Below, piece after piece: positions 1-64,000 of a stretch of 64,000 bases of DNA. The DNA lies in the NCBI GenBank assembly GCA_000018565.1, contig CP000875.1, positions 2,619,199 through 2,683,198 of the forward strand. Direction: 5' to 3'. The position numbers were made by a program, and so were the translations under genes. Numbering within the stretch: the stretch's first letter is position 1; every line of letters starts with the position of its first letter. Source of the DNA: Herpetosiphon aurantiacus DSM 785. GTDB lineage: Bacteria; Chloroflexota; Chloroflexia; Chloroflexales; Herpetosiphonaceae. The notes beneath the pieces are model-generated. The model searched no databases. It saw nothing but the letters and a program-made list of their open reading frames with translations, and had not been told where the DNA came from.

Positions 1-639
1 TGCCCATGTTGCTCGCTGCGTTTGCTGGTTAAGCCAATGTGTTGCCGCGAGTAATACAAGCGCGAGCGGAATTGCCATCCACAGAAGGTATCCGCTGGGC
101 GCACCAATCGTGACGCTTAGGCTGAGCATCAGGATGAGCACCGCTGGGTAACTTGCGAGAATGATCGATTGCCACCATCGCGCATCCTGCGCTTGGATTG
201 ACCAGCGCCGCTGGCGAATCGCCCAGAGGAGATACATGCCGATCGGAATATCAAACAGGATACAGGCATGGGGAAGCGCATGGAGATGGGTTGGTAAATC
301 ACGTGGGATACTATCCCAGATTGGGTGAAAGAGCCATGCGCCGACCAAAAAATATGGCGAACGATAGACCCCAAGGAGCGCAAAACCGCCATAGAAGACT
401 GTTATCCCCATTTCGAGCAACGTGCCCTGTTGGATATAGGTTGTCCCAAGCCAGACGGTAAAAATAGCCCATGCGGCCCGCTCCGCCGATGCCCCCAAGC
501 TACGTAAGAGCATGATCAGACCAACAGCGGCTGGGAGTGCAACAATCAGCAAGCGATCAGCATGGGCGGCTACGCCAACGCCCATACTCGTTGCCAATAA
601 GGCTATAACGATAATCAAGGTATGGATGGTTTGTTTCAC
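1..639 (-). CDS. Multi-pass membrane protein, 3' end cut off by window edge
   Basis: An open frame of about 213 codons reads leftward out of the window, so the C-terminus is missing. I chose the GTG at 639 because a GGAG lies 8 bases upstream; no ATG starts the frame nearby. The product is strongly hydrophobic, with about five to six predicted membrane segments. A central stretch resembles DUF6010-type membrane proteins: GAWLFHPIWDSIP, followed by PTHLHALPHACILFD and a further membrane helix. That assignment is tentative. It lies 116 bases after the zinc-type binding-protein gene on the same strand, so it may be the last gene of that operon. No function is assigned. Confidence 0.6.
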   Translation of the reverse strand, partial: MKQTIHTLIIVIALLATSMGVGVAAHADRLLIVALPAAVGLIMLLRSLGASAERAAWAIFTVWLGTTYIQQGTLLEMGITVFYGGFALLGVYRSPYFLVGAWLFHPIWDSIPRDLPTHLHALPHACILFDIPIGMYLLWAIRQRRWSIQAQDARWWQSIILASYPAVLILMLSLSVTIGAPSGYLLWMAIPLALVLLAATHWLNQQTQRATWA

Positions 640-755
640 ACCGATAGCTCCAGTGTCGGCCTCGTCCAGCGTTGTTCCACTACTGAACAAGGCCGATCAT
701 GGGAATATTTACGGATTATAGGGATTACGCCGTTCAGCACTGCGCGAGTATTGGG

Positions 756-1571
756 TTATGGGGTTGTGCCCAATGCCGACTTCAAGGTATCAGCATTTTT
801 CTGAAACACCGCCAACAGATCAAGATCGGCATCAGGAAAATTGATCAAGTTGATCACGGTTGCCGTCGTTGCTTCCGCGATTGGTTGGCCGCCACCCATA
901 TGCACATTCTCAAAGATAAAGCGTGGCTGGGCTTTGGTTAAGGTTGCCAATTCTTCCGGCGTAAGTGGCGCTGGCCCATACACACCCGCTGGCTCAAGCC
1001 CAGCAAAGCCAACCCATGGCACCACAAAGGCTTGACTCACCACAATGGGGGTTTGTGCCCCAATGGCGGTACGAACGTCTTGGGATAGACGGGTATATTC
1101 AGCATCAAAGCGCGTCAAAAAGGCTTCGGCGTGTGGCCGTGTCCCAAAGAGATCGCTTAATCGAAGCACCTCCGCCTTAATCACCGCAGGGCTGTTTTCC
1201 GTTTGGACGGTGAGTAAGCGTTCAGCACTCCCACCAACGGCCTCTTGTAAGCGTGGGGCAAACCCTTCAAAGCCTGCATAGAGGACATAATCAGCATCAG
1301 CAACCGCTTGGAGATCGGATGGCTTTGGATCGTAATCAGGTGGATGCTGGACGCTCGATGGCGCAATAATGGTAATATCTGTTGCACCTGCTGCCTTCGC
1401 AAACGCGCCAACCCAACTGGTTGACGCAACAATCTTCAGTGGTTGGGTTGCGCCAGATGGTGCACTGGTTGTCGTCGCCGATGGCGCGGTGGTGTTTGGC
1501 TGTGCAACCGTGCTGCCACAACTTGCCAACAGAAAACCGCCGGTGATTAATGAAAGCCATAATTTTCGCAT
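756..1571 (-). CDS. Metal (Zn/Mn-type) ABC transporter substrate-binding lipoprotein, ZnuA/TroA family
   Basis: This 271-residue protein is a cluster A-I (TroA/ZnuA, PF01297) metal-binding component. It starts with a lipoprotein signal (MRKLWLSLITGGFLLASCG; Cys18 would be lipidated) and a Thr/Ser/Ala linker. The mature part has PPDYDPKPSDLQAVADADYVLY, which follows the family's metal-site region, and a late ENVHMGGG segment. There is no His-rich loop of the kind common in high-affinity ZnuA. The ATG at 1571 overlaps the stop of the upstream permease gene (TAATG), indicating translational coupling, and AAGGAA precedes it. A longer upstream reading (to 1712) has no signal peptide and is rejected. 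The metal cannot be decided from sequence; Zn or Mn is the family expectation. Confidence 0.87.
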   Translation of the reverse strand: MRKLWLSLITGGFLLASCGSTVAQPNTTAPSATTTSAPSGATQPLKIVASTSWVGAFAKAAGATDITIIAPSSVQHPPDYDPKPSDLQAVADADYVLYAGFEGFAPRLQEAVGGSAERLLTVQTENSPAVIKAEVLRLSDLFGTRPHAEAFLTRFDAEYTRLSQDVRTAIGAQTPIVVSQAFVVPWVGFAGLEPAGVYGPAPLTPEELATLTKAQPRFIFENVHMGGGQPIAEATTATVINLINFPDADLDLLAVFQKNADTLKSALGTTP

Positions 1572-2383
1572 TAAACTGGTTCCTTTCGAAGATAACTGAG
1601 GATGGTTATACAGCCAACCGTGATCACCAGCATTGGCCCTGGTGGTTGATTGAACATGAGCGTTAAGCAAAACCCAACCAGATTTCCGACTACCCCAATC
1701 GCCATTGCCCACGCAATCATACTGCCGAGTGATTGACCAAGATTGCGGGCGGCAATCGCTGGAAGAATCGTAATGGCATCGACTAATAAGGCTCCGGTTA
1801 ATCGCACGGCTGCTGCAATGGAAAGCGCGATGATGATCAGTAACCCCATCGTAAGGCGATCAACGGCAATGCCGGAGCACAACGCGATTTCGCGGTCATA
1901 CAAGAGCAAGGCGATGTCGCGCCGTTGCCAGCCATAAACCCCGAGAATTCCGATACTGACCACGACAAGGACGATTAAGTCCGATTGACGGGTGGCGAGA
2001 ATTGATCCCCAGAGTAGTTCAAATGCCCCATTGGCATTGATCCCCGTTTGCGAAAGCAATAAGAGCGCACTAGCAATCGCCATGGTCATCACAATTCCCA
2101 TGGGGCCAGCAAGTCCAGCGGGGCGATGGGCAAGCGGGGCAAGACTGGCTCCGCTCGCGCCGCACACCAGCAAGGCGATAAGCGTCGGCTCAATGCCAAG
2201 TAATAAGCCAAGCGCAATCCCAAATAAAGCGACATGCATCATGGCAAAGCGAACAGGCAAAATGTTGAGTCCCATGATCCAGACCCCAATAATGGGAAAG
2301 GCGCTACCAGCGACGATCAAGGCAATGATGGCGCGTTGCACCGGAAGCAATCGCAGCAAATCGATGAATTCCACACTGTTCAT
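1571..2383 (-). CDS. Metal ABC transporter permease, ZnuB/ABC-3 family
   Basis: The 270-residue product is an integral membrane protein of the ABC-3 family (PF00950), with about eight hydrophobic segments. It would form the channel through which the metal delivered by the neighbouring binding lipoprotein is pumped in. Family features include the GALLVDAITILPAIAARNLGQS segment near residues 195-215, the usual contact loop with the ATPase. Its ATG overlaps the stop of the upstream ATPase gene by four bases (ATGA), and its own stop overlaps the start of the binding-protein gene, so the three genes are tightly coupled. Length is normal for the family (about 260-290 residues). Confidence 0.9.
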   Translation of the reverse strand: MNSVEFIDLLRLLPVQRAIIALIVAGSAFPIIGVWIMGLNILPVRFAMMHVALFGIALGLLLGIEPTLIALLVCGASGASLAPLAHRPAGLAGPMGIVMTMAIASALLLLSQTGINANGAFELLWGSILATRQSDLIVLVVVSIGILGVYGWQRRDIALLLYDREIALCSGIAVDRLTMGLLIIIALSIAAAVRLTGALLVDAITILPAIAARNLGQSLGSMIAWAMAIGVVGNLVGFCLTLMFNQPPGPMLVITVGCITILSYLRKEPV

Positions 2384-3054
2384 ACAGCAAGTTCCCGCAG
2401 ACTGCCGCCCGCCATTTCAAGCACCCGCTGACAACGGGCCACGACTGCCCGATCATGGGTAACGACCAACATTGTGACTGGCAGGCTTGCCAACACGTCG
2501 GCAACGACGGTTTGACCTGCAAAATCGAGTGCCGCCGTGGGTTCGTCTGCTAATAACAGTCCTGCCCCTGCGCCAAGGCTGCCAATGGCGCGTGCTAAAA
2601 AGATCCGCTGGATCTGACCACCCGAAAGGGTCTGCATGGGGCGATCCATGAGCTGGTCTACAGCGAGGTGCGCTGCTGCTTGGATGGCAAGGCGTACATT
2701 GCCGCTTCGTTCGAGTAACTCGCGCACCCGTAGTGGAAAATGCCCGAGCGTTTGCCGCTGTGGCATCCAAGCAATGTGGCGATACTGGTTTGCTCGTTTG
2801 GTACGTGGGTGAATGGTTTGCTGGTCTAGTACTAATGTGCCGCTGCTAATCGGATGAAATCCCATAATTGCCCGAAGGACGGTTGATTTCCCAGAACCAT
2901 TGCCGCCAATCAGCGCCACATGATCACCAGGGTTCAGCGCGAGATCAACATGATCAACCACGCAGGTTGCCCCATAGCGACAGACAAGTTGTTCAATGAT
3001 TAAGCGGGCTGGTTGGGCACTGATTGCCGTTGCCTCAGTCCATAGCATCGTCAT
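2380..3054 (-). CDS. Metal ABC transporter ATP-binding protein, ZnuC-like
   Basis: A 224-residue ABC ATPase that would energise the ZnuB-like permease downstream. Walker A is GGNGSGKST, the signature is LSGGQIQR and Walker B with D-loop is LLADEPTAALD, followed by the switch His in VVTHDRA, so all catalytic motifs are intact. I chose the ATG at 3054 because AGAAGGA lies about 9 bases before it; an ATG six bases further in (3048) is a possible alternative. The frame stays open up to 3201, but that extension overlaps the preceding small gene and has no family similarity. It overlaps the permease gene by four bases. Confidence 0.88.
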   Translation of the reverse strand: MTMLWTEATAISAQPARLIIEQLVCRYGATCVVDHVDLALNPGDHVALIGGNGSGKSTVLRAIMGFHPISSGTLVLDQQTIHPRTKRANQYRHIAWMPQRQTLGHFPLRVRELLERSGNVRLAIQAAAHLAVDQLMDRPMQTLSGGQIQRIFLARAIGSLGAGAGLLLADEPTAALDFAGQTVVADVLASLPVTMLVVTHDRAVVARCQRVLEMAGGSLRELAV

Positions 3055-3094
3055 GCGTTTGCGTCCTTCTGCACCTATAGTCTGATGAGTCGAT

Positions 3095-3331
3095 TTAATT
3101 GGTATGCACTGTATAGTCACCATCGTGCTGGGGTGGTTGCACAGCGTGCGCGATGTGTTCCAACCCATGGGTAAGCGGTGCATCATAGGCGAGATAGCCA
3201 CAGGCCGTCATTTCGGCAATGGTTAATGATGCGAGCGTTTGACGATACTGGTGCAGCGAAATTTGCCGCTCAGTACACAACTGAAGCAACCCGGTTTCTA
3301 GGGCTTGAAATAACACAGTGATGGTATCCAT
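3095..3331 (-). CDS. Small hypothetical protein in the Zn-type importer operon
   Basis: A 78-residue soluble protein that I do not recognise. It is supported by an excellent ribosome binding site (AGGAGG, 5 bases before the ATG) and by its position 40 bases upstream of the importer ATPase gene on the same strand. The sequence is mostly helical with a His-containing C-terminus (GLEHIAHAVQPPQHDGDYTVHTN). His residues near the end could bind metal, but this is speculation. Confidence 0.6.
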   Translation of the reverse strand: MDTITVLFQALETGLLQLCTERQISLHQYRQTLASLTIAEMTACGYLAYDAPLTHGLEHIAHAVQPPQHDGDYTVHTN

Positions 3332-3488
3332 GAATCCTCCTAGTGGTCATCCAGCGCTGGCAAGTGCATACACGCTTGATCTTCAGAGGAATGATCAACA
3401 ACGCGAACCACGCCAAAGTCAGACTAACCGCTGCTGGATAACACAGCAACAAACCATCTGATACCGATTGAGCGAGGGGCATACGTCG

Positions 3489-3899
3489 TTAGAGCAGCCG
3501 AGGTGGGGGAAGGATCGGGGGGATTGGATGAGAGCGCAGATGTGAACATATCTGGCGGAACACAATTAGTGTTTCGGCACGATAAAAAGACCATGCCCAG
3601 CCAACAGCCGCCATGGCAAACAAGGCTACAAATCCATGGTGTTGGGTCATCGTTGTCAATGCTGGTGTTGTTGCATCGCCGCTGGCTGGTGGCGTTGCGT
3701 TGACGATGCAGACAAATTGCCCGACGGCTATTGCTGGAAACGGGTCAATGGGCAGCGATTGAATAATGGATTCATGAAGAATGCAGGCCAAGGGACAGAT
3801 AAGTGCCAGCTGAAGCACGAAAACCCAACCACAAACCCACCAGCACAGCGCAGTCAGCGTGCCTCGGCGTGGAGCTGGTTGTGTGTGCTGGTGGATCAT
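3489..3899 (-). CDS. Small membrane protein with PPPR tail, first gene of Zn-type importer operon
   Basis: A 136-residue protein with two predicted membrane segments (about residues 19-43 and 90-106). They are joined by a loop containing a CPLACILHE motif, and the protein ends in a proline-rich tail (PPILPPPRLL). A second protein with the same plan, NPWLCLLHCDM in place of CPLACILHE and ending PPPRFF, is encoded at 7692-8117 in front of the second metal importer. The conserved Cys and His at the end of the first helix suggest a metal-related role, which is inference. No database family is named with confidence. The ribosome binding site is weak. Confidence 0.55.
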   Translation of the reverse strand: MIHQHTQPAPRRGTLTALCWWVCGWVFVLQLALICPLACILHESIIQSLPIDPFPAIAVGQFVCIVNATPPASGDATTPALTTMTQHHGFVALFAMAAVGWAWSFYRAETLIVFRQICSHLRSHPIPPILPPPRLL

Positions 3900-3921
3900 G
3901 TTGATTGCTATCCATTTGGCA

Positions 3922-3967
3922 ATGCGCGATGACGGTATGGTCGGTATAGTATCACATCATCGCGCAT
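3922..3967. promoter_or_regulatory. Inverted repeat upstream of Zn-type importer operon
   Basis: Perfect 11-bp arms, ATGCGCGATGA (3922-3932) and its complement TCATCGCGCAT (3957-3967), are separated by 24 bp. The repeat lies between the end of the DJ-1 gene and the start codon at 3899. No T-run follows, so a simple terminator is unlikely. It could be an operator or a long hairpin in the leader RNA. The bound factor is unknown. Confidence 0.35.
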
Positions 3968-4003
3968 CGTGGCAGATCAGGGTATGGAATGGGACAGGAT
4001 GGG

Positions 4004-4699
4004 CTACCCCTTCACCCGATATTTCGATAACACGGTATACGTCTCATCAATTAAGGCCTGATCCGCTTGTTGAAAATCGCCTGCCCCCGAAAAGGGAGGC
4101 TGTGGATCATATTCGATCGCCAGTTGAATGGCCTGGGCGGTCTGCGAACTGCTCAACTGCTGTGCCAAAAATAAAGCCATATCAATGCCAGCCGAGACTC
4201 CCGCTGCCGTAATAATGTTGCCTTGCTGAATAAAGCGTTCGGCGGTATACGTTGCAGCACAATATTGATGAATAAACTCGCGCGATGTCCAATGGCTGGT
4301 CACCTGTAAGCCGTGCAACAATCCCGCTGCTCCTAAGACAAACACTCCAGTACAGACTGAGGTCATCCACTCAACGGTCGGAGCTGCCGTCTGAAGCCAA
4401 TTCAGAAGGGGTTGATGTGCAAGAGCCTGCATCGTCCCCGCTCCGCCGGGAATCACAACCACCGTCGGATGCGGAAGCTCATCCCATGTCGCCGTCGCAA
4501 CTAACGCCAGTTGACCAGTATCGGCATAGATTGGTCCCTGCTGATCCGCAACAAAATACACATCGGTATCGGGTAGGCTCACCAACACCTCATAGGGGCC
4601 AATCGCATCAAGCGCCGTGAAGCCTTCATACAACACAATCGCAACGGATCGTCGCGTAGTGGACATCGTAATGGATGGTTCATTCGTTGCCATGGACAT
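4004..4699 (-). CDS. DJ-1/PfpI family protein (isonitrile hydratase/GATase1-like)
   Basis: A 231-residue protein of the DJ-1/PfpI superfamily. It starts with the family strand-turn SVAIVLYEGFTALDAIGPYEVL, has the PGGAGT nucleotide-elbow partner, and has the nucleophile elbow SVCTG with Cys116. This subgroup includes isonitrile hydratases and AraC-associated amidase-like domains; here there is no HTH domain. It is the last gene of a siderophore/cobalamin-type importer operon. Its ribosome binding site (AAGGAGG) lies inside the end of the ATPase gene, whose stop directly precedes the ATG at 4699; the ATG two codons in has better spacing. The substrate is unknown; modification or hydrolysis of an imported ligand is one possibility. 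Confidence 0.8.
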   Translation of the reverse strand: MSMATNEPSITMSTTRRSVAIVLYEGFTALDAIGPYEVLVSLPDTDVYFVADQQGPIYADTGQLALVATATWDELPHPTVVVIPGGAGTMQALAHQPLLNWLQTAAPTVEWMTSVCTGVFVLGAAGLLHGLQVTSHWTSREFIHQYCAATYTAERFIQQGNIITAAGVSAGIDMALFLAQQLSSSQTAQAIQLAIEYDPQPPFSGAGDFQQADQALIDETYTVLSKYRVKG

Positions 4700-5485
4700 C
4701 TAGCCTCCTTCGTGGCGATGACTTAAGGGAAATAACGCCAGCTGAATACGATTGGTAACGGGATGGCGTTGAATAACCGCATTGACCAAAAAAATATCAC
4801 GCAACCAGTGCGGCGTGAGCACCTGTTCTGGTGTGCCCTCGGCAACGATCGTTCCTGCCGACAGCACATACAATCGATCGCAATAGGCTGCGGCAAGATT
4901 AAGATCGTGGACAGTGACCAACGTTGTGATGCCAAGGCTGCGCACGAGTTCGAGGATGTCAAGCTGATAATGAATGTCCAAATGGTTTGTTGGTTCATCC
5001 AACACCAACAATTGCGGTTCTTGGGCTAAAGCCCGCGCAATCAACACCCGCTGTTTTTCACCACCAGAAAGCGTATTGAATGGGCGATTGGCACAATCGA
5101 GCATCTGCACCCGCGCTAATGCCGTTGTCGTCACCTGCCAATCATGGTCGGTATCACCAGCAAAAAAGCCTTTATGGGGGGTTCGACCCATCTGGACCAT
5201 TTTGGCAACCGTAAAGGCCACATCGTGGGTGCTTTCTTGGACAACCGCAGCAGTCTGGCGGGCACTTGTCCGTGGCGACATTTGCCACACATCGTCGTCA
5301 CCAAGCTGCACAAAGCCCGCACTGGGGCGCAACATGCGATAGACCGTCCGTAAAATCGTTGATTTGCCACTGCCGTTTGGCCCAACCAAACCCACAATTT
5401 CACCAGGCTGAACAGCTAAATCAATATTGGAGACAATCTGACGACTGCTCACCGAGACGGCGACGTGGTGAATTGTGAGCTTCAT
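4700..5485 (-). CDS. Siderophore/cobalamin-type ABC transporter ATP-binding protein (FecE/BtuD-like)
   Basis: A 261-residue ABC ATPase of the iron-chelate/B12 class. Walker A is GPNGSGKST, the signature LSGGEKQR, Walker B LLVLDEPTNHLD, and the switch region VTVHDLNLAA is typical of FecE/BtuD proteins. It powers the FecCD permease encoded just upstream, whose stop overlaps this ATG by four bases. The end of the gene carries the ribosome binding site for the DJ-1 gene. The cargo (ferric siderophore, haem or cobalamin) cannot be told from sequence. No cobalamin riboswitch is visible upstream of the operon. Confidence 0.9.
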   Translation of the reverse strand: MKLTIHHVAVSVSSRQIVSNIDLAVQPGEIVGLVGPNGSGKSTILRTVYRMLRPSAGFVQLGDDDVWQMSPRTSARQTAAVVQESTHDVAFTVAKMVQMGRTPHKGFFAGDTDHDWQVTTTALARVQMLDCANRPFNTLSGGEKQRVLIARALAQEPQLLVLDEPTNHLDIHYQLDILELVRSLGITTLVTVHDLNLAAAYCDRLYVLSAGTIVAEGTPEQVLTPHWLRDIFLVNAVIQRHPVTNRIQLALFPLSHRHEGG

Positions 5486-6564
5486 CCGACACCTCCCGAA
5501 CGCTGTCGCATAAGCCAGATAAAAAAGGGTCCTCCAATCATGGCAGTCACAATACCAACGGGCAGTTCTTGGGGTGCGATCACGATTCGCCCAATCAAAT
5601 CAACCAGCACCATATACACCCCTCCCAACAAGGCACTGGTTGGCAAGACATAGCGATGATCCACGCCAACCAACAGGCGGACAATATGCGGTATCATCAA
5701 GCCGACAAATCCAATCGCTCCACTCATGGCAACGACTGTTCCCACCATCAACGAACTCAGCACAAACAGCTGTATCCGAAACCGATGAAGATTCACCCCT
5801 AGACTGATGGCCGTTTCGTCGCCAGCTAAGACCGCATTCAGTGAACGAAATTGCAGCATTAAAAGTCCTGTCGAGCCCAACACCGCAAGGCTGGGAAGAC
5901 CAAGATACTGCCACTTTGCGCCGCCCAAATTTCCGGCCAACCAGGTTAATACCGCTGCGGCACCACCATAGGGCGTAGTTGAGCGCAACACGAGATAGCT
6001 GGTCATCGCTGAGAGCACATAGCCCAACGACACCCCTGCCAAAACCAGGCGTGTTGGGATAACACGACCCGATTGCTGTGCCAAGGCATAGACCACAACC
6101 ATGGTCAGCATGGCCCCACCGAATGCCGCGAACGACAGGGATAATCCGCCAATAGCAGCAGTACCAAGGGTGAGCACTGCAACCGCTGCCACGGATGCGC
6201 CCGAGGAAACACCAAACAGATACGGATCGGCAAGAGGATTTCGCACCATGGCTTGGAGGGCTGTCCCACTGACTGATAGTGCCGCACCAACAATGACGGC
6301 TAATAACACCCGCGGCAGGCGAAATTGCCACACAATCTGGTCTTGCGTGGGAGTCCATGTCACGGAAACTGTGTTCGGCATCAGGTGGTTGAGAATAATC
6401 TTGGCAACGATCGGCACGGGCACTGAAACCGAGCCAATAGCAACACCAAGCAAAATGACCCCAATCAACATGAGCGTGAGTACCACCAGCAACCCCCCAA
6501 TGGCGGGAATTGCTGGTGGTACGCGCGGTGACGATTGTGGGTCATGGGAATGACGCACGATCAC
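5482..6564 (-). CDS. FecCD-family ABC transporter permease
   Basis: A 360-residue membrane protein of the FecCD/BtuC family (PF01032), with about nine to ten membrane segments. Diagnostic stretches are RLPRVLLAVIVGAALSVSG, ALQAMVRNPLADPYLFGVSSGA and GAIGFVGLMIPHIVRLLVG. It would move iron-chelate or cobalamin across the membrane. The first ~30 residues are a hydrophilic N-terminus, slightly longer than usual. It is coupled on both sides by four-base ATGA overlaps, with the binding protein upstream and the ATPase downstream. Confidence 0.92.
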   Translation of the reverse strand: MIVRHSHDPQSSPRVPPAIPAIGGLLVVLTLMLIGVILLGVAIGSVSVPVPIVAKIILNHLMPNTVSVTWTPTQDQIVWQFRLPRVLLAVIVGAALSVSGTALQAMVRNPLADPYLFGVSSGASVAAVAVLTLGTAAIGGLSLSFAAFGGAMLTMVVVYALAQQSGRVIPTRLVLAGVSLGYVLSAMTSYLVLRSTTPYGGAAAVLTWLAGNLGGAKWQYLGLPSLAVLGSTGLLMLQFRSLNAVLAGDETAISLGVNLHRFRIQLFVLSSLMVGTVVAMSGAIGFVGLMIPHIVRLLVGVDHRYVLPTSALLGGVYMVLVDLIGRIVIAPQELPVGIVTAMIGGPFFIWLMRQRSGGVG

Positions 6565-7592
6565 TCGAATACCTCTGGGTGCAGCGCCCGAGCAATTTGC
6601 TCAAGGCCATCAATAATGCGAATACTGGCTTCGGTATTAATCGTGGGAATAGGTATCAACCGATTATTTTGGACTGCTGGGATGGTCGGAAAGGTTGTTT
6701 TGAGATACGACTCCAGCATTGCGGCATCCTGACCAGGAAATGTCCCCAGCAAAATGACATCGGGTTGCGCCGCCGCAAATTCTTCGGCACTCACTTGAAA
6801 AACATCCTGATCAAAGACATTTTTTCCGCCAGCTCGCACAATCAAATCGCCCCAGACTCCACCCGAGAGCACGTTGAGCGGGCCTTCTCCCCCGGTGTAG
6901 AACAGAACGTTCACAGGTGAAACCCCAACCATCCGTTGTTCAATCGCGGCTTGACGGGACTGAAGGTCGGTGATAATCGCATTAGCTCGTTCCGACACCC
7001 CAAAAATCGCCCCCAAGTTCGCAAGATCAGTATAGACTTGCTCAAGACGTTTGCTTCCTGCATCAGCCATCGTACAGGCATTGTTGGAATAGACCTGTGC
7101 CCCAGCGGCTTCCAATTCAGCGACCGTGGCATACCCTGAATTGCTATCGAATGCAAAGCCTTCGAGTTGTTCCGAGATAACGAAATCAGGATTTTCGGCA
7201 AGCGTCACTTCTTTGACCGGCCATTGCATCGCCGTCCCGATTTGTTTGAGGGTCGCGGCTTCGGCCTGAAGATTTGCGGGATAGTCATCGTAATTGCCAC
7301 CAACCGCAACAATGCGGTCACCTAAACCTAAGGCAAGCAGCATTTCCGTTGGTGGTTGCCAGAGACTAATTATCCGCTCTGGCGCTTTCGCAAAGGTAAG
7401 TTTCCGCCCACAGTTTTCAATCGTGACAGGGTACCCTGCCGATGCTGGAGCAGTGGTGGTACTGATCGTTGCGGTACTCGTTGATGGATTCGTTGGTTGA
7501 ACCGCATCAGGGGTCTGGGTGGTAAGGGTTGTCCCACAAGCAGTGATGATCAGCAAGACACCAATCATGGGTGCGAAACAATGTTTTAACAT
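6561..7592 (-). CDS. Iron-chelate/cobalamin-type substrate-binding lipoprotein (class III binding protein)
   Basis: A 343-residue extracytoplasmic binding protein (PF01497 type). The N-terminus is a lipoprotein signal ending LLIITAC (Cys19), followed by a Thr/Pro-rich linker. The domain shows PERIISLWQPPTEMLLALGLGDRIVAVGG near residue 90, typical of class III binding proteins for siderophores and B12. It delivers the ligand to the FecCD permease encoded immediately downstream. The ATG at 7592 is preceded by AAAGAG. A hairpin lies in the leader at 7625-7647. Confidence 0.9.
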   Translation of the reverse strand: MLKHCFAPMIGVLLIITACGTTLTTQTPDAVQPTNPSTSTATISTTTAPASAGYPVTIENCGRKLTFAKAPERIISLWQPPTEMLLALGLGDRIVAVGGNYDDYPANLQAEAATLKQIGTAMQWPVKEVTLAENPDFVISEQLEGFAFDSNSGYATVAELEAAGAQVYSNNACTMADAGSKRLEQVYTDLANLGAIFGVSERANAIITDLQSRQAAIEQRMVGVSPVNVLFYTGGEGPLNVLSGGVWGDLIVRAGGKNVFDQDVFQVSAEEFAAAQPDVILLGTFPGQDAAMLESYLKTTFPTIPAVQNNRLIPIPTINTEASIRIIDGLEQIARALHPEVFE

Positions 7593-7624
7593 GGAGACAC
7601 TCTTTCAGAAAAAGATCATACAGC

Positions 7625-7647
7625 GGTCGGGATGCTGCCATCCGACC
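7625..7647 (-). other. Stem-loop between small membrane gene and binding-protein gene
   Basis: GGTCGGGATG (7625-7634) pairs with CATCCGACC (7639-7647) around a CTGC loop with a single-base bulge. On the transcribed strand a T-run follows about ten bases later. It may partly terminate or stabilise the transcript between the two genes. No riboswitch consensus was found here. Confidence 0.35.
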
Positions 7648-7691
7648 AAGAAATGCGACAAGCGTATCAATTAAGAACCAGTGTATCTATC

Positions 7692-8117
7692 CTAGAAAAA
7701 ACGGGGAGGAGGAACATGAGGGTCGGCAAAAACAGGAGTATAGGCTGCTTGGGAAACAGGGGAAATCAAGCACCAAAACCAAGTCATTGCAATGAATACG
7801 CTACCCGTTAGTACCATTGGGTAGAATGCTTGTGCTTGTATCTGACCAGTACCCTGATGCGAATTGATATGATAGCGACTATCGTCTGGCTGCGTGCGAT
7901 GGGTTTGGGCAAGAAGACAAATAAATCCTGCCCCATTCGGTTGCACAATCATCTGATCAGTAGCTTCTTGGCTGATCATATCGCAGTGAAGCAGACAGAG
8001 CCACGGGTTCAACAGGGCTAAAAAGAGGATCGCAAATAAAGAAAGCCCATGGCGAAGCTTCCTGTTCCAGCACAACTTCAGTGTATAGGGAGCGATGATC
8101 AGTGCGAAACCGTCCAT
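7692..8117 (-). CDS. Small membrane protein with PPPR tail, first gene of FecBCD-type operon
   Basis: A 141-residue protein with two predicted membrane segments (about residues 23-43 and 103-123) and a proline-rich C-terminus (FADPHVPPPRFF). It has the same plan as the 136-residue protein at 3489-3899, including Cys/His residues at the end of the first helix (NPWLCLLHCDM). It lies 99 bases upstream of the binding-protein gene on the same strand. Association of two such proteins with two metal importers suggests an accessory role in metal uptake, which is inference. No clear ribosome binding site precedes the ATG, so the start is uncertain. Confidence 0.58.
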   Translation of the reverse strand: MDGFALIIAPYTLKLCWNRKLRHGLSLFAILFLALLNPWLCLLHCDMISQEATDQMIVQPNGAGFICLLAQTHRTQPDDSRYHINSHQGTGQIQAQAFYPMVLTGSVFIAMTWFWCLISPVSQAAYTPVFADPHVPPPRFF

Positions 8118-8166
8118 AATAGCGATGATTATACCCTGAATTATTTGTTTACGGTGCTATTTCAAC

Positions 8167-8275
8167 TGTTCGATTCAGCTACGCTATCAAAAGTTAACCC
8201 TGTATAACCACCTGCCACATAGGTCAATCCTTCAATCGTTCGATTCAGCTACGCTATCAGAGGTTAACCCTTTAT
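8167..8275. repeat. Tandem 70-bp imperfect duplication at the 3' end of the methyltransferase gene
   Basis: A block beginning GTTCGATTCAGCTACGCTAT recurs exactly 70 bp apart (8168 and 8238) and continues through a GTTAACCCT-TAT segment with three changes. The second copy contains the stop codon of the methyltransferase gene at 8264; the first lies just outside it. It looks like a short tandem duplication of the gene end. Confidence 0.7.
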
Positions 8276-9073
8276 CCCAACAACCCCAAATCCAGTAATT
8301 GCACTGAAGAAAACGCCCAAGCGACTGGCAGTTTGGCAATAGCGCTGCCAGTCGAGCGCTGCCTCGCGGGTTATTTGGGCCTGTTGCAGCAGATCATTAA
8401 TCGCCGATTGGATACCGAACAGTTGATCAGCAAGGGTTGGATTGGTTTCAATAATTGTCATCGCGGTTGTTTGCACCTGTTGCAACCCCGAAAGCTGGAA
8501 TAAACGCGGCAGTTGACGGCCCGACCAGCCATTGCGCACCCGATCCGTAATCCGTTGCACAACCTGGCGTAGCAGCGTTTTATCAGGGCCATCAATTAAA
8601 AGGCTTTCCCAATCGGTGTCACTGACCACAATGCTGCCGCCAACTTTGGTTACCCGCAGCATTTCGGCTAAGGCCTGCTTGCGATCTTCCAAATGTTGAA
8701 AAACCCGATCGGCTCGACAGCTATCGAAATAGCCATCAGGAAAGGGCAACGCATCAATCGAGCCATGTTCAAAGCGTACATTTAGCCCGTGGTTGGCAGG
8801 GTGATTTTGGGCGCTTGTCAGCATAGCTTCGCTATTATCAAGCCCAATCACCAGCCCTTCAGCGCCAACTCGCTGGGCGATCGAGCGAGCATCGTTGCCC
8901 GCCCCACAGCCTACATCAAGCACCCGCTGGCCTAGTTGTAGATCCAGTAATTCAAAGGTCATGGCCTTATATTGCGCCACTTGGTCAAGCTCGCTGACCG
9001 TGTTGAGATAGCCAATACAATGGGTGGGGGCAGCACTGGTTTGATCGATTGCGCCCCAATCGGTAGTTGTCAT
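8264..9073 (-). CDS. SAM-dependent methyltransferase, last gene of the NRPS operon
   Basis: A 269-residue class I methyltransferase (Methyltransf_11/25 type). Motif I is RVLDVGCGAGNDARS near residue 50; the acidic residue ending strand 2 is in GLDNSEAML; a post-I segment reads GSIDALPFPDGYFDSCRADRVFQHL. It lies 8 bases after the acylase gene, and its ribosome binding site (AGGAA) is inside or beside that gene's end, so it belongs to the same transcript. It could methylate the peptide product (O-, N- or carboxyl). The target is unknown. The far C-terminus coincides with a short tandem duplication. Confidence 0.88.
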   Translation of the reverse strand: MTTTDWGAIDQTSAAPTHCIGYLNTVSELDQVAQYKAMTFELLDLQLGQRVLDVGCGAGNDARSIAQRVGAEGLVIGLDNSEAMLTSAQNHPANHGLNVRFEHGSIDALPFPDGYFDSCRADRVFQHLEDRKQALAEMLRVTKVGGSIVVSDTDWESLLIDGPDKTLLRQVVQRITDRVRNGWSGRQLPRLFQLSGLQQVQTTAMTIIETNPTLADQLFGIQSAINDLLQQAQITREAALDWQRYCQTASRLGVFFSAITGFGVVGIKG

Positions 9074-9081
9074 GCTGGTTC

Positions 9082-11514
9082 CTATTCTGGCTGAAGCCTC
9101 AGCGTCGTTTGGGTTTCAGCGGGCTGTGGCAAGCGCATTGGCAGATATTCGCCACGTTGCCATGGTTCAAGTAAATCGTCAAAATGGGTGCTCAGGATAT
9201 GCGCCGATTGCCCAGGGGTTTGGATATAGACGGCGTTATCAAGCGCACCAAGATCCACAATTTGGCGATAGATCGGCCCACCATATTGCACAAAATCAAT
9301 CCGATCGGTTGGACCAGCATTGATCGTCGCGCTATCACCGCCATTGCCAATTGTATGACCAAACCAGCTATCAAGCGGTTCGATGCCAGCGAATACGGCA
9401 TGTGGGAAGACTGCTTGGTGGATTGAATCCCAACGCCATTGCTCAATCTCGCCGCCATGCTCAGCGCTTAATTCGGCCAGCGTTTGCTCCAACACCCGAC
9501 CGATCAATAATGCGCACGATTCAGGCTCGGCAGTTGTTTGATCATCACACCACGCCTGATCGTTGGTTTGCAAGATGGTGGGAATCGCCAGCGCAAAAAA
9601 TTGTTCATGATAGCTATACGAGCGCCAGAGTTGCTCACCTATATCATCAACTACAATTGCCCGTGCCAAGCGCAAGTACCATGTTTCGTAGATTGCCGCC
9701 GCCGCACTATCACTTGTCAAGCTTGCATCCCAGTTTTTGAGCAATTCCAAGGCTTGCAAGGCTTGGGGATTAGTGGTTTGGGCCGTGAGCAATAACGGTA
9801 AAAGCTGTTGAGCTTGCAATGAGCGTTGATCAGCCTGCATTCGTTGCATATCAGCTTGATCAAAGGTTGGCTTTTCACTGAGCAATTGCCAAATTCGCTG
9901 AGCACGATAGGCTGGAGCCCAACTGCGGCTAATCAACAAGGGATAATCATCGGCAACTGCCTGATTATTGGCCGAAACCAGCATGCCACTTGGCGGATTA
10001 TAGCTAAATGGCAATTCATCAAACTCACTCAAGCGTAACCACGCTGCCTGCTGATTCCAACCTTCAACGGGCAAGCGGCCATCACCGTTAGCGCGAATTG
10101 GCAAGCGGCCAGCGATTTGCAAGCCAATATTGTTATTGACATCGGCATAGCTAAAGTTTTGCATAGGGGCTTGGTACCAGGCCAAAGCTGCGCGAAATGT
10201 CTGCCAATCGCTGGCAAGATTCAATTGCAACAAAGCAGTGATGGTTGTATCAGTCGGTTCGAGCGCAGTCCAACGCAACGCAAGCACTTGGTTGGTGGCT
10301 TGTAGTTCAGCATCAACATCGGAGATAATCGGCCCATTCCGACTACTGCGTACTTGCAGCATGTGATCTGGTTGATCTTTAACTTTAATTATTTCATCGC
10401 GTCGAGTCAACGGATAAGGTTTGCCCAGATATTCAGCGTTGCCTGCTTGATCAAGCCGTTCGATCACCAAATCTTGCACGTCAACCCCGGTATTCGTCAG
10501 CCCCCAGGCAATCGAACGATTATGCCCAATCATCACTGCCGGAACACCAGGTAAGGTTGCACCAATTACGTCAAGTTCACCGGCTTGAATCTGGGCTAGA
10601 TACCAAATTGAGGGTGCTTGGGCCGCAAGATGAGGGTCATTTGCCAGCAATGGCTTACCACTGCTAGTATGTTGGCCTGCCAAAACCCAACTATTGCTGC
10701 CTACATAACTCCCAGCAAGCTTAAATTGCTGATGCAACTGCTCAACTCGGGTCAACAGGCTTGTACAACTGTCGGCATTAGCTCCACAGAAGTTAGAGCT
10801 GGCCATCGTCGGAGCAGGAGCCGAACCAGCGCTATAGGTTGCATCGGGCAAAATCAATGGATCGTCGGGGCTAGCCGCTGGCAACAAAAAAGCTGCGCGT
10901 TCTGGCCCAACCTGAGCAATGAGCTGGCTATACAAAACCTCAGCACTCCAATTGGCCCCAAGGCTCCAAGCCTGTAACTTCCCAGTCAACAGCACATCGA
11001 TTGGCTGCCACAAACGTGGGCTAAACCCCAGAATAGTAAATTCTGGCGGCAAATCCATGCCATCGTGATGAATAATAAATTGATTGATTCCCGCAATATA
11101 AGCTTGAATTGCCTGTTGACTAGCTGGATCAAGCGCGTTCCAAGCGTTTACAGCAGCATCAACCAAGCCTAAAGCTCGCAAAAATCGATCAGTTTCGATC
11201 GTTGCTGGGCCAAGCACCTCCGAAAGCTCGCCCCGTGCCAAGCGGCGCTGAAACTCCAGCTGCCACAGCCGATCTTGGGCATGCACAAAGCCTAATCCAA
11301 ACAAGCCATCATGATAATTGGCAGCCTGTATATGCGGCACTCCAGCTTGATCGCGCACAATTGTGACAGGTTGTTGAATCCCAGTCAGCTCAATTGTGCC
11401 GCTGGTTTGGGGCAACGACTGGCGTAAATACACATAGCCGCCAGTACCTGTGATCAAGCCAAGCACGAGCAAGCCCAACAAAATCCAGCGCGTAAATTTC
11501 CAAATTCGACGCAT
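9082..11514 (-). CDS. Penicillin-acylase family (Ntn) hydrolase, membrane-anchored
   Basis: An 810-residue precursor of the penicillin amidase family (PF01804). Residues 10-30 form an N-terminal membrane anchor, and the small-subunit region has QPVTIVRDQAGVPHIQA and GLGFVHAQDRLWQLEFQRRLARGELSE. Autocleavage would occur before the Ser of GSNSWVLAG (about residue 276), which becomes the N-terminal nucleophile. Downstream family motifs are LLANDPHLAAQAPSIWY and GHNRSIAWGLTNTGVD. The anchor places the enzyme outside the cytoplasmic membrane. In pyoverdine maturation the related PvdQ removes the fatty acyl group from an exported precursor. Here, next to an FAAL-primed NRPS line, a similar deacylation is likely but not proven. 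Confidence 0.9.
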   Translation of the reverse strand: MRRIWKFTRWILLGLLVLGLITGTGGYVYLRQSLPQTSGTIELTGIQQPVTIVRDQAGVPHIQAANYHDGLFGLGFVHAQDRLWQLEFQRRLARGELSEVLGPATIETDRFLRALGLVDAAVNAWNALDPASQQAIQAYIAGINQFIIHHDGMDLPPEFTILGFSPRLWQPIDVLLTGKLQAWSLGANWSAEVLYSQLIAQVGPERAAFLLPAASPDDPLILPDATYSAGSAPAPTMASSNFCGANADSCTSLLTRVEQLHQQFKLAGSYVGSNSWVLAGQHTSSGKPLLANDPHLAAQAPSIWYLAQIQAGELDVIGATLPGVPAVMIGHNRSIAWGLTNTGVDVQDLVIERLDQAGNAEYLGKPYPLTRRDEIIKVKDQPDHMLQVRSSRNGPIISDVDAELQATNQVLALRWTALEPTDTTITALLQLNLASDWQTFRAALAWYQAPMQNFSYADVNNNIGLQIAGRLPIRANGDGRLPVEGWNQQAAWLRLSEFDELPFSYNPPSGMLVSANNQAVADDYPLLISRSWAPAYRAQRIWQLLSEKPTFDQADMQRMQADQRSLQAQQLLPLLLTAQTTNPQALQALELLKNWDASLTSDSAAAAIYETWYLRLARAIVVDDIGEQLWRSYSYHEQFFALAIPTILQTNDQAWCDDQTTAEPESCALLIGRVLEQTLAELSAEHGGEIEQWRWDSIHQAVFPHAVFAGIEPLDSWFGHTIGNGGDSATINAGPTDRIDFVQYGGPIYRQIVDLGALDNAVYIQTPGQSAHILSTHFDDLLEPWQRGEYLPMRLPQPAETQTTLRLQPE

Positions 11515-11621
11515 GATCGATCCCTGTTTTAATTAGGATGGGTAAGTTGCTAGCAAAACGTCACGCAGAGCTAACCAGTTTCTTGCTCAGCCCTGCATTA
11601 TCGAAACAATGGATATGAAAG

Positions 11622-13193
11622 TTAAAAACGTAGTTGTGCCAACCATTGTTGAAGGCTTGTTCGATCAAGCGTTGGTAGCATAACCTCAGTTGCTGCAAGC
11701 GCAGCTTGCATCGCAGTTTGATCATAGGCTTGCTCAGCATGTGGGCCATTCACTGCCGCTTGCGCTAAGGTTAACAGTGATTGCAGAGAAGTATTTGGTA
11801 CATCCTTGGTTTGCCGCTGTAATTGCAGCATCCACTGATCAAGATCAACCTGTTCAATGGGATACCCAAGTTCTTGCATCCAATTAATCAGTTGATTCCA
11901 AGCGATATGCTGTTGGTTGACCAAATGATACGTTTGCCCTTGGCCGCTTGGCTGCAACGAAAGCGCCACCATCGCTTGGGCCACATAAGCAACCGGAGTA
12001 ATTTCAGCCAACCGATCAACCAACGGCGCACGACCTAACTGCAAACAGCCTTGGAGCAACCGATACAAACCATCACCACGATTCCACTGACCCGTTTGAG
12101 TATCCCAACCAATGCGGCCTGGCCGATAACAATTAATCGGAATACCGCGGGCGCGGGCTTGCAGCAACAGGTGTTCAGCAACCCACTTGGTTTGGGCATA
12201 GCCAGTGATGAGGCCATCTGGTGTTGATGGCAGTTCTTGCTCATAGCGTACTGTAGCAGCGGTGTTTGCTGGAAAAACACTGGTCGTAGAACTAAAGTGC
12301 ATTGATTTAAGCTTGACTTGACTTGCCAAACGCAGCAAATCAATGGTTGCTTGCACATTACTAGCTTTGAGTTGGGCATATGAATGCGCCAGATTTACGA
12401 CTGCGCCATTGTGATAAATCCGATCAATAGTTTGAGCCAACATCTGCCAGTCTGCCGCAGTCATGCCTAACTGCGGAAGGCTCAGATCCCCAAGCATCAC
12501 GATGAGCCGTGAAGCAAAGGCTGGCTCCCAACGATTGGCATGTTCAAGCTGTTGGCGAATTTTGGCAAAAGCTTGGGTCTCATCAGCGGCTCGTACCACA
12601 CAATAGATGTGGGCAGATGTTTGTGTGAGCAATTCAGCCAACAAATATGGCCCCAAAAAGCCAGTTGCCCCGGTCAACAGGATTGATTGGGGCATGTGCT
12701 CGTGATAGGGAGCTAGACCAAGCGGATTGATTGCTGGATCAAGCACAATTTCATCGAGCAAATTACGCTGATCGGTGATAGCGACACCATGAGCAAGTTG
12801 GGCAATCGTTGGTTGCTCAAATAATTGACGCGCTGTCAGCCGAATGCCAGCCTGATTGGCTCGCGCGGCCACCTGAATACTAGTAATCGAATCGCCACCC
12901 AAGGCAAAGAAATTATCGTGAATCCCCACCTGTGGCACACGCAAGGTTTGCTGCCAAATGTAAGCAAGCTGCTGTTCAGTGGTAGTGCGCGGTGCAACAT
13001 AGTGCTCAGGATCACTATATTGTTGAAAATCGATAGTTGGCAGGGCTGCCCGATCAACCTTGCCATTCGGCAAACGTGGAATCTGCCTAAGTTCGACAAA
13101 TGCCGTTGGTAGCATTGACTCAGGCAAATGGTGCTGAAGATACTCGCGCAACGGCAGTGCCGCAGCACTATTAACCTTATTGATTAAATTCAT
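11622..13193 (-). CDS. NRPS fragment: A-domain C-terminal subdomain - PCP - terminal reductase
   Basis: A 523-residue protein that begins inside an adenylation domain. Residues 15-50 carry the A-domain lid ending with motif A10 (LPNGKVDRAAL, Lys about 43), but there is no A core. A carrier domain follows (NFFALGGDSITS, Ser about 101), then a thioester reductase domain with the NAD(P)H motif GATGFLGPYLL near 176, the SST segment, and catalytic Tyr and Lys in GYAQTKW near 330. The reductase would release the chain as an aldehyde or alcohol. The missing A core is the end of the NRPS encoded at 14283-20066; the hydroxylase gene lies between. The ATG has CGGAG 9 bases upstream, so it is separately translated. 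Confidence 0.9.
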   Translation of the reverse strand: MNLINKVNSAAALPLREYLQHHLPESMLPTAFVELRQIPRLPNGKVDRAALPTIDFQQYSDPEHYVAPRTTTEQQLAYIWQQTLRVPQVGIHDNFFALGGDSITSIQVAARANQAGIRLTARQLFEQPTIAQLAHGVAITDQRNLLDEIVLDPAINPLGLAPYHEHMPQSILLTGATGFLGPYLLAELLTQTSAHIYCVVRAADETQAFAKIRQQLEHANRWEPAFASRLIVMLGDLSLPQLGMTAADWQMLAQTIDRIYHNGAVVNLAHSYAQLKASNVQATIDLLRLASQVKLKSMHFSSTTSVFPANTAATVRYEQELPSTPDGLITGYAQTKWVAEHLLLQARARGIPINCYRPGRIGWDTQTGQWNRGDGLYRLLQGCLQLGRAPLVDRLAEITPVAYVAQAMVALSLQPSGQGQTYHLVNQQHIAWNQLINWMQELGYPIEQVDLDQWMLQLQRQTKDVPNTSLQSLLTLAQAAVNGPHAEQAYDQTAMQAALAATEVMLPTLDRTSLQQWLAQLRF

Positions 13194-13205
13194 AATTCAG
13201 CTCCG

Positions 13206-14264
13206 TTAACCATTGATTGCATTAGCAACATCGCCATGGGTGGTTGGATGAGCCATACCCACCAGCACCTGACGGCTGCCCGTAAATGGTGAACGCGCAT
13301 GAGCCACCAACATATTGTCGAGCATCAGCACATCGCCACGCTCCCACGGAAACATAATCGTTTCGGCGTGGTAGGCTGCCCGCAGCGTTTCCATTACCTC
13401 TGGCTCAATTGGGCTGCCATCGCCGTAATAGCTGTTGTTTGGCAATTGTTCGGGCTTAAATTGGGCCAATAAGCCATCGCGAATCGGTGCTTCAAGTGTA
13501 CTCACATGGAAAAAAGTTGCATGATTAAACCAAACGAGATCGCCAGTAATGGGATGGGTTGCCACAGCTCGACCCATGCGGCGGGTTTGCAAATGGTCGT
13601 TTTCGCCCCAGATTGCCTGCATCCCAACTCGCTCGCAATAGGCATCGACCTCAGCCCGATCGGCAGTTTGAAAGACATTGCGCCAATCAAGACCAACGCC
13701 GCCGCCAAAGTTGCGCACATACAAAATGCCGCGATCAATAAAACGTTGGCGCAAGGCTGGGTCAAGCCGTTGATAAACCTTGCGCACATCAGCAATCGGG
13801 GTTTCGCCGCCCGTGGCCGGCTCGATCGTACAGCAGAAGAAAATTTGGCGCGGCCAGGCTTGTTGATACGAATTTTCGTTATGCAGAAAAATCGTTTGAT
13901 CAGCCGGATGCTCGGTCGAAGTGTAGATATTGCCTTGCACTTGGCTGCGCGGCGACGAGCGCTCACGATATTCCAGCAACTCACCTGAGGCAGCGCTTAT
14001 CACCGTCTCGAAAGCTTGGGCGGTATCTACGCCAAAACCACGGAATAAAACCCCGCCGTAATGATGCAATTGCGTCGTCAGCCACGCTAAGTTATTGGTT
14101 GCCCATTGCGCTAAATCAACCCCGGCAACGCTTGGCCGCACCACCAAAGGCAAGTTTTGGCCCTCACTTAAAAAGCTCGTCGTCACCAACGCTTGTTGAT
14201 CGGTCGCTAAGGCTTGGCGTTTAATGCTGCCAAGTTGTTTTTTCAAACCAGATTTTGCTTCCAC
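13206..14264 (-). CDS. TauD/SyrP-like Fe(II)/2-oxoglutarate hydroxylase
   Basis: A 352-residue TauD-superfamily dioxygenase of the SyrP/AsnO-like, NRPS-associated group. Iron ligands are visible as His-x-Glu in FLHNENSYQ (about residues 128-130) and a distal His in LVAHARSPFTGSRQV (about 322); the downstream Arg should bind 2-oxoglutarate. The short Lys/Arg-rich N-terminus (LKKQLGSIKRQAL) resembles that of other NRPS hydroxylases. Such enzymes beta-hydroxylate Asp or Asn on a carrier domain. The GTG at 14264 has AGGAG 8 bases upstream, and the gene ends 12 bases before the next start. It sits between the two halves of a split A domain. The likeliest substrate is the Asx residue of the upstream NRPS. 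Confidence 0.9.
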   Translation of the reverse strand: MEAKSGLKKQLGSIKRQALATDQQALVTTSFLSEGQNLPLVVRPSVAGVDLAQWATNNLAWLTTQLHHYGGVLFRGFGVDTAQAFETVISAASGELLEYRERSSPRSQVQGNIYTSTEHPADQTIFLHNENSYQQAWPRQIFFCCTIEPATGGETPIADVRKVYQRLDPALRQRFIDRGILYVRNFGGGVGLDWRNVFQTADRAEVDAYCERVGMQAIWGENDHLQTRRMGRAVATHPITGDLVWFNHATFFHVSTLEAPIRDGLLAQFKPEQLPNNSYYGDGSPIEPEVMETLRAAYHAETIMFPWERGDVLMLDNMLVAHARSPFTGSRQVLVGMAHPTTHGDVANAING

Positions 14265-14282
14265 AGCTAAAACTCCTATTGT

Positions 14283-17200
14283 TTAATTGCGTGGCTCGAT
14301 ATAGGCCACCAAGCGTAATTGACCATGCTGATCGGGCTGAGCGGTAACCACAGCCTCGCGTAAGGCGGGGTGTTGGCGCAGCAGTTGGGCAATTTCTTCA
14401 AGCTCAATCCGAAAACCGCGAATTTTGACCTGTTGATCGATGCGACCTAAGAATTCAAGCTGACCATCGGGCAACCAACGGGCTAAATCGCCAGTGCGAT
14501 ACAAGCGCTGGCCTGGCTGTTCGGCCCATGGGTCGGGCATAAACCGCTCGGCGGTCAGCGCTGGTTGTTGCCAATAGCCGCGACTAATACCCGCACCAGC
14601 AATCAACAATTCGCCAGCAACTCCAATTGGCACAGGCTGCAAGCTTGGATCAACTACATAGGCTTGGATCGTGGCAATCGGGCCGCCAATTGAGATCGGT
14701 TGTTGCGGTACTAGTTTGGCAACGCTTGCCCAAACCGTCGCCTCGGTTGGGCCATATTCGTTGTATAGGGCACACGTTGACAGTTGTTGATAATGGCGAT
14801 TGACCAAGCTGGTGGTACAGGCCTCGCCCGCGACCACGACCACGCGCAAACTAGCTAATTGGCTTAATTCGGCTTGTTCCAACAATACCGCGTACAACGA
14901 CGGAATTGCCAAGGTATGGCTAATCTGATGATGTTCGACCATGCTGGCTAGCGCTAGAACATCGTGGCGTTGCGCTTGATCGGGCAGTACCAAACAGCCA
15001 GCTTGGCTCAGTGTCCAGAAAATTCCAGCGATCGAGCTATCGAAGGCATACGATGAAAGCAATAAAAAGCTCGTCAGCGGCTCGCGATAGGCAAGCGTTC
15101 GGGCAAACGTGGAGCTATGCAGATTGGCATGACTGACCACCACACCCTTGGGGCGGCCTGTCGAACCAGAGGTATAGATCAGATAGGCGGCCTGCGCCGG
15201 ATGAATCGTGACTGGCACAAATGGCGCTTGGGCAGAATCTAAATCAGCAAGGCCTAAACAGGCAGAGTTTGCAGGTAGGTTTTGCCAGATGTCTGGCTGT
15301 TGGCAAATCAAGAGCTTCAATTCAGCATCGCTCGCCATCAATTCAAGCCGCTCACGTGGGTAGTTGGGGTCAAGTGGCACATAAGCAGCCCCTGTTTTGA
15401 GCACCGCCAAAATCGCCACAATCAAGCTGGTTGAATGCTCAAGGCTGATACCAACCCGGGTTTCTGCACCAATCCCCTGCGTTTGTAAATAGCCCGCCAA
15501 AGCCGTTGCGCGTTGCTCAAGCTCAGCATAGCTCAACGCCCCATCATAGGCTTGGATGGCTTGGGCAGTTGGCTGCTGTTGAGCCACTTCGGCCAGCCAA
15601 CCAACAAGATCAGGCGACGATTGTGCAACTTCGGTGCGATTAAATCCAAGCAATAGGTGTTGCTCAGTATCACTCAACAATGGCATAGCGCGATAATCTG
15701 CCGCAGGGTCGGCAACCATCGCGGTCAGACAGACTTGATAATAGCCTGCAATCGCTTCGATTTGGGCATTGGTCAAAATTCGCCCATCACAGGTCAAACT
15801 CAAGTTAATGTCATTCGTAAAGGGATCGATGCGGAAGTTGGCAACTAATGGAAAACTCGAAACTTCGTAGGGCAGCACATCAAGCAACTCCAGCTCACTG
15901 ATGTTTTGCAAGGCTTGGAAGATATGGTAGTGGGTGAAGTAGAACAAACTCTCCGACCAAGCCAAACCGCCGTTGTGGCGTTGCAACTCGGCAGTTGGGT
16001 AGCGCCGATGCTCCAGACTGGCACGTTCAGCAGCAAAGGTCTGCATAATAAGTTCACGCCACGTTGGCTGATTCAGCTGCATTCGTAGAGGAATACTATT
16101 GATAAACAAGCCCAAAACCCGTTCACCATCAAGGGTTTCAGGCCGCCCACTCGAAACCATGCTGGTCACTACATCGAACTGACCAGTCAGGATGCTAATC
16201 ACCCGTAAATGCGCTGCCAACAGCACATCTTTAATTGGCACGGCAAGCTGGCGAGCCAAGGCTTTAAGTGCTTGCGAAAGCTCAGCACTAATTGCAACTG
16301 GTTGTGATTGGCTGGTGTTTGAACGCGGCACATTCGGCCAGCGCGGCAAGCGCATCGGGCTGGCTTGGGCCAAATGGTCAGCCCAAAATTGCTGGGTCGC
16401 AGGATTCTGAATTGCTGCTTGTTCTAGCCGTACAAATTCGTGATAGCCAATTTGAGGCGCAACAAGGCTACTGGTTTGGCCTTGCAAGCGCCGCGCATAA
16501 TCGCTAAACAGCTCAGTCAGCATTATCGCATCGCTCCAGCCATCGATCACCGCATGGTGAAAGCTCAGCGAAAATTGCAATTCATCATCAGCCCGCACAT
16601 GCACTTGGAACCGCAATAACGGCAGGCTACTTGGCTCAAAACCGCGCTGCTTTTCGGCGGCGATCCAAGCTTCAATTAATTGATCGTGCTGTTCAACAGG
16701 CTGGTTGCGCAGATCGATAATATTCAACAGGTTTGCGCCTTGGGCATGCACCACTTGCAACGGCTCGCTGGCGCTGGTCAGATCAAAACTAGTGCGTAGC
16801 GCTGGATGCCGCACCACTAAATCATCGACGATCAGTTGCAACAACGCCAAATCGAGCACGACCCGCATCCGATAGCTAAAAATATCGTGGTACAGCGCTT
16901 GTTCAGGGTTGAATTGGTTGTGGAAAATCATGCCACCCTGCAACTTGGCAATCGGGAAGGCATCAACAATAGTATTTGGGAGCAAGGCATGATCAGCAGG
17001 GCTAATCAAACTGAAGGGTGTGTATTCGATTATTTGATTTTCTGTAGAGCAGACCATAGTTTGAACCAAACTACGAATCGTCGGCTGATTGAACAGCATT
17101 TCAACACTCAGATTTAAGCCGCGCTGTTTGGCTTGGGCCACCACCTGAATGCTGCGAATTGAATTGCCGCCTAATGCAAAAAAATTATCATCAATCCCAA

Positions 17201-20066
17201 TCATTGGGTGCTCAAGCACCTGTTCCCAAATGGCTGCCAAAATTTCTTCTTCAGGGGTCGTTGGGGCAACATAATTGTTTATAGCGGTTGGTTCGGGCAA
17301 GGCCGCCCGATCAATTTTGCCATTCGCGGTCAACGGCCATTGCTCAACCAACACAACGTTGCTTGGTAACATGTACTGTGGCAGGAATTGTTGGGCATAT
17401 TTCAACACCACTTGTTCACTCAATTGCGTGGAGTCGGCATCGGGTGTGGCTTGGAGATAGGCGACCAAGCGTTGATCGTCGCCTGTGCCACGCAGCAAGA
17501 CCAGTGCTGAAGCGACCATTGGCAAGCGTTGCAGCACTGCCTCAATCTCGCCCAGCTCAATTCGATAGCCACGCAATTTGATTTGCGTATCACGCCGCCC
17601 AAGATATTCCAGCGTTCCATCCCAGGCCCAACACGCCAAATCGCCAGTGCGATACAGCCGTGCGCCAGCGATTCCACTCAGGTTATCAGGTACAAACTGG
17701 GCAGCGGTCAGATCAGGGCGCTGATTATAACCGCGGGCAACCCCAACTCCACCAATATACAGCTCACCAACAACCCCAAATGGCACAGGTTGCAAGCGCT
17801 CATCAAGCACATACAAACGCATATTGGCAATTGGCAAACCAATCGAAACCGCGCCAGCAGCCGAATCAGTGGTTTGGGTTTGGTAGATCGAACAGCCAAC
17901 CACTGTTTCAGTTGGGCCATATTCGTTGAACAAGCGGGTTTCAGGAGCGTGGGTGCGCCATGGAGCCAACGTAGTTGCATCAAGCGCCTCACCGCCAATC
18001 ACCAAGGCCCTACTGCGTTGAGCCAAATCAGCACTAGTGATCAATTGATTCAGCACCGCCAAATGCGCTGGTGTCAGTTTGAGCAAACTCAGATCAGTGC
18101 TGGCTCGCAGTGCTTGGGCTAGCGTTTCAACCCCAGCATTGCTTGGCAATAAACGCACGGTTTGGCCAGCACACAAGGGCACAAGCAAACTGGTTACGGT
18201 CAAATCGAAGGCTAATGGCGAATGCACCAACGAACCTGTACCAGCCGCCAAATCGTAGGCCGTGATCGCCCATTGCACATAGTTGCTCAAACCAGCGTGG
18301 CTGACCATCACACCCTTGGGCTGGCCGGTCGAGCCAGAGGTATACAGCAGATAGGCCAATTGCGCAGGCTGATAGTTCAAACGTGGCGCGGCACTCGCTT
18401 GATCAAATTGCAACTGATCGACCGCCAATTGGGCAACGCTACACGGCAAACTAGGCATGAGGCTGGTTTGGCTCAACACCAACTGAATCGCCGCATCAGC
18501 AAGAATATACTGAATCCGCTCGGCGGGATACTCTGGCTCTAAGGGCACATAGGCCGCGCCAGCCTTGAGACACGCCAACAAGGCCACGACCATCAGCGGC
18601 GAGCGCTCAAGATACAAGCCAACCCGCTGCTCGGGTTGAATACCGTGTTGGATTAATTGTTGGGCCAGTTGGTTGGCTTGCTGAGCCAACTCGGCATAAC
18701 TCAGTTGCTCTGCACCAAATTGCACAGCAATTGCTTGCGGATTGTGTAGTGCCTGCTGATCAATCAGATCGTGAATTGGCGTTGCAGCAAATGGCCGATC
18801 GGTTGCATTGACCTGCTTAGTCAATAATGTTTGGGTATTGCTCCCAATGATTGGCAGTTGCCCAAAGGTCGGGTTGGATTGTTGCCCAAGCCAAACCAGC
18901 ATTGTGATTAAGCTCTCAGCCAAGGCCTCGGCAACCTCAGAGCGCATGCTAGTTGCATCGTAATCTAAGGTCAATTGCCAGCTTGTAGCTTGCTCGATCA
19001 GGCTTAATTTACAGCGAAACAGATCAGTATGGCTGGTCAGGTGTTCAAGCTGATAGTGCGCCGCTGTTTCCCAACGATAATGGGCAAATGCCAACGCTAA
19101 CGGCTGATCCAACGCAAGTTGCTGCCAACTGAAATACTCTTGGAACTGCGCTAAATCGGCTAGCTGTTGGGCTAGCGTGGTTATAGCCTCGGCGATTGGC
19201 TGATCGGCAGCAAGTTCGTTTGGTAACAATGGCAGATAGCGCTCAAACAAGCCTTGGGCATTGGCCAACTCTGCATACGAACGGCCATCGCAGGCCAGCG
19301 CCAACGCTGGCGTTTGCCCATAATTGCTGCGGCTGAGCAACCAACGCCAAAGGCTGAGCACCGTACTCGCTAAATCAACATTATGTTGAGTAAACCAAGC
19401 ATTAATCGCGATACTGCTGCTTGCAGGAAGGTTAAGCTTGATCCGAGTGGGCTGGGTTTGGGTCAAGCGTGCAAAGCCCCGCAGATCATGCGGTGCTTGC
19501 TTAATCGCCTGCGTTTGCCAAAATGCCCGTTCAGCGGCGCTTTCGGCTGCTTCGAGCAAGCCATTTTGCCATTCAGCAGCGTCAATATACTGCATCAGCT
19601 CATCGCTTGCGCTCAATTCATGCGGAGCCAACGCGGCTTGGGTCAATTCTTCGAGCAGCAATCGGGCACTAGTGGCATCGCCAACCAAGGCCGCTAGCCA
19701 CAACCCAAGCCATTGCTGTTGGCCATGCTCAAATAACGTAATCTGCATCAAACCAGCATCAGCTGGCGCTGCAAGCTCAGCAATCTGATGCGATTCGGCT
19801 ATTTGCTGCTGATGCAAGACCACTGTTTGGTTGTGCAGCACTTGGGCTGGTAGCTTTAGCCCAGCGATCTGCTCGAAACGGGTACGCAACGCCTCATGGC
19901 GCTCGATCACAACATTCAAGCCAGCTTGCCAACGTTCATAACGAAGCGGAGTGGTTAACTCAACCAGCAGCCATGTGCCCAAGGGTTGCTGGCTTTGTGG
20001 TTGAACCAACCATGTATGGGTTTGTTGCGGCGATAGCCGAAAATGCTCAACTTCATGTTGCTGCAT
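14283..20066 (-). CDS. NRPS: C-like (interface-type) - A(Asn/Asp-type) - PCP - C - A core
   Basis: A 1927-residue synthetase. It starts with a C-like domain whose HHxxxDG motif is replaced by LAALVGDATS (about 129). Next comes an A domain (YTSGSTGQPKG about 579, NGKIDR about 915) whose pocket residues read by eye give DLTKVGEVG, close to Asn codes. Then a PCP (GGNSIRS about 967) and a C domain with intact SFHHAVIDGWS (about 1172). The second A domain is complete through A8 (QVKIRGFRIELEE about 1882) but stops at LVAYIEPRN without the A10 lysine; its code reads DSALVAEVW, which I cannot assign. No thioesterase or epimerase is present. The missing A lid is in the gene at 11622-13193. Confidence 0.93.
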   Translation of the reverse strand: MQQHEVEHFRLSPQQTHTWLVQPQSQQPLGTWLLVELTTPLRYERWQAGLNVVIERHEALRTRFEQIAGLKLPAQVLHNQTVVLHQQQIAESHQIAELAAPADAGLMQITLFEHGQQQWLGLWLAALVGDATSARLLLEELTQAALAPHELSASDELMQYIDAAEWQNGLLEAAESAAERAFWQTQAIKQAPHDLRGFARLTQTQPTRIKLNLPASSSIAINAWFTQHNVDLASTVLSLWRWLLSRSNYGQTPALALACDGRSYAELANAQGLFERYLPLLPNELAADQPIAEAITTLAQQLADLAQFQEYFSWQQLALDQPLALAFAHYRWETAAHYQLEHLTSHTDLFRCKLSLIEQATSWQLTLDYDATSMRSEVAEALAESLITMLVWLGQQSNPTFGQLPIIGSNTQTLLTKQVNATDRPFAATPIHDLIDQQALHNPQAIAVQFGAEQLSYAELAQQANQLAQQLIQHGIQPEQRVGLYLERSPLMVVALLACLKAGAAYVPLEPEYPAERIQYILADAAIQLVLSQTSLMPSLPCSVAQLAVDQLQFDQASAAPRLNYQPAQLAYLLYTSGSTGQPKGVMVSHAGLSNYVQWAITAYDLAAGTGSLVHSPLAFDLTVTSLLVPLCAGQTVRLLPSNAGVETLAQALRASTDLSLLKLTPAHLAVLNQLITSADLAQRSRALVIGGEALDATTLAPWRTHAPETRLFNEYGPTETVVGCSIYQTQTTDSAAGAVSIGLPIANMRLYVLDERLQPVPFGVVGELYIGGVGVARGYNQRPDLTAAQFVPDNLSGIAGARLYRTGDLACWAWDGTLEYLGRRDTQIKLRGYRIELGEIEAVLQRLPMVASALVLLRGTGDDQRLVAYLQATPDADSTQLSEQVVLKYAQQFLPQYMLPSNVVLVEQWPLTANGKIDRAALPEPTAINNYVAPTTPEEEILAAIWEQVLEHPMIGIDDNFFALGGNSIRSIQVVAQAKQRGLNLSVEMLFNQPTIRSLVQTMVCSTENQIIEYTPFSLISPADHALLPNTIVDAFPIAKLQGGMIFHNQFNPEQALYHDIFSYRMRVVLDLALLQLIVDDLVVRHPALRTSFDLTSASEPLQVVHAQGANLLNIIDLRNQPVEQHDQLIEAWIAAEKQRGFEPSSLPLLRFQVHVRADDELQFSLSFHHAVIDGWSDAIMLTELFSDYARRLQGQTSSLVAPQIGYHEFVRLEQAAIQNPATQQFWADHLAQASPMRLPRWPNVPRSNTSQSQPVAISAELSQALKALARQLAVPIKDVLLAAHLRVISILTGQFDVVTSMVSSGRPETLDGERVLGLFINSIPLRMQLNQPTWRELIMQTFAAERASLEHRRYPTAELQRHNGGLAWSESLFYFTHYHIFQALQNISELELLDVLPYEVSSFPLVANFRIDPFTNDINLSLTCDGRILTNAQIEAIAGYYQVCLTAMVADPAADYRAMPLLSDTEQHLLLGFNRTEVAQSSPDLVGWLAEVAQQQPTAQAIQAYDGALSYAELEQRATALAGYLQTQGIGAETRVGISLEHSTSLIVAILAVLKTGAAYVPLDPNYPRERLELMASDAELKLLICQQPDIWQNLPANSACLGLADLDSAQAPFVPVTIHPAQAAYLIYTSGSTGRPKGVVVSHANLHSSTFARTLAYREPLTSFLLLSSYAFDSSIAGIFWTLSQAGCLVLPDQAQRHDVLALASMVEHHQISHTLAIPSLYAVLLEQAELSQLASLRVVVVAGEACTTSLVNRHYQQLSTCALYNEYGPTEATVWASVAKLVPQQPISIGGPIATIQAYVVDPSLQPVPIGVAGELLIAGAGISRGYWQQPALTAERFMPDPWAEQPGQRLYRTGDLARWLPDGQLEFLGRIDQQVKIRGFRIELEEIAQLLRQHPALREAVVTAQPDQHGQLRLVAYIEPRN

Positions 20067-20078
20067 ACAATCATCCTT

Positions 20079-21593
20079 CTATTGGGTTGGCTCGGTGCTC
20101 GACCGTCGCCGATTCAGGATTAATTTGGAACGATTTGCTGCCTTGCGTTGCTCCAGCCGTTGCTGTTGAAGCTCGCGCTCGTGGCTTTGGCAACGCTGCA
20201 CCGCAACCGCAAGCGTGATCGTCGGTTCAAGCACGATCAACTGAAGCACCAGCTGATAGCGCTCAAGTAATTGCTGCATGCGCTGCGCTGCGAAAATATC
20301 GGTGTTGTAATCAAGGGTTCCCGCTAAGCCTGCATGCTCTTCCCAAAGATTGATCAGCAAATCAAATTTGGCAGTGTGCGGATCAAGATCCATGCGTTCA
20401 AGCTGCACACCTGCTAGTTGTAAGTTGGGCAAGGGCGTGTTTTGCAACACAAATTTGACCTGAAACAACGGCGTGCGGCTGGGGTCGTGGGCAACGTTCA
20501 ACCATTCGACAACTTGATCGAATGGCACATGTTGGTGGTCAAAGGCCGCTAATGTGAGCTGGCGGGTTTGTTGTAGGCTTGCTTGGAACGATTGATGCGG
20601 CTGAACTTGTTGACGTAGCACCAATTGATTAATGAAAAAGCCGATCAATTGATGGGTCTCAGGCTGTTGTCGCCCTGCAACATCAGTGCCAACCACTAAA
20701 TCAGTTTGCTCACTTAGCCAGTGTAAAAGCCAATAAAATGCCGTTAGCAAACTCATAAATAAGGTTGCGCTCTGGCTTTGACTAAGTTGCTTGAGTTGTT
20801 CGACCAACTCCCTCGGCAAGCGCCAAGCGATTTGTGCCCCCTGAAACGATTGAACAGCAGGTCGAGGATAGTCGGTTGGCAAGGCCAGAGTTGGTACATC
20901 GTGCAAGAGCTTCAGCCAAAAATCACGGCTGCTTTGGGTCAGCGTTGCTGGCTGTTGGGCTTGCCAACAGGCATAATCGCCATAGTGAATTGCCAGCGGA
21001 GCAAGGTTTAACGCTGCGCCTGTGGCAAAATGCGCATAGGCCAGCGCCAAATCGTGCATCAACACACCTAACGACCAACCATCAGCAATAATGTGATGCA
21101 GCATCAACCCTAAAACATGCTGCTCTGGAGCACAGCGCCACAACGCGGCACGCCATAACGGCGCGTGCTGCAAATCAAATGGTTGTCGGGCATAGTGGCG
21201 TAACTGAGTTTCAAGCTGGGTTTGATCAAGCTCAACCAACCCCAATTCTACCTGCCAAGGCTCGTGAATCTGTTGATATGCACCTTGGTTGTCAGGCTGA
21301 ATGCTGGTGCGTAGCACTTCATGGCGTTGGAGCAACCAACTCAGGCTCGTCGCCAAAGCAGCACGATCCAACGAACCGTTGATCATCAGCAAACAGGGCA
21401 TGATGTAGGTAGCCTGGCCTGGCCGCATTTGCTCAACCAGCCAAAGCCGTTGCTGTGCCAACGATAACGGCACCATTTGCGCAGGATCACGCGGCGTAAT
21501 CGCTGGCGTTGCTTGGCGTTGCAAGCGTAATTGTTCAAGCAAGGCGCGTTTTTCGGGCGAAAGCTGCGCCAAGCGTTGCTGGAGAGCATCCAT
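20079..21593 (-). CDS. Stand-alone NRPS condensation domain protein
   Basis: A 504-residue protein made of one condensation domain. It has an N-terminal docking-like helix (LQQRLAQLSPEKRALLEQLRL), the usual LSLAQQRLWLVEQ motif, an intact catalytic motif LMLHHIIADGWS (His about 169) and GTDVAGRQQPETHQLIGFFINQLVL. The C-terminus is a basic tail (KAANRSKLILNRRRSSTEP). By motif it is of the LCL type. It is encoded 12 bases after the first synthetase and 12 bases before the second, whose own N-terminal C-like domain lacks the catalytic His. It probably joins the Gly-PCP of the first synthetase to the Asx-PCP of the second, acting in trans. Confidence 0.9.
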   Translation of the reverse strand: MDALQQRLAQLSPEKRALLEQLRLQRQATPAITPRDPAQMVPLSLAQQRLWLVEQMRPGQATYIMPCLLMINGSLDRAALATSLSWLLQRHEVLRTSIQPDNQGAYQQIHEPWQVELGLVELDQTQLETQLRHYARQPFDLQHAPLWRAALWRCAPEQHVLGLMLHHIIADGWSLGVLMHDLALAYAHFATGAALNLAPLAIHYGDYACWQAQQPATLTQSSRDFWLKLLHDVPTLALPTDYPRPAVQSFQGAQIAWRLPRELVEQLKQLSQSQSATLFMSLLTAFYWLLHWLSEQTDLVVGTDVAGRQQPETHQLIGFFINQLVLRQQVQPHQSFQASLQQTRQLTLAAFDHQHVPFDQVVEWLNVAHDPSRTPLFQVKFVLQNTPLPNLQLAGVQLERMDLDPHTAKFDLLINLWEEHAGLAGTLDYNTDIFAAQRMQQLLERYQLVLQLIVLEPTITLAVAVQRCQSHERELQQQRLEQRKAANRSKLILNRRRSSTEPTQ

Positions 21594-21605
21594 GGGTGAG
21601 CCTCG

Positions 21606-24600
21606 CTAAAAATCAGCCAATAAACGGGCACGCGCCTCGTCATCACTCAATTGATCAAGCTCATCAAGCAGGGCCGCTAGTTCAGCAGTTTGACCCTGAT
21701 CAGCTTGCAACTGCTCGATCAAGGTTGCCAAGCTCGCCACCGTGGCCGCATTGAACAATTGCGCCAACGGCAGATCAACAAAAAAGCGCTGGCGAAATTG
21801 AATAATCAGTTGGGTCGCCAGCAGCGAGTGGCCGCCCAGCGCGAAGAAATCATCGTGGATGCCAACTTGTGCAATCCCAAACACCTGTGCCCAAATCGCA
21901 CACAATTCCGTTTGTAAGCCAGTCGTTGGCGCAACATAGCCGTGAGTTTCAGGTACAAGTGCCTGATCAGGCGCAGGCAGGTTGCGGCGATCAAGTTTGC
22001 CATTGGCAGTCAGCGGCAGCGCATCCAAACGCTGATAGCTACGCGGCAGCATATAAACTGGCAGCTGTTGGCTCAGTTGTTGTTGCACTTCGGCAGGCTC
22101 AAAATGATGATCAGCGACCACATAGGCCACTAATTGCTCATTCCACACCGCAACCGCTGCTTGCTGAATTGTAGACAGCGTTCGCAAGGCGCTTTCAATT
22201 TCGCCCAGCTCAATTCGATGGCCGCGCAGCTTGATTTGCTGATCGCTGCGGCCCAAAAGCTCTAGCGAACCATCGGGCAAATAGCGACCCCGATCGCCAA
22301 CCTGATACAAGCGAGCACCAGTTTGTTGGCTCCATGGATGCGGAATAAAGCGCTCAGCCGTGAGATTAGGCCGTTGATGATAGCCTCGCGCCAAGCCCAA
22401 ACCACCAATATATACATCGCCAGGCGTACCAAGCGGCACAGGCTGCAAAGCCTGATCAAGAATATAGATTTCGGTGTTGGCAATTGGTCGCCCAGCGTGG
22501 ACAGGCGTTTGGCTGAGTGCAGCGGCGGTTGACCAAATCGTGGTCTCGGTTGGTCCATACAAATTCCAGAGGGTCACGCCTGCGCTCAGCAATTGCCCGG
22601 CCAAATCGCTGGGCAAGGCTTCGCCGCCAACCAAGGCTTTAAACCCAGTTGGGGCATGCCAGCCTGTTGCCAGCAAAATCCGCCATGTGCTAGGAGTCGC
22701 TTGCAACACCGTGATTTGGTGGCTTTGCAGCAATTCGGCCAAGCCAAAACCTTCGGCAGCAGCATTGGCGGGCGCTAGCACCACCGTCGCCCCAACCCAC
22801 AAGGGCAAGTACAACTCCAAGCCCGCAATATCAAAGGCCACCGTCGTTACTGCCAACAAGCGATCGGTTGGCTGGAGGCTTGGTTGGGTTTGCATCGATT
22901 GCAAGAAGTTGCTCAAGGCGGCATGGCTAATGGCTACGCCTTTGGGTTGGCCAGTCGAACCAGATGTATAGAGCACATAGGCACGTTGGCTGGGTTCAAT
23001 CGCGCTTGCAAGGTTAGCGGTTGAAGTATGTTGTTCATCTGTGTAGCAGACAGGTATTTGAATATCAGCAAATAACGCTGTGAATTGGGGCTGGGTTAGC
23101 AAGAGCGCCGCTTGGCTATCAGCGAGCATCCAATTCACACGGGCTGGGGGGTAACTCGGGTCGAGCGGCAAATAGCTAGCACCAGTTTTGAGCACCGCCA
23201 ACAAACTAATCAATAAATCGCTAGTTCGCTCAACACAAACAGCCACCAGCATTTCGGCTCCGATGCCACGTTGGCGCAGGCTATGCGCTCGTTGGTTGGC
23301 TTGTTGATTGAGTTCGGCATAGCTCAACGCTTGATCAGCCGCAACCACGGCTAAAGCATGGGGATGTTGCAGCGCTTGCTGTTCAAAGGCTGTTACCAAT
23401 GAAGCATAAGCCAATGGCTGCTCGGTTGCATTCCACGCTTGCAATTGCGCCAAATCAGCCGCAGTTAAATGATGGTGCAGATGATGGCCTGCGTTTGGCT
23501 CAGCCACCATTGCTGCTAAAACCTGCGCATAGCAATTGCCAATCAAGGTTAATTGCTCAGGAGTTAGCTCGTGCAAATTACCAACCAAATCGATTTGCAA
23601 TTGCCCAGTGAAGGTATTGAGATTCAACTCGGCAAGCAAGCTAAAGTGGGTTTGGCCAAAGCCTCGTCCGCCGATCACCTCAAGTTGTTTGAGCTGTTGC
23701 AGCTGCTCGAACACATGAAAATGGGTATAGTTAAAGACCGTTTCAAACCATGGCTGGCCGCGCCGTTCGCGTTGCAATTCGGCTAAAGGCATTTGGCGAT
23801 AGGGCATGAGCGCCAATTCAGCCGCAAAGACTTGTTGAATCAGGCTCAGCCAGCTCATCGGAGCTAAGTATTGGCGAAATGGTAGCATATTCAAATGCAC
23901 CCCAATGGTTTTTTCGCCATCGTGGCGTTCGAGTCGCCCATTAGTTTCGAGGCCACTGATTACCTCGCGTTGACCAGTTACAAGGCTGATCACCTTCATA
24001 TGCGCCGCCAACAAGACATGTTTTACTGGCACATGGGCTTGGCGAGCCAATTCATGCAATTGCTGCGAAAGCTGGGCCGAGACTGGTACATCAAGCACTG
24101 CCACGTCGGGCACGGCACTGGTTGCGGCAGGACGCGGCCAGCGTGGCAATGGCGTATCGCTAGCATCAGCCAAAGCTTCGCGCCAAAACGCTTGCGCCTG
24201 CGGATCAGCGAGCACCCGCTGTTCTTGAGCCACAAAATCGCGATACTGCACTAGCGGCGGAGTTGGATCAAGCGGTTGCTGATTGAGCAAGCCATCGTAA
24301 CGCAGCATCAATTCGGTCAGCAATGAGGCAGTACTCCAGCCATCAAAAATCGTGTCGTGGAAGCTCAGCACCAAATCACAGCTATCGTCACTGGCTCGTT
24401 GCACAATAAAGCGAATCAATGGTGCAGTTTGCCAATCGAAGTGGCGCTGCTTTTCTTGTTCAATCCAAGCTGTTTGGCGAGTTTGATAGCCTGCCTCGTC
24501 CAAATCGCGCCAATCTTCAATCGTGAGCGGTGCGACGACGTGGCGCTGTACCAATTGCAAGGGCTGGCTAAATCCATGCATATGGAACGAGGTTCGCAGC

Positions 24601-27600
24601 ACGGCATGACGATCGATCAACTGCTGGACTGCTTGACGCAACAAATCGGCATCAAACGCAACACGGATGCGATAGATAAAAATATCGTGATACAGCGGCG
24701 TATTTGGCTCAAGCTGGCAGTGAAAAATTACGCCTGCCTGCATTCGCGCCAAAGGATAGGCATCCTCAATATCGGCAGGCAGCAACTGGCGATCAGCGGC
24801 GCTGATCAGGCTAAACGGCGCAATCAGTTCAGCTTGATCACTGCTTTGCTCGACCAAGGGAGCCAGCTCAGCAAGCGTTGGGTTGGCAAACAATTGTTGT
24901 AAACTGAAGTGCAAGCCTTGTTCAGCAGCCTGCGCTCGCAGTTTGATGCTCAAAATTGAATCACCACCAAGATCGAAGAAATTATCATCAAGCCCAATCG
25001 TTGGCACGCCCAAAACGGCGCTCCAAATACTGGCAAGCTGCTGCTCCAAACCAGTGGTCGGCGCACGATAAACCGTTTCAAGCTCAGGGCGTTGCTGATT
25101 AATCGCTGGCAAGGCTGCTCGATCAAGTTTGCCATGGCTGGTCAGGGGCAAGCGTTCAAGCAAAAGCAGATGGGCAGGCAGCATATAATCGGGCAGGCGT
25201 TGGCGTAAAAATCGGCGCAATGCGCTAATTGTCGTCGGTGCTGGCTCGCTCGCCACAACATACGCCACCAAGCGTTGCTCTAGCGTTGGGGCTTGGCGCT
25301 GGGCAGTTTTAATGAATGGGCGTAATTCGTTGAGCGTTGGTTGGCTGGGCTGAGCATCGGCAATTGGCGCAGCAACTTCTAGCTCAGCTACATCAACCAC
25401 CGCCTCGCGAATCGCTGGATGGGCCAAGAGCGCTGCCCGAATTTCGCCCAATTCAATCCGAAAGCCACGTAATTTGACTTGCTGATCGCTGCGACCTCGA
25501 TATTCCAGCTCGCCCTGCTGATTCCAGCGTGCGAGATCGCCAGTTTTATACAAGCGCTGGCCAGCGTGGTTGCTCCATGGATGCGGCATAAAGCGCTCAG
25601 CCGTCAGATCAGGTCGCCGCAAATAGCCCATTGCCAAACCAGCCCCAGCGATATACAACTCGCCATAAACTCCGGTTGGCACAGGCTGCAAATTCGCATC
25701 AAGCACCACGGCCTGTAAATCGGACAAGGGCTGACCAATAACGCTCGAATAGTTCACAGTATCGGCCAAACTTAGCGGACGATAGGTCACATGCACCGTG
25801 GTTTCGGTGATGCCATACATATTGACTAAGCGCGGTGTACTATCACCATGGCGCTCAAACCAAGGCCGGAGTGTGGCAACATCCAAAGCCTCGCCACCAA
25901 AAATCACCCAGTGCAAGGCTAAATTGACCTGACGTTGTTGATCAACCTGGATCAACTGGCGAAAAGCCGAGGGTGTTTGATTGAGCACCGTTACCCGTTC
26001 GCGTTGCAACAGCGCATAAAAATCTTCGGGATTGCGGCTGAGCGCTTGCGGTACAACCACCAAACGCCCGCCATACAACAACGCTCCCCACATTTCCCAG
26101 ACCGAAAAATCAAAAGCATACGAGTGGAACAGTGTCCACACATCATTGGCATTGAAATTAAAATGCTGCTGACTGCTGCTAAACAAGCGCGTCACATTGG
26201 CATGGCTCAGCAGGCTACCCTTTGGCTGGCCAGTCGAGCCAGAGGTATAGATCACATAGGCCAATTGCGTCGGATCAAGCGCTAGTTCAAGGTTGGTTGT
26301 TGGTTGATTGTGCCAAGCGTGCTGCTTGAGATCGATCAGCGTGCCGCTAAATTCGGCCAGCCGAGCATCGGCCAACAACAATGCCACATCAGCGTCGGCC
26401 AGCATAAATTGCACCCGCTCAGCTGGATACATCGGGTCGATCGGCAGGTAGGCAGCGCCAGTTTTGAGCACTGCCAAAATGCTAAGCACGACCAACGCCG
26501 AGCGTTCGAGATACAAGCCAACCAAGCTACCAGCGCCAATCCCATAATCGTGCAAATAGTGCGCCAATTGGTTGGCTTGTTGATTAAGCTGCTGATAGGT
26601 CCAATGCTGCTGACCGTCGGTCAGGGCAATCGCGTCAGGTGTTTTGGCAACTTGCGCTTCAAACCATTGGCTTAAGCATCCGGTTTCAAAGGCTTGCGAA
26701 GGCACTAAGGCTGGCGTGCTCAAGCTCAATTCACCCATAGGTTGCGGCGTGCTCACCAAAAATTCCAGCGTTTGCTTGAGATGCTGGCTCCATTGCGCGA
26801 TCGTGGCCGTAGCAAATAAGCCTTGATCGTAATCGATCCGCAGGCCTAAGCCCTGTTCTAGTGGCGCAAAGGTAATGGTTATGTCAAATTGCAAGTCGTT
26901 TGGCGCTAGCTCAATGATTTGGGCTTGGTGGTCAGCAAAATACATACTGGTTTGCTCGCGGCCCAGTGCCAAGCCCCCAAGCTCCAAGGCCTGCCCCAGC
27001 GGGCTTTGTTGTAACACCACCATCACCCGAATCGGCGGATTGTGGCGGTCGTGCTGCAACGAACGCAAAACCAAATCAAACGGATAAGCTTGATGCTCAA
27101 AGGCCGCCAAGACTTGGTTTTGGGTATAAGCCAACAGCTCAGTATTCGCGAGATTCGGCTGATACTGCCAGTTAATCAGCACCGGATTAACGTAGTAGCC
27201 AACGCCAGAGCGCGATTGGGCATTGCGCCCCAAGGTTGGGGTAGCCAAAACAAACTGCCGTTGCTGACTATAACGGTTTAGCAGCAGCGCCACACCAGCC
27301 AAGAGTGTGCTCAGCAAGGTTTGGGGTTGGGCATTTATTTTGTTCAGCAGACTATTTTCAATCAAATAATGATAGCTGGCAGCCTGGCTTGGCTGGGCAT
27401 GGCGTGGGTAATCGCTGGGCAATTCAAGCGTTGGCAAGCCCTCAGCAGTTTGCTGTTGCCAAAACTGGTGGGAGGCTTGGCCGGCGGGGCTGGCTAACCA
27501 AGCCTGTTGCCAAGCGACATGCTCACGATAATCGGCAGCAGGCGGCAAGTGCCAAGCCCGTTGTTCAGCCAAGGCCTGATACAGTTGCTGCGCTTCGTGG

Positions 27601-30011
27601 AGCAACACCGCCAACGATTGTAAATCGACAACCGTGTGTTGGGCCAGTAATAACAACACCTGACCTTTGGGGTGCGCGATCAATTGAACCTGCACCAAAC
27701 GATCGTTGGCTAAATCAAAGGGTTGCTTGGCTTGGGCTTGGAGATAATCGTGAAGTTGGGTGGCATCCCATGCGTTGGCATCAACCAGCCGTACCAGTGA
27801 TTCAACTTTGGCATGCACCACCCGTTGCACCACTCCGTCAACCTCGACAAAATTGGTGCGCAGCGCCGCATGACGCTCGGCCAAGCTTGCCCATGTTGCG
27901 GCGAAGTGCGCTGGATCAAGCGGCTGCTCAAAACGCCAAGCCCGCGCAATCGTATAGGCCGTGCTATTGGGATGCAGCCGATCGAGCGCCCATAAGGCTT
28001 GCTCACCAAACGAAACCGCGCTTGGCGCAATTGTTGGAACAACCAAGGTTTGTTCGTGCAATTGCTGGGCTAGCTCATCGGCAAGCTCCAGCAGCGATTG
28101 TTGGCCCAACAGTTGCCCAAAACCGACGACTAGCCCAAGATCCTGCTCTAGCTGATATTGCAGGTCAATTGCCGCTAGCGAATCAAGCCCAAGCTGCTGG
28201 ATCGGCAACGTTACGTCAACTTCAAAACCAAGCTGGCGGCTGAATTGTTGGCGCAAATAAGTGGCGATGGCTGCTGGTTGCTCAGTGGTTGGCAATGCCC
28301 TGATCTGCTGAGAATCGAGCGAATCGTGATCGACGCTGGCAACGATCGTTTGGGCAATTGGAGTTAATTCGCCGCCGAGAAATAATTCGCGGCAACGATA
28401 GCGCTGAAGTTTGCCGCTTGAGGTGCGTGGCAATTGGCCAGGCCGCAACAACACAATCGCATAGGCTTGCAAGCCATGGGTTTGGGCTAAGCTTTGGCGA
28501 ATGGCGGCCATAATTGGGGCTGGATCATGCTGACGCTGTTCACGCCGCAACTCCTGCATTAGCACCAATTGCTCAACGCCAGCGACATCGAGGCTGAACG
28601 CTGCACAGGCTTGGGGTTGCAAGGCAGGGTGAGCCTGATCAACACTCAATTCTAAATCATGGGCATAATGATTTTGCCCGCGAATGATGATCAGATCGTT
28701 CAAGCGCCCGTTGATATACAGCTCGCCATTGCGCAAAAAGCCCAGATCGCCAGTACGCAAAAAGTGCTCGTTGCGCTCGCGTGGTTGGGCGGCAAAGGTT
28801 GCCTTGCTCAATTCAGCACTCGCCCAATAGCCGTGGGCGACGCTTGGCCCGCGCAACCAAATTTCGCCAACTGCAGTTTCAGGCAAAACCTCTAGATTCG
28901 TAGGATCAACAATTAACAACTCATGCTCGTCGATTACCGTGCCACAACTAATTAATTCTGGCTCAGGCTGAGCCAAGCGGGGCAAATGTGCACCGCTGAC
29001 CATCAAGGTTGCTTCGGCCATGCCATAGGTTGGGTAAAATGCCGCTGGATCAAAACCAACATCAGCAAAGGTTTCGGCAAATTGACGCAAGACGTTTGGC
29101 CGAATTGGCTCAGCACCATTGAAGGCCACTCGCCACGAACGCAAATCTAACGTAGCCCGTTGGGCTGGGGTGATTTTGCGCACACACAATTCATAGGCGA
29201 AGTTCGGGCCGCCGCTAGTTGTGGCGCGATAATCGCTGATCGCCTGCAACCAACGCCATGGTTGCTGCAAAAAAGCCACAGGCGACATCAAAACCACTGG
29301 AAACCGGCTATACAATGGCTGCAAAATTCCGCCAATCAAACCCATGTCATGGTAAGGTGGCAGCCAAATCACCCCTTGACTGGTCGCATCATGCCCAAAC
29401 CGCTGCTGAATCTGCGCCAAATTGGCCAGCAAATTACCATGGCTGACCATCACACCTTTGGGCTGGCCAGTTGAGCCAGAGGTATATTGCAAAAAAGCTA
29501 AGTTATGGGTTTCAAGTTGTGGCACTTGCCACGCTCCAGCATCAACTTTCTCATCGCAGATTAGCCATTGGAGTGCTTGCAATTGCGGTGCGACAGCCAG
29601 CAACCGCTCAATTTGGCTGACAAACTGCCGATCAATCAGCGCAAAGCGTGGTGTGGCATTGGCAACAACTGCCAACAAACGCGGTAAATGGCGCTCAAGC
29701 TGTTGCAATTTTGGCGGATACAATGGTACAGCAATCGCCCCCGCATACAAACAGCCCAAAAAACTCACAATATAGTCAAGGCCTGGGTCATTGAGTAATA
29801 CAACCCGTTCGCCCTGCGCATTCAGCGCTTGCAAACGAACCGCCACCTGCCGCGCCCGCCGATCCAGCTCGGCATAGCTTAAATCTTCGGTTGCGAATTG
29901 ACCATTTAAAAACCGATACGCCTGCTGTTCAGGCGCTTCCAATGCGTTCAAACGCAGCACATCCACCAGCGTTGTAGCCGGAGGGAGATTCGCATGCTCT
30001 AACACAGACAC
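21606..30011 (-). CDS. FAAL-ACP-C-A(Thr)-PCP-C-A(Gly)-PCP lipopeptide synthetase
   Basis: A synthetase of about 2801 residues. It opens with a fatty acyl-AMP ligase (FLQYTSGSTGQPKGVMVSHG, GLIGGILQPLY, RGQNHYAHDLE) and an ACP (GLDSLAAID about 610), so a fatty acid starts the chain. C1 has AQHTVVDLQS in place of HHxxxDG (second His kept). A1 reads DFWNIGMVH, the classical Thr code; its PCP Ser is in GGDSILS (about 1683). C2 has SFHDTIFDGWS, with Asp at the second His. A2 reads DILQLGLIW, the classical Gly code; PCP2 is GGHSLLA (about 2727). The frame is open to 30125, but FAAL homology begins near the GTG at 30011, which I take as start. It heads the operon. Confidence 0.92.
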   Translation of the reverse strand: MSVLEHANLPPATTLVDVLRLNALEAPEQQAYRFLNGQFATEDLSYAELDRRARQVAVRLQALNAQGERVVLLNDPGLDYIVSFLGCLYAGAIAVPLYPPKLQQLERHLPRLLAVVANATPRFALIDRQFVSQIERLLAVAPQLQALQWLICDEKVDAGAWQVPQLETHNLAFLQYTSGSTGQPKGVMVSHGNLLANLAQIQQRFGHDATSQGVIWLPPYHDMGLIGGILQPLYSRFPVVLMSPVAFLQQPWRWLQAISDYRATTSGGPNFAYELCVRKITPAQRATLDLRSWRVAFNGAEPIRPNVLRQFAETFADVGFDPAAFYPTYGMAEATLMVSGAHLPRLAQPEPELISCGTVIDEHELLIVDPTNLEVLPETAVGEIWLRGPSVAHGYWASAELSKATFAAQPRERNEHFLRTGDLGFLRNGELYINGRLNDLIIIRGQNHYAHDLELSVDQAHPALQPQACAAFSLDVAGVEQLVLMQELRREQRQHDPAPIMAAIRQSLAQTHGLQAYAIVLLRPGQLPRTSSGKLQRYRCRELFLGGELTPIAQTIVASVDHDSLDSQQIRALPTTEQPAAIATYLRQQFSRQLGFEVDVTLPIQQLGLDSLAAIDLQYQLEQDLGLVVGFGQLLGQQSLLELADELAQQLHEQTLVVPTIAPSAVSFGEQALWALDRLHPNSTAYTIARAWRFEQPLDPAHFAATWASLAERHAALRTNFVEVDGVVQRVVHAKVESLVRLVDANAWDATQLHDYLQAQAKQPFDLANDRLVQVQLIAHPKGQVLLLLAQHTVVDLQSLAVLLHEAQQLYQALAEQRAWHLPPAADYREHVAWQQAWLASPAGQASHQFWQQQTAEGLPTLELPSDYPRHAQPSQAASYHYLIENSLLNKINAQPQTLLSTLLAGVALLLNRYSQQRQFVLATPTLGRNAQSRSGVGYYVNPVLINWQYQPNLANTELLAYTQNQVLAAFEHQAYPFDLVLRSLQHDRHNPPIRVMVVLQQSPLGQALELGGLALGREQTSMYFADHQAQIIELAPNDLQFDITITFAPLEQGLGLRIDYDQGLFATATIAQWSQHLKQTLEFLVSTPQPMGELSLSTPALVPSQAFETGCLSQWFEAQVAKTPDAIALTDGQQHWTYQQLNQQANQLAHYLHDYGIGAGSLVGLYLERSALVVLSILAVLKTGAAYLPIDPMYPAERVQFMLADADVALLLADARLAEFSGTLIDLKQHAWHNQPTTNLELALDPTQLAYVIYTSGSTGQPKGSLLSHANVTRLFSSSQQHFNFNANDVWTLFHSYAFDFSVWEMWGALLYGGRLVVVPQALSRNPEDFYALLQRERVTVLNQTPSAFRQLIQVDQQRQVNLALHWVIFGGEALDVATLRPWFERHGDSTPRLVNMYGITETTVHVTYRPLSLADTVNYSSVIGQPLSDLQAVVLDANLQPVPTGVYGELYIAGAGLAMGYLRRPDLTAERFMPHPWSNHAGQRLYKTGDLARWNQQGELEYRGRSDQQVKLRGFRIELGEIRAALLAHPAIREAVVDVAELEVAAPIADAQPSQPTLNELRPFIKTAQRQAPTLEQRLVAYVVASEPAPTTISALRRFLRQRLPDYMLPAHLLLLERLPLTSHGKLDRAALPAINQQRPELETVYRAPTTGLEQQLASIWSAVLGVPTIGLDDNFFDLGGDSILSIKLRAQAAEQGLHFSLQQLFANPTLAELAPLVEQSSDQAELIAPFSLISAADRQLLPADIEDAYPLARMQAGVIFHCQLEPNTPLYHDIFIYRIRVAFDADLLRQAVQQLIDRHAVLRTSFHMHGFSQPLQLVQRHVVAPLTIEDWRDLDEAGYQTRQTAWIEQEKQRHFDWQTAPLIRFIVQRASDDSCDLVLSFHDTIFDGWSTASLLTELMLRYDGLLNQQPLDPTPPLVQYRDFVAQEQRVLADPQAQAFWREALADASDTPLPRWPRPAATSAVPDVAVLDVPVSAQLSQQLHELARQAHVPVKHVLLAAHMKVISLVTGQREVISGLETNGRLERHDGEKTIGVHLNMLPFRQYLAPMSWLSLIQQVFAAELALMPYRQMPLAELQRERRGQPWFETVFNYTHFHVFEQLQQLKQLEVIGGRGFGQTHFSLLAELNLNTFTGQLQIDLVGNLHELTPEQLTLIGNCYAQVLAAMVAEPNAGHHLHHHLTAADLAQLQAWNATEQPLAYASLVTAFEQQALQHPHALAVVAADQALSYAELNQQANQRAHSLRQRGIGAEMLVAVCVERTSDLLISLLAVLKTGASYLPLDPSYPPARVNWMLADSQAALLLTQPQFTALFADIQIPVCYTDEQHTSTANLASAIEPSQRAYVLYTSGSTGQPKGVAISHAALSNFLQSMQTQPSLQPTDRLLAVTTVAFDIAGLELYLPLWVGATVVLAPANAAAEGFGLAELLQSHQITVLQATPSTWRILLATGWHAPTGFKALVGGEALPSDLAGQLLSAGVTLWNLYGPTETTIWSTAAALSQTPVHAGRPIANTEIYILDQALQPVPLGTPGDVYIGGLGLARGYHQRPNLTAERFIPHPWSQQTGARLYQVGDRGRYLPDGSLELLGRSDQQIKLRGHRIELGEIESALRTLSTIQQAAVAVWNEQLVAYVVADHHFEPAEVQQQLSQQLPVYMLPRSYQRLDALPLTANGKLDRRNLPAPDQALVPETHGYVAPTTGLQTELCAIWAQVFGIAQVGIHDDFFALGGHSLLATQLIIQFRQRFFVDLPLAQLFNAATVASLATLIEQLQADQGQTAELAALLDELDQLSDDEARARLLADF

Positions 30012-30037
30012 TATCGCTTTCTGAAATCTATCATTCT

Positions 30038-30058
30038 GGAAGCATAGGGGAGGCTTCC
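30038..30058 (-). other. Short hairpin just upstream of the synthetase start
   Basis: GGAAGC (30038-30043) and GCTTCC (30053-30058) form a 6-bp stem about 27 bases before the proposed GTG start at 30011, in what would be the 5' untranslated leader. It could influence initiation at the non-ATG start. Support is limited to the pairing. Confidence 0.25.
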
Positions 30059-30135
30059 TAAAATACACACCTCGTCCAAGCGAGCATTCTAAACAGGTTT
30101 GAGGCCTAATGCAGTCGCAAATCAAACAATATTCT

Positions 30136-30162
30136 TGTCATATATCACACCAATATTTGGTG
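30136..30162. promoter_or_regulatory. Palindromic sites in the divergent synthetase/mbtH promoter region
   Basis: CACCAATATTTGGTG (30148-30162) has perfect 6-bp arms around TAT. Next to it TGTCATATATCACA (30136-30149) is a near-palindrome. Both lie in the AT-rich gap between the divergently transcribed synthetase and MbtH genes, where a shared regulator would be expected to act. Neither matches the palindrome in front of the Crp-type regulator gene, so the binding factor is open. Confidence 0.4.
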
Positions 30163-30237
30163 CTTAATCAGACAACATTATTTCTTGAGGTTTTCTATAC
30201 TTAGTGATTGTGATCCATTTTCAAGGGGGTATGCCAC

Positions 30238-30453
30238 GTGCAAACAACAGATGACGATACAACAATCTATAACGTTGTGATCAATCACGAAGAACAATAC
30301 TCTATCTGGCCTGCCGAACGCGAAAACCCGCTGGGCTGGAGTAATGTTGGAGTGAGCGGCAATAAACAAACCTGTTTAGATCACATTAAAGCGGTTTGGA
30401 CTGATATGCGGCCATTAAGTTTACGCCAAGCGCTAGCCAACCAATCGGCTTAG
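30238..30453 (+). CDS. mbtH: MbtH-like protein
   Basis: A 71-residue MbtH family protein. The signature is complete: [19 protein letters not shown], then [15 protein letters not shown], including the conserved Trp residues that grip the A domain. MbtH-like proteins bind NRPS adenylation domains and are needed for their folding or activity, so this one probably serves the divergently encoded synthetases. The GTG at 30238 is preceded by AAGGGGG at good spacing; an ATG 12 bases in is out of frame. It is the first gene of the uptake operon. Confidence 0.93.
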
Positions 30454-30477
30454 CCCTGATTTAACTTAATGTTTTGG

Positions 30478-30518
30478 CAATACGTGTAGCATCATCCCCC
30501 AGCATGCTACACGTATTG
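30478..30518 (+). other. Perfect 15-bp stem-loop between mbtH and the binding-protein gene
   Basis: CAATACGTGTAGCAT (30478-30492) pairs perfectly with ATGCTACACGTATTG (30504-30518) around an 11-base loop. There is no T-run on either side, so it is probably not a simple terminator. It may be an mRNA processing or stabilising hairpin, or a long palindromic operator for the transport genes. Confidence 0.6.
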
Positions 30519-30549
30519 CTGTTGTAGTATAGATTTTGCGAGGAACCCA

Positions 30550-31857
30550 ATGTTTAAGCAGCGAATGATCGCCTTATTTGTGGTAGCAGGCTTGATTAGC
30601 GCTTGTGGCACTCAAACTACACCAACCACAAATCCAACTAGCCCTGCTGCGCCTGTTAGTAGCACACCAACTGTTGTAGCTGAAGCGAGTGCTGTGCCAG
30701 CAGCAACAACCCCAGCAACCAGCGCACCCAGCCCAAGTGCCTGTGTTAGCAATTACGATAGCGCAACCGATTACTTCAGCTCCAAAACTAGCCCAAGCTA
30801 TGCCAAAGAGTGGACGGTTGAGTATGCTAAGCATTACAAAGTTGTCACGGTTGATCTGGATACTGACCCAGTTAAAACCGATTTTGATCGCTATATCTTG
30901 GTGCAGTGTGGCACACCAGCGCCCGTACTTGAAGGCGATTTAGCCAATGCCATGGTCGTAACCATCCCAATTACCCGAGTGTGGGAAGGTGGTAGCAGCA
31001 CCTTTGCCGCTATGGATGCCTTGGGCGTGGTCGATAGCTTGAGCGGTGTGGTTGGCTCGATGACTGGGAGTGCCAACGAGTATCTGCCTTCGATTGCAGC
31101 CCAAGTTGCCAAAGCTAGTGTGATCAAAGAAGCCAGCTATGGCGAAGATCTCGAATTAATCGCTGCTGGCAAGCCCGATATCTACCTCAACACCAATGGC
31201 CGCGAATGGATGACCAACGCTCGCCAAGTAGGTATTCCAGCACTACACTACTCACCATTCTCCGAATCACCACTTGGCTCGGCTGAGCAAGTTAAATTCT
31301 TAGCGTTGTTCTACAACCTCGAAGCCAAAGCTGACGCGATTTTTACACCAATCGAGCGTGAATATTTGGCACTACGCGAAAAAGCTCAAGCAGCAACCAA
31401 CAAACCAAGCGTGCTTATTGGCAATGTAACCCAAGATGGTCGCTTTGGCACACGCAACCTTGATCGGTTAGAATCAGTGTTGATGCGTGACGCAGGCGGC
31501 GAATTAGTGTTGACTGATACCGAATTGAATCTTGGCGGCGGTAGCACTGGCTTTAGCAGCAGTATCGATCTCGAAAAAGCAATTGAAATTGGCGCAAATG
31601 CTGATTTCTGGTTCAACTTGGTTTATGTTCCCAGCGACAATACTGCCAGTGAATTTATTGCCACGAACCCATTAAACGCCAGCTTTAGCGCCTTACAAAA
31701 GGGTAATAGTTTCCATCGTTTTGGCCGTGCCGAGGATTACTTTAGCAATGGTGCGGTCTATGTTGATCAACTGCTTGCTGATGCAGTCAGTATATTGCAC
31801 CCCGAACTTTTGCCCGATCACGAATTAGTCTTTCTCAAACGGATTCCTGGCGAGTAA
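30550..31857 (+). CDS. Iron-siderophore ABC transporter substrate-binding lipoprotein
   Basis: A 435-residue class III binding protein. It has a lipoprotein signal (VVAGLISACG, Cys19), then a long low-complexity Thr/Ala/Pro/Ser linker to about residue 63. In the domain, EWTVEYAKHYKVVTVD, PITRVWEGGSSTFAAMDALGVVDSLSGVV and LIAAGKPDIYLN follow the pattern of ferric-siderophore binding proteins. It is encoded next to the lipopeptide synthetases and upstream of matching permease and ATPase genes, so it most likely captures the iron complex of the locus product. It ends 148 bases before the permease gene, and a repeat element lies in that gap. Confidence 0.9.
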   Translation: MFKQRMIALFVVAGLISACGTQTTPTTNPTSPAAPVSSTPTVVAEASAVPAATTPATSAPSPSACVSNYDSATDYFSSKTSPSYAKEWTVEYAKHYKVVTVDLDTDPVKTDFDRYILVQCGTPAPVLEGDLANAMVVTIPITRVWEGGSSTFAAMDALGVVDSLSGVVGSMTGSANEYLPSIAAQVAKASVIKEASYGEDLELIAAGKPDIYLNTNGREWMTNARQVGIPALHYSPFSESPLGSAEQVKFLALFYNLEAKADAIFTPIEREYLALREKAQAATNKPSVLIGNVTQDGRFGTRNLDRLESVLMRDAGGELVLTDTELNLGGGSTGFSSSIDLEKAIEIGANADFWFNLVYVPSDNTASEFIATNPLNASFSALQKGNSFHRFGRAEDYFSNGAVYVDQLLADAVSILHPELLPDHELVFLKRIPGE

Positions 31858-31872
31858 TGTATGTGCTCATTC

Positions 31873-31960
31873 TTCCCGCCGAGCGAGGAGAAAACCCGCC
31901 ATGATGAACCGAAGGGACTCTCTCTCGCCCGCCGCAGTGGGCGAGAGGTTGGGGTGAGAG
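31873..31960. repeat. Intergenic hairpin repeat inside the uptake operon
   Basis: The gap between binding-protein and permease genes holds a stem-loop, CTCTCGCCC (31922-31930) with GGGCGAGAG (31939-31947), flanked by CCGCCGAGCGAGGAG and GGTTGGGGTGAGAG. A related GGGCGAGGG sequence appears at the right edge of the window after the msrP-like gene. This suggests a dispersed intergenic repeat of this genome. No transposase is present. Confidence 0.5.
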
Positions 31961-32005
31961 CATGAATTTCGAAATAGAGCTAGATTCAAGCGAAAGTTCC
32001 AAGCA

Positions 32006-33181
32006 ATGCAAAAGCAACAACTCAGATTAGCCCAGCCTGAGCCAAAACCAGCAGAAGCGTCACCGCCAAAAAGTCGTTTTGCCAACCATATTGCAGCTTT
32101 GCAAACTCAGCCAAGCCAAGCAGCTAGCCGCTGGCAGCCAAGCTCGAAGCGACGCAATATCTGGCTATTCGGGCTATTAATTGTGCTCAGCATGGTTGGA
32201 GTAGTGCTTTCGCTCACTTGGTCGTCGGTCGATATTCCGCTGAGCAGCGTGGCCGATATTCTGCTTGGGCGGCCAACTGCTCAGCCAGCGTGGCGTACAA
32301 TCATTGTTGATATTCGTTTGCCACGCATTATTACCGCGATCTTAGTTGGCATGGCGCTTGGCTTGGCAGGCTTGCAACTTCAAACTATCTTTCGAAATCC
32401 CTTGGCTGAGCCGTTTACCTTAGGCGTTTCATCAGGTGCAAGCCTTGGTGTGGCCTTGGTTATTCTGCTAGCTCCTTCGAGTGGCATTAGTTTTGCCGCG
32501 CTTGGCAGCAATGTTTTCGGCAATTTAGGCACAGTTGGTAGCGCGATTGTTGGTGGCTTGAGTGTGCTTGGAATTATGATGGTGGTTGCAAGTCGGGTGC
32601 GCGATATGACGATCATCCTGCTGTTGGGGGTGATTCTGAGTGCTATGACCTATGCATTGGTGACCGTGTTAATTTTCTTTGCCAACGAAAGCCAAACCCG
32701 CGCCTTTGTCGAATGGCAACTTGGCAGTTTTACACGGGTACGTTGGGGCGAATTACGCTATTTTGTGCCGGTAACCGTGATTGGAGCCTTAATTGCATGC
32801 CTCACCACCAAACATCTCAATGCGCTGTTGCTTGGTGAGCATTATGCCCAAAGCTCAGGCATCAATGTGCAGCGGGCACGCTGGATTATTATGGGTAGCG
32901 CTTCGATTATGGCTGGCACAGTCGTCGCCTACGCTGGGCCAATCGGCTTTGTGGGTATCGCAATCCCACACCTTGCTCGCGGTTTGTTCAAAACCTCAGA
33001 TCATCGGGTGCTCGTGCCTGCAACCATCCTCACCGGAATTCCGTTTGCCCTTGCTTGCGGAATTTTGGCTGAAGTGCCGAGCAGCTCGCTGCAACTACCA
33101 ATTGATGCAGCAACTTCGCTGTTTGGCGCACCAGTTGCCGCGTGGGTATTATTGCGCATGAAACGTGGAGCATGGATGTGA
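32006..33181 (+). CDS. FecCD-family iron-siderophore permease
   Basis: A 391-residue FecCD permease with an unusual ~50-residue hydrophilic N-terminus before the first membrane helix (residues about 51-70). Diagnostic segments are IRLPRIITAILVGMALGLAG, LQTIFRNPLAEPFTLGVSSGASLG and AGPIGFVGIAIPHLARGL. It forms the channel for the metallophore bound by the upstream lipoprotein. The start is uncertain because the ribosome binding site is weak (GAAAG); a start closer to the first helix is possible. The ATPase gene begins inside its last codons. Confidence 0.9.
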   Translation: MQKQQLRLAQPEPKPAEASPPKSRFANHIAALQTQPSQAASRWQPSSKRRNIWLFGLLIVLSMVGVVLSLTWSSVDIPLSSVADILLGRPTAQPAWRTIIVDIRLPRIITAILVGMALGLAGLQLQTIFRNPLAEPFTLGVSSGASLGVALVILLAPSSGISFAALGSNVFGNLGTVGSAIVGGLSVLGIMMVVASRVRDMTIILLLGVILSAMTYALVTVLIFFANESQTRAFVEWQLGSFTRVRWGELRYFVPVTVIGALIACLTTKHLNALLLGEHYAQSSGINVQRARWIIMGSASIMAGTVVAYAGPIGFVGIAIPHLARGLFKTSDHRVLVPATILTGIPFALACGILAEVPSSSLQLPIDAATSLFGAPVAAWVLLRMKRGAWM

Positions 33182-34170
33182 ACCAGCCAGTTTTAGCAAC
33201 CGACAACTTGAGTGTTGGCTACCACCAACGCCGTGGTCAAAGCCGTAGCGTTTTGCAAAACCTCAATTTAAGCCTTGCCAAGGGCGAATTCGTATGTTTG
33301 CTTGGAGCGAATGGCGCAGGTAAATCGACATTAATTCGTACCCTAACCCACATGCAAGCGCCAATCAGCGGCAGCGTTACAATCAATCAACAACCGCTCC
33401 ATCACCTGAGCAAGGCCCAATTAGCCAAACAACTGAGCGTAGTACTGACTGATCGGTTGCAAGTCAGCAATTTGACTGGCTATGAACTAGTAAGCCTTGG
33501 GCGCATGCCGTATACCAACTTGTTTGGCAGCCTCAACCAACACGATCATCAGGTAGTTCGCTGGGCTTTACATGCAACCAACTCTGATGATTTGGCTCAA
33601 CGTTTGCTCAACGAAATGAGCGATGGTGAGCGCCAACGGATTATGATTGCCCGCGCCTTGGCCCAAGAGCCAGCCGTGATGATTCTCGATGAGCCAACCG
33701 CTTTTCTCGATTTGCCTCGGCGGGTCGAAATTACCAGTTTGTTGCGCAAACTAGCCCACGAAACTGGCTTATCCGTGGTTATGTCTACTCACGATCTTGA
33801 TTTGGCGATTGGCAGCGCTGATCGGTTGTGGCTAGTTTTCGATGATGGCAGCATAGAATGTGGAACCCCTGAAGATTTGATTTTAGATGGTCGGTTGGCC
33901 CAAACCTTCCGCAAAAGCCAATTGCAATTTGATCAACAACGCGGCGGCTTTCGCGCCCAAACCCAGCCAATTGGCCAGGTTCGGCTGAGTGCCAACGGCT
34001 TGCATGGCCAATGGATGCAGCATGCCCTAGAACGAGCAGGCTATCACGTGCTGAATGCAAAACAGGCTGATTGCCCACATATTCAGCAGCTTGAAAACGA
34101 TTGCTGGCAAGTTGAACACCAGCCATGCGCCAACATTGACCAAGTGTTGGCTTATTTAGGCAACATTTAA
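33172..34170 (+). CDS. Siderophore ABC transporter ATP-binding protein with C-terminal extension
   Basis: A 332-residue ABC ATPase of the FecE/FepC class. Walker A is GANGAGKST, the signature is MSDGERQR (Asp in place of the second Gly of LSGGE), and Walker B is VMILDEPTAFLD, with STHDLDLAI after it. About 85 residues follow the ATPase domain and form a small unassigned C-terminal part, longer than standard FepC. The ATG at 33172 overlaps the permease gene by ten bases; a GTG at 33178 has better spacing from GGAG and is an alternative start. Confidence 0.9.
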   Translation: MDVNQPVLATDNLSVGYHQRRGQSRSVLQNLNLSLAKGEFVCLLGANGAGKSTLIRTLTHMQAPISGSVTINQQPLHHLSKAQLAKQLSVVLTDRLQVSNLTGYELVSLGRMPYTNLFGSLNQHDHQVVRWALHATNSDDLAQRLLNEMSDGERQRIMIARALAQEPAVMILDEPTAFLDLPRRVEITSLLRKLAHETGLSVVMSTHDLDLAIGSADRLWLVFDDGSIECGTPEDLILDGRLAQTFRKSQLQFDQQRGGFRAQTQPIGQVRLSANGLHGQWMQHALERAGYHVLNAKQADCPHIQQLENDCWQVEHQPCANIDQVLAYLGNI

Positions 34171-34191
34171 CTACTCATCACGAAAACTATT

Positions 34192-34226
34192 TTGACAAGT
34201 AGGCGATATTTGATATATTGTATCAA
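34192..34226 (+). promoter_or_regulatory. Promoter with overlapping palindrome before the Crp-type regulator
   Basis: TTGACA (34192-34197) and TATATT (34214-34219) form a sigma70-like promoter with a 16-base spacer. A perfect palindrome, TTGATA-TATTG-TATCAA (34210-34226), covers the -10 box. This is the half-site style of Crp/Fnr proteins, though with 5 bases between 6-bp arms. The position suggests self-repression by the gene product. Confidence 0.6.
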
Positions 34227-34252
34227 TAATTATGTGGTGAGTAATCAAAACT

Positions 34253-35194
34253 ATGCTGAAAGTGCTTCTCATCAGCAGCGATCTACCGGATCAAGCTCTG
34301 CTTGGCCAGTTGCTGGATGCTGGATATCGATTGAGTTTGTTGCGGCTTGAGCAACTAGCTAAGCAAACAACCATCGCCGATCAAAGCCTCTTGGTCGGCT
34401 GTTTTACCAATGAGGATGAATTAGCGCAACTCACCGAAAACTTGGGCAGTCAAGAGCCACTATGGTGGGGCTGGAATCAGAGTAACTATCCGCATTTAAC
34501 CTTGAAGGCCTATGAAGCTGGCGCTCGTCATGTGATTACCAACGACGCAAACGCTAGCCAAATCATCCAAAACTTAAATGCGCTGCACGTCAGCCAACTT
34601 CATCAGCAAACTACCCGCGGTCGAGAGCAGCAGTATCCACGTGGGGCAATGGTGCATTTACAAGCCGATCAAGCCTTATTGATTGAAACTGGAATTTTGA
34701 GCTTGCAAGTCAATCATCCTGATGGCTCGAACGTGCTTCTAGGTTTGTTCGGGCCAAACCAATTAGTCTGTGGCCATCCACACGATGGCTGTGCGATCTA
34801 TCTGCAAGCGCATACCCCGATTAGCGCTCAGCTCTTGCCGTGGCAACGGGTCTTGAGTGAGCCTTCGTTGATCGAACGATTACGCATGCGGCTGCAACTA
34901 ATGGAAGCGTGGGCTTCGTGCCAAGCCCATCCTTACCTTGATCAACGAGTTTTAGGCATTTTGAATTTGTTGGCCGAGCAATTTGGCAAACAGCATAACC
35001 AGGGCTTATTGATTGACGTGCGGATTACCCATGAACAACTAGCCTCAGCGGTTGGCTCAACCCGCGCAACGATCTCACGGATTATCCGCGATTTGCGCAC
35101 ACGAAGTATGCTTGATAGCCACTTCAGCGGCAGTAATGAGCGTTTTTGGCTCCCAATCGTGCCCCACTATCATCACACCCATCCCTTTGCTTAA
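34253..35194 (+). CDS. Crp/Fnr-type regulator fused to a pseudo-receiver domain
   Basis: A 313-residue regulator in three parts. Residues 1-115 look like a response-regulator receiver fold (KVLLISSDLPDQALLGQLLDAG at the start; YEAGARHVITNDANASQIIQNL as the last strand-helix) but lack the phospho-acceptor Asp and the conserved Lys. Residues about 125-215 form a small cupin-like sensor region (AMVHLQADQALLIETGILSLQV). The C-terminus is a Crp winged helix with THEQLASAVGSTRATISRIIRDL. No cNMP-binding motif is evident, so the ligand is open; Cys in the sensor (VCGHPHDGCA) might bind metal. It follows the uptake genes and is the best candidate for the locus regulator. Confidence 0.85.
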   Translation: MLKVLLISSDLPDQALLGQLLDAGYRLSLLRLEQLAKQTTIADQSLLVGCFTNEDELAQLTENLGSQEPLWWGWNQSNYPHLTLKAYEAGARHVITNDANASQIIQNLNALHVSQLHQQTTRGREQQYPRGAMVHLQADQALLIETGILSLQVNHPDGSNVLLGLFGPNQLVCGHPHDGCAIYLQAHTPISAQLLPWQRVLSEPSLIERLRMRLQLMEAWASCQAHPYLDQRVLGILNLLAEQFGKQHNQGLLIDVRITHEQLASAVGSTRATISRIIRDLRTRSMLDSHFSGSNERFWLPIVPHYHHTHPFA

Positions 35195-35496
35195 TGTAGA
35201 TTAGACTTAGGTTGGATACTATATTCAGCGCCGCTATGGGAAACAGCTCCCATGGAACGAAATTGTATTTTAGAACACCTCGTTGCAGCCAGAAGCAGTT
35301 AAGTTCTTTGGTATTGTATTGGAACCAATAAAGGCATTTTAGCAGCAGCACTGGCAGAAAACCGCAGCCGTGCTACCACTCTTAGCACGGCTGAATCATC
35401 GACCCAAAAAACCATGACCTTTGCATCAATCGACAATCAGCGTTAATCTGCTACGATCAGCGTGAAGTGGGCAATTCCAGCGACGAGGAAGTGACG
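35195..35496. other. Intergenic region with one stem-loop, no gene seen
   Basis: About 300 bases without a convincing gene. A perfect 10-bp stem, CAGCCGTGCT (35365-35374) with AGCACGGCTG (35384-35393), may be a transcription end signal; a TTTT follows it only on the minus strand. The right end holds the GAGGAAG ribosome binding site of the next gene. Confidence 0.4.
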
Positions 35497-38115
35497 ATGA
35501 CTCAAATCGCAGTTAATTCACCAGCGGCTTTTGGCAAGCAATTGCGCTTGTTGCGCCGCCGTGCTCGCCTAACCCAAGCCGAATTAGGGATTGCCGTAGG
35601 CTATAGCGATGCGCAAATTTGTCGGCTTGAAACAGGCCGCCGTCCCCCCGATTTAACCACCTTAATTGCGTTATTTTTGCCAGCGCTCGATATCGAGGCG
35701 CAATCACACGAGGCTCAGCAGCTTTTAGAATTAGCCGCAAGCGCCCGCGAGGAATTAATCGCTGAGCCAAGCCAGAACAATCATGGTGCACTCAATCAAG
35801 CACTGCCAACCTTGGCCAGCCACCTGCCTAGCCCAACCAGCTACTTTTTAGGCCGTGGCGCTGAACAACAACGCATCTTGCAATGGCTGAATAATCCTAC
35901 AATTCGCTTAATCAGCATTGTGGGCTTGGCGGGCATTGGCAAAACCCAGCTTGGCTTGCAATGTTTGCATCAATTTGCGAGCCAAAGCGAACAGCAGTGT
36001 GTTTTTGTTGATCTGGTGACCGCCAATGACCCTGAATCGATGGTTCAGGCGATCAACAAGGCGCTCGAAATCAGCGAAAGCCCCGATGAGCATCCCTTGA
36101 GTTTGGCAATTAGTCAGCTTGAGCAGCAACCAAGCTGTTTACTGTTGGATAATTGTGAACAGATTCAGGATGCTAGCCGGGTGATCAGCCTATTGCTCAG
36201 CGAAGTACCAACCCTCAAATTAATTATTACCAGCCAAGTAGCCTTGCGTCTCAGTGCCGAACATGTACTACAACTCACGCCCTTGGCCGTGCCCAATTTG
36301 TTGGCATTGCCGCCCTTAGCTGAATTAGCCCAAATCGAAGCTATGGCTTTGTTATTGGCCCGTTTGCAAGTGCATAACCCCAAACTTGAATTGACCGCGA
36401 AAAATGCGTTGGCGCTTGCTGCCTTGTGTGTACGCGTCGATGGTGTACCGTTGGCGCTAGAGTTAGTTGCTGCTTCAGGCCGTTTGTTCGACCCCGAAGC
36501 CTTGTTGAGCGAATTGGCCAGCCATTTTTTGAGCATGCGACGGCGGGGCCGCGATTTACCGTCGCGCCACTACTCAGTCACAACCGCACTGACATGGAGT
36601 TATCAACAGCTTGATTCAGCTAGCCAACGTTTGTTTGAGCGGTTGAGCGTATTCGTTAGCGGTTGGACGGTCGAGGCGGCCTTGGCGGTTTGTGGCCCAG
36701 AATACCAACGCCATGAGCTGATTGAACAATTAAATGTGCTGCTTGATCATAGCCTGATTCAACAACAAACCAACGATGATTCGACGCGAATGAGTATGTT
36801 GACGATGGTACGGACGTTTGCTCAAGAGCAAGCCAACAAGCATGCTGAACATGATTTGCTCAAGAGCCGCATGCTCGATTATTTGATTGAACTAGCCCAG
36901 CAAGCCGAGCAACCACTGCGTTCAGGCAATAACCAAGCTATGTGGATTCAGCGGTTAGAGGCTGAGCACGATAATATTCGGGCTGGCTTAAATTGGGCTT
37001 GGCAACACAATGCCCATCAACGCGGCATTCAGTTGGTTGGCTATGTATGGCGTTTTTGGTATATGCGCGGCTATTTACGTGAAGGTCGGCGTTGGTTTGA
37101 AAACCTACTGATCAGCCATGAACCAACTGCTGACGTTGATTTTGCCCGAGCACTCGATGGGGTCGGCATTTTGGCTTGGAGACAAAGCGATTATCAGCAA
37201 GCTGAACAATGGTATCAGCAAGCCCTTGCCATCTACCAAACCACCCAACACACCGCTGGCCAGGCGCAAGTTTTGGGTCATCTGGGCTTAGTGGCGATGG
37301 ATACCGGAGCCTATGCCCAAGCAGCGGCCTACTACGAACAAAGTTTACCGCTCTATCAAGCCGTTGAGGATCAATCCGGAGTGGTTGCCACATTGCACAA
37401 TCTCGGCAATCTCTATTGCCAACAATCAGAAAATCAACGGGCAAGCCAACTCTATCAAGAATGCTTACAGATCTATCAGGAGATGGGTGATCAATCGGGA
37501 GTGGCATTAATTGCCTTGGGTTTGGGGGTGATCGCCCGTGATGAACAACGTTTAGATGCAGCGCAAGCCTCGTTTGAACAAAGCCTCAGCTTGGCGCGTG
37601 AGTTGGGCGATGATTGGAATGAAGCGACGGCCTTAATCAATCTTGGTAACATCGCGATTGATACCAGCCAGCCCAAACTTGGCTTGGAGCATTATCAAAC
37701 CGCCAAACAGATTTTCGAGCGTTTAGGCGATCAGCAATCATTGTGTCTGATCGAAAACCGAATTTCTAATGCTCACTGGCTGCTGGGCGACTATGCCCAA
37801 GCCCAAGCTGGCTACCGTCAATGCCTCATGTTAGCCCATGCAATCGGCTTTGATGGCGGAATTATTGAAGGTTTAGAAGGACTAGCCCATTGCTTGAGCC
37901 AAACATTGCCAACGACTGCCGCCCAACTCATGGCCTACGCCGCCCAGATGCGTAGCACCAAAGGCTACCCAATTATTCCTGCCGATGAAGCTGGTTACAA
38001 CCAAATTGGGCAAGAAATTCAGGCCCATTTAAGCACCACCGCATGGCAACAGGCCTACCAGCAAGGCCAACAGCTGAGTTTGCAACGAGCAGTAAGTTTG
38101 GCGCTGGCCAATTGA
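35497..38115 (+). CDS. XRE-HTH / NB-ARC ATPase / TPR regulator
   Basis: An 872-residue protein with an N-terminal Cro/C1 helix-turn-helix (FGKQLRLLRRRARLTQAELGIAVGYSDAQICRLE), an NB-ARC-type STAND ATPase (Walker A GLAGIGKTQLG, Walker B SCLLLDNCEQ, VDGVPLALELVAASGR) and a C-terminal array of TPR units (for example DYQQAEQWYQQALAIYQ and NLGNLYCQQSENQRASQLYQECL). This is a ligand- or partner-gated transcription factor architecture common in Chloroflexota and actinobacteria. The ATG at 35497 has GAGGAAG upstream; the frame could start at a GTG ten codons earlier. Its target is unknown. Confidence 0.88.
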   Translation: MTQIAVNSPAAFGKQLRLLRRRARLTQAELGIAVGYSDAQICRLETGRRPPDLTTLIALFLPALDIEAQSHEAQQLLELAASAREELIAEPSQNNHGALNQALPTLASHLPSPTSYFLGRGAEQQRILQWLNNPTIRLISIVGLAGIGKTQLGLQCLHQFASQSEQQCVFVDLVTANDPESMVQAINKALEISESPDEHPLSLAISQLEQQPSCLLLDNCEQIQDASRVISLLLSEVPTLKLIITSQVALRLSAEHVLQLTPLAVPNLLALPPLAELAQIEAMALLLARLQVHNPKLELTAKNALALAALCVRVDGVPLALELVAASGRLFDPEALLSELASHFLSMRRRGRDLPSRHYSVTTALTWSYQQLDSASQRLFERLSVFVSGWTVEAALAVCGPEYQRHELIEQLNVLLDHSLIQQQTNDDSTRMSMLTMVRTFAQEQANKHAEHDLLKSRMLDYLIELAQQAEQPLRSGNNQAMWIQRLEAEHDNIRAGLNWAWQHNAHQRGIQLVGYVWRFWYMRGYLREGRRWFENLLISHEPTADVDFARALDGVGILAWRQSDYQQAEQWYQQALAIYQTTQHTAGQAQVLGHLGLVAMDTGAYAQAAAYYEQSLPLYQAVEDQSGVVATLHNLGNLYCQQSENQRASQLYQECLQIYQEMGDQSGVALIALGLGVIARDEQRLDAAQASFEQSLSLARELGDDWNEATALINLGNIAIDTSQPKLGLEHYQTAKQIFERLGDQQSLCLIENRISNAHWLLGDYAQAQAGYRQCLMLAHAIGFDGGIIEGLEGLAHCLSQTLPTTAAQLMAYAAQMRSTKGYPIIPADEAGYNQIGQEIQAHLSTTAWQQAYQQGQQLSLQRAVSLALAN

Positions 38116-38196
38116 TCCACGGCCTACATCAAAAGGGGGATTGACGCGACCATGCAGTTGGCTATACTAGGCCACAGCTTCGTTTAGAGGAACCAT

Positions 38197-38835
38197 ATGC
38201 GCACAATTGATCTTGCAACATGGCCGCGTCGTCAACATTTTAGCTTCTATCAAGGCATGACCTACCCACATTTTAGTTTATGTGCCAATGTCGATATTCA
38301 AATTTGGTATCAAGCAATTAAGGCTCGCCAAGCGCGTTTAAGCACCAGCCTTACCTATGTATTTGCCCGCGCCGCCAACGAACAAGTGGCCTTTCGTTGG
38401 CGAATTCGGGGTGATAATGTGGTTGAGCATGATCGGGTTGATCCTTCGCCAACCGTCTTGCTCGACGACGATCTCTTTAGCTTTTGTGTGATTCCCTATC
38501 GGGCGGATTATCATGCATTTTCAGCCTTAGCCGAAGCCAAAGTCGCTGAAGTCAAAGCCAACCCAACCATCACCGACGAGCCAGGCCAAGATAATTTGTT
38601 GTATATGACCAGCATTCCGTGGGTCAGCTTCACTAGCATGATGCACCCGATCCATCTCAACCCAATCGATTCAGTTCCGCGCATTTCGTGGGGCAAACAC
38701 ACGCTTGAAGGCCAGCGCCGCTTGATGCCGGTGGCGGTACAAGTCCATCATGGCCTGATGGATGGCTTGCATATTGGGCGTTTCTATGAGCGAGTTCAGG
38801 CAATTCTCGATCATCCTGAGGATTTTTTGGGCTAA
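38197..38835 (+). CDS. Chloramphenicol acetyltransferase-fold protein
   Basis: A 212-residue protein of the CAT family (PF00302). The start (WPRRQHFSFYQGMTYPHFSLCANVDI) and the catalytic motif VAVQVHHGLMDGLHIGRFYE (His about 184) match type A CATs, including the HHxxxDG shared with condensation domains. It could acetylate chloramphenicol or another hydroxyl-bearing compound; chromosomal relatives often have unknown substrates. GAGGAA precedes the ATG. It is not clearly part of the metallophore locus. Confidence 0.87.
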   Translation: MRTIDLATWPRRQHFSFYQGMTYPHFSLCANVDIQIWYQAIKARQARLSTSLTYVFARAANEQVAFRWRIRGDNVVEHDRVDPSPTVLLDDDLFSFCVIPYRADYHAFSALAEAKVAEVKANPTITDEPGQDNLLYMTSIPWVSFTSMMHPIHLNPIDSVPRISWGKHTLEGQRRLMPVAVQVHHGLMDGLHIGRFYERVQAILDHPEDFLG

Positions 38836-38923
38836 GTTTGTACACCAAGCAGCTAAAATAGTGCTTAATCATCCTTTTTACATCCATTTCGATCGATTAG
38901 AATCAATAGGTGTGTAGATAGGT

Positions 38924-38955
38924 GCAACGCTTGCACTGGCAATTGTAAGCGTTGC
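38924..38955. other. Inverted repeat upstream of secreted protein gene
   Basis: GCAACGCTT (38924-38932) and AAGCGTTGC (38947-38955) are perfect 9-bp arms around a 14-base spacer, ending 21 bases before the ATG at 38977. It could be a leader hairpin or an operator. Confidence 0.35.
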
Positions 38956-38976
38956 TAGCACTGTGAGGTTTGGCAT

Positions 38977-39654
38977 ATGCTACCTATTCAATGGCCGAGC
39001 ACGCGACGATGGGGCATAGTTTTGGGAGTTTTGCTAGCGTTTTGGCCAAGTTTCGCCTTGGCTTGTACCCAACCGATTGGTGGGCATCCCCGTTATACTG
39101 CGACTGAGCATACCAATGCCGCCGCCATCGTTTTAGAAGGTGTCGTGATTGATGGAAAAGTCAACAATAATCCTGGCTCGCTCATTAACCTGGCAACTAT
39201 CCAAGTATCTCAATACTTTAAAGGAATTGGACCTGAAATCGTTACCGTTGAAGGGTTTGGTTCAATCACAATGTGCCTTAGCCAAGTTGAAATCGGTGAT
39301 CATTTGATCTTCTATATCTATGTTGGAGCAAACAGTCAGTGGCATGCCCATTATATGAGTGCTGGCGATGCTGTAGCAAGGCCAATACCTTCAATTAGGG
39401 CCGAAATTATCGCCGCAGTGGGCAGCCCACCAGTCGCACCATTGCCCTCAACGCCTGGACCGCTTGATCCAACCTCAATTCCAATCACGACCCCTGCTGA
39501 TCCATCAACAATTGTAGTGCCAACACCACAATTGCCCATTGAACTTCCAGCGACCAGCCAAGCAGGTTTACCATTAATCTGGTGGGTTTTGCTAGGCCTC
39601 AGTTGCTTAGCCGGTGGCATTTGGTTGCGTCAACACTATCTTAAATCAAGCTAA
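38977..39654 (+). CDS. Secreted, C-terminally membrane-anchored protein of unknown function
   Basis: A 225-residue protein with an N-terminal signal peptide (VLGVLLAFWPSFALACT) and a globular part of about 110 residues containing two further Cys. A Pro/Thr-rich stalk (about 140-190) follows, then a C-terminal membrane helix (LIWWVLLGLSCLAGGIWL) and a short basic tail. The globular part (VLEGVVIDGKV, QVSQYFKGIGPEIVTVEGFG, GDHLIFYIY) resembles an NTR/TIMP-like beta-barrel seen in many secreted proteins, by pattern only. It would face the outside. No partner is evident. Confidence 0.75.
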   Translation: MLPIQWPSTRRWGIVLGVLLAFWPSFALACTQPIGGHPRYTATEHTNAAAIVLEGVVIDGKVNNNPGSLINLATIQVSQYFKGIGPEIVTVEGFGSITMCLSQVEIGDHLIFYIYVGANSQWHAHYMSAGDAVARPIPSIRAEIIAAVGSPPVAPLPSTPGPLDPTSIPITTPADPSTIVVPTPQLPIELPATSQAGLPLIWWVLLGLSCLAGGIWLRQHYLKSS

Positions 39655-39660
39655 ACTCAT

Positions 39661-39697
39661 CGCCAGCCCAACGCTGAATAGCAACGTTGGGCTGGCG
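39661..39697. terminator. Strong stem-loop between convergent genes
   Basis: CGCCAGCCCAACG (39661-39673) and CGTTGGGCTGGCG (39685-39697) form a perfect 13-bp GC-rich stem with an 11-base loop, between the ends of two convergent genes. There is no long T-run. It probably ends transcription or protects 3' ends from both directions. Confidence 0.65.
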
Positions 39698-39732
39698 GCG
39701 GTTCGCACCAAATTAATCGCGTATGGTTGAGA

Positions 39733-40713
39733 TTACAGCTCTTTTTTACGTCGAGCAAAGCCACTTTGGATACCAATAAAGATCAACGTCAGCGCACCGA
39801 CGCAAATCCGAGTCCACCACGAACTAAGCGTACCATTGTATTGCAGGATCGAGATAATTGTCCCTTCGATCAGGATTCCAAACAACGTACCGATAACACT
39901 ACCAACCCCGCCCGTAAGTAGCGTACCACCCATCACCACTGCTGCAATGACATCCAATTCAACACCAGTAGCAAACTGCCCATAGCCCGCCAGCAACGAG
40001 ATACTGAACACAATTCCGGCGAGGGCTGAGCAAAAGCCGTTGAAGCCATAGACCATAATTTTAGTACGCCCAACCGGAAATCCCATCAGGCCCGCCGACT
40101 GCTCATTGTTCCCGAGCGCATACATAATCCGGCCAAAACGGGTAAAGTAAGCCAGATAAATCGCTACCAAGAGCAGCAGCGGGCCAACCAGCGTGGGAAT
40201 ATAGATATAGGCTTTTTCAAAAAATGGCATATAGATCGGGGTGAGTGCAAGGTATTTATAGAACGGATCAGTAATCGTCACCGATGTCAGACTAATGATA
40301 TAGGCCAGACCACGGGCGAAAAATAGGCCCATCAGGGTAACGATGAACGGCTGCACTTTAAAAAAATGAATGATGCTGCCCAACCCCAACCCGATCGCTG
40401 TGCCCATCACCAGCATCAGCGGTATGACAAAGGCCGCGCTGAAGCCTATTTTGAGCAAGGCAGCCGATGCCGCCGTCGTCAAGGCCAAGACACCGCCAAC
40501 CGACAGGTCAATCCCTCCGGTCAAAATCACAAAGGTCATGCCAATTCCAATAATTAGCAAAAAGCCGTTGTTGATAAACAGGTTGAAAAATGCCTGAGGC
40601 CGTTGCATCGCGGGATACAGCTGTGCGCCAATGATGTAGGCCATAAGAAAGATCGTAATTGTCGTAAGCAGCGGGCCATGCCGCATGACGGAGAGCTTCA
40701 GTCGTTGTGTCAT
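39733..40713 (-). CDS. yjfF: Galactofuranose-type ABC transporter permease YjfF-like
   Basis: A 326-residue BPD_transp_2 permease of the ribose/galactofuranose class. It shows GMTFVILTGGIDLSVGGVLAL, VQPFIVTLMGLFFARG, ALGNNEQSAGLMG and VMGGTLLTGGVGSVIGTLFG, and has about nine membrane segments. It pairs with the second permease encoded upstream to form the sugar channel, as YjfF does with YtfT in Escherichia coli. It is the last gene of the operon, 41 bases after its partner. The substrate is inferred from similarity of the whole set; other furanoses are possible. Confidence 0.87.
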   Translation of the reverse strand: MTQRLKLSVMRHGPLLTTITIFLMAYIIGAQLYPAMQRPQAFFNLFINNGFLLIIGIGMTFVILTGGIDLSVGGVLALTTAASAALLKIGFSAAFVIPLMLVMGTAIGLGLGSIIHFFKVQPFIVTLMGLFFARGLAYIISLTSVTITDPFYKYLALTPIYMPFFEKAYIYIPTLVGPLLLLVAIYLAYFTRFGRIMYALGNNEQSAGLMGFPVGRTKIMVYGFNGFCSALAGIVFSISLLAGYGQFATGVELDVIAAVVMGGTLLTGGVGSVIGTLFGILIEGTIISILQYNGTLSSWWTRICVGALTLIFIGIQSGFARRKKEL

Positions 40714-40754
40714 GGTGAATCCCTTTCAAAGCGGTGACGCACAGCAATGCGAGG

Positions 40755-41861
40755 CTATGGGCGCGGGAGATCTCGATTCTCGTCTGGTGTTATTACCGCC
40801 GATTTGGGCTGAGTATCCGCACGCACACTGCGACGTTTCACAAGCCGACGATCGGAATAGAGCAGGATCACCAGCAGAACCAGTACTGCCCGTCCAGCGA
40901 GCAAGGCGTTCGCTGGCACGCCCAACGTATACATCGAAAGTGTGAATGTCCAGATAACCATTGCGCCAAGCACGCTTGCCAAGAGTGAAAAACGCCCACC
41001 AGACAGCATCGTGCCGCCCATTACAACCGCCAAAATCGCGTCTAGTTCATAATTAAGCCCGTTGTTGTTGCCATCGGCGCTATGCACATAGGAGCTAAGG
41101 ATCAGGCCAGCAAGAGCGCTGCAAAAACCACTAAAGGTGTAGGCTAGCAACTGGACATTCTTGGCGCTAATGCCGCTGTAGTAGGTAGCTTTTGGATTAA
41201 TACCGACTGCTTCAATAAATAGCCCAATCGGTGTCTTACGCACACCCACCCAAGCGATGATCGCTACCGCCGTGACGATATAGATCGACACTGGCAGCCC
41301 TAAAATATAGCCGTTACCAAACCAGAAGTAGGGTGTGTAGTAAATCGTGATAATCTGACCGTTGGTAATCAGCTGGGCAATGCCCCGACCAGCAACCATG
41401 AGGATCAAAGTTGCGACCAGTGGCTGAATCTTAGCCCGCGATACCAACAGACCATTCCAAAGACCACACAGTGTCCCTGCCGCCAGCGTCGCCAGCACGA
41501 TGATTGCCAGTGGGGTATTGGTGGCGTTTCGCGTCAGAATCTCATTTGAAACCAGCTTATCACCAGGCGCGGGGTTGATCAGAACCGCCCCCATAGCCGC
41601 CGAGATCGCCATAACAGCCCCGACCGAAAGATCAACGCCGCCAGTGGCGATCACCAGCGTCATACCAAGGGCCACCAGCATCAGCGGCGCACCGTTGTTC
41701 AGCACATCGATCAGATTGCCATAGAGATGCCCATCTTGGATGTTGATACGAAAAAATTCGGGGATAAACAGCGCATTAAATCCAAGAATAACTGCCCACG
41801 CGGTGAGCACCCAGAACAATCGGCTCTCCCGAATCCGTCTGAAAAAGACCGTATAGTTCAT
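40755..41861 (-). CDS. ytfT: Galactofuranose-type ABC transporter permease YtfT-like
   Basis: A 368-residue membrane permease of the same class, with GMTLVIATGGVDLSVGAVMAI, IQPLVATLILMVAGRGIAQLI and MGGTMLSGGRFSLLASVLGAM. It is longer than the partner, with an extra loop around residues 85-110 and a charged C-terminal tail. The ATG overlaps the end of the ATPase gene by four bases. It is predicted to form a heterodimeric channel with the YjfF-like protein. Confidence 0.88.
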   Translation of the reverse strand: MNYTVFFRRIRESRLFWVLTAWAVILGFNALFIPEFFRINIQDGHLYGNLIDVLNNGAPLMLVALGMTLVIATGGVDLSVGAVMAISAAMGAVLINPAPGDKLVSNEILTRNATNTPLAIIVLATLAAGTLCGLWNGLLVSRAKIQPLVATLILMVAGRGIAQLITNGQIITIYYTPYFWFGNGYILGLPVSIYIVTAVAIIAWVGVRKTPIGLFIEAVGINPKATYYSGISAKNVQLLAYTFSGFCSALAGLILSSYVHSADGNNNGLNYELDAILAVVMGGTMLSGGRFSLLASVLGAMVIWTFTLSMYTLGVPANALLAGRAVLVLLVILLYSDRRLVKRRSVRADTQPKSAVITPDENRDLPRP

Positions 41862-43372
41862 GCCTCACCTGCCATCGTTTGAATAAGCGTCCGATCACTC
41901 ACCGCGTGGTCGTAGTCGGCCACTTTCGCGCGGTCGCGCAAGACCACAATCCGGTCGCTGATACGTACCACCTCTTCCAACTCAGAGGAAATAAAGACGA
42001 TTGACATGCCATCCTTGACGAGTTCCAGTACCAGCTTTTGAATCTCAGCCTTGGCACCGACATCAATGCCCCGTGTCGGCTCATCCAAAATCAGCAGGCG
42101 TGGCTGCGTAACGAGCCAGCGGGCCAAGATGACCTTTTGTTGATTGCCGCCACTTAAGTTTTTGACCAGCTGGTCGGGCGATGGCGTGCGAATGCCAAGC
42201 AGCTTGATGTATTTCTCGGCGATTTCATCCTGCTTCTGCCTGTTAATGAATTTGAACCAGCCATAGCGCCCTTGCAAGCCCAAAATAATATTTTCGCGAA
42301 TGCTAAGATCGCCTACAATACCCTCAGCCTTGCGATCCTCGGGACACAAAGCGACCCCACGCTTGATCGATTCTTGTGGGGAAAACCGCGTAACTGACTG
42401 CCCATCGATCAGCAACGTGCCACTATCAGGCGAAGTCAGACCAAACAGCAAACTTGCCAGTTCGCTGCGTCCGGAGCCGAGCAACCCTGCAATCCCCAGC
42501 ACTTCGCCGACGTTAATAGCCAGATCAAGCGGCTCCAGCATGCCGCTCAGGCCCAGACCAGCCGCTTCGATCAGCCGTCGTTCATCGGGCTGACGCTCAC
42601 CTCGCGCTTTATCTTGGGCCAATGCTTGCAATTCGCCAACTACGCGACCAAGCATTTTTGCTACCAGTTCAACCCGTGGGAGATCGGCAATGTCGTAGCT
42701 GCCAACGAAACTGCCGTTGCGCAGAATCGTCACTCGATCAACGATTTCGTACACTTGGTCGAGGAAATGCGTGACAAAGACAATCCCGATGCCCGCTTGC
42801 TTGAGCGCCCGCATCACAGCAAAAAGCCGTGCAGTTTCGTTGGCATCCAAGCTGGATGTCGGTTCATCCAGAATCAATACTTTGGCCGACGCGATCTCAA
42901 GCGCCCGGGTAATCGCGACCATTTGCTGGATCGCGATCGAGTACATTCCCAGTGGTTGGGTCACATCCAGCTCGATGCCTAAGCGCAGGAGCGCTTGGCG
43001 GGCCATTTCGTTCAGCTTTTTCCAGTGGATGCCACCAAAGCGCCGTGGCTCATGGCCGAGCATAATATTTTCGGCGACCGAAATATTGGTGCACAGATTG
43101 ATCTCTTGATACACCGTGCTGATGCCAAGTTGTTGGGCATGCTGCGGCGACCGAATGCGGATAAGCGTGTGCTCTAATTCAATACTGCCCGTGTCGGGCT
43201 GCTCCACCCCAGTGAGAATTTTGATCAGGGTAGATTTTCCGGCACCATTTTCGCCCATGAGCGCGTGGATTTCGCCTTTCCTCAGCGTAAAATCAACACG
43301 TTCAAGGGCGACGACACCAGGAAACGCTTTGGAAATACCTCTGACGGTGATAAGACTCTGCGAATCAGCCAT
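41858..43372 (-). CDS. ytfR: Sugar ABC transporter ATP-binding protein, YtfR-like (two ATPase domains)
   Basis: A 504-residue tandem ABC ATPase of the RbsA/YtfR class. The first domain has Walker A GENGAGKST and Walker B KVLILDEPTSSLD. The second has a degenerate Walker A region (GLLGSGRSELA), as is normal for this family, with LSGGNQQKVILARWL and LLILDEPTRGIDVGAK. It energises the two permeases encoded downstream. I chose the ATG at 43372 (MADSQSL); the frame continues to 43444 but that part has no homology and contains the hairpin at 43413-43437. Confidence 0.9.
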   Translation of the reverse strand: MADSQSLITVRGISKAFPGVVALERVDFTLRKGEIHALMGENGAGKSTLIKILTGVEQPDTGSIELEHTLIRIRSPQHAQQLGISTVYQEINLCTNISVAENIMLGHEPRRFGGIHWKKLNEMARQALLRLGIELDVTQPLGMYSIAIQQMVAITRALEIASAKVLILDEPTSSLDANETARLFAVMRALKQAGIGIVFVTHFLDQVYEIVDRVTILRNGSFVGSYDIADLPRVELVAKMLGRVVGELQALAQDKARGERQPDERRLIEAAGLGLSGMLEPLDLAINVGEVLGIAGLLGSGRSELASLLFGLTSPDSGTLLIDGQSVTRFSPQESIKRGVALCPEDRKAEGIVGDLSIRENIILGLQGRYGWFKFINRQKQDEIAEKYIKLLGIRTPSPDQLVKNLSGGNQQKVILARWLVTQPRLLILDEPTRGIDVGAKAEIQKLVLELVKDGMSIVFISSELEEVVRISDRIVVLRDRAKVADYDHAVSDRTLIQTMAGEA

Positions 43373-43412
43373 AACGATCACTCGCCTTTCCCATATCGCC
43401 GATTGAGCTTGT

Positions 43413-43437
43413 TGGGGGAGGAATGATGCCTCCCCCA
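43413..43437 (-). other. Stem-loop between ytfQ-like and ytfR-like genes
   Basis: TGGGGGAGG (43413-43421) and CCTCCCCCA (43429-43437) form a perfect, very GC-rich 9-bp stem with a 7-base loop between the binding-protein stop and the ATPase start. Such hairpins commonly protect the upstream message or partly terminate, giving more binding protein than ATPase. Confidence 0.6.
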
Positions 43438-43450
43438 GTGCCATTGGTAA

Positions 43451-44449
43451 CTAGTATTTGCGGGTTGGTAACAGTTCAGCTGCATTCTCTGGATAGTAGA
43501 CGGTTTCATTGGTGATGACTTCTGGCTCGACTGGCTGACCGTTCATGAGCTTCAGCGCCAATTCGAATACCTGTGGGCCAAGCAGCGGGTTACACTCAAC
43601 ATCGGCTTGGAACCAGCCATCAACCATGGCTTGGAAACCGCCGCGAGTACCATCAACCGACACAATCTTGAGATCGCCTGGTTTGATCCCAGCAGCCTTG
43701 AGAACTTCGATCACGCCGATGCCCATGTCGTCGTTGTGAATAAAGATGCCTTGGAAATCCGTGCCCGGGGTATATTTCTTCAGAAGTGCCTGCATCACAG
43801 GGACGGCCTCGGCACGGGTGAAGTTGCCAGTCTGTGAATCGATAATGGTGATGTTGGAATTGAGTTTATTGCGCAAACCCTTTGCCCGACCAACCGCTGC
43901 ACCAGAACCTGTCGTTCCCGAAAGTTCGAGAATCGCGCCGCCGTTTGGCATCATTTTGTTGAATTCAGCAGCGGCCCGTTCACCTTCCAAGACCATATTG
44001 GAGCCGATATGGGTGCTATAGAGGGATTTGTCGGCACTCACACTGCGATCAACGATAATCACCGGAATACCTGCATTCTTGGCCTCGGTCAGAACAGCAT
44101 CCCAGCCATCCTCAACGACTGGTGGCAGTGCAATCACATCCACGCCCTGCTGGATACAGGCACGCACGGCAGAAATTTGATTTTCTTGCTTTTGCTGGGC
44201 ATCAGAGAAAACCAATTGCTTAATTCCCAAGGTTGCTGCGGTCTCCTTGATCGAAGCGGTATTGGCGGTGCGCCAGTCGCTTTCAGCCCCAAGCTGCGGG
44301 TAGCACAGCACCATATCGCTGTAGGTTTTGGCCCCTGTTGCAGGCGCATCTGGTGCCGTTGTGGGCGCACTCGAGGCACCACAACCAGCTAGCCCGACGA
44401 TAACCAGGAGCGCCATCAGACGCGCGGCGAATGTTCGTGAAATGCTCAT
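43451..44449 (-). CDS. ytfQ: Galactofuranose-type sugar-binding lipoprotein, YtfQ-like (copy 2)
   Basis: A 332-residue Peripla_BP_4 protein with a lipoprotein signal (LLVIVGLAGCG, Cys23). It matches YtfQ along its length: QLGAESDWRTANTASIKE, DAQQKQENQISAVRACIQQGVDVIALPPVVEDGWD, VDRSVSADKSLYSTHIGS, IDSQTGNFTRAEAVPVM and HNDDMGIGVIEVLKAAG. It is the extracytoplasmic receptor for the importer encoded downstream. It is paralogous to the product of the next gene upstream. TCCTAAGGAGGAC-like ribosome binding bases (AGGAGG) precede the ATG. Confidence 0.9.
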   Translation of the reverse strand: MSISRTFAARLMALLVIVGLAGCGASSAPTTAPDAPATGAKTYSDMVLCYPQLGAESDWRTANTASIKETAATLGIKQLVFSDAQQKQENQISAVRACIQQGVDVIALPPVVEDGWDAVLTEAKNAGIPVIIVDRSVSADKSLYSTHIGSNMVLEGERAAAEFNKMMPNGGAILELSGTTGSGAAVGRAKGLRNKLNSNITIIDSQTGNFTRAEAVPVMQALLKKYTPGTDFQGIFIHNDDMGIGVIEVLKAAGIKPGDLKIVSVDGTRGGFQAMVDGWFQADVECNPLLGPQVFELALKLMNGQPVEPEVITNETVYYPENAAELLPTRKY

Positions 44450-44528
44450 GGAACGTCCTCCTAAGAGAATAAAGCGAAAATCTGGTCAGTAAACCGTCGT
44501 TACCAATAAGAAAATTTCGTACTTGACC

Positions 44529-44570
44529 TGCCTCCATGCTCGTCGGGCGCAGCGTGATACGCGGGAGGCA
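44529..44570 (-). other. Inverted repeat between the two sugar-binding protein genes
   Basis: TGCCTCC (44529-44535) and GGAGGCA (44564-44570) can pair around a 28-base GC-rich loop. It lies in the 196-base gap between the two binding-protein genes. It may be a weak processing or attenuation element. Confidence 0.3.
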
Positions 44571-44645
44571 ACCAGTGCGTCCCTAACGGGTCAGTCATGC
44601 AGACCTCAATAGACGTGAAGGGTTTCAATAATCGGAGGAAAGTGC

Positions 44646-45647
44646 CTAGTATTCGCGCTTAGACAATTCCTGCGCGGCGGTATCCTGTCGGTAGATGCCC
44701 TCGTCGGGCTTGATCCATTTTTCAACCGGTATGCCGTTAGCCAAGTTCAGGGCTGTGGCGAAAAACAGCGGGCCAAGCAGCGGGTTACACTCGATTGTGG
44801 CGTTAAGCTTGCCGTCAATCATTGCTTCGAAGGCAGCCCGTACCGCATCGATCGAAACAATTTTGATATCAACGCCAGGCCGTAGCCCATACTCCTCGAT
44901 GGCCTCGATCGCGCCAAGCGCCATGTCATCGTTCTGGGCAAACACGCCGTCGATGCTGTTGCCGTGTTTTTGCAGCAACGCTGCCATCTCCTCTTTGCCA
45001 CGGGCGCGAATGAAATCACCGGACTGGCTGTCGATTATGTGAAGCGCGGGATAAGATTGCAGGCATTCTTGAAAGCCAGTACCTCGTCCGATCATTGGGG
45101 CTGAGCCTTGGGTGCCTTCTAAGACGACAATCGCACCTTGACCATCCAGCAGTCGAGCCATCTCACCGCAGGCCCGCCGACCCTCTTCCACGAAGTCTGA
45201 TCCGATGCGGACACTATAGAGATCATCTGGCACATTGGCGTTGCGATCGAGCAAGATCAACGGAATTCCAGCCTGCTTGACCTCGGCGAAAACCTCGTCC
45301 CAGCCAGTCTCGACCACGGGCGAGACTCCGATGACATCGACACCTTGAGCAATAAACGAACGGATGGCCTTGATCTGATTTTCCTGCTGCTGTTGCGCAT
45401 CGGAAAGCGCCAATTCGACACCAAGTTGATTCGCCGTATCTTGAATCGAGCGGGTGTTAGCGGTGCGCCACTCGCTTTCGGCTCCGATTTGAGCAAACCC
45501 GACAACCAGCTCAGGATAAGTTTTGGTCTTGAGATCGAGGGAGGAGGGCGCTACTGCGCCGACTCCAGACGAGGAGCCGCCGCACGCTGCCAGAGTCCAG
45601 GCTATGGCCAGTGCGATAGCACAGCGGCAGAGTGCAAGGGCATTCAT
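44646..45647 (-). CDS. Galactofuranose-type sugar-binding lipoprotein, YtfQ-like (copy 1)
   Basis: A 333-residue paralogue of the YtfQ-like protein encoded next to it, with a lipoprotein signal (IAWTLAACGG, Cys22) and the same family segments: QIGAESEWRTANTRSIQD, LSDAQQQQENQIKAIRSFIAQGVDVIGVSPVVETGWD, LDRNANVPDDLYSVRIGS, QSGDFIRARGKEEM and NDDMALGAIEAIEEYG. It is the first gene of the sugar operon. I chose the ATG at 45647 because AAAGGAGG lies just upstream; the frame is open to 45740 without homology. Two receptors for one permease pair suggest different ligands or affinities. Confidence 0.9.
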   Translation of the reverse strand: MNALALCRCAIALAIAWTLAACGGSSSGVGAVAPSSLDLKTKTYPELVVGFAQIGAESEWRTANTRSIQDTANQLGVELALSDAQQQQENQIKAIRSFIAQGVDVIGVSPVVETGWDEVFAEVKQAGIPLILLDRNANVPDDLYSVRIGSDFVEEGRRACGEMARLLDGQGAIVVLEGTQGSAPMIGRGTGFQECLQSYPALHIIDSQSGDFIRARGKEEMAALLQKHGNSIDGVFAQNDDMALGAIEAIEEYGLRPGVDIKIVSIDAVRAAFEAMIDGKLNATIECNPLLGPLFFATALNLANGIPVEKWIKPDEGIYRQDTAAQELSKREY

Positions 45648-45711
45648 TGGGGCCGCCTCCTTTGGCGATTTCCAGACCAATCGTGGTCGGTAAACTAATC
45701 GGTGTATAGGC

Positions 45712-45740
45712 ATTATAGCGGGCGGTCGAGGCACAAACAA
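45712..45740 (-). promoter_or_regulatory. Promoter of the sugar importer operon
   Basis: On the minus strand TTGTTT (45740-45735) and a perfect TATAAT (45717-45712) are separated by 17 bases, a sigma70-like promoter about 65 bases before the first start codon (45647). Confidence 0.65.
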
Positions 45741-45775
45741 TCGTAATTTCTACGCAGAATATCCGCTATTTTAAT

Positions 45776-45829
45776 GATTTTTTAGAGATCGGCGTGTCGA
45801 GTTTTTTAGCATAGTGTTCGATTTTTTAC
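45776..45829 (-). promoter_or_regulatory. Three TAAAAAA direct repeats upstream of the sugar operon promoter
   Basis: Six-base A-tracts in the context TAAAAAA(T/C)TCG occur three times in the same orientation at 45776-45784, 45800-45808 and 45820-45828, that is 24 and 20 bp apart. Spacing of about two helical turns and a position upstream of the -35 box fit binding sites of an AraC-type activator, such as the response regulator encoded at 47430-48674. The tracts could also simply bend the DNA. Confidence 0.5.
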
Positions 45830-45839
45830 GATCAGCCTG

Positions 45840-47390
45840 TTAGCGAGCAGCAAGCGCCAGTGGCGGTTGGGTGGTAATGCCACGGTAGCGCGGGATGATC
45901 AGCGCCACACACGTGCCACGCCCATGTTCGCTTTCGATCGACAATCCATAGTCGGAGCCATAGTAGAGCTTGATACGCTGGTTAACATTACTGATCCCGT
46001 AGCCATCCTCGACGATGGGCATTACGCCTGTAACCCACAGGTTCCCCGCCTCCAGCAACGTCCGCACCTGCTGCAGCCGCTCTTGGGTCATGCCAATCCC
46101 ATTGTCTTCGACTTCGATTCGCAGTCGATCACCATCGAGCCAGCGGCCACGCACCACAATAGTTCCACCGCTCCGCTTATTCTTGATCCCGTGATACAGT
46201 GCATTCTCCACCAACGGTTGGAGCGTCAGCTTGAGCATCTCGGTGCTCTGGGTGTCCTCAGGAATATCGATCTGGTAATCGAGGATATCGCGGTAGCGAA
46301 TTTTCTGGATCGCCAGATAGCTTTCGATATGCGCGATCTCGTCAGGAACGCTGATCCAATCTCGGCCTTTACTGAGCGTAATTCGGAAGAAGCGCGACAA
46401 CGCCGAAACCAGATCGATAATCTGTGCTGTGCGCTTGGCTTCGGCCATCCAGATAATTGCATCAAGGGTGTTGTAGAGGAAATGGGGGTTGATTTGTGCT
46501 TGGAGCACCCGTAGCTCAGCCTTTTTGAGGTTCTCGTGTTCTTCGAGCTTAGCATCAAGCAATTCTTTGATCTTACCAACCATAATATTAAAGCTCAAGC
46601 CTAATTCTGTGATCTCGTCGGCGTTATCAGCCATCACCAGCCCTTCGAGATCTTGGCGGGCAATCGTAGTAGTCACATCGTGCAGCTTCTTAATCGGAAT
46701 ATAGATACCTTTTGAGATCCGCCAAGCAGCAACGATCGAGAAGAGGATCGAAGCCATGATCACGCCTATACCACCGATCGCCCAGCGTGTCAGGTCGCTT
46801 TGCATTGCCTGATATTGCTGTTGGGTTCGATTAACTTCAAACAAGGCATAGGCTTGTACGTTGCCCTCAATCAACTGGGTAATACTACGAATTTCCTCCA
46901 TCAGCACCAAATTTTCGGCAAAGGTTTTAGCTTGGGCAATCTGAATACCAACCTTATCGATCAACCTGCGGAGCGTTTGCAGCGTGTGCTGAATAATACC
47001 AAGTTTAACGCGACCCTTTTGAGAGCTAGAGTTATCGATCATTAGCTCAATGCGATGGTCGATATCGTTCAAGATTGCATACTGCGTACCTTGGGCAAAC
47101 GGTTTCTTGCCGGCAATAATCTCCCACAGTTCGGCATCGATCGATGGCTTGATATAGCCGTTGATGCTGTTGGCGGTAGTAATATTTTGAATCAGCACGT
47201 CATATTGGGTCTTGTATTCTAGCCCGGGGACAATCAGAAAGATATATGGCACGCTCATCAAGATGACCACCATCAACAATGCCAACAGGATTTTGTCGCG
47301 GATAGACAATCGTAGGCGTAGCCGTGGGGCAGCCGCCCACCTAGCCAGCACAACTCCCATCGGCTCATGATTTGGCAGCTTTTCATCCAT
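45840..47390 (-). CDS. YesM/LytS-type sensor histidine kinase
   Basis: A 516-residue membrane sensor. Two membrane helices (about residues 33-55 and 206-228) enclose an extracytoplasmic sensor region of about 150 residues, followed by a HAMP linker. The His_kinase domain carries QAQINPHFLYNTLDAI (phosphorylated His about 303) and the ATPase domain LVENALYHGIKN, VEDNGIGM and GYGISNVNQRI. It would phosphorylate the AraC-type regulator encoded just upstream. Such pairs control neighbouring sugar ABC importers, and the importer operon follows 192 bases downstream, so it probably senses the sugar or a sugar-loaded binding protein. Confidence 0.92.
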   Translation of the reverse strand: MDEKLPNHEPMGVVLARWAAAPRLRLRLSIRDKILLALLMVVILMSVPYIFLIVPGLEYKTQYDVLIQNITTANSINGYIKPSIDAELWEIIAGKKPFAQGTQYAILNDIDHRIELMIDNSSSQKGRVKLGIIQHTLQTLRRLIDKVGIQIAQAKTFAENLVLMEEIRSITQLIEGNVQAYALFEVNRTQQQYQAMQSDLTRWAIGGIGVIMASILFSIVAAWRISKGIYIPIKKLHDVTTTIARQDLEGLVMADNADEITELGLSFNIMVGKIKELLDAKLEEHENLKKAELRVLQAQINPHFLYNTLDAIIWMAEAKRTAQIIDLVSALSRFFRITLSKGRDWISVPDEIAHIESYLAIQKIRYRDILDYQIDIPEDTQSTEMLKLTLQPLVENALYHGIKNKRSGGTIVVRGRWLDGDRLRIEVEDNGIGMTQERLQQVRTLLEAGNLWVTGVMPIVEDGYGISNVNQRIKLYYGSDYGLSIESEHGRGTCVALIIPRYRGITTQPPLALAAR

Positions 47391-47429
47391 GATACAAACC
47401 CTCTGGTAATCTGGAGGCGACAGTTGGTG

Positions 47430-48674
47430 CTAGAAGCGCTGACGGAACTCGTTGGGTGGCTGACCGACAACCTTGCGAAACACCGAGTAGAAGTAGCGCG
47501 GGTTCTGATAGCCAATACGATAAGCGATCTCGCTGGCCGTTAGGGAAGTCGAGCGTAGCAGTTCGATGGCTTTGCGAATGCGAACTTGGGTCAGGTAGTC
47601 GATAAAGGTCTCGCCAACCTCGCGACGGAAGAGCGCACTAAAATAGGTCGGGCTAAGCAACACATGGGCCGCCGCTTGGCCCAACGACATCGCAGGATCG
47701 GCATAATTGGTATCGATATAGGCGAGGGCTTTCAGCATAATCGCCCCGCCGTGGAATTGTCCCTGATCGGATGGATCAGACTCCGCTGGGCGCTCGAAGC
47801 TACTGATCTGCGCCAATGCCTCAGCAAACGATTGGGGGATCAGGCTGAGTCGCTCGGTGGGGTCGCCGATCCCAATAATCGCGCGACAGCCAAGCTGCTC
47901 AGCCACGCGCTGGCGCATTGCAGTGGCTAGTCGCTCCGCCTGCTGGGTCATATCAGCGCGAGTCTCGCCCCTGACGATCAAGATGGTATCTTCGAGGCCA
48001 TGCTTAAAGGCCACGACCAACGGTGATTGGTTTAAGCTGGCAGCGACAGTCACATCGACCTGCTGATAGAGCGTATACAGCGGCGCTGTAGCGGCGCTCG
48101 GTGGCATGGCGTGCATCACCAACACCTGATACCATGGTGCCAGCAGGTCGATTTCAAGGTTGCGGGCTTGCTCCATGAAATCGGCTGCCGAGCTACTGCC
48201 AGAGACCAGATCAAGCAGGCAGCGTTCACGCAACATTGGTTGGTGATCGAACATCTGCGCTTGGAGCGTCTCCAATTGTGCCTTGGCTTGACGCTCCCCA
48301 TCGATCTGGCTGGCGATCTTGCGCAATGCCGCCAGCAGATCTTGGGCAACAATCGGCTTCAGCAAGTACTGCGTAACCCCGATTTGCATTGCTTCTTGGG
48401 CATAGCGAAACTCATCATGACCGCTAAGGATTATAATCTTCGTGGTTGGCAGCGTTTCCTTCACAATTCGACACAGCTGTAAGCCATCCATAAACGGCAT
48501 CTTAATATCGGTGATAAGGATATCGGGTCGTCGCTCACGGATGAGCGGCAGTGCGATTTCGCCATCCGATGCCTCGCCGCAAAACTGATAGCCTGCCGCT
48601 GCCCAGTCAATCGCATCGCGAATCCCTTCACGAGCGATGATCTCGTCCTCGACTAAAAAGACTTTGTAGGTCAT
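47430..48674 (-). CDS. YesN-type response regulator with AraC DNA-binding domain
   Basis: A 414-residue response regulator. Receiver domain residues 1-120: acidic pocket VEDEIIAREG, phospho-acceptor Asp in ILITDIKMPFMDG (about 54), and Lys in YLLKPI. A middle region of about 150 residues follows, then a C-terminal AraC domain (MSLGQAAAHVLLSPTYFSALFRREVGETF, LTASEIAYRIGYQNPRYFYSVFRKVVG). It is the partner of the downstream histidine kinase and likely activates the sugar operon. I chose the ATG at 48674 (MTYKVFLVEDE); the longer frame to 48803 has no homology. Confidence 0.92.
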   Translation of the reverse strand: MTYKVFLVEDEIIAREGIRDAIDWAAAGYQFCGEASDGEIALPLIRERRPDILITDIKMPFMDGLQLCRIVKETLPTTKIIILSGHDEFRYAQEAMQIGVTQYLLKPIVAQDLLAALRKIASQIDGERQAKAQLETLQAQMFDHQPMLRERCLLDLVSGSSSAADFMEQARNLEIDLLAPWYQVLVMHAMPPSAATAPLYTLYQQVDVTVAASLNQSPLVVAFKHGLEDTILIVRGETRADMTQQAERLATAMRQRVAEQLGCRAIIGIGDPTERLSLIPQSFAEALAQISSFERPAESDPSDQGQFHGGAIMLKALAYIDTNYADPAMSLGQAAAHVLLSPTYFSALFRREVGETFIDYLTQVRIRKAIELLRSTSLTASEIAYRIGYQNPRYFYSVFRKVVGQPPNEFRQRF

Positions 48675-49267
48675 CGTTGCGCCTCGCATGCTTCGTTGCA
48701 CGACCATCGTCATAGTTGAGCGTCTCAGATAGCTCGCTTGACGTGCACGCTCCCAAGGCCATATACGCCATGCATGAGCCTTGGGAGAACCAGTCATCAT
48801 CAACGCAAGTAAATGTTCATTGGTTCATTAACTCTTGCGCACATATGGCGTAGTGGGTGAAATTCATGACTTGTCGGATAGCTCATAACCTATGATGATG
48901 CACCAGCCAAGTAAATCCATGACATTTCAATGTTCGAGGGGGACATTCGAAAAGGCCCATCGTGGGGTTCTCTCCTTAGCATGTTCGCGTTATACACTGT
49001 CCTTGTTATGCCTAGTCTAGCAGTCCTGTCAAGGCAACAATTGCCGTCGGGTGTCTGCTTAATTGTGCCCTTTTGTTGCAGATTATTAATCGATGATTTT
49101 ATTCTGCAATACAGATCAGTGTTCAGTAAAAACATTAGAGAAATCGTGACTAATTGTGAGAAGTGGGATAAGGTCATCAAATCATCACCAAACACCTAGG
49201 TAAGCATAATTGACAGCCGATTAAAATGTAACTATACTTGTTTCATATTCACAATGAGGCAAAAAAC
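48675..49267. other. Intergenic region between divergent regulators
   Basis: Nearly 600 bases with no convincing gene; short frames here lack ribosome binding sites and family features. A perfect inverted repeat, CTCCCAAGGC (48750-48759) with GCCTTGGGAG (48778-48787), lies in the leader of the response regulator gene. The rest is AT-rich near 49060-49240 and should hold the promoters of both divergent genes. Confidence 0.5.
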
Positions 49268-49714
49268 ATGAGTGCAAGCAGTCGATTTGCTGTGGCGGTG
49301 CATATTTTGGCCCTGCTTGAAACCAATCCTAATCAAGCTCTTTCCTCAAGCTGTATTGCAGCCAGCGTCAATACCAATCCGGTCGTTATTCGGCGAATCT
49401 TGGGTATGCTCAACCGAGCAGGCTTGGTCTATACCGAATATGGCGCAGATGGCGGCACTCGTTTAGCCCGTTCTGCTGATGAAATTACGCTCAACGATAT
49501 CTATCATGCCACCGAAAATTGTCGCATTCTGCCCTTGCATGCTAGCTCGCCCAACCAAGATTGCCGCTGTGGGCGCACGATTCAGCCAGTGCTCAGCACC
49601 ATTTTTAGCCATGCCGAGGCTGCCATGCAACAAGTATTGGCCAATAAAAGCCTCGCCGAAGTTGTGAATGAGATGCAGTGCAAGCCCAATCCGTCAGCTT
49701 TGCCCCATTCGTAA
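49268..49714 (+). CDS. Rrf2 family transcriptional regulator
   Basis: A 148-residue regulator with the Rrf2 pattern: SSRFAVAVHILALLE at the start, helix-turn-helix SSSCIAASVNTNPVVIRRILGMLNRAGLV and wing GADGGTRLA. The effector part contains three Cys (NCRILPLH and DCRCGRT). Rrf2 proteins such as IscR or NsrR bind Fe-S clusters through three Cys, but the spacing here (C-x~17-C-x-C) is not the standard one, so redox or metal sensing is only possible. The ATG at 49268 has GAGG 8 bases upstream. It probably controls the exporter gene 108 bases downstream. Confidence 0.85.
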   Translation: MSASSRFAVAVHILALLETNPNQALSSSCIAASVNTNPVVIRRILGMLNRAGLVYTEYGADGGTRLARSADEITLNDIYHATENCRILPLHASSPNQDCRCGRTIQPVLSTIFSHAEAAMQQVLANKSLAEVVNEMQCKPNPSALPHS

Positions 49715-49822
49715 TTAAAAAAATCGCGCCAATCTGTTAACGCCCGTGACAATCCTTGTCGTGGGCTAAAGCTGCATGCTATGATGCAGCACGGAGAGGA
49801 ATTAGCGGTAGGAATCGCAGCT

Positions 49823-51346
49823 ATGACAGAAGCACGTCGCTGGCCATGGGGCTTAATTTGGACAGCCCTGATTATTTTTTTGGCCGCTCTCGACCAAACG
49901 GTGGTGATCACCGTCTTACCAAATGTGGTCAGCACGCTGGGCCTTGATGTTGAGCAAGCGCTTGAACAAGGCATTTGGGTCATCACTGGCTATTTGTTGG
50001 GCTATACCGTCGCTATGCCCTTGCTAGGACGGATCGCCGATGCCTATGGTCATCGGCGCTTATTTTTGGCGGCGCTCGGGGTTTTCGTGGGCGGTTCAAT
50101 TGGTTGTGCCTTGGCAGATAGCGTTTGGTCGTTGGTGGCATGGCGCATCGTTCAGGCGATTGGTGGTGGCGCTGTGTTGCCGATCGGTTTGGCAATCTCG
50201 ATGGATGAAGTTAAGCCAATTCATCATGCAACTGCCTTGGGGATTATGGGGGCCGCCGGCGAAGCTGGCGGGGTGCTTGGCCCAGCCTATGGTGGCCTGA
50301 TTTCACAAATCCAACTGCTCGATGTTGATGGTTGGCGTTGGGTTTTCTGGCTGAATATTCCACTCGGCGCAGCTTTGGCTTGGGCAATTATTCGCACCTT
50401 ACCTGATCGGCCTGGTAATCGCGGGGCGATTGATTATATTGGCGGTGGCTTGATTGCGGTTAGTTTGACCGCCTTAACTGTGGCGCTTTCACGCTCGCTC
50501 GGTAGTTTGGCCATCGAGCCCAGCGCCGAAAGCGGCAACCTCGATCAATATGCAGTGCAATGGACATCACCATTAACCATTGGCCTGTTGGTGTTGGCAG
50601 TGCTCAGTTTTATTGGCTTTATCTGGTGGGAACGCCGCACGACAACTCCATTGATCGAGCTAAGCGCCTTCCGCACCCCAGCATTTAGCGCTGCCAATAT
50701 TACCAATGTCTTGGTTGGCATGGCCTTAATTGTGGGCATGGTCAATGTGCCGTTTTTCGTCGGAACAGTGTTGGCAGGCGATGCGCTTTCTGGTGGATTA
50801 ACGTTAATGCGCCTGACCATGATGATCCCGATTGGTGCAGTTTTGGGTGGTATGTTGATGCGCAAGATTAGTGCGCGGTTGGTTGCTAGCCTCGGCATGA
50901 TCACCACCGCCGTTGGTTTTGCATTGCTGGGCTTTTGGAAAGCAGAAACCAATCAATTCCAATTAACCATCTATTTATTGTTAACGGGTACAGGCTTTGG
51001 TTTAGTACTCCCCGCCTTGAGTGCTGCCGCCATTGGCACCGTTGCCCGTGAATCAATGGGCACTGCCGCAGGCTTATTGAATGCATTACGCATGGTCGGA
51101 ATCACCTTGGGTGTTTCGGCTTTGGCTTCATGGAGTTTGGCCTACCGCGCTAGCCTCAATAGTACGTTGGTGTTTACAATGGAAGATTTCAATACAGGCG
51201 CGGCCCAATTGGCCCTAACCCAAAATGAAATGACGGTGTATCACAGCACCTTTTTCGCCGCCGCAGTAGTTTGCTTAATTGCGTTGATTCCAATTTGGTG
51301 GCTGCCACGCGAACGCAGCGAGGGCGACACACCACTGTTTGCCTAG
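49823..51346 (+). CDS. MFS multidrug exporter, DHA2/EmrB-type (14 TM)
   Basis: A 507-residue major facilitator protein with about 14 membrane segments. Family markers are LAALDQTVVITVLPNV in helix 1, WVITGYLLGYTVAMPLLGRIADAYGHRRLFL (motif A), AWRIVQAIGGGAVLPIG and the motif C region GAAGEAGGVLGPAYGGLI. It would export drugs or metabolites using the proton gradient. I chose the ATG at 49823 (TAGGAA 8 bases upstream); an in-frame ATG at 49781 would add 14 hydrophilic residues. The preceding Rrf2 gene is its likely regulator. Confidence 0.88.
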   Translation: MTEARRWPWGLIWTALIIFLAALDQTVVITVLPNVVSTLGLDVEQALEQGIWVITGYLLGYTVAMPLLGRIADAYGHRRLFLAALGVFVGGSIGCALADSVWSLVAWRIVQAIGGGAVLPIGLAISMDEVKPIHHATALGIMGAAGEAGGVLGPAYGGLISQIQLLDVDGWRWVFWLNIPLGAALAWAIIRTLPDRPGNRGAIDYIGGGLIAVSLTALTVALSRSLGSLAIEPSAESGNLDQYAVQWTSPLTIGLLVLAVLSFIGFIWWERRTTTPLIELSAFRTPAFSAANITNVLVGMALIVGMVNVPFFVGTVLAGDALSGGLTLMRLTMMIPIGAVLGGMLMRKISARLVASLGMITTAVGFALLGFWKAETNQFQLTIYLLLTGTGFGLVLPALSAAAIGTVARESMGTAAGLLNALRMVGITLGVSALASWSLAYRASLNSTLVFTMEDFNTGAAQLALTQNEMTVYHSTFFAAAVVCLIALIPIWWLPRERSEGDTPLFA

Positions 51347-51359
51347 GTTTTAATCGAGC

Positions 51360-51430
51360 ATCCTCGACCCGTTATTGGCGTTGCGCCAATCGCCCAGAGC
51401 ATGGAACAAAACCACTGACGGGTTGAGGAT
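51360..51430. terminator. Nested stem-loop after the exporter gene
   Basis: ATCCTCGACCCGT (51360-51372) pairs with ACGGGTTGAGGAT (51418-51430), 13 bp with one G-T wobble. It encloses an inner hairpin ATTGGCG-TTG-CGCCAAT (51374-51390). It follows the exporter stop by 14 bases and is the likely transcript end. No strong T-run follows. Confidence 0.55.
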
Positions 51431-51618
51431 AATCAGCACCAAATTTGGTTGCCGCCGCAGATCGCCAAACACCCTCCTAGCCTCCTTTAATGACCAAGCA
51501 GAATAATCCATCCTGCATGTGCGGAACGAATGAGACCCACTAGTTTTGAAATCGATTTAGTGTTATAACCAAATTAATCTAGCAGTGTAGCTAGGTTCAT
51601 AGCTGCAAGGAGCCAACG

Positions 51619-52830
51619 ATGAGCACGTTGAGTAGTACTTGCCCAGAATGAGGTGCAACGTTCACGCCCAAACTGATCGAAGCGCAGCCAGTTGGTTCGG
51701 CCAATCCTGATCATACCTTTGTTGAAGTTGCTGAGACATTCGCTTGCGCTGAATGTGGCGAATGGCTTGAGGCTCAGGTTCGGCGTGAAATTGCCAGTGG
51801 TTCGGCGAGCCAGATTGCCCCTAGAGCCGCGATTGCCACGCTTGAAGCATGGGATTGTTGCGGCTGTCGCTTTTCGCCGAGTGGTGAGCAGCTTGCGGCT
51901 CAATTTGGTCGGCAAATTCATATTTTTCAACGCCAAGACCAGCAATGGCGATTGATCCTCACATCGCCAAAACACGAGAGCTATACGCTGATCGGCTGGT
52001 TGGGCGAGGAAATGCTCATAGCCGATGATGCGATTTGGGATTTAACCAATGATATTATGTTTTGGCAAGATACCCAACGGATGATCTTCGTGAAGGATAC
52101 AGCCTTTGATCCTCGGCAACTGCTGGTGCTACGGGGTGTGGCAGTTGAACGCCGACCACACTATAAGCAAGTGCTTGAAGCCTACCAACTCAGCACCAAT
52201 GAAGAAATTCGGCTTGAAATCGGCGATCTGCGCAACGTTAATGATCATGTTGTCTGCTGGAATGTTGCGCGAGGAGCCAGCTTTTGTGTCCGCCCACAGG
52301 TTTCGCGAGCTGCCGCCAAGCACGATTCAAGCACAATCGAGCTGTGGCATTACGCTTCGGTGAGTGCCAGTTTTCACCGAAGCGTCGCCAAAACCCTTGA
52401 GCGCGGGCTGATTCAACAGGCATGGTGGCAAGCTGCTGGCAGTCTGTTAGCAGTTGCATGGTATCGCGACGTTGAGTTAGCCCCAAGCCAAAGCCATGCC
52501 TACGGACTCGTGAAATTCGATGGAACAACGCTTGAAGTGTTGCGCGAACAACGTTGGGTTGGGCCAGAAGTCACTGGCACAGAACTGCGCTTCAAATCGG
52601 CTAGCTTGTCGGCCAATAACGACCTACTTTGGCATGCCAATCGGCTCAGTTTAATCGATGGCACAACATGGGAAGTGCGCGAGATCTTGCCTTACAAACC
52701 TGGATTCACTGAAACAAGCAACATTAATCCTGATGGCAGCAGCTATGCCATCGGGCGATCCAACGATGCGGTTGTGGTTGATCGTGCGAGCAATCGTGCA
52801 TGGTCGTTGCGGCGCGAGCGTGAAGTGTGA
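51619..52830 (+). pseudogene. Zinc-ribbon/propeller-like gene, copy 1, interrupted by an in-frame TGA
   Basis: A full-length frame of 403 codons begins at the ATG at 51619 (AAGGAG 7 bases upstream). It is open to 52830 except for one TGA at 51649-51651, which replaces the second Cys of the first zinc knuckle: here CPE-stop-GA, in copy 2 CPECGA. The rest keeps the CxxC pair (FACAECGEWLEAQ), the DCCGCRFSPSGEQLA segment and propeller-like blades (LIGWLGEEMLIADDAIWDL, LIDGTTWEVREILP). An internal start at 51952 would give 292 residues without the zinc ribbon. The simplest reading is a recent nonsense mutation. Function is unknown; it may be a protein-binding scaffold. Confidence 0.7.
52514..52824 (+). 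repeat. 311-bp tract identical to 53723-54033
   Basis: The 3' part of copy 1 is identical base for base to the same part of copy 2 (53723-54033, offset 1209 bp), whereas the 5' two thirds of the two genes are clearly diverged. The tract ends six bases before the stop of copy 1. Confidence 0.9.
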
Positions 52831-52865
52831 TTGAATAGTCGGGGCTAAGCCGTTGAGGAAACAGT

Positions 52866-54057
52866 ATGACCAGCTTTAACCTTAGCTGCCCTGAATGTGG
52901 AGCCTATTTCGCGGCCAATTTTCCAACCTGCAAATTTGGTGGTTCGGCCAATCCCAATCATAGCTATGTTCAGGCCGACGAATATTTTAGCTGCACAACA
53001 TGCAATGAACAGCTTGAAATCTCAGTTCGTCGTGACATCCAAACGGGCTTAATTAGCTGGATCTCAGGCACTGCCACAGCAATGAGTTTGCATGGTTGGC
53101 AGTGCCAACGCTGCCATTTTTCACCAAGCGGTCAACAGCTGGCGATCGATTGTCATGGGCAATTAAGGGTCTTTGAGCGGCTCGAAGATTTGTGGATACC
53201 CAGCCATAGCTCGCCCACCAAGCGCTACAATTTAATTGGTTGGTTGGGCGAACAGCTACTGCTTACCGATGGTGCAATTTGGGATCTTGCTCAGGATCGC
53301 ATGCTTTGGCAGCATTATCAGCCAAGGATCTTGGTCAAAGAAACAGCCTTCGATCAGCAACAGCAGCTCGTTATTCGAGGCGTTGCAACCAGCAATAGCC
53401 CTTATACCCAAATGCTCGAAGCCCATCACCTTGATACGGGCGAGCAGATTACGGCTGAAATTGCAGCGCTCCACAATCCCAATGATCATGTAATTTGTTG
53501 GAATATTGAGCAAAACAAAGGGTTATGTGCGCGGGGCAATCAGCTTGAGCTTTGGCATTATGATCATACAAGTCATAATTTCATTAATATTATGTCAAAT
53601 AAAATAAAGCGCGGCGCAATTCGCCAAGCGTGGTGGCTTGCCGATGGCACTATCCTTGCAGTTATTTTGGTATCAGAATATTAAAGCCATCGCAAGCCAA
53701 TCCGATGCATATGGGCTAATGCAATTCGATGGAACAACGCTTGAAGTGTTGCGCGAACAACGTTGGGTTGGGCCAGAAGTCACTGGCACAGAACTGCGCT
53801 TCAAATCGGCTAGCTTGTCGGCCAATAACGACCTACTTTGGCATGCCAATCGGCTCAGTTTAATCGATGGCACAACATGGGAAGTGCGCGAGATCTTGCC
53901 TTACAAACCTGGATTCACTGAAACAAGCAACATTAATCCTGATGGCAGCAGCTATGCCATCGGGCGATCCAACGATGCGGTTGTGGTTGATCGTGCGAGC
54001 AATCGTGCATGGTCGTTGCGGCGCGAGCGTGAAATTCGGCTGCTCAATCGAGTTTAA
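52866..54057 (+). pseudogene. Zinc-ribbon/propeller-like gene, copy 2, with a +1 frameshift
   Basis: Tandem paralogue of the preceding gene, 35 bases after it. The zinc ribbon is intact (CPECGA, then CTTCNEQ), as are LHGWQCQRCHFSPSGQQLA and LIGWLGEQLLLTDGAIWDL. The frame stops at 53684 after LAVILVSEY. Removing one T from the TTTT at 53665-53668 restores a reading that continues AVIWYQNIKAIASQ and joins the conserved C-terminal part ending at 54057, giving about 396 residues. A frameshift mutation, a sequencing error in the short T-run, or slippage are all possible. Function unknown. Confidence 0.72.
53723..54033 (+). repeat. 311-bp tract identical to 52514-52824
   Basis: Second copy of the identical tract, covering the C-terminal blades of the frameshifted gene. 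After it the two genes end differently: copy 1 stops two codons later, copy 2 adds IRLLNRV. Confidence 0.9.
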
Positions 54058-54084
54058 AAAATTATGTCAAATAAGCTAGCACCT

Positions 54085-54762
54085 TTATTCAAGCCATGGA
54101 AATCCTTCAGGGTCGGCATTGGCTTGTTCGATCAACCGGGCTAGATTATGGCTACGCACCTGGTTCAAAAAAGGAAAATCTTGTGGGCCAACCGTGAGGC
54201 GAGCGATTGGGGCAACCTCATGCACACTGGCCCACTCCATAATTTGCAGGGTCATGCCACGTTTGTAGCTGATTGGCTTGGCAATAAAGCCTTCGCGGGG
54301 CAGAAGGTAAATCGTGCCAGTACGCCATGGCTGACGTAGATAAGTTTGATCATCAATCGAGAAAAAGTAATGGGGATCAGAGAAACTACCATCAGGCTTA
54401 ACCTGACGAAAACAGGCATTCAACAACGAAACTTCTTGCGGCTCACGCTCCAGAATCGCATAAAAAATCGGCCAAATCCCATCAGAGGCGGCATAAACCG
54501 CCCGCTGATTGCCAAATTCAACAATATCGCTGGCCTGCCGTGGCACAAGCTTGCTCAAACTTGGATTGCCCGATCCATGAAAGAGCACTGGTTTATGTTC
54601 AGCCAAGTACGCCAAAAATGGCCAACGCGGCCCAGACAGCAAATCAGTCAGATCAAGCGGCGTATTCGAACGCTCAATTTCAGCCCACAACGCCTCAAAT
54701 TGAGCGATTAAGGCTGGTTCACTTGGCAATGGTGGGCGACGCAGATAATAATCAGGCTGCAT
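54085..54762 (-). CDS. Conserved protein of unknown function (possible ADP-ribosyltransferase-like fold)
   Basis: A 225-residue soluble protein without membrane segments. The middle (KPVLFHGSGNPSLSKL, then VEFGNQRAVYAASDGIWPIFYAI) resembles the H-G-S plus Y-A-S pattern of ADP-ribosyltransferase-like folds, by eye only. I chose the ATG at 54762 because GAGG lies 6 bases upstream; an ATG at 54774 directly follows the stop of the upstream gene. It is probably co-transcribed with the upstream helical-repeat gene. Function is not assigned. Confidence 0.7.
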   Translation of the reverse strand: MQPDYYLRRPPLPSEPALIAQFEALWAEIERSNTPLDLTDLLSGPRWPFLAYLAEHKPVLFHGSGNPSLSKLVPRQASDIVEFGNQRAVYAASDGIWPIFYAILEREPQEVSLLNACFRQVKPDGSFSDPHYFFSIDDQTYLRQPWRTGTIYLLPREGFIAKPISYKRGMTLQIMEWASVHEVAPIARLTVGPQDFPFLNQVRSHNLARLIEQANADPEGFPWLE

Positions 54763-54774
54763 AGCGATCCTCAT

Positions 54775-57180
54775 TTACTTCAAGCGAGCTAACTGCTGTT
54801 CAACCCATGGCACGCTATCAAGCACGGCAATGCCAAGCCATGGGTAGTGGGGAATCAACGGCACAATGATTGTACTTAATTGCCATAATTCAGTATCGCT
54901 CATACAGTTACGCCAAACATCTTGAACAATTTGCCCAATTTCAGCCAATTGTTGACGTTCAAGATAGTAGGTAATGATTTTTTGAAACTCGCGTTCTTGT
55001 TTGTAGCCTTCACTTAGGCTTGGAATTAACTGACATGCAGTAGCCACTTGATTGGTTTGAATCAGCTTGGCAATCAAATACCATAAAACTTCATCTTTCC
55101 ATGGGGCTGGCTCTTGGCGTGCCAGCAATTCTTGGGCATAGGCAAAATCTCCCTGTTTAGCGCAGACCAAGGCAATCGACTCAAACTCTAAATCATCAAG
55201 CTCAAGCTCAATCATCTCAGCAATAATTGCCCGTAAATGCGGCCCATCATTTACTTTCGCATAGACCTTGGCAAGTGATTTAAGCGCATTGAGCCGATCA
55301 GCTATCGGTTCAATTGTAATCGCCATCTCATATGCTTGAGCGAGAAAGGCTGGATGCCCTTCACTCGCATAATCCGCATAAATGTTTATCAATAGATTTT
55401 TAGCACTAGCCAAATGTGTTGTGTTGGCGATCACCTGCAACCTTGGCAACACCGCTGCTAAAAATGCTGAATTCATCCAATCAGAAGCAGATGTACGATA
55501 GGTCTTAATCAGCGTTCGATAGCCCGACACAAGCGCTTTATGATCAGTTTGGGTGCTATTTTTCAATTGGGTATGGGCATAATTGAACCAATCATCAAAT
55601 GCCGAATAATTCCCCTGTTCAGCATAAACCACCGCGATTGGGCAAAGAAATTCATTCAATGCAGTATTAATCTCTAATTGGGTAGCTCCTAGGCGTAAAC
55701 TAGCTAACAAATTGGGGAAACTCGCAACCAAACCATGTTTCATCTGAGCAAGCACTAAATCCTTGAGATACCGCAGCCGAGTATATCCATGATCAACTGT
55801 GGTACATGCCTGAATCGCCTCGCTATACAATCGCGGCGTTAGCACGGTTAACCCATGCGTGCTCGCCTCAGTCGCAAGATTACAGGCAACGTAGACAAAA
55901 TAATTACGATGATTAACATGATCATTAATCGCTTTAGATATAGCCATGACATCCCAATAAAGCCGCCAAACGAGTTCGATTAATCCCTGCGCACCAGCCT
56001 TAATCAATAGGTTACTAGCGGCAGCTACATATGTCTGTTCATGGGGTTTAAATAATTTCAACAGCAGATGAGCATTCGTAAGATCATTATCATTCAAATA
56101 GCACTCAATAATGTTACCAAGCACGTAATCATGGGCTTGGGGATTATCAAGGAATGGTATGATCGCTAAGGCATCAGCCAAGGCATGTTGAGATTGATAA
56201 CTCTGAATAAGCAGTCTAGTAGCTACAGGCGGATATTGGTGCTGCACACCAATTAGTTTATGAAAAGCTTCATCCATCAAGGTTTGGGCCAGCTCGATTA
56301 AGCCAGCTTGCCGTGCAGGGATGGCTAGTTGTCCCAACAGATAAATGTGTTCATCAATATCCTCAAGCTGCTTAACACGTTCATGGGCTGCTTGTAGCAA
56401 ACTTGCTGTATGGGTATGGATTTGTTTTTCACAGGCAATCACCGCCACTTGCCGGGCCGCATGGATAAAACTGCGCGGCTGTTTAATCAATTGAATCGCC
56501 TGATGGGCAACGGCAAAATCACCATATGCCGCATAGGCTTTAGCAAGCTCCTGAATTGCCGAGTTGAACGTAGGGGCTTCGTGCGGAACATAGAGGCTCT
56601 GAATAATCCGCTCACAAAGCGAATTATACCCAGCACGCTTGGCGCTCTGAACAAGCAACATTAATTGGTACAATTGCTCGTACTGAGGCATGGCGAAAAT
56701 CGTCATGAATAGTTCATCAAAAAGTAAATACGCTTGGTCAGACAAACCTTGGCTAGCCAACCTATTTGCCTGCAGCAACAACCCTTGAACCGTTAGATTA
56801 GGCCGATCAATAACTTGATAGATTGGATAGGTCGCATTAGGAATACCAGCCTCAGCATAGGCCAGGCCAAGACACGACAAAGCAAAGGTCTGATCTTCAG
56901 GATCACGGATAGAACGAATCGAATGCTCGATGCGCTGCAAAAGCTGTAATTGAACCTGCGGCTCGGCGTATTTAATCACTCGCGCCCAAGCAAGCACTTG
57001 ACGTTCTGGATAAGCGCAAACATTAATCTGTGCCAAGGCCTCTGGTAAACGTCCAATGATTGCCAACATAACATAGAGTTCATCAGGCCAACGATCGGCA
57101 TGGGCCGTGAGGCTGGTGCGCAGCAGGCTATAGCGCCACAAGCGCGGCAACAATTCAAGCTGCTGTTCAATAGTATCCAT
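54775..57180 (-). CDS. Helical-repeat (TPR-like) protein, truncated paralogue of the STAND protein
   Basis: A 801-residue all-helical repeat protein. It aligns with the C-terminal two thirds of the 1430-residue STAND protein encoded upstream. The start (IEQQLELLPRLWRYSLLRTS) matches residues near 443 of that protein and the end (QLSTIIVPLIPHYPWLG, DSVPWVEQQLARL) is almost identical. The P-loop ATPase part is absent. At the DNA level the two ends are nearly identical to the larger gene, while the middle has diverged. The ATG at 57180 has GAGAGGG 8 bases upstream. It may act as a partner or competitor of the larger protein. Confidence 0.8.
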   Translation of the reverse strand: MDTIEQQLELLPRLWRYSLLRTSLTAHADRWPDELYVMLAIIGRLPEALAQINVCAYPERQVLAWARVIKYAEPQVQLQLLQRIEHSIRSIRDPEDQTFALSCLGLAYAEAGIPNATYPIYQVIDRPNLTVQGLLLQANRLASQGLSDQAYLLFDELFMTIFAMPQYEQLYQLMLLVQSAKRAGYNSLCERIIQSLYVPHEAPTFNSAIQELAKAYAAYGDFAVAHQAIQLIKQPRSFIHAARQVAVIACEKQIHTHTASLLQAAHERVKQLEDIDEHIYLLGQLAIPARQAGLIELAQTLMDEAFHKLIGVQHQYPPVATRLLIQSYQSQHALADALAIIPFLDNPQAHDYVLGNIIECYLNDNDLTNAHLLLKLFKPHEQTYVAAASNLLIKAGAQGLIELVWRLYWDVMAISKAINDHVNHRNYFVYVACNLATEASTHGLTVLTPRLYSEAIQACTTVDHGYTRLRYLKDLVLAQMKHGLVASFPNLLASLRLGATQLEINTALNEFLCPIAVVYAEQGNYSAFDDWFNYAHTQLKNSTQTDHKALVSGYRTLIKTYRTSASDWMNSAFLAAVLPRLQVIANTTHLASAKNLLINIYADYASEGHPAFLAQAYEMAITIEPIADRLNALKSLAKVYAKVNDGPHLRAIIAEMIELELDDLEFESIALVCAKQGDFAYAQELLARQEPAPWKDEVLWYLIAKLIQTNQVATACQLIPSLSEGYKQEREFQKIITYYLERQQLAEIGQIVQDVWRNCMSDTELWQLSTIIVPLIPHYPWLGIAVLDSVPWVEQQLARLK

Positions 57181-57250
57181 CGTAATGACCCTCTCCGCAA
57201 ACAACATTCATGAGATGGTGATCGACAACTAACTGGGAGTGATGGTTAAT

Positions 57251-57499
57251 ATGCATTCATCAATGTTTGAATCAATCAAATCGCTGATTATAACGCTCCA
57301 TCATGCAGGGAACCCGCCATCAACAATTCTCCATCAACTAAAAAATCTTGGGGTTGGCAGAGAGATGGCCGATTACCTGTATCTGCTGTTGGAGCTTGAT
57401 CCTGATGCCGTTACCTATGTTTATGCTTGGTTTCATGGATCAATCTCCGATCAGCGACTCGATTGGCTAATTGAACATTTAGCCCAAAGGAAGCCTTGA
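57251..57499 (+). CDS. Small hypothetical protein on the opposite strand
   Basis: An 82-residue helical protein in the gap between the two helical-repeat genes, on the other strand. I chose the ATG at 57251 because GGGAG lies 9-10 bases upstream; the frame could begin a few codons earlier. It is acidic-amphipathic (VGREMADYLYLLLELDPDAVTYVYAWFHG) and not recognised. It ends 17 bases before the convergent stop of the STAND gene. Confidence 0.5.
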   Translation: MHSSMFESIKSLIITLHHAGNPPSTILHQLKNLGVGREMADYLYLLLELDPDAVTYVYAWFHGSISDQRLDWLIEHLAQRKP

Positions 57500-57516
57500 C
57501 GCGCCATTCAAACGTT

Positions 57517-60500
57517 TTAATTCAAGCGAGTTAATTGCTGTTCAAGCCAGGGCACGCTATCGAGCACGGCAGTGCCAAGCCATGGGTAGTGGGGAATCAA
57601 CGGCACAATGATTGTACTTAATTGCCATAATTCGTAACTCCTTTGGCAGTCGCGCCATGTGGTTTGAATAATCTTGATAACATCAGTGATTTGCTGACGC
57701 TCAAGATAATAATGAATGATTTGTTGCAAACTGCCAGCCCGATTATCAGCCTCGTAGATCTCGCTTGTTAACTGATAAGCAATTATCGGCTGATCGGCTT
57801 GGATTAAGCGGGCAATCAAGTTACAAATGACCTCATCCTTGACTGGATGACGCTCATCGAACAGAATCAACTGGTATGCCAAATGAAGCTCGCCTTCTTC
57901 AATGCAACTTGCAGTAAGATCCTGAAATATCCAAAAATCAAAGCCAAGTTGGCTCAGTTCACTAATAATCACTTGTAGCTCTGGCATAACTTTGATCTTC
58001 AGATACGCTTGGGCAACGGTTACAAGTGCAGCATATTGATAGTCACGATTAGGAATACTAATTGCGGTTTGATGGGCTTTGACCAAAAACTCGGCATGGC
58101 CATGGGCTGCATAGCTTGTATATATTTTAGCCAACGCCTCAAGAGCAGTATCTGCATAGCCCTGATCTAGGCTTATTTGCACCAGCTGCTCAATAGAATC
58201 CAAAAATGCCTTGATAGCCGAATCTGGAGTATAGCCAAAATACGTTTCAGCAAGCGCTTGGTAGCCAGTGGGAAACGCCGTAGCCCGCTTATGTGCATAG
58301 TTTAGCCAATCAGCAAACGCTACAGCATCGCCTTGTTCGGCAAAGGCCACCGCAATTGCGCAAAGCGCTTCAATATACCAATCGATCTGGCCGAATACTG
58401 CTTCCTGCTCGCGAAAAATCTGCAATAAGCGGGCTAAACAGCCTGCATCACCATAGTTAATTTGGGCAACCGCAAGATCTCTGAGATACTCAATGCGATA
58501 ACGCGACTCTCGAACGGTCTCACAGGCTGAGAGTGCTTCAGGATGCACTTGGGTTGCAAGCTCATTTAACCCTAGTTGGCTGGCTTTGATCGCAAGTTTA
58601 CAAGCACTTTTAGCATAGACATCCGCAAAATCATTAAATAACCGAAGCAGCTGATAGGCTTGTCCAACATCATCAGCCTGGAGATAGGCTTCAAGAATTG
58701 CGCCAATCCACCGATCATGGGCTTGCGGATCGTCGATTAACCGTGCAAGCTCTATCAGATCGGCTAGTTTATGTTGGGCTTGATAGCTTTTGAGCAGCCA
58801 CGCTTCATATTGGAGCAAGGGATGATGTAGGAGATGTGGCTTGCGTAGTAGAGATTGATGAACGTCGCTCAGCAACGTTTGGGCGATGGCGGTTAATCCA
58901 AGCTGCAACGCTGTATCAGCTAGCTCGCAAAGGGTTTTTAGGGCAGACGGCCCATCGGAGTTAATTTGGGCAACCCGTTGCCGCGCCGCAAGCAATAACG
59001 ATTCGCTAGCAGCAGATTGCTGGTTGGTTGTGCTCAACACCAGCCCTTGAGCCGCTTGGATAAACTGATAATCTTGACCAATTGATTGAATAATCTGGGT
59101 TGCTTGGGCAAGTTCGCCTTGTTCAGCATAGACTTTCGCAATCCGCTCAACGAGATCATTATTAAACCCATAATCTCCTAGCGTAAATAAGCGTTGAATC
59201 AATGGCTCGGAAAGATCGAGATAGCCATAGCGCTGGGTACTTTGCACAAAGTGTAGGTTATGTTCATCCCGATTATACCTTTGGCCGCTCAAAAAGAGTG
59301 CTAATATTTGTTCAAACACACTACGGGCTTGCTCATGCAGATTGTGGCGGGCATAGGTATCGGCAATGACTAACAAACTTGGAATCGAATGTTGCTGCTC
59401 GCGCGGGACGGTATGGTGTGCCAGCTGCATTACTGCCAGCATTTGTTCAAATTGCAAATTTTCAGCATAACTACTTGCCAGCAAACAATACGCTTTAACT
59501 TTGTCCCAATCGAAACCGATTAATTCAATCAGGCGTTGGGCAGCCGCAAATTCAGCATGGGTACAATACCATTCAACCAGCGCAAAACAGGCCGAATCAC
59601 GAAAGTGGGCATTGGTCATAGCAATAGCCAACTCAGTCGCTATTGTTACTTCAGCGCGATCACGATAAAACATGATCAGATCACACCAGACTTGTACTGA
59701 TTGAATTTTTCGATGCAAACTTGCAGCCTTGAGCAAATCGCCTTGATGTACATAACTCTTAATCACCGCCAACCACGCATCAGATCGCAGATCGGGGTTT
59801 AAGTGTGCGCTCATGGTTTGGGCTTCATCCAGCAATGTTTGGGATTGTTGCTGGTTACCCAATCGCCATTCAATCAACGCAATCAAACTATTAATTTCAA
59901 CAATATGCTCCGCTTGGGCCAAGGGCATAATGTCGGCCAATACGTGTCGGGCTGCCTCAAATTCTGCGCCTTCAATCAAGGCATTGGTTACATTCAAGGC
60001 ATGCTTAATCTGTGCTGCCGGTGCTTGAACATACCCGATTATGGCTTGAGCATAGGCTAAATCATGCTGTTTAATCGCCACGTCAATCAAATGTGCCAGC
60101 GTTTCATCACGACTATCACCAAGGCTAATCGCAATTGGATAGGCCATTTTCAGCAAGTCATAGTCGGCATAGGCCACAGCAACGAGATGCAACACATAAT
60201 CGCGACGACGCGGATCGGGGATGCTACGGGCTGTTTGCTCCATGCGCTGGAAGATTCGCCAGCGTACATCAGATTCTAGATAGGGCAATAGTTGCGACCA
60301 GATTCGCACTTGGGATACTTGATTCGAACAAATATCGAGCTGGGCTAGCGCCTCAGATACCCGCCCAAGCATCGCCAACATGACAAAATGATAGTCACGC
60401 CAACGATCGGCATGGGCCGTGAGGCTGGTGCGTAGTAGACTATAGCGCCACAAGCGCGGCAAGAGTTCAAGCTGCTGCTCAAGGCTTTGGCCAGCAGCAA

Positions 60501-61809
60501 TCACGCTCTCGCGAGCACGATCCAAATCCAAGCCATACAAGCGGGTGCTTGGCTCAAAGCGCACTTTCTGCTCGCCATACTCGCCCGCATCGATCACTTG
60601 CCACAATGCTTCCCATTGTTCTGCGCAATCCAAATGGGTGATGTAATGCTGTCGCGCATACCAGCGCCGTGCCTGTTCAACGGATTCTGTACTATCGTGC
60701 CAAATCTGGTCAAGCGCTGCGCCACACCACGCAGCCATCCGTCCATGCCACCCACGGCGTTCCGCTGCCGCAAATTCGTGGTCGATCAGAAAATCGTGAA
60801 ACAACAAATGGCGCAAAGCCACGCGCTGATCGGCGGCAACACTCACCCAATCGCTCATCAGGGCCAGCGCCTCGCCCACTGTAGCAGTTGGTTGTTCGAG
60901 AATCGCCGCCAGCACCGCTAGTTCAAGCGATTCTTGGGTCACCAATAACACTGCCAACAATGGGCGAATCAGCGATTGCCAGTGGTGCGGTGCTGCTTGT
61001 TCGATCCGTCCAAGGCTCAGCCGGAAGAGATTGGTCGCGTCAGCGCTGGCGTGGTCGAGCAATGGCAGCAATTCCGCTGATGTGGTGTGGCGCAGTACAT
61101 TGGCCGCTAGTTCGACCAACAAGGCATTGCCCTTGACGGCTTGCGCTAAACCATGCAACCTCACTGGCTCCAACGTCGGCTGGACCTGCTGCCAACGCCC
61201 AACCGCATCCTGCTCGCGCAACGGTGGAACCTGATAAACGACCCCGTGTTCAAGCGCTAAACTAGCGATCGTCTCGTTAGGTCGTGAGCCAAGCACCATC
61301 ACGATGCCAGACGGCAGCTGTAAGGGCAAAAAACTGAGATCGCGGGTTCCATCCACCTCAGGCTGCAATTGATCCAAGCCATCGAGATAGATCGTTTCGC
61401 TGATGCCACGCGCTGAGAGCGTTTGTAACAACTGGCCAAATTCAAGGCGTAAAGCGGGGTAGCTATCGGCAGGAAAATAGTTGATTACCAGATCGTGTTT
61501 GAGCATGAGCTGGGCAACGATGCTACGCAGCAGGTCGAGTTGATAGGCACGGCCTGGGGTCAGCGCAATAAAATGCTGCGGGGTTTGGGCCAGCCCAGCG
61601 CTCACGATTAATTGGGCGATCAGGCTACTTTTACCCGCTCCAGCCTCGCCCGTCACCAACACGTAGCCACCGCTTGGGCGGGTTTGGTCGATTAATCCGC
61701 GAATCGCGGCCTGTTCGGCTTCACGCCCAACGAAGCCCGTGAGCCGCAACTGCAACAAACGAGCACTTTCCCGCTGGTTAGCGGATTCCTGCAAAATCTG
61801 ATTGTGCAT
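57517..61809 (-). CDS. STAND-type P-loop NTPase with long helical-repeat C-terminus
   Basis: A 1430-residue protein. Residues 24-30 (TGFVGRE) open an AAA/NACHT-like module with Walker A TGEAGAGKSS (Lys about 60), Walker B ETIYLDGLDQL (about 138-148) and an arginine sensor region VLGSRPNE. A winged-helix-like region follows to about 440, then some 980 residues of degenerate TPR-like helical pairs. There is no obvious N-terminal effector domain; the ATPase starts almost at residue 1. STAND proteins act as ligand-triggered switches in regulation or phage defence; which applies here is not shown. The upstream leader has a CACGAAG repeat. Confidence 0.85.
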   Translation of the reverse strand: MHNQILQESANQRESARLLQLRLTGFVGREAEQAAIRGLIDQTRPSGGYVLVTGEAGAGKSSLIAQLIVSAGLAQTPQHFIALTPGRAYQLDLLRSIVAQLMLKHDLVINYFPADSYPALRLEFGQLLQTLSARGISETIYLDGLDQLQPEVDGTRDLSFLPLQLPSGIVMVLGSRPNETIASLALEHGVVYQVPPLREQDAVGRWQQVQPTLEPVRLHGLAQAVKGNALLVELAANVLRHTTSAELLPLLDHASADATNLFRLSLGRIEQAAPHHWQSLIRPLLAVLLVTQESLELAVLAAILEQPTATVGEALALMSDWVSVAADQRVALRHLLFHDFLIDHEFAAAERRGWHGRMAAWCGAALDQIWHDSTESVEQARRWYARQHYITHLDCAEQWEALWQVIDAGEYGEQKVRFEPSTRLYGLDLDRARESVIAAGQSLEQQLELLPRLWRYSLLRTSLTAHADRWRDYHFVMLAMLGRVSEALAQLDICSNQVSQVRIWSQLLPYLESDVRWRIFQRMEQTARSIPDPRRRDYVLHLVAVAYADYDLLKMAYPIAISLGDSRDETLAHLIDVAIKQHDLAYAQAIIGYVQAPAAQIKHALNVTNALIEGAEFEAARHVLADIMPLAQAEHIVEINSLIALIEWRLGNQQQSQTLLDEAQTMSAHLNPDLRSDAWLAVIKSYVHQGDLLKAASLHRKIQSVQVWCDLIMFYRDRAEVTIATELAIAMTNAHFRDSACFALVEWYCTHAEFAAAQRLIELIGFDWDKVKAYCLLASSYAENLQFEQMLAVMQLAHHTVPREQQHSIPSLLVIADTYARHNLHEQARSVFEQILALFLSGQRYNRDEHNLHFVQSTQRYGYLDLSEPLIQRLFTLGDYGFNNDLVERIAKVYAEQGELAQATQIIQSIGQDYQFIQAAQGLVLSTTNQQSAASESLLLAARQRVAQINSDGPSALKTLCELADTALQLGLTAIAQTLLSDVHQSLLRKPHLLHHPLLQYEAWLLKSYQAQHKLADLIELARLIDDPQAHDRWIGAILEAYLQADDVGQAYQLLRLFNDFADVYAKSACKLAIKASQLGLNELATQVHPEALSACETVRESRYRIEYLRDLAVAQINYGDAGCLARLLQIFREQEAVFGQIDWYIEALCAIAVAFAEQGDAVAFADWLNYAHKRATAFPTGYQALAETYFGYTPDSAIKAFLDSIEQLVQISLDQGYADTALEALAKIYTSYAAHGHAEFLVKAHQTAISIPNRDYQYAALVTVAQAYLKIKVMPELQVIISELSQLGFDFWIFQDLTASCIEEGELHLAYQLILFDERHPVKDEVICNLIARLIQADQPIIAYQLTSEIYEADNRAGSLQQIIHYYLERQQITDVIKIIQTTWRDCQRSYELWQLSTIIVPLIPHYPWLGTAVLDSVPWLEQQLTRLN

Positions 61810-61877
61810 TGGTAGTATCCTCTCTTCAATTCAATCGATCGCGCCAGATCATAGCACAGATTTATTTGATTATATGT

Positions 61878-61940
61878 TCGATCCACGAAGGACACGAAGG
61901 ACACGAAAGCTGAAACCACGAAGAACGCGAAGATCGCAAA
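61878..61940. repeat. CACGAAGGA-type short tandem repeats
   Basis: ACGAAG units recur in a 60-base stretch (CCACGAAGGACACGAAGGACACGAA, then CCACGAAGAACGCGAAGA) between the divergent STAND and methyltransferase genes. Similar CACGAAG motifs are common intergenic repeats in several bacterial groups. No gene is present in this gap. Confidence 0.55.
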
Positions 61941-62066
61941 GACTGCTTATTCCAATGCCCCGAACCCTGATCACTGAAATCTGATCCCTAAACCCAAAGT
62001 TGAAAAAACCTAGCGCTTCTACTATAGTGCCAGCACGGATTTATTGTGTGGAAGGATGTCAATATA

Positions 62067-62855
62067 ATGGCAAATACCCAAATTCGCTTTGAAGATGGCG
62101 CAACCTATGAGCGCTATATGGGCATTTGGAGTCAGCTGGTTGGCGCTAAATTTCTCGATTGGCTTGCCCCCAAAACTGGTTTAAATTGGCTCGATGTTGG
62201 TTGTGGCAACGGAGCGTTCACCGAAATGGTGGTTGAACGCCATCAGCCAAGCATGATTACTGGAGTTGATCCATCAGCCGCTCAAATTGCTTTTGCCCGT
62301 CAGCGTTTGGCTAATTACCCTGCCGAACTGCATGAAGCTGATGCCATGGCCTTGCCGCTGGCGGATAATAGTGTCCATGCGGCAGTCATGCCGTTGGTTA
62401 TTTTCTTTGTGCCTGAGCCAGCTCAGGGCGTGGCCGAAATGGCGCGGGTAGTTGCTCCAGGCGGCAGCGTCTCAGCCTATGCCTGGGATATGTTCGGCGG
62501 TGGCTTTCCCTATGTTTTGTTACAACAAGCCTTGATCGATGCAGGCATTAGCGTGCCACGTCCACCGAGCGTTGAAGCCTCGCAACTGTCCGTTATGCAC
62601 GAACTTTGGCTACAAGCAGGCCTGACCAAGGTTGAAACTGCGGTAATTAAAGTACGGCGCAACTTTGTAGATTTTGCTGATTACTGGGAAACCGTCACTG
62701 GCGCACCCAGCGTAGGCCCGCAAATTCGGGCAATGACGACCACCCAACAACAAACAGTCCAAACGCAGCTGCAAGCGAGTTTACCAATTGCCGCCGATGG
62801 TCACATTAGCATCGAAGCTCATGCTAATGCAATCAAAGGTGTCGTAGCAGAATAA
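62067..62855 (+). CDS. SAM-dependent methyltransferase
   Basis: A 262-residue class I methyltransferase. Motif I is LNWLDVGCGNGAFTE (about residue 40), the strand-2 acidic residue is in GVDPSAAQIAFARQRL, and HEADAMALPLADNSVHAAV is the motif II region. The second half (VEASQLSVMHELWLQAGLTKVE) is typical of small-molecule or UbiE-like enzymes. The ATG at 62067 is preceded by GGAAGGA; the frame could start at a GTG seven codons earlier. It is monocistronic, with a terminator directly after it. Substrate unknown. Confidence 0.87.
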   Translation: MANTQIRFEDGATYERYMGIWSQLVGAKFLDWLAPKTGLNWLDVGCGNGAFTEMVVERHQPSMITGVDPSAAQIAFARQRLANYPAELHEADAMALPLADNSVHAAVMPLVIFFVPEPAQGVAEMARVVAPGGSVSAYAWDMFGGGFPYVLLQQALIDAGISVPRPPSVEASQLSVMHELWLQAGLTKVETAVIKVRRNFVDFADYWETVTGAPSVGPQIRAMTTTQQQTVQTQLQASLPIAADGHISIEAHANAIKGVVAE

Positions 62856-62865
62856 CGTGATTAAA

Positions 62866-62904
62866 GGTGGCGATACAAATGCAATCGCCACCAAATTCTG
62901 TTTT
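62866..62904 (+). terminator. Rho-independent terminator after the methyltransferase gene
   Basis: GGTGGCGAT (62866-62874) and ATCGCCACC (62884-62892) form a perfect 9-bp stem with a 9-base loop, followed by AAATTCTGTTTT. It begins 10 bases after the stop codon. Confidence 0.75.
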
Positions 62905-63050
62905 ACAGATTATTATTGATCGCAAGCTGTAAGCCCGTTGTAATACTCTATTAATATCTCAGCGCTATACTAACAACAGCAACTTGGATCTATTTGGGCT
63001 AGCCAGACGTAGGTTGGGTTAGTGGTTGTTAATTAATAAGGATGCTGAGC

Positions 63051-63959
63051 ATGAAAAAGATTCCTTCCTCGGAGATAACACCCGAAGCGTTGTTCTACTC
63101 ACGTCGCCAATTTATCAAGGGAGCGGCAGCCTTGGTTGGTAGCGCCACCGTTCTAGCCGCCTGTGGCAGCGAGACCAGTGAAACCAGCGACCTGCCAGCG
63201 GGCGTTGATGTGCAAACACCCTATGAATCAATCATCAATTACAACAATTTTTATGAATTTACCACCAACAAAGAAGCAGTTGCCGATGCTTCGAAGAATT
63301 TTACGACCAACCCATGGACAGTCGAAGTCAGCGGCTTGGTCAACAAACCGCAAACCTTTGCAATCGAAGATTTGCTCAAGCAATTTACCCAAGAAGAACG
63401 GGTGTATCGGTTGCGCTGTGTTGAAGGCTGGTCGATGGTCATTCCATGGACGGGTTTTAGCCTCGCTGGCTTGTTGAAACAAGTCGAGCCAACCAGCGCC
63501 GCCAAATATGTGCGCTTTGAAACGGTGATGCGCCCCGAAGAAATGCCAGGCCAAAGCAGTAGTTATTACACATGGCCGTATGTCGAGGGTTTGCGGCTCG
63601 ATGAAGCCATGCACGATTTAACCTTGATGGCAACTGGCGTGTATGGCAAGCCAATTTTGCCCCAAAATGGCGCACCCTTGCGGCTGGCAGTGCCATGGAA
63701 ATATGGATTCAAAAGCATCAAATCAATCGTTAAAATTGAGCTGGTGGCCGAGCAACCAACCAGTTTATGGATGAACGCAGCACCTGATGAATATGGGTTT
63801 TATGCCAATGTTAATCCCGATGTGCCGCATCCACGCTGGTCGCAAGCCACCGAACGCCGCATTGGTGAGGCTGGTCGGCGACGAACCTTGGCCTTCAATG
63901 GTTATGCCGATGAAGTTGCTGCGCTCTACAAAGATCTGGATTTGAAAGCTAACTATTAA
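63051..63959 (+). CDS. msrP: MsrP/YedY-type molybdopterin-dependent reductase
   Basis: A 302-residue sulfite-oxidase-fold protein related to MsrP, which repairs methionine sulfoxide in exported proteins. It has a twin-arginine export signal ([23 protein letters not shown]), also readable as a lipobox. The molybdenum-ligand Cys lies in [16 protein letters not shown] (about residue 128), and the C-terminal region has [24 protein letters not shown] and [13 protein letters not shown], as in YedY. The ATG at 63051 (AAGGA upstream) is preferred over one at 63042. The haem partner MsrQ is not in the window and could lie to the right. Export implies it works outside the cytoplasm. Confidence 0.9.
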
Positions 63960-63960
63960 T

Positions 63961-63990
63961 CTCTCACTAGCCCAAAACGGGCGAGGGATG
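63961..63990. repeat. Hairpin repeat at the right edge
   Basis: CTCTCACTAGCCC followed by AAAAC and GGGCGAGGG resembles the GGGCGAGAG hairpin at 31922-31947. It may serve as a terminator for the msrP-like gene or be a member of the same dispersed repeat. The window ends here. Confidence 0.4.
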
Positions 63991-64000
63991 CATGCTCGAT

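Follow-up and report, generated by a model that had tools for sequence, protein, structure and literature searches.

A candidate maturation deacylase in the operon of a fatty acyl-AMP ligase-primed nonribosomal peptide line of Herpetosiphon aurantiacus

The window, the whole stretch of 64,000 nucleotides of Herpetosiphon aurantiacus DSM 785 that was analysed (contig CP000875.1, positions 2,619,199 to 2,683,198), contains a minus-strand operon running from position 30125 to position 8264 in the order NRPS1, lone condensation (C) domain, NRPS2, TauD, TRE, acylase and methyltransferase. The intergenic gaps from the fatty acyl-AMP ligase (FAAL) gene to the methyltransferase gene are 12, 12, 18, 12, 107 and 8 bp, the 107 bp lying before the acylase gene. 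NRPS1 (21606..30125, minus strand), a nonribosomal peptide synthetase (NRPS) of 2839 aa, has the organization FAAL-ACP-C-A1(Thr)-T-C-A2(Gly)-T according to Pfam and its specificity codes. Its N terminus matched AMP-binding, PF23024 and PP-binding in Pfam, that is, a FAAL followed by an ACP, and among the solved relatives of this part are FadD32 and a fatty acyl-adenylate ligase; the two top-ranking ones carry the names polyketide synthase and saframycin synthetase. Among the best 25 of 106 NCBIfam families, the FAAL models stayed under their cut-offs on NRPS1. The real start of NRPS1 probably lies downstream of the TTG given in the ORF list; similarity to G003, one of six genomes of the genus compared, starts at residue 6-11, and FAAL matches set in near residue 50. 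At the place of HHxxxDG, the first C domain of NRPS1 (about residues 700-1140) reads QHTVVDL and the second (about 1780-2220) HDTIFDG. The lone C domain (20079..21593, minus strand; Pfam and sequence) has an intact HHIIADG motif.

NRPS2 (14283..20066, minus strand) consists, by Pfam and codes, of a degenerate C-like (interface-type) domain, A3, T, C and the core of A4. The specificity codes obtained by alignment are DFWNIGMVHK for A1, DILQLGLIWK for A2, DLTKVGEVGK for A3 and DSALVAEVWK for A4. We take the first three to mean Thr, Gly and Asp/Asn, and the fourth is His-like, differing from the code compared by I to V. The Thr-Gly start proposed in the sequence-only reading agrees with the first two codes of NRPS1 as assigned here. 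The N-terminal domain of NRPS2 lacks HHxxxDG and has AALVGDA at that place; interface domains that partner beta-hydroxylases show such a loss. The only TauD gene of the window operon (13206..14264, minus strand; TauD/TfdA-family dioxygenase in Pfam) encodes a proposed beta-hydroxylase of Asp or His. It is followed by TRE (11622..13193, minus strand; Pfam and NCBIfam), with an A-domain tail (a9/a10), a carrier protein and a thioester reductase. The last gene, 8 bp past the acylase gene, encodes a SAM-dependent methyltransferase (8264..9073, minus strand; Pfam) and adjoins the acylase gene in all three species that have the cluster. IBH and TBH hydroxylase models are described in the accessible part of PMC12971057.

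The acylase gene (9082..11514, minus strand) is an intact ORF with an ATG start and encodes a protein of 810 aa that belongs to the penicillin-amidase family (Ntn, S45), as judged from its translation, Pfam and a predicted structure. PF01804 spans residues 49-797 and scores 746 bits (cut-off 21.3). The predicted structure is confident (pLDDT 91) and has an N-terminal helix at residues 2-32, and the hydropathy peak of 1.82 lies at residue 10. This fits a protein that is predicted to be anchored in the membrane by its N terminus and to face outwards. In the structure comparison, the alignment opened with the predicted nucleophile Ser273, placed opposite residue 1 of the beta chain in both PvdQ and the cephalosporin acylases. 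Moreover, S273, H295 and R474 were invariant across 30 sequences and N453 was nearly so; the active-site roles of the His, Asn and Arg positions are assumed here. The PF01804 score, the predicted helix and the short gaps bear out the earlier description of a membrane-anchored penicillin-acylase-type enzyme within a FAAL-primed operon.

The nearest solved structure of the acylase is D-succinylase (Z = 39.5), followed by cephalosporin acylases (Z = 28-33), whereas PvdQ, of a different subfamily, reached a Z of about 23 over the beta chain. With the PvdQ equivalog model NF051460, the acylase reached 83.6 bits, far short of the cut-off of 950, and orthology to PvdQ was therefore rejected; the "related PvdQ" of the sequence-only reading stands at the level of the superfamily but not as a PvdQ equivalent. 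The closest characterised relatives, glutaryl-cephalosporin acylases and D-succinylase, are not long-chain deacylases, and this together with the remoteness of PvdQ would speak, at the level of sequence and structure comparison, against a role of the enzyme in removing a fatty acid. The rank of D-succinylase would rather suit an enzyme that acts on another amide, for example acyl-homoserine lactones of prey or acylated amino acids such as the N-succinyl forms, and that is co-regulated with the cluster but leaves its product untouched.

The distribution of the acylase within the genus does not favour this alternative. Orthologues of the acylase were found in 3 of the 6 genus genomes (G000, G003 and G005, with 100, 97 and 91%), TauD orthologues were found in the same three and in none of the other three, and FAAL matches at E 1e-60 were also confined to these three, with three candidates scored per genome. 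Since all three genomes with the cluster have the acylase and none of the three without it do, the enzyme is linked to the acyl-primed NRPS line, although the three cluster-bearing genomes of the six are closely related. Thus, the acylase tracks the TauD marker in all six genomes. A separate acylase paralogue with 47-48% identity is present in 6/6 genomes and could cover general duties; a plain housekeeping acylase that lies here by chance was rejected, as another copy exists elsewhere in each of the six. Across 400 genomes of the phylum, the acylase was matched at E 1e-100 or better in 136, but among the matches listed only G000, G003 and G005 exceeded 48% identity. FAAL matches were present in 39 of the 400, and among the matches listed, the 36 other FAAL-bearing genomes had no acylase within 20 kb of the FAAL, the nearest distance being about 35 kb (G027); in this control, at most two acylase and at most three FAAL candidates were scored per genome and many contigs were short. 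Within these limits, the control counts against a role of the acylase on the FAAL-primed peptide. In G005, another FAAL gene stands alone at a distance of about 4 kb from that for the acylase (G005:C1:407186-408841); it probably belongs to a different assembly line and has a likely orthologue near 2.16 Mb in the H. aurantiacus genome.

Outside the phylum control, 80 acylase relatives from public genomes were scanned together with at most 10 kb of flanking DNA, often less. NRPS genes were found in the flank of only one, in Bradyrhizobium sp. SRS-191, where the acylase gene is followed by FAAL-ACP and NRPS; in a second relative (L092), some 5 kb separate the acylase and a FAAL-like match. Most of the acylase family therefore does something else, and the 79 relatives with no NRPS in a flank of up to 10 kb count in favour of action on another amide. 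Between a8 and a9 of the first A domain of the Bradyrhizobium line (L094:14724-22322) lies an insert which, by eye, resembles a luciferase-like monooxygenase. Plasmids were compared for 60 of 170 FAAL-type records and 60 of 75 acylase records. Among the matches listed, 12 plasmid records had both, 9 of them within 11 kb and the other 3 at a distance of at least 47 kb; one renieramycin plasmid type accounts for three of the nine and S. cattleyicolor for two. A Methylomagnum plasmid has the acylase together with a SidA/PvdA monooxygenase, MbtH, TauD and FAAL-NRPS, a siderophore-type cluster. In the renieramycin plasmid record that was read, the acylase RenL is encoded beside RenK, which bears the FAAL-type match, and in the two S. 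cattleyicolor records (L131) a FAAL-ACP match, known from the match alone and without annotation, lies near the acylase. The B. japonicum USDA 123 plasmid and two further Streptomyces plasmid records, one of which was read, also have an acylase within 11 kb of a FAAL-type match.

In a tree of 33 rows, which leaves out 61 of 94 rows including CLUSTER_G005 and the long-branched L128 and L129, the NRPS-linked acylases required 4 changes, and their union in one clade was rejected (p-AU 4.8e-125); the Herpetosiphon acylase grouped there with mostly Chloroflexota acylases. The tree of all 94 rows required 6 changes for 9 NRPS-linked rows, with NRPS genes of the rows called "other" checked within a flank of up to 10 kb. 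For the acylases tested, a single origin of the NRPS linkage is thus rejected by the tree. The strongest argument for a function of deacylation in such lines is that acylases were recruited independently to the same kind of neighbourhood. That the family turns up beside FAAL-type lines in several phyla also stands against action on another amide, which we consider improbable overall. No paper was found that treats penicillin acylase, nonribosomal peptides and fatty acyl-AMP ligase together, and the word "acylase" does not occur in PMC3368417 or PMC6210107.

A second operon lies left of the window (L020, L023) and encodes an epimerase, four more A domains, a thioesterase, an aminotransferase and ABC exporter-type proteins. 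Its synthetases are p5 (A-tail-T-E-C-A5-T; L020:13942-18927) and, likewise left of the window, p4 (C-A6-T), p3 (A7-T-C-T) and p2 (C-A8-T-TE). The first C-like domain of p5 is a condensation domain in Pfam, but we take it to be E (epimerase) by its sequence. A5 and A8 have the code DIWELTADDK in common, presumably for Dab, and A6 and A7 are assumed to take Thr and Ala. The aminotransferase scored over the cut-offs for Dab transaminase (NF006733, 638.9 versus 438) and for the ectoine EctB model (TIGR02407, 593.7 versus 552.2), whereas the listed NCBIfam matches of the two ABC exporter-type proteins stayed under their cut-offs. DIWELTADDK was not found in the literature searched or in the main text of PMC12283262. 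The accessible part of the genome paper (PMC3368417) describes an "NRPS 3" with nine modules and a nonapeptide product; the eight A domains and the C-T pair of the two operons would fit this line. The FAAL-primed assembly line is thus larger than the sequence-only reading could see, the genes in the window making up only about half of it. Both operons are found in G003 and G005, about 142 kb apart in G005, and the second one has its exporter-type genes in all three cluster-bearing species.

Upstream of the window operon, on the opposite strand, lies a gene for an MbtH-like protein (30238..30453, plus strand; PF03621, 79.8 bits), which has a GTG start and, with 71 aa, was missed by the list of ORFs of 100 aa. 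It precedes divergent importer genes for a substrate-binding protein of a siderophore-type ABC importer (30550..31857, plus strand; PF01497 in Pfam), a BtuC/FecC-type permease (32006..33181, plus strand) and a FecE-type ATPase (33142..34170, plus strand), the latter two named from their best NCBIfam matches, which were under the cut-offs. A second siderophore-type importer (4700..7592, minus strand; ATPase, FecCD permease with its domain at 5482-6564, and binding protein in Pfam) found no counterpart above 60% identity in those stretches of G005 that flank the cluster, and it is uncertain whether it belongs to the cluster. Siderophore-type transporters with Peripla_BP_2 and FecCD domains thus stand beside the NRPS genes, and the plus-strand importer is present in all three species. 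TauD, the Asp/Asn and His-like codes, the Dab-type aminotransferase, MbtH and the importer form a metallophore setting, and given TauD, MbtH and the siderophore-type importers, the product of the cluster is probably a metallophore. By eye, ZnuABC-like transporter genes lie at 756-3201 of the window, between the two NRPS operons, with no match above 60% in the stretches around p5 of G005 and G003, and genes for a Fur-like regulator and for a CobW-like GTPase lie in L023. From these genes, a link of the cluster to zinc, in place of iron, or to another metal is possible. The intergenic DNA of the cluster contains conserved blocks, in which no metal-responsive operator was identified.

Taken together, a maturation deacylase that removes the fatty acid after export is the best reading of the acylase, and we hold it with moderate confidence. 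The FAAL would load a fatty acid onto the first carrier protein, and the line would build acyl-Thr-Gly-(beta-hydroxy)Asp-His, which the second operon would extend to a longer, probably Dab-containing peptide. ABC exporters would carry the lipopeptide out, the fatty acid possibly serving as a tether, and the Ntn-hydrolase acylase on the outer face of the cytoplasmic membrane would then hydrolyse the acyl-Thr amide. The freed water-soluble peptide with an N-terminal Thr would bind metal and be taken up by the neighbouring importer. We infer from the genes found together what the enzyme cleaves, that export precedes deacylation, that the lipid is a tether and that the peptide binds metal. A maturation deacylase had also been suggested by the sequence-only reading, and the genus linkage, the active-site positions, the predicted outward face, the exporters and the recurrence of the family at FAAL-type NRPS genes lend it weight. 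In outline the interpretation is likely, with a product from a longer line than that reading could see.

Its parallel to pyoverdine loses PvdQ orthology but keeps the exporters and metallophore hallmarks. According to the accessible part of PMC6206403, PvdQ of Pseudomonas is likewise an Ntn acylase outside the cytoplasm in a siderophore setting with an acyl-primed NRPS, and the pathway has Dab synthesis by PvdH and the ABC exporter PvdE, like the Dab-type aminotransferase and exporters here. In contrast, PvdQ is free in the periplasm, whereas a membrane anchor is predicted here, and pyoverdine has an N-terminal Glu instead of Thr. Potashchelin-type siderophores share the FAAL-ACP start, TauD hydroxylases, MbtH, nine amino acids and TE with the line described here, but these FAAL-primed beta-hydroxy-Asp siderophores keep their fatty acid (PMC7100376, accessible part) and so are a counter-example to the maturation reading; the word "acylase" does not occur in that paper.

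If, on the other hand, the lipopeptide is the active secreted compound, the acylase might inactivate molecules that remain at the membrane of the producer or come back to it, as proposed for GdnD (glidonins) and Tem25 (telomycin). These PvdQ-like or in-cluster acylases also act on nonribosomal lipopeptides (PMC10587159, accessible part). GdnD removes the chain from glidonins, which inhibit the producer when acylated but not when deacylated, and Tem25 is encoded inside the telomycin cluster (same source, to the same extent). The host is a predatory soil bacterium, and predation would suit such self-protection. GdnD, for which detoxification is the proposed role, is however encoded about 1 Mb from its own cluster (accessible part of PMC10587159), whereas the Herpetosiphon acylase gene is in mid-operon and in a metallophore context with importers, where the free peptide is a plausible end product. 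Self-protection appears rather unlikely. If the maturation reading is true, FAAL-primed peptides are finished by post-export deacylation outside Pseudomonas as well, a step that evolved repeatedly. A product predicted as a lipopeptide from its FAAL gene may then be misjudged where no acylase is sought, and the cluster offers a testable case of why a line would attach a lipid and later take it off.

The last A domain of the window operon is split. The A4 core of NRPS2 ends 35 codons past motif a8. When 30 loci of 45 matches in the same genome were read, 29 a8 motifs turned up at 28 loci, one of them probably counted twice; only that of A4 was followed by a stop after 35 codons, and past the other 28 the reading frame continued for 186 codons or more or up to where the locus ends, in several cases ahead of the tail motif. 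NRPS2 ends likewise in G003, and the full-length NRPS2 match ends there in G005. Two orphan tails are encoded on other genes, one in TRE with a reductase ending and one in p5 with an epimerase and extension; they are 68-73% identical where aligned, whereas the next tail in the genus has 53% among the matches listed. Thus, the domain is broken between a8 and a9 and its tail lies on another gene. In G005, the ORFs of at least 150 aa upstream of p5 are 155-440 aa long, too short for an NRPS. The A4 core might pair with either tail, giving a reduced tetrapeptide with TRE or a Dab-containing, thioesterase-released metallophore with p5; one acylase would unlipidate either, and the supply of tails would set the product. 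We put forward this two-ended line tentatively.

A reductase-released short product, an acyl-Thr-Gly-Asp-His aldehyde or alcohol, could in turn be the main substrate of the acylase. Pathways of the saframycin/renieramycin type contain a reductase and a FAAL, and TRE is present in 2 of the 3 species with the cluster, in both directly upstream of the acylase. RenL, of the same Pfam acylase family, is likewise encoded beside the FAAL-ACP match of RenK, but it has only 33% identity to the Herpetosiphon acylase, the genes are divergent and the product is unrelated; the pathway roles of RenK and RenL are assumed here, and no literature on RenL was found. In G003, a draft of about 90 contigs, p5 is present and the acylase gene follows the TauD gene after 13 bp, with no TRE gene between them and no full-length TRE match above 34% in the draft. 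The acylase is thus kept without the reductase gene there, which is a point for the maturation reading; it makes a main role on the reductase-released product very unlikely and, within this draft, led us to reject an acylase serving the reductase branch alone.

Corallorazine Crz1/Crz2 also has an A domain split between A8 and A9 over two genes, which was active once both proteins were mixed and is called the first experimental report of its kind (PMC11342130, accessible part). There, one tail partner is present instead of the two candidate tails for one core found here, and in a narrow literature search, two tails for one core were not mentioned in the accessible part of that paper. Use of both tails by one split core would illustrate how two products can come from a single line and would offer a natural splice point for engineering. 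A TauD paralogue with 53% identity also lies beside another NRPS (L022, G000:C1:2232341-2233351), whose adjoining A domain (L138) is not truncated.

Follow-up and report, generated by a model that had tools for sequence, protein, structure and literature searches.

A histidine-type adenylation domain divided between separate proteins in a probable siderophore assembly line of Herpetosiphon

Can a nonribosomal peptide synthetase (NRPS) be cut inside one of its own catalytic domains and still work? The question is raised by a locus of the soil bacterium Herpetosiphon aurantiacus DSM 785 (genome G000), which we analysed in a stretch of 64,000 nucleotides (CP000875.1, positions 2,619,199 to 2,683,198; hereafter, the window). 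A preliminary description of this DNA had proposed that one NRPS (P1) ends after motif A8 of its last adenylation (A) domain, that the next gene but one (P3) begins with the matching A9–A10 lid followed by a PCP and a reductase, and that a TauD-like gene lies between the two. The open reading frames and their junctions confirm this layout:

14283–20066, minus strand: P1; interface-like domain – A (Asn type) – PCP – C – A core (His code), ending after A8
14286–14447, minus strand: half C-terminal A subdomain on P1; 54 residues including motif A8
13206–14264, minus strand: TauD; TauD-family Fe(II)/2-oxoglutarate dioxygenase with HxE...H conserved, in the cut between P1 and P3
11622–13193, minus strand: P3; lid (A9–A10) – PCP – thioester reductase
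13014–13163, minus strand: lid half on P3; A9 and the A10 lysine (LPNGKVDR)

P1 runs out in ...QLRLVAYIEPRN and stops four residues past the A8 strand (LVAYI-EPRN), with no methyltransferase after A8, and P3 opens with MNLINKVNSAAALPLREYLQHHLPESMLPTAFVELRQIPRLPNGKVDR. Only 18 nt separate the P1 stop from the GTG start of TauD and 12 nt the TauD stop from the ATG of P3; the ribosome binding sites previously noted for both downstream genes are in place (AGGAG upstream of the GTG, CGGAG upstream of the ATG), and in two species (G000 and G005) the three genes are separate ORFs with their own stops and starts. Against the Pfam profile AMP-binding_C, the end of P1 covers only positions 1–36 of 76, at a score under the Pfam cut-off. 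The preliminary description had called for alignment to an intact A domain: on module 2 of LgrA (6mfz), P1 covers residues 1209–1665 and P3 residues 1675–1797, so that in this alignment the two proteins tile a single A–PCP unit with nine residues between them and the cut in the A8/A9 loop. As had been anticipated, the A10 lysine would then have to be supplied in trans. Across 175 intact A domains, the median spacing from core to lid is 13 residues; the P1 tail plus the P3 head comes to ~18, so that no docking domain was added at the cut.

The cut falls at the very site where interrupted A domains, which are single polypeptides, carry auxiliary domains between A8 and A9 (PMC8949500). Here, in contrast, the chain itself is severed and TauD is encoded on its own, so that no auxiliary domain lies between A8 and A9 within one polypeptide. 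Ordinary in-frame A8/A9 inserts of 323 and 424 residues occur elsewhere in G000 (C1:2241553–2243433 and 2167989–2170151), both in intact A domains. At C1:1823692–1824975, an A domain of another NRPS region contains an internal TAG stop and is possibly a pseudogene or another break.

Which protein could provide the missing half? When P3 was used as a query against the G000 genome, one match stood far above all other lid–PCPs: the N-terminus of a second core-less lid–PCP protein (70% identity over residues 11–136), whose gene lies just outside the window and had been missed by the preliminary description.

L035 12640–17625: P4; 1,661 aa, lid–PCP–E–C–A–PCP, ~12.7 kb downstream of P3 and outside the 64-kb window

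P4 begins with MPTVLEPITPDALSETLRQYLQAYLPDYMLPAAFVPLEQIPRLPNGKIDR, and nothing similar to an A core was found ahead of it; its first condensation-type domain was named E from its position and its HHLVVDG motif. We then matched every A core to its lid across the NRPS regions fetched from G000. In these mapped regions, every NRPS core but the second A domain of P1 has its lid, and every full lid but those of P3 and P4 has its core; the polyketide synthase region of the genome gave weak full-length lid matches without the A10-type NGK motif. Both the A10 NGK and the PCP serine are retained in 5/5 lid–PCPs. The preliminary description had considered that a complete A domain in P3 or elsewhere in the operon might replace the split one; no other His-code core exists among those mapped in G000, but the P4 lid–PCP is present in another operon.

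The P4 lid evolves differently from the remainder of the protein, with a pN/pS of 0.5–0.9 over codons 10–62 as against 0.17–0.19 for the rest of P4 (Fisher p 0.18 for G000–G005 and ~0.01 for the two pairs with G003; uncorrected values from few changes), whereas the first PCP of P4 is strongly constrained. Motif A9 of P4 reads LPDCVLP in G003. The raised nonsynonymous rate could reflect either relaxed constraint or adaptation. An attempt to trace core and lids to a common origin through their nearest relatives gave no support: the relatives of the lids differ from those of the P1 core, the lids are short, and PCP type dominates.

Comparison with related genomes, also proposed earlier, shows that the layout recurs within the genus. 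In G005, P1, TauD and P3 have the same stop, spacing and starts as in G000, and G003 shares the P1 stop and the TauD start. Split core and P4 are both present in three of six genus genomes (G000, G003 and G005) and both absent from the other three. G003 retains P1, TauD and P4 and has no P3: its TauD is eight residues shorter and is followed directly by the acylase gene described below. The split core (dN/dS 0.10–0.16), TauD (0.05–0.07), P3 (0.22) and P4 (0.14–0.16) were compared at dS of up to 0.54. With a dS of ~1.1–1.2 between the lid–PCPs of P3 and P4 and of ~0.5 between P1 of G000 and G003, the duplication behind P3 and P4 seems to predate the separation of the species, and G003 has probably lost its P3. 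By these sequence comparisons the split is real and old, and in G003 P4 appears as the sole candidate lid for a core still under purifying selection.

P4 is also connected to P1 through the beginnings of their operons, the first of which carries the following features upstream of P1:

21606–30011, minus strand: NRPS1; FAAL-type starter – carrier – C – A (Thr) – PCP – C – A (Gly) – PCP
20079–21593, minus strand: P0; free-standing C domain, related to the C domain ahead of TauD in other clusters
29996–30171, minus strand: promoter/leader region of the P1 operon, homologous to the region ahead of P4

This operon begins with the FAAL-type starter and has no thioesterase; the other has P4 as its first gene, no starter, and a thioesterase at its end. 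Ahead of P4, ~205 nt are conserved in three genomes, beyond which the sequences differ (an SmpB-like gene in G005; by eye, apparent transposase remnants in G003). The stretch upstream of P4 matches the 5′ region of NRPS1 at 130/181 positions, with a score of 72 compared to a maximum of 18.5 in 500 shuffles, and the homology extends into the first codons. From this homology, NRPS1 probably starts at the GTG at 30011 rather than at the TTG at 30125. The leader core AGAATNNTCGCTTGGACGAGG (allowing at most two mismatches) occurs in G000 and G005 only at these two promoter sites. The two leaders of G003 are related as well (score 55), the copy of its first operon deviating from the core by more than two mismatches, and a second match of the core pattern in that genome (on C2) is unrelated. 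An RNA family search with the P4 leader returned nothing convincing. The two promoters are ~31 kb apart in G000 and ~148 kb in G005, and in G003 the operons lie on different contigs. It appears as if the downstream half of a gene had captured a copy of its own operon's start.

The substrate codes, read from the alignment, are Thr, Gly and Asn type, followed by the split core (DSALVAEVWK), in the first operon, and Dab, Thr, Ala and Dab in the second. Except for His, these assignments follow published codes. The split core differs at one position from DSALIAEVWK, a reported His code whose residue can carry a beta-hydroxyl group (PMC12283262). DSALVAEVWK followed by DIWEPTADDK is also found after a TauD relative in Pseudomonas loci, and this order would be expected if P1 hands over to P4. 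With P4, the predicted product would be acyl-Thr-Gly-Asn-His-Dab-Thr-Ala-Dab, likely a siderophore by class. Three further features belong to this neighbourhood:

30238–30453, plus strand: MbtH-like protein; A-domain partner
30550–34170, plus strand: siderophore-type uptake genes (binding protein, FecCD permease, ABC ATPase), syntenic in G000, G003 and G005
9082–11514, minus strand: penicillin-amidase-type acylase, conserved beside the cluster

In pyoverdine synthesis, PvdQ removes the fatty acid after synthesis, and by analogy the acylase beside this FAAL-started NRPS may do the same. A second siderophore-type uptake set (4700–7592; binding protein, FecCD and ABC ATPase) lies on the opposite side of the cluster; it is not syntenic in the compared stretch of G005 or in G003, whose contig ends nearby.

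What, then, is the dioxygenase gene doing in the cut? TauD matches Pfam PF02668, and H128, E130 and H322 are invariant in nine sequences. In many relatives, the TauD gene stands after a C domain and before an interface-like domain plus A domain. The homologue of that interface-like domain is here the N-terminus of P1 (residues 1–430, without HHxxxDG, 25–33% identical to the N-terminal domains of genes that follow TauD elsewhere), and P0 corresponds to the C domain found ahead of TauD in those loci. Since the homologous pieces are P0 and the first 430 residues of P1, TauD probably serves the P1 modules regardless of where it is encoded. Its location between P1 and P3 thus looks incidental, probably a matter of operon order, and the idea of a three-gene version of an interrupted A domain, put forward in the preliminary description, probably does not apply. 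Most likely, TauD beta-hydroxylates a residue of the P1 modules, of which one is Asn-type and one His-type. Its relatives adjoin both Asn/Asp and His codes, and those linked to His in Pseudomonas are 50–52% identical.

The siderophore beta-hydroxylases IBH_His and IBH_Asp of Reitz et al. 2019 (described in PMC12971057) offer a close parallel for this part of the cluster, with which it shares a TauD-family enzyme, a FAAL-type starter, a candidate interface-like domain, siderophore uptake genes and the succession of His and Dab codes. In Pseudomonas and many cyanobacterial relatives, however, TauD precedes the interface–A gene and the A domain is intact, whereas at this locus the dioxygenase gene comes after P1 and the split affects the His A domain. 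A survey of 80 public loci with TauD showed no other gene-level split next to it. Low-scoring orphan cores in this set appear to be FAAL-type domains, and L047 12452–17001 (minus strand), with A8 and A9 halves in overlapping frames, looks like a frameshift rather than a gene-level split. Among intact A domains, the one most closely related to the split core (51%) is a His-code domain of Ktedonobacter (L048 11825–18001, minus strand), which by eye carries a methyltransferase-like insert of 438 residues at A8/A9 and has a TauD gene nearby. G000 itself encodes, in a different NRPS cluster, a second TauD (L036 12803–13870; 53% identical) between C-A-PCP-C-C and C-A-PCP proteins whose A domains are intact.

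A precedent for the split exists in the corallorazine synthetase of Corallococcus coralloides, in which an A domain is cut after A8 into two ORFs: Crz1, which ends in an N-methyltransferase, and the adjacent crz2, encoding A9–A10–T–reductase; the Crz1 half is inactive alone and becomes active on mixing with Crz2 (PMC11342130). The locus studied here resembles this system in the position of the cut and in P3, which has A9–A10 at the start of its ORF followed by T and reductase. It differs in that the methyltransferase is missing, TauD separates P1 from P3, and a second lid carrier, P4, is encoded in another operon. P3 is only 37–38% identical to Crz2-like Corallococcus ORFs of the same domain order, and P3 and Crz2 therefore probably arose separately. 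The three-gene version with a dioxygenase had been thought unusual; the split is real, and an A domain whose lid–T–reductase is on the next gene was already published (PMC11342130). In the open-licence literature, we found no description of one core with two lid-carrier proteins, nor of A-domain halves in separate operons with a duplicated promoter.

From the split, the count of orphan cores and lids, their conservation, the shared promoter/leader and the synteny—features read in the DNA itself—we infer a complex, its activity, two routes, a product and a TauD substrate. In our favoured and rather probable reading, these would belong to a single lipopeptide siderophore assembly line, severed at the A8/A9 loop within the histidine-module A domain. 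The core and one half of the C-terminal subdomain would come from P1. The remaining half, which includes the A10 lysine, and the PCP awaiting its residue would reside on other polypeptides, and these would have to bind P1 for an active domain to form. Two such proteins would supply the lid in trans: P4, from the second operon, on which the chain would be epimerised and extended towards the thioesterase, and P3, from the P1 operon, on which it would be released reductively after His. TauD would act on the P1 modules irrespective of its place. In favour of this reading are the tiling on LgrA and the single orphan core facing exactly two orphan full lids; the co-presence (3/6) and co-absence (3/6) of P1 core and P4, with P4 left in G003, which has no P3; a starter without thioesterase in one operon and a thioesterase without starter in the other; homologous leaders whose core element is confined to two sites in G000 and G005; the His-then-Dab order known from Pseudomonas; purifying selection on whole genes with A10 NGK and PCP serine retained; and, as a direct precedent, the activity of the split A domain in corallorazine synthesis (PMC11342130). 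The raised nonsynonymous change in the P4 lid and the differing nearest relatives of lid and core speak against it, as does the need for the products of two ORFs more than 100 kb apart in G005 to meet as proteins. The two-route reading in particular requires that one core be bound by both P3 and P4. More tentatively, the locus may form a natural branch point, at which the P1 core is completed by either lid carrier and the binding partner decides between release on P3 and elongation on P4 to the thioesterase.

Should P1 instead cooperate with P3 alone, as in corallorazine synthesis, the line would end on the P3 reductase, the P4 lid would be vestigial, and the P4 operon would make something else or have its first PCP loaded via the P3 lid. 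P3 lies in the same operon, 12 nt past TauD, and shares the domain order of Crz2, and the P4 lid is changing more quickly than the remainder of its protein. Yet in G003, which has no P3, purifying selection still acts on P1 and TauD, and that genome would be left without a lid, while the P4 operon lacks a starter, shares its promoter/leader with the P1 operon and encodes a strongly constrained first PCP; we regard this arrangement as unlikely. Less credible still is a partnership of P1 with P4 only, in which P3 would be a side copy without a role, heading for the loss already seen in G003: P4 completes the line and G003 has lost P3 while keeping the rest, but P3 is intact in G000 and G005 (dN/dS 0.22, motifs unimpaired) and stems from a duplication that looks older than the species split. 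That the A domain is simply broken and inactive, or a sequencing error, is very improbable. Gene breakage would naturally yield a split A domain, and P3 is indeed missing from G003; an error is nevertheless contradicted by separate assemblies that show the very same break, its starts, stops and ribosome sites all clean, and decay by conservation, whole-gene dN/dS of 0.05–0.22 over dS of up to 0.54, and intact catalytic motifs.

Split A domains have been shown to work once, between adjacent genes. In Herpetosiphon, the halves of such a domain are found in separate operons, with promoters up to ~148 kb apart, are linked by a duplicated promoter/leader, and have been kept under selection in three species; a second lid protein may offer another way out. 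If the split domain is active, an assembly line can tolerate a cut within one of its catalytic domains, without an added docking domain, and still work. This would reveal an evolutionary route by which NRPS lines are broken and branched, and would point engineers to the A8/A9 loop as a site that is cut in nature. If the branch point holds true as well, the two lid carriers would compete to supply the half that a catalytic domain lacks, and this competition would set the route of the pathway.
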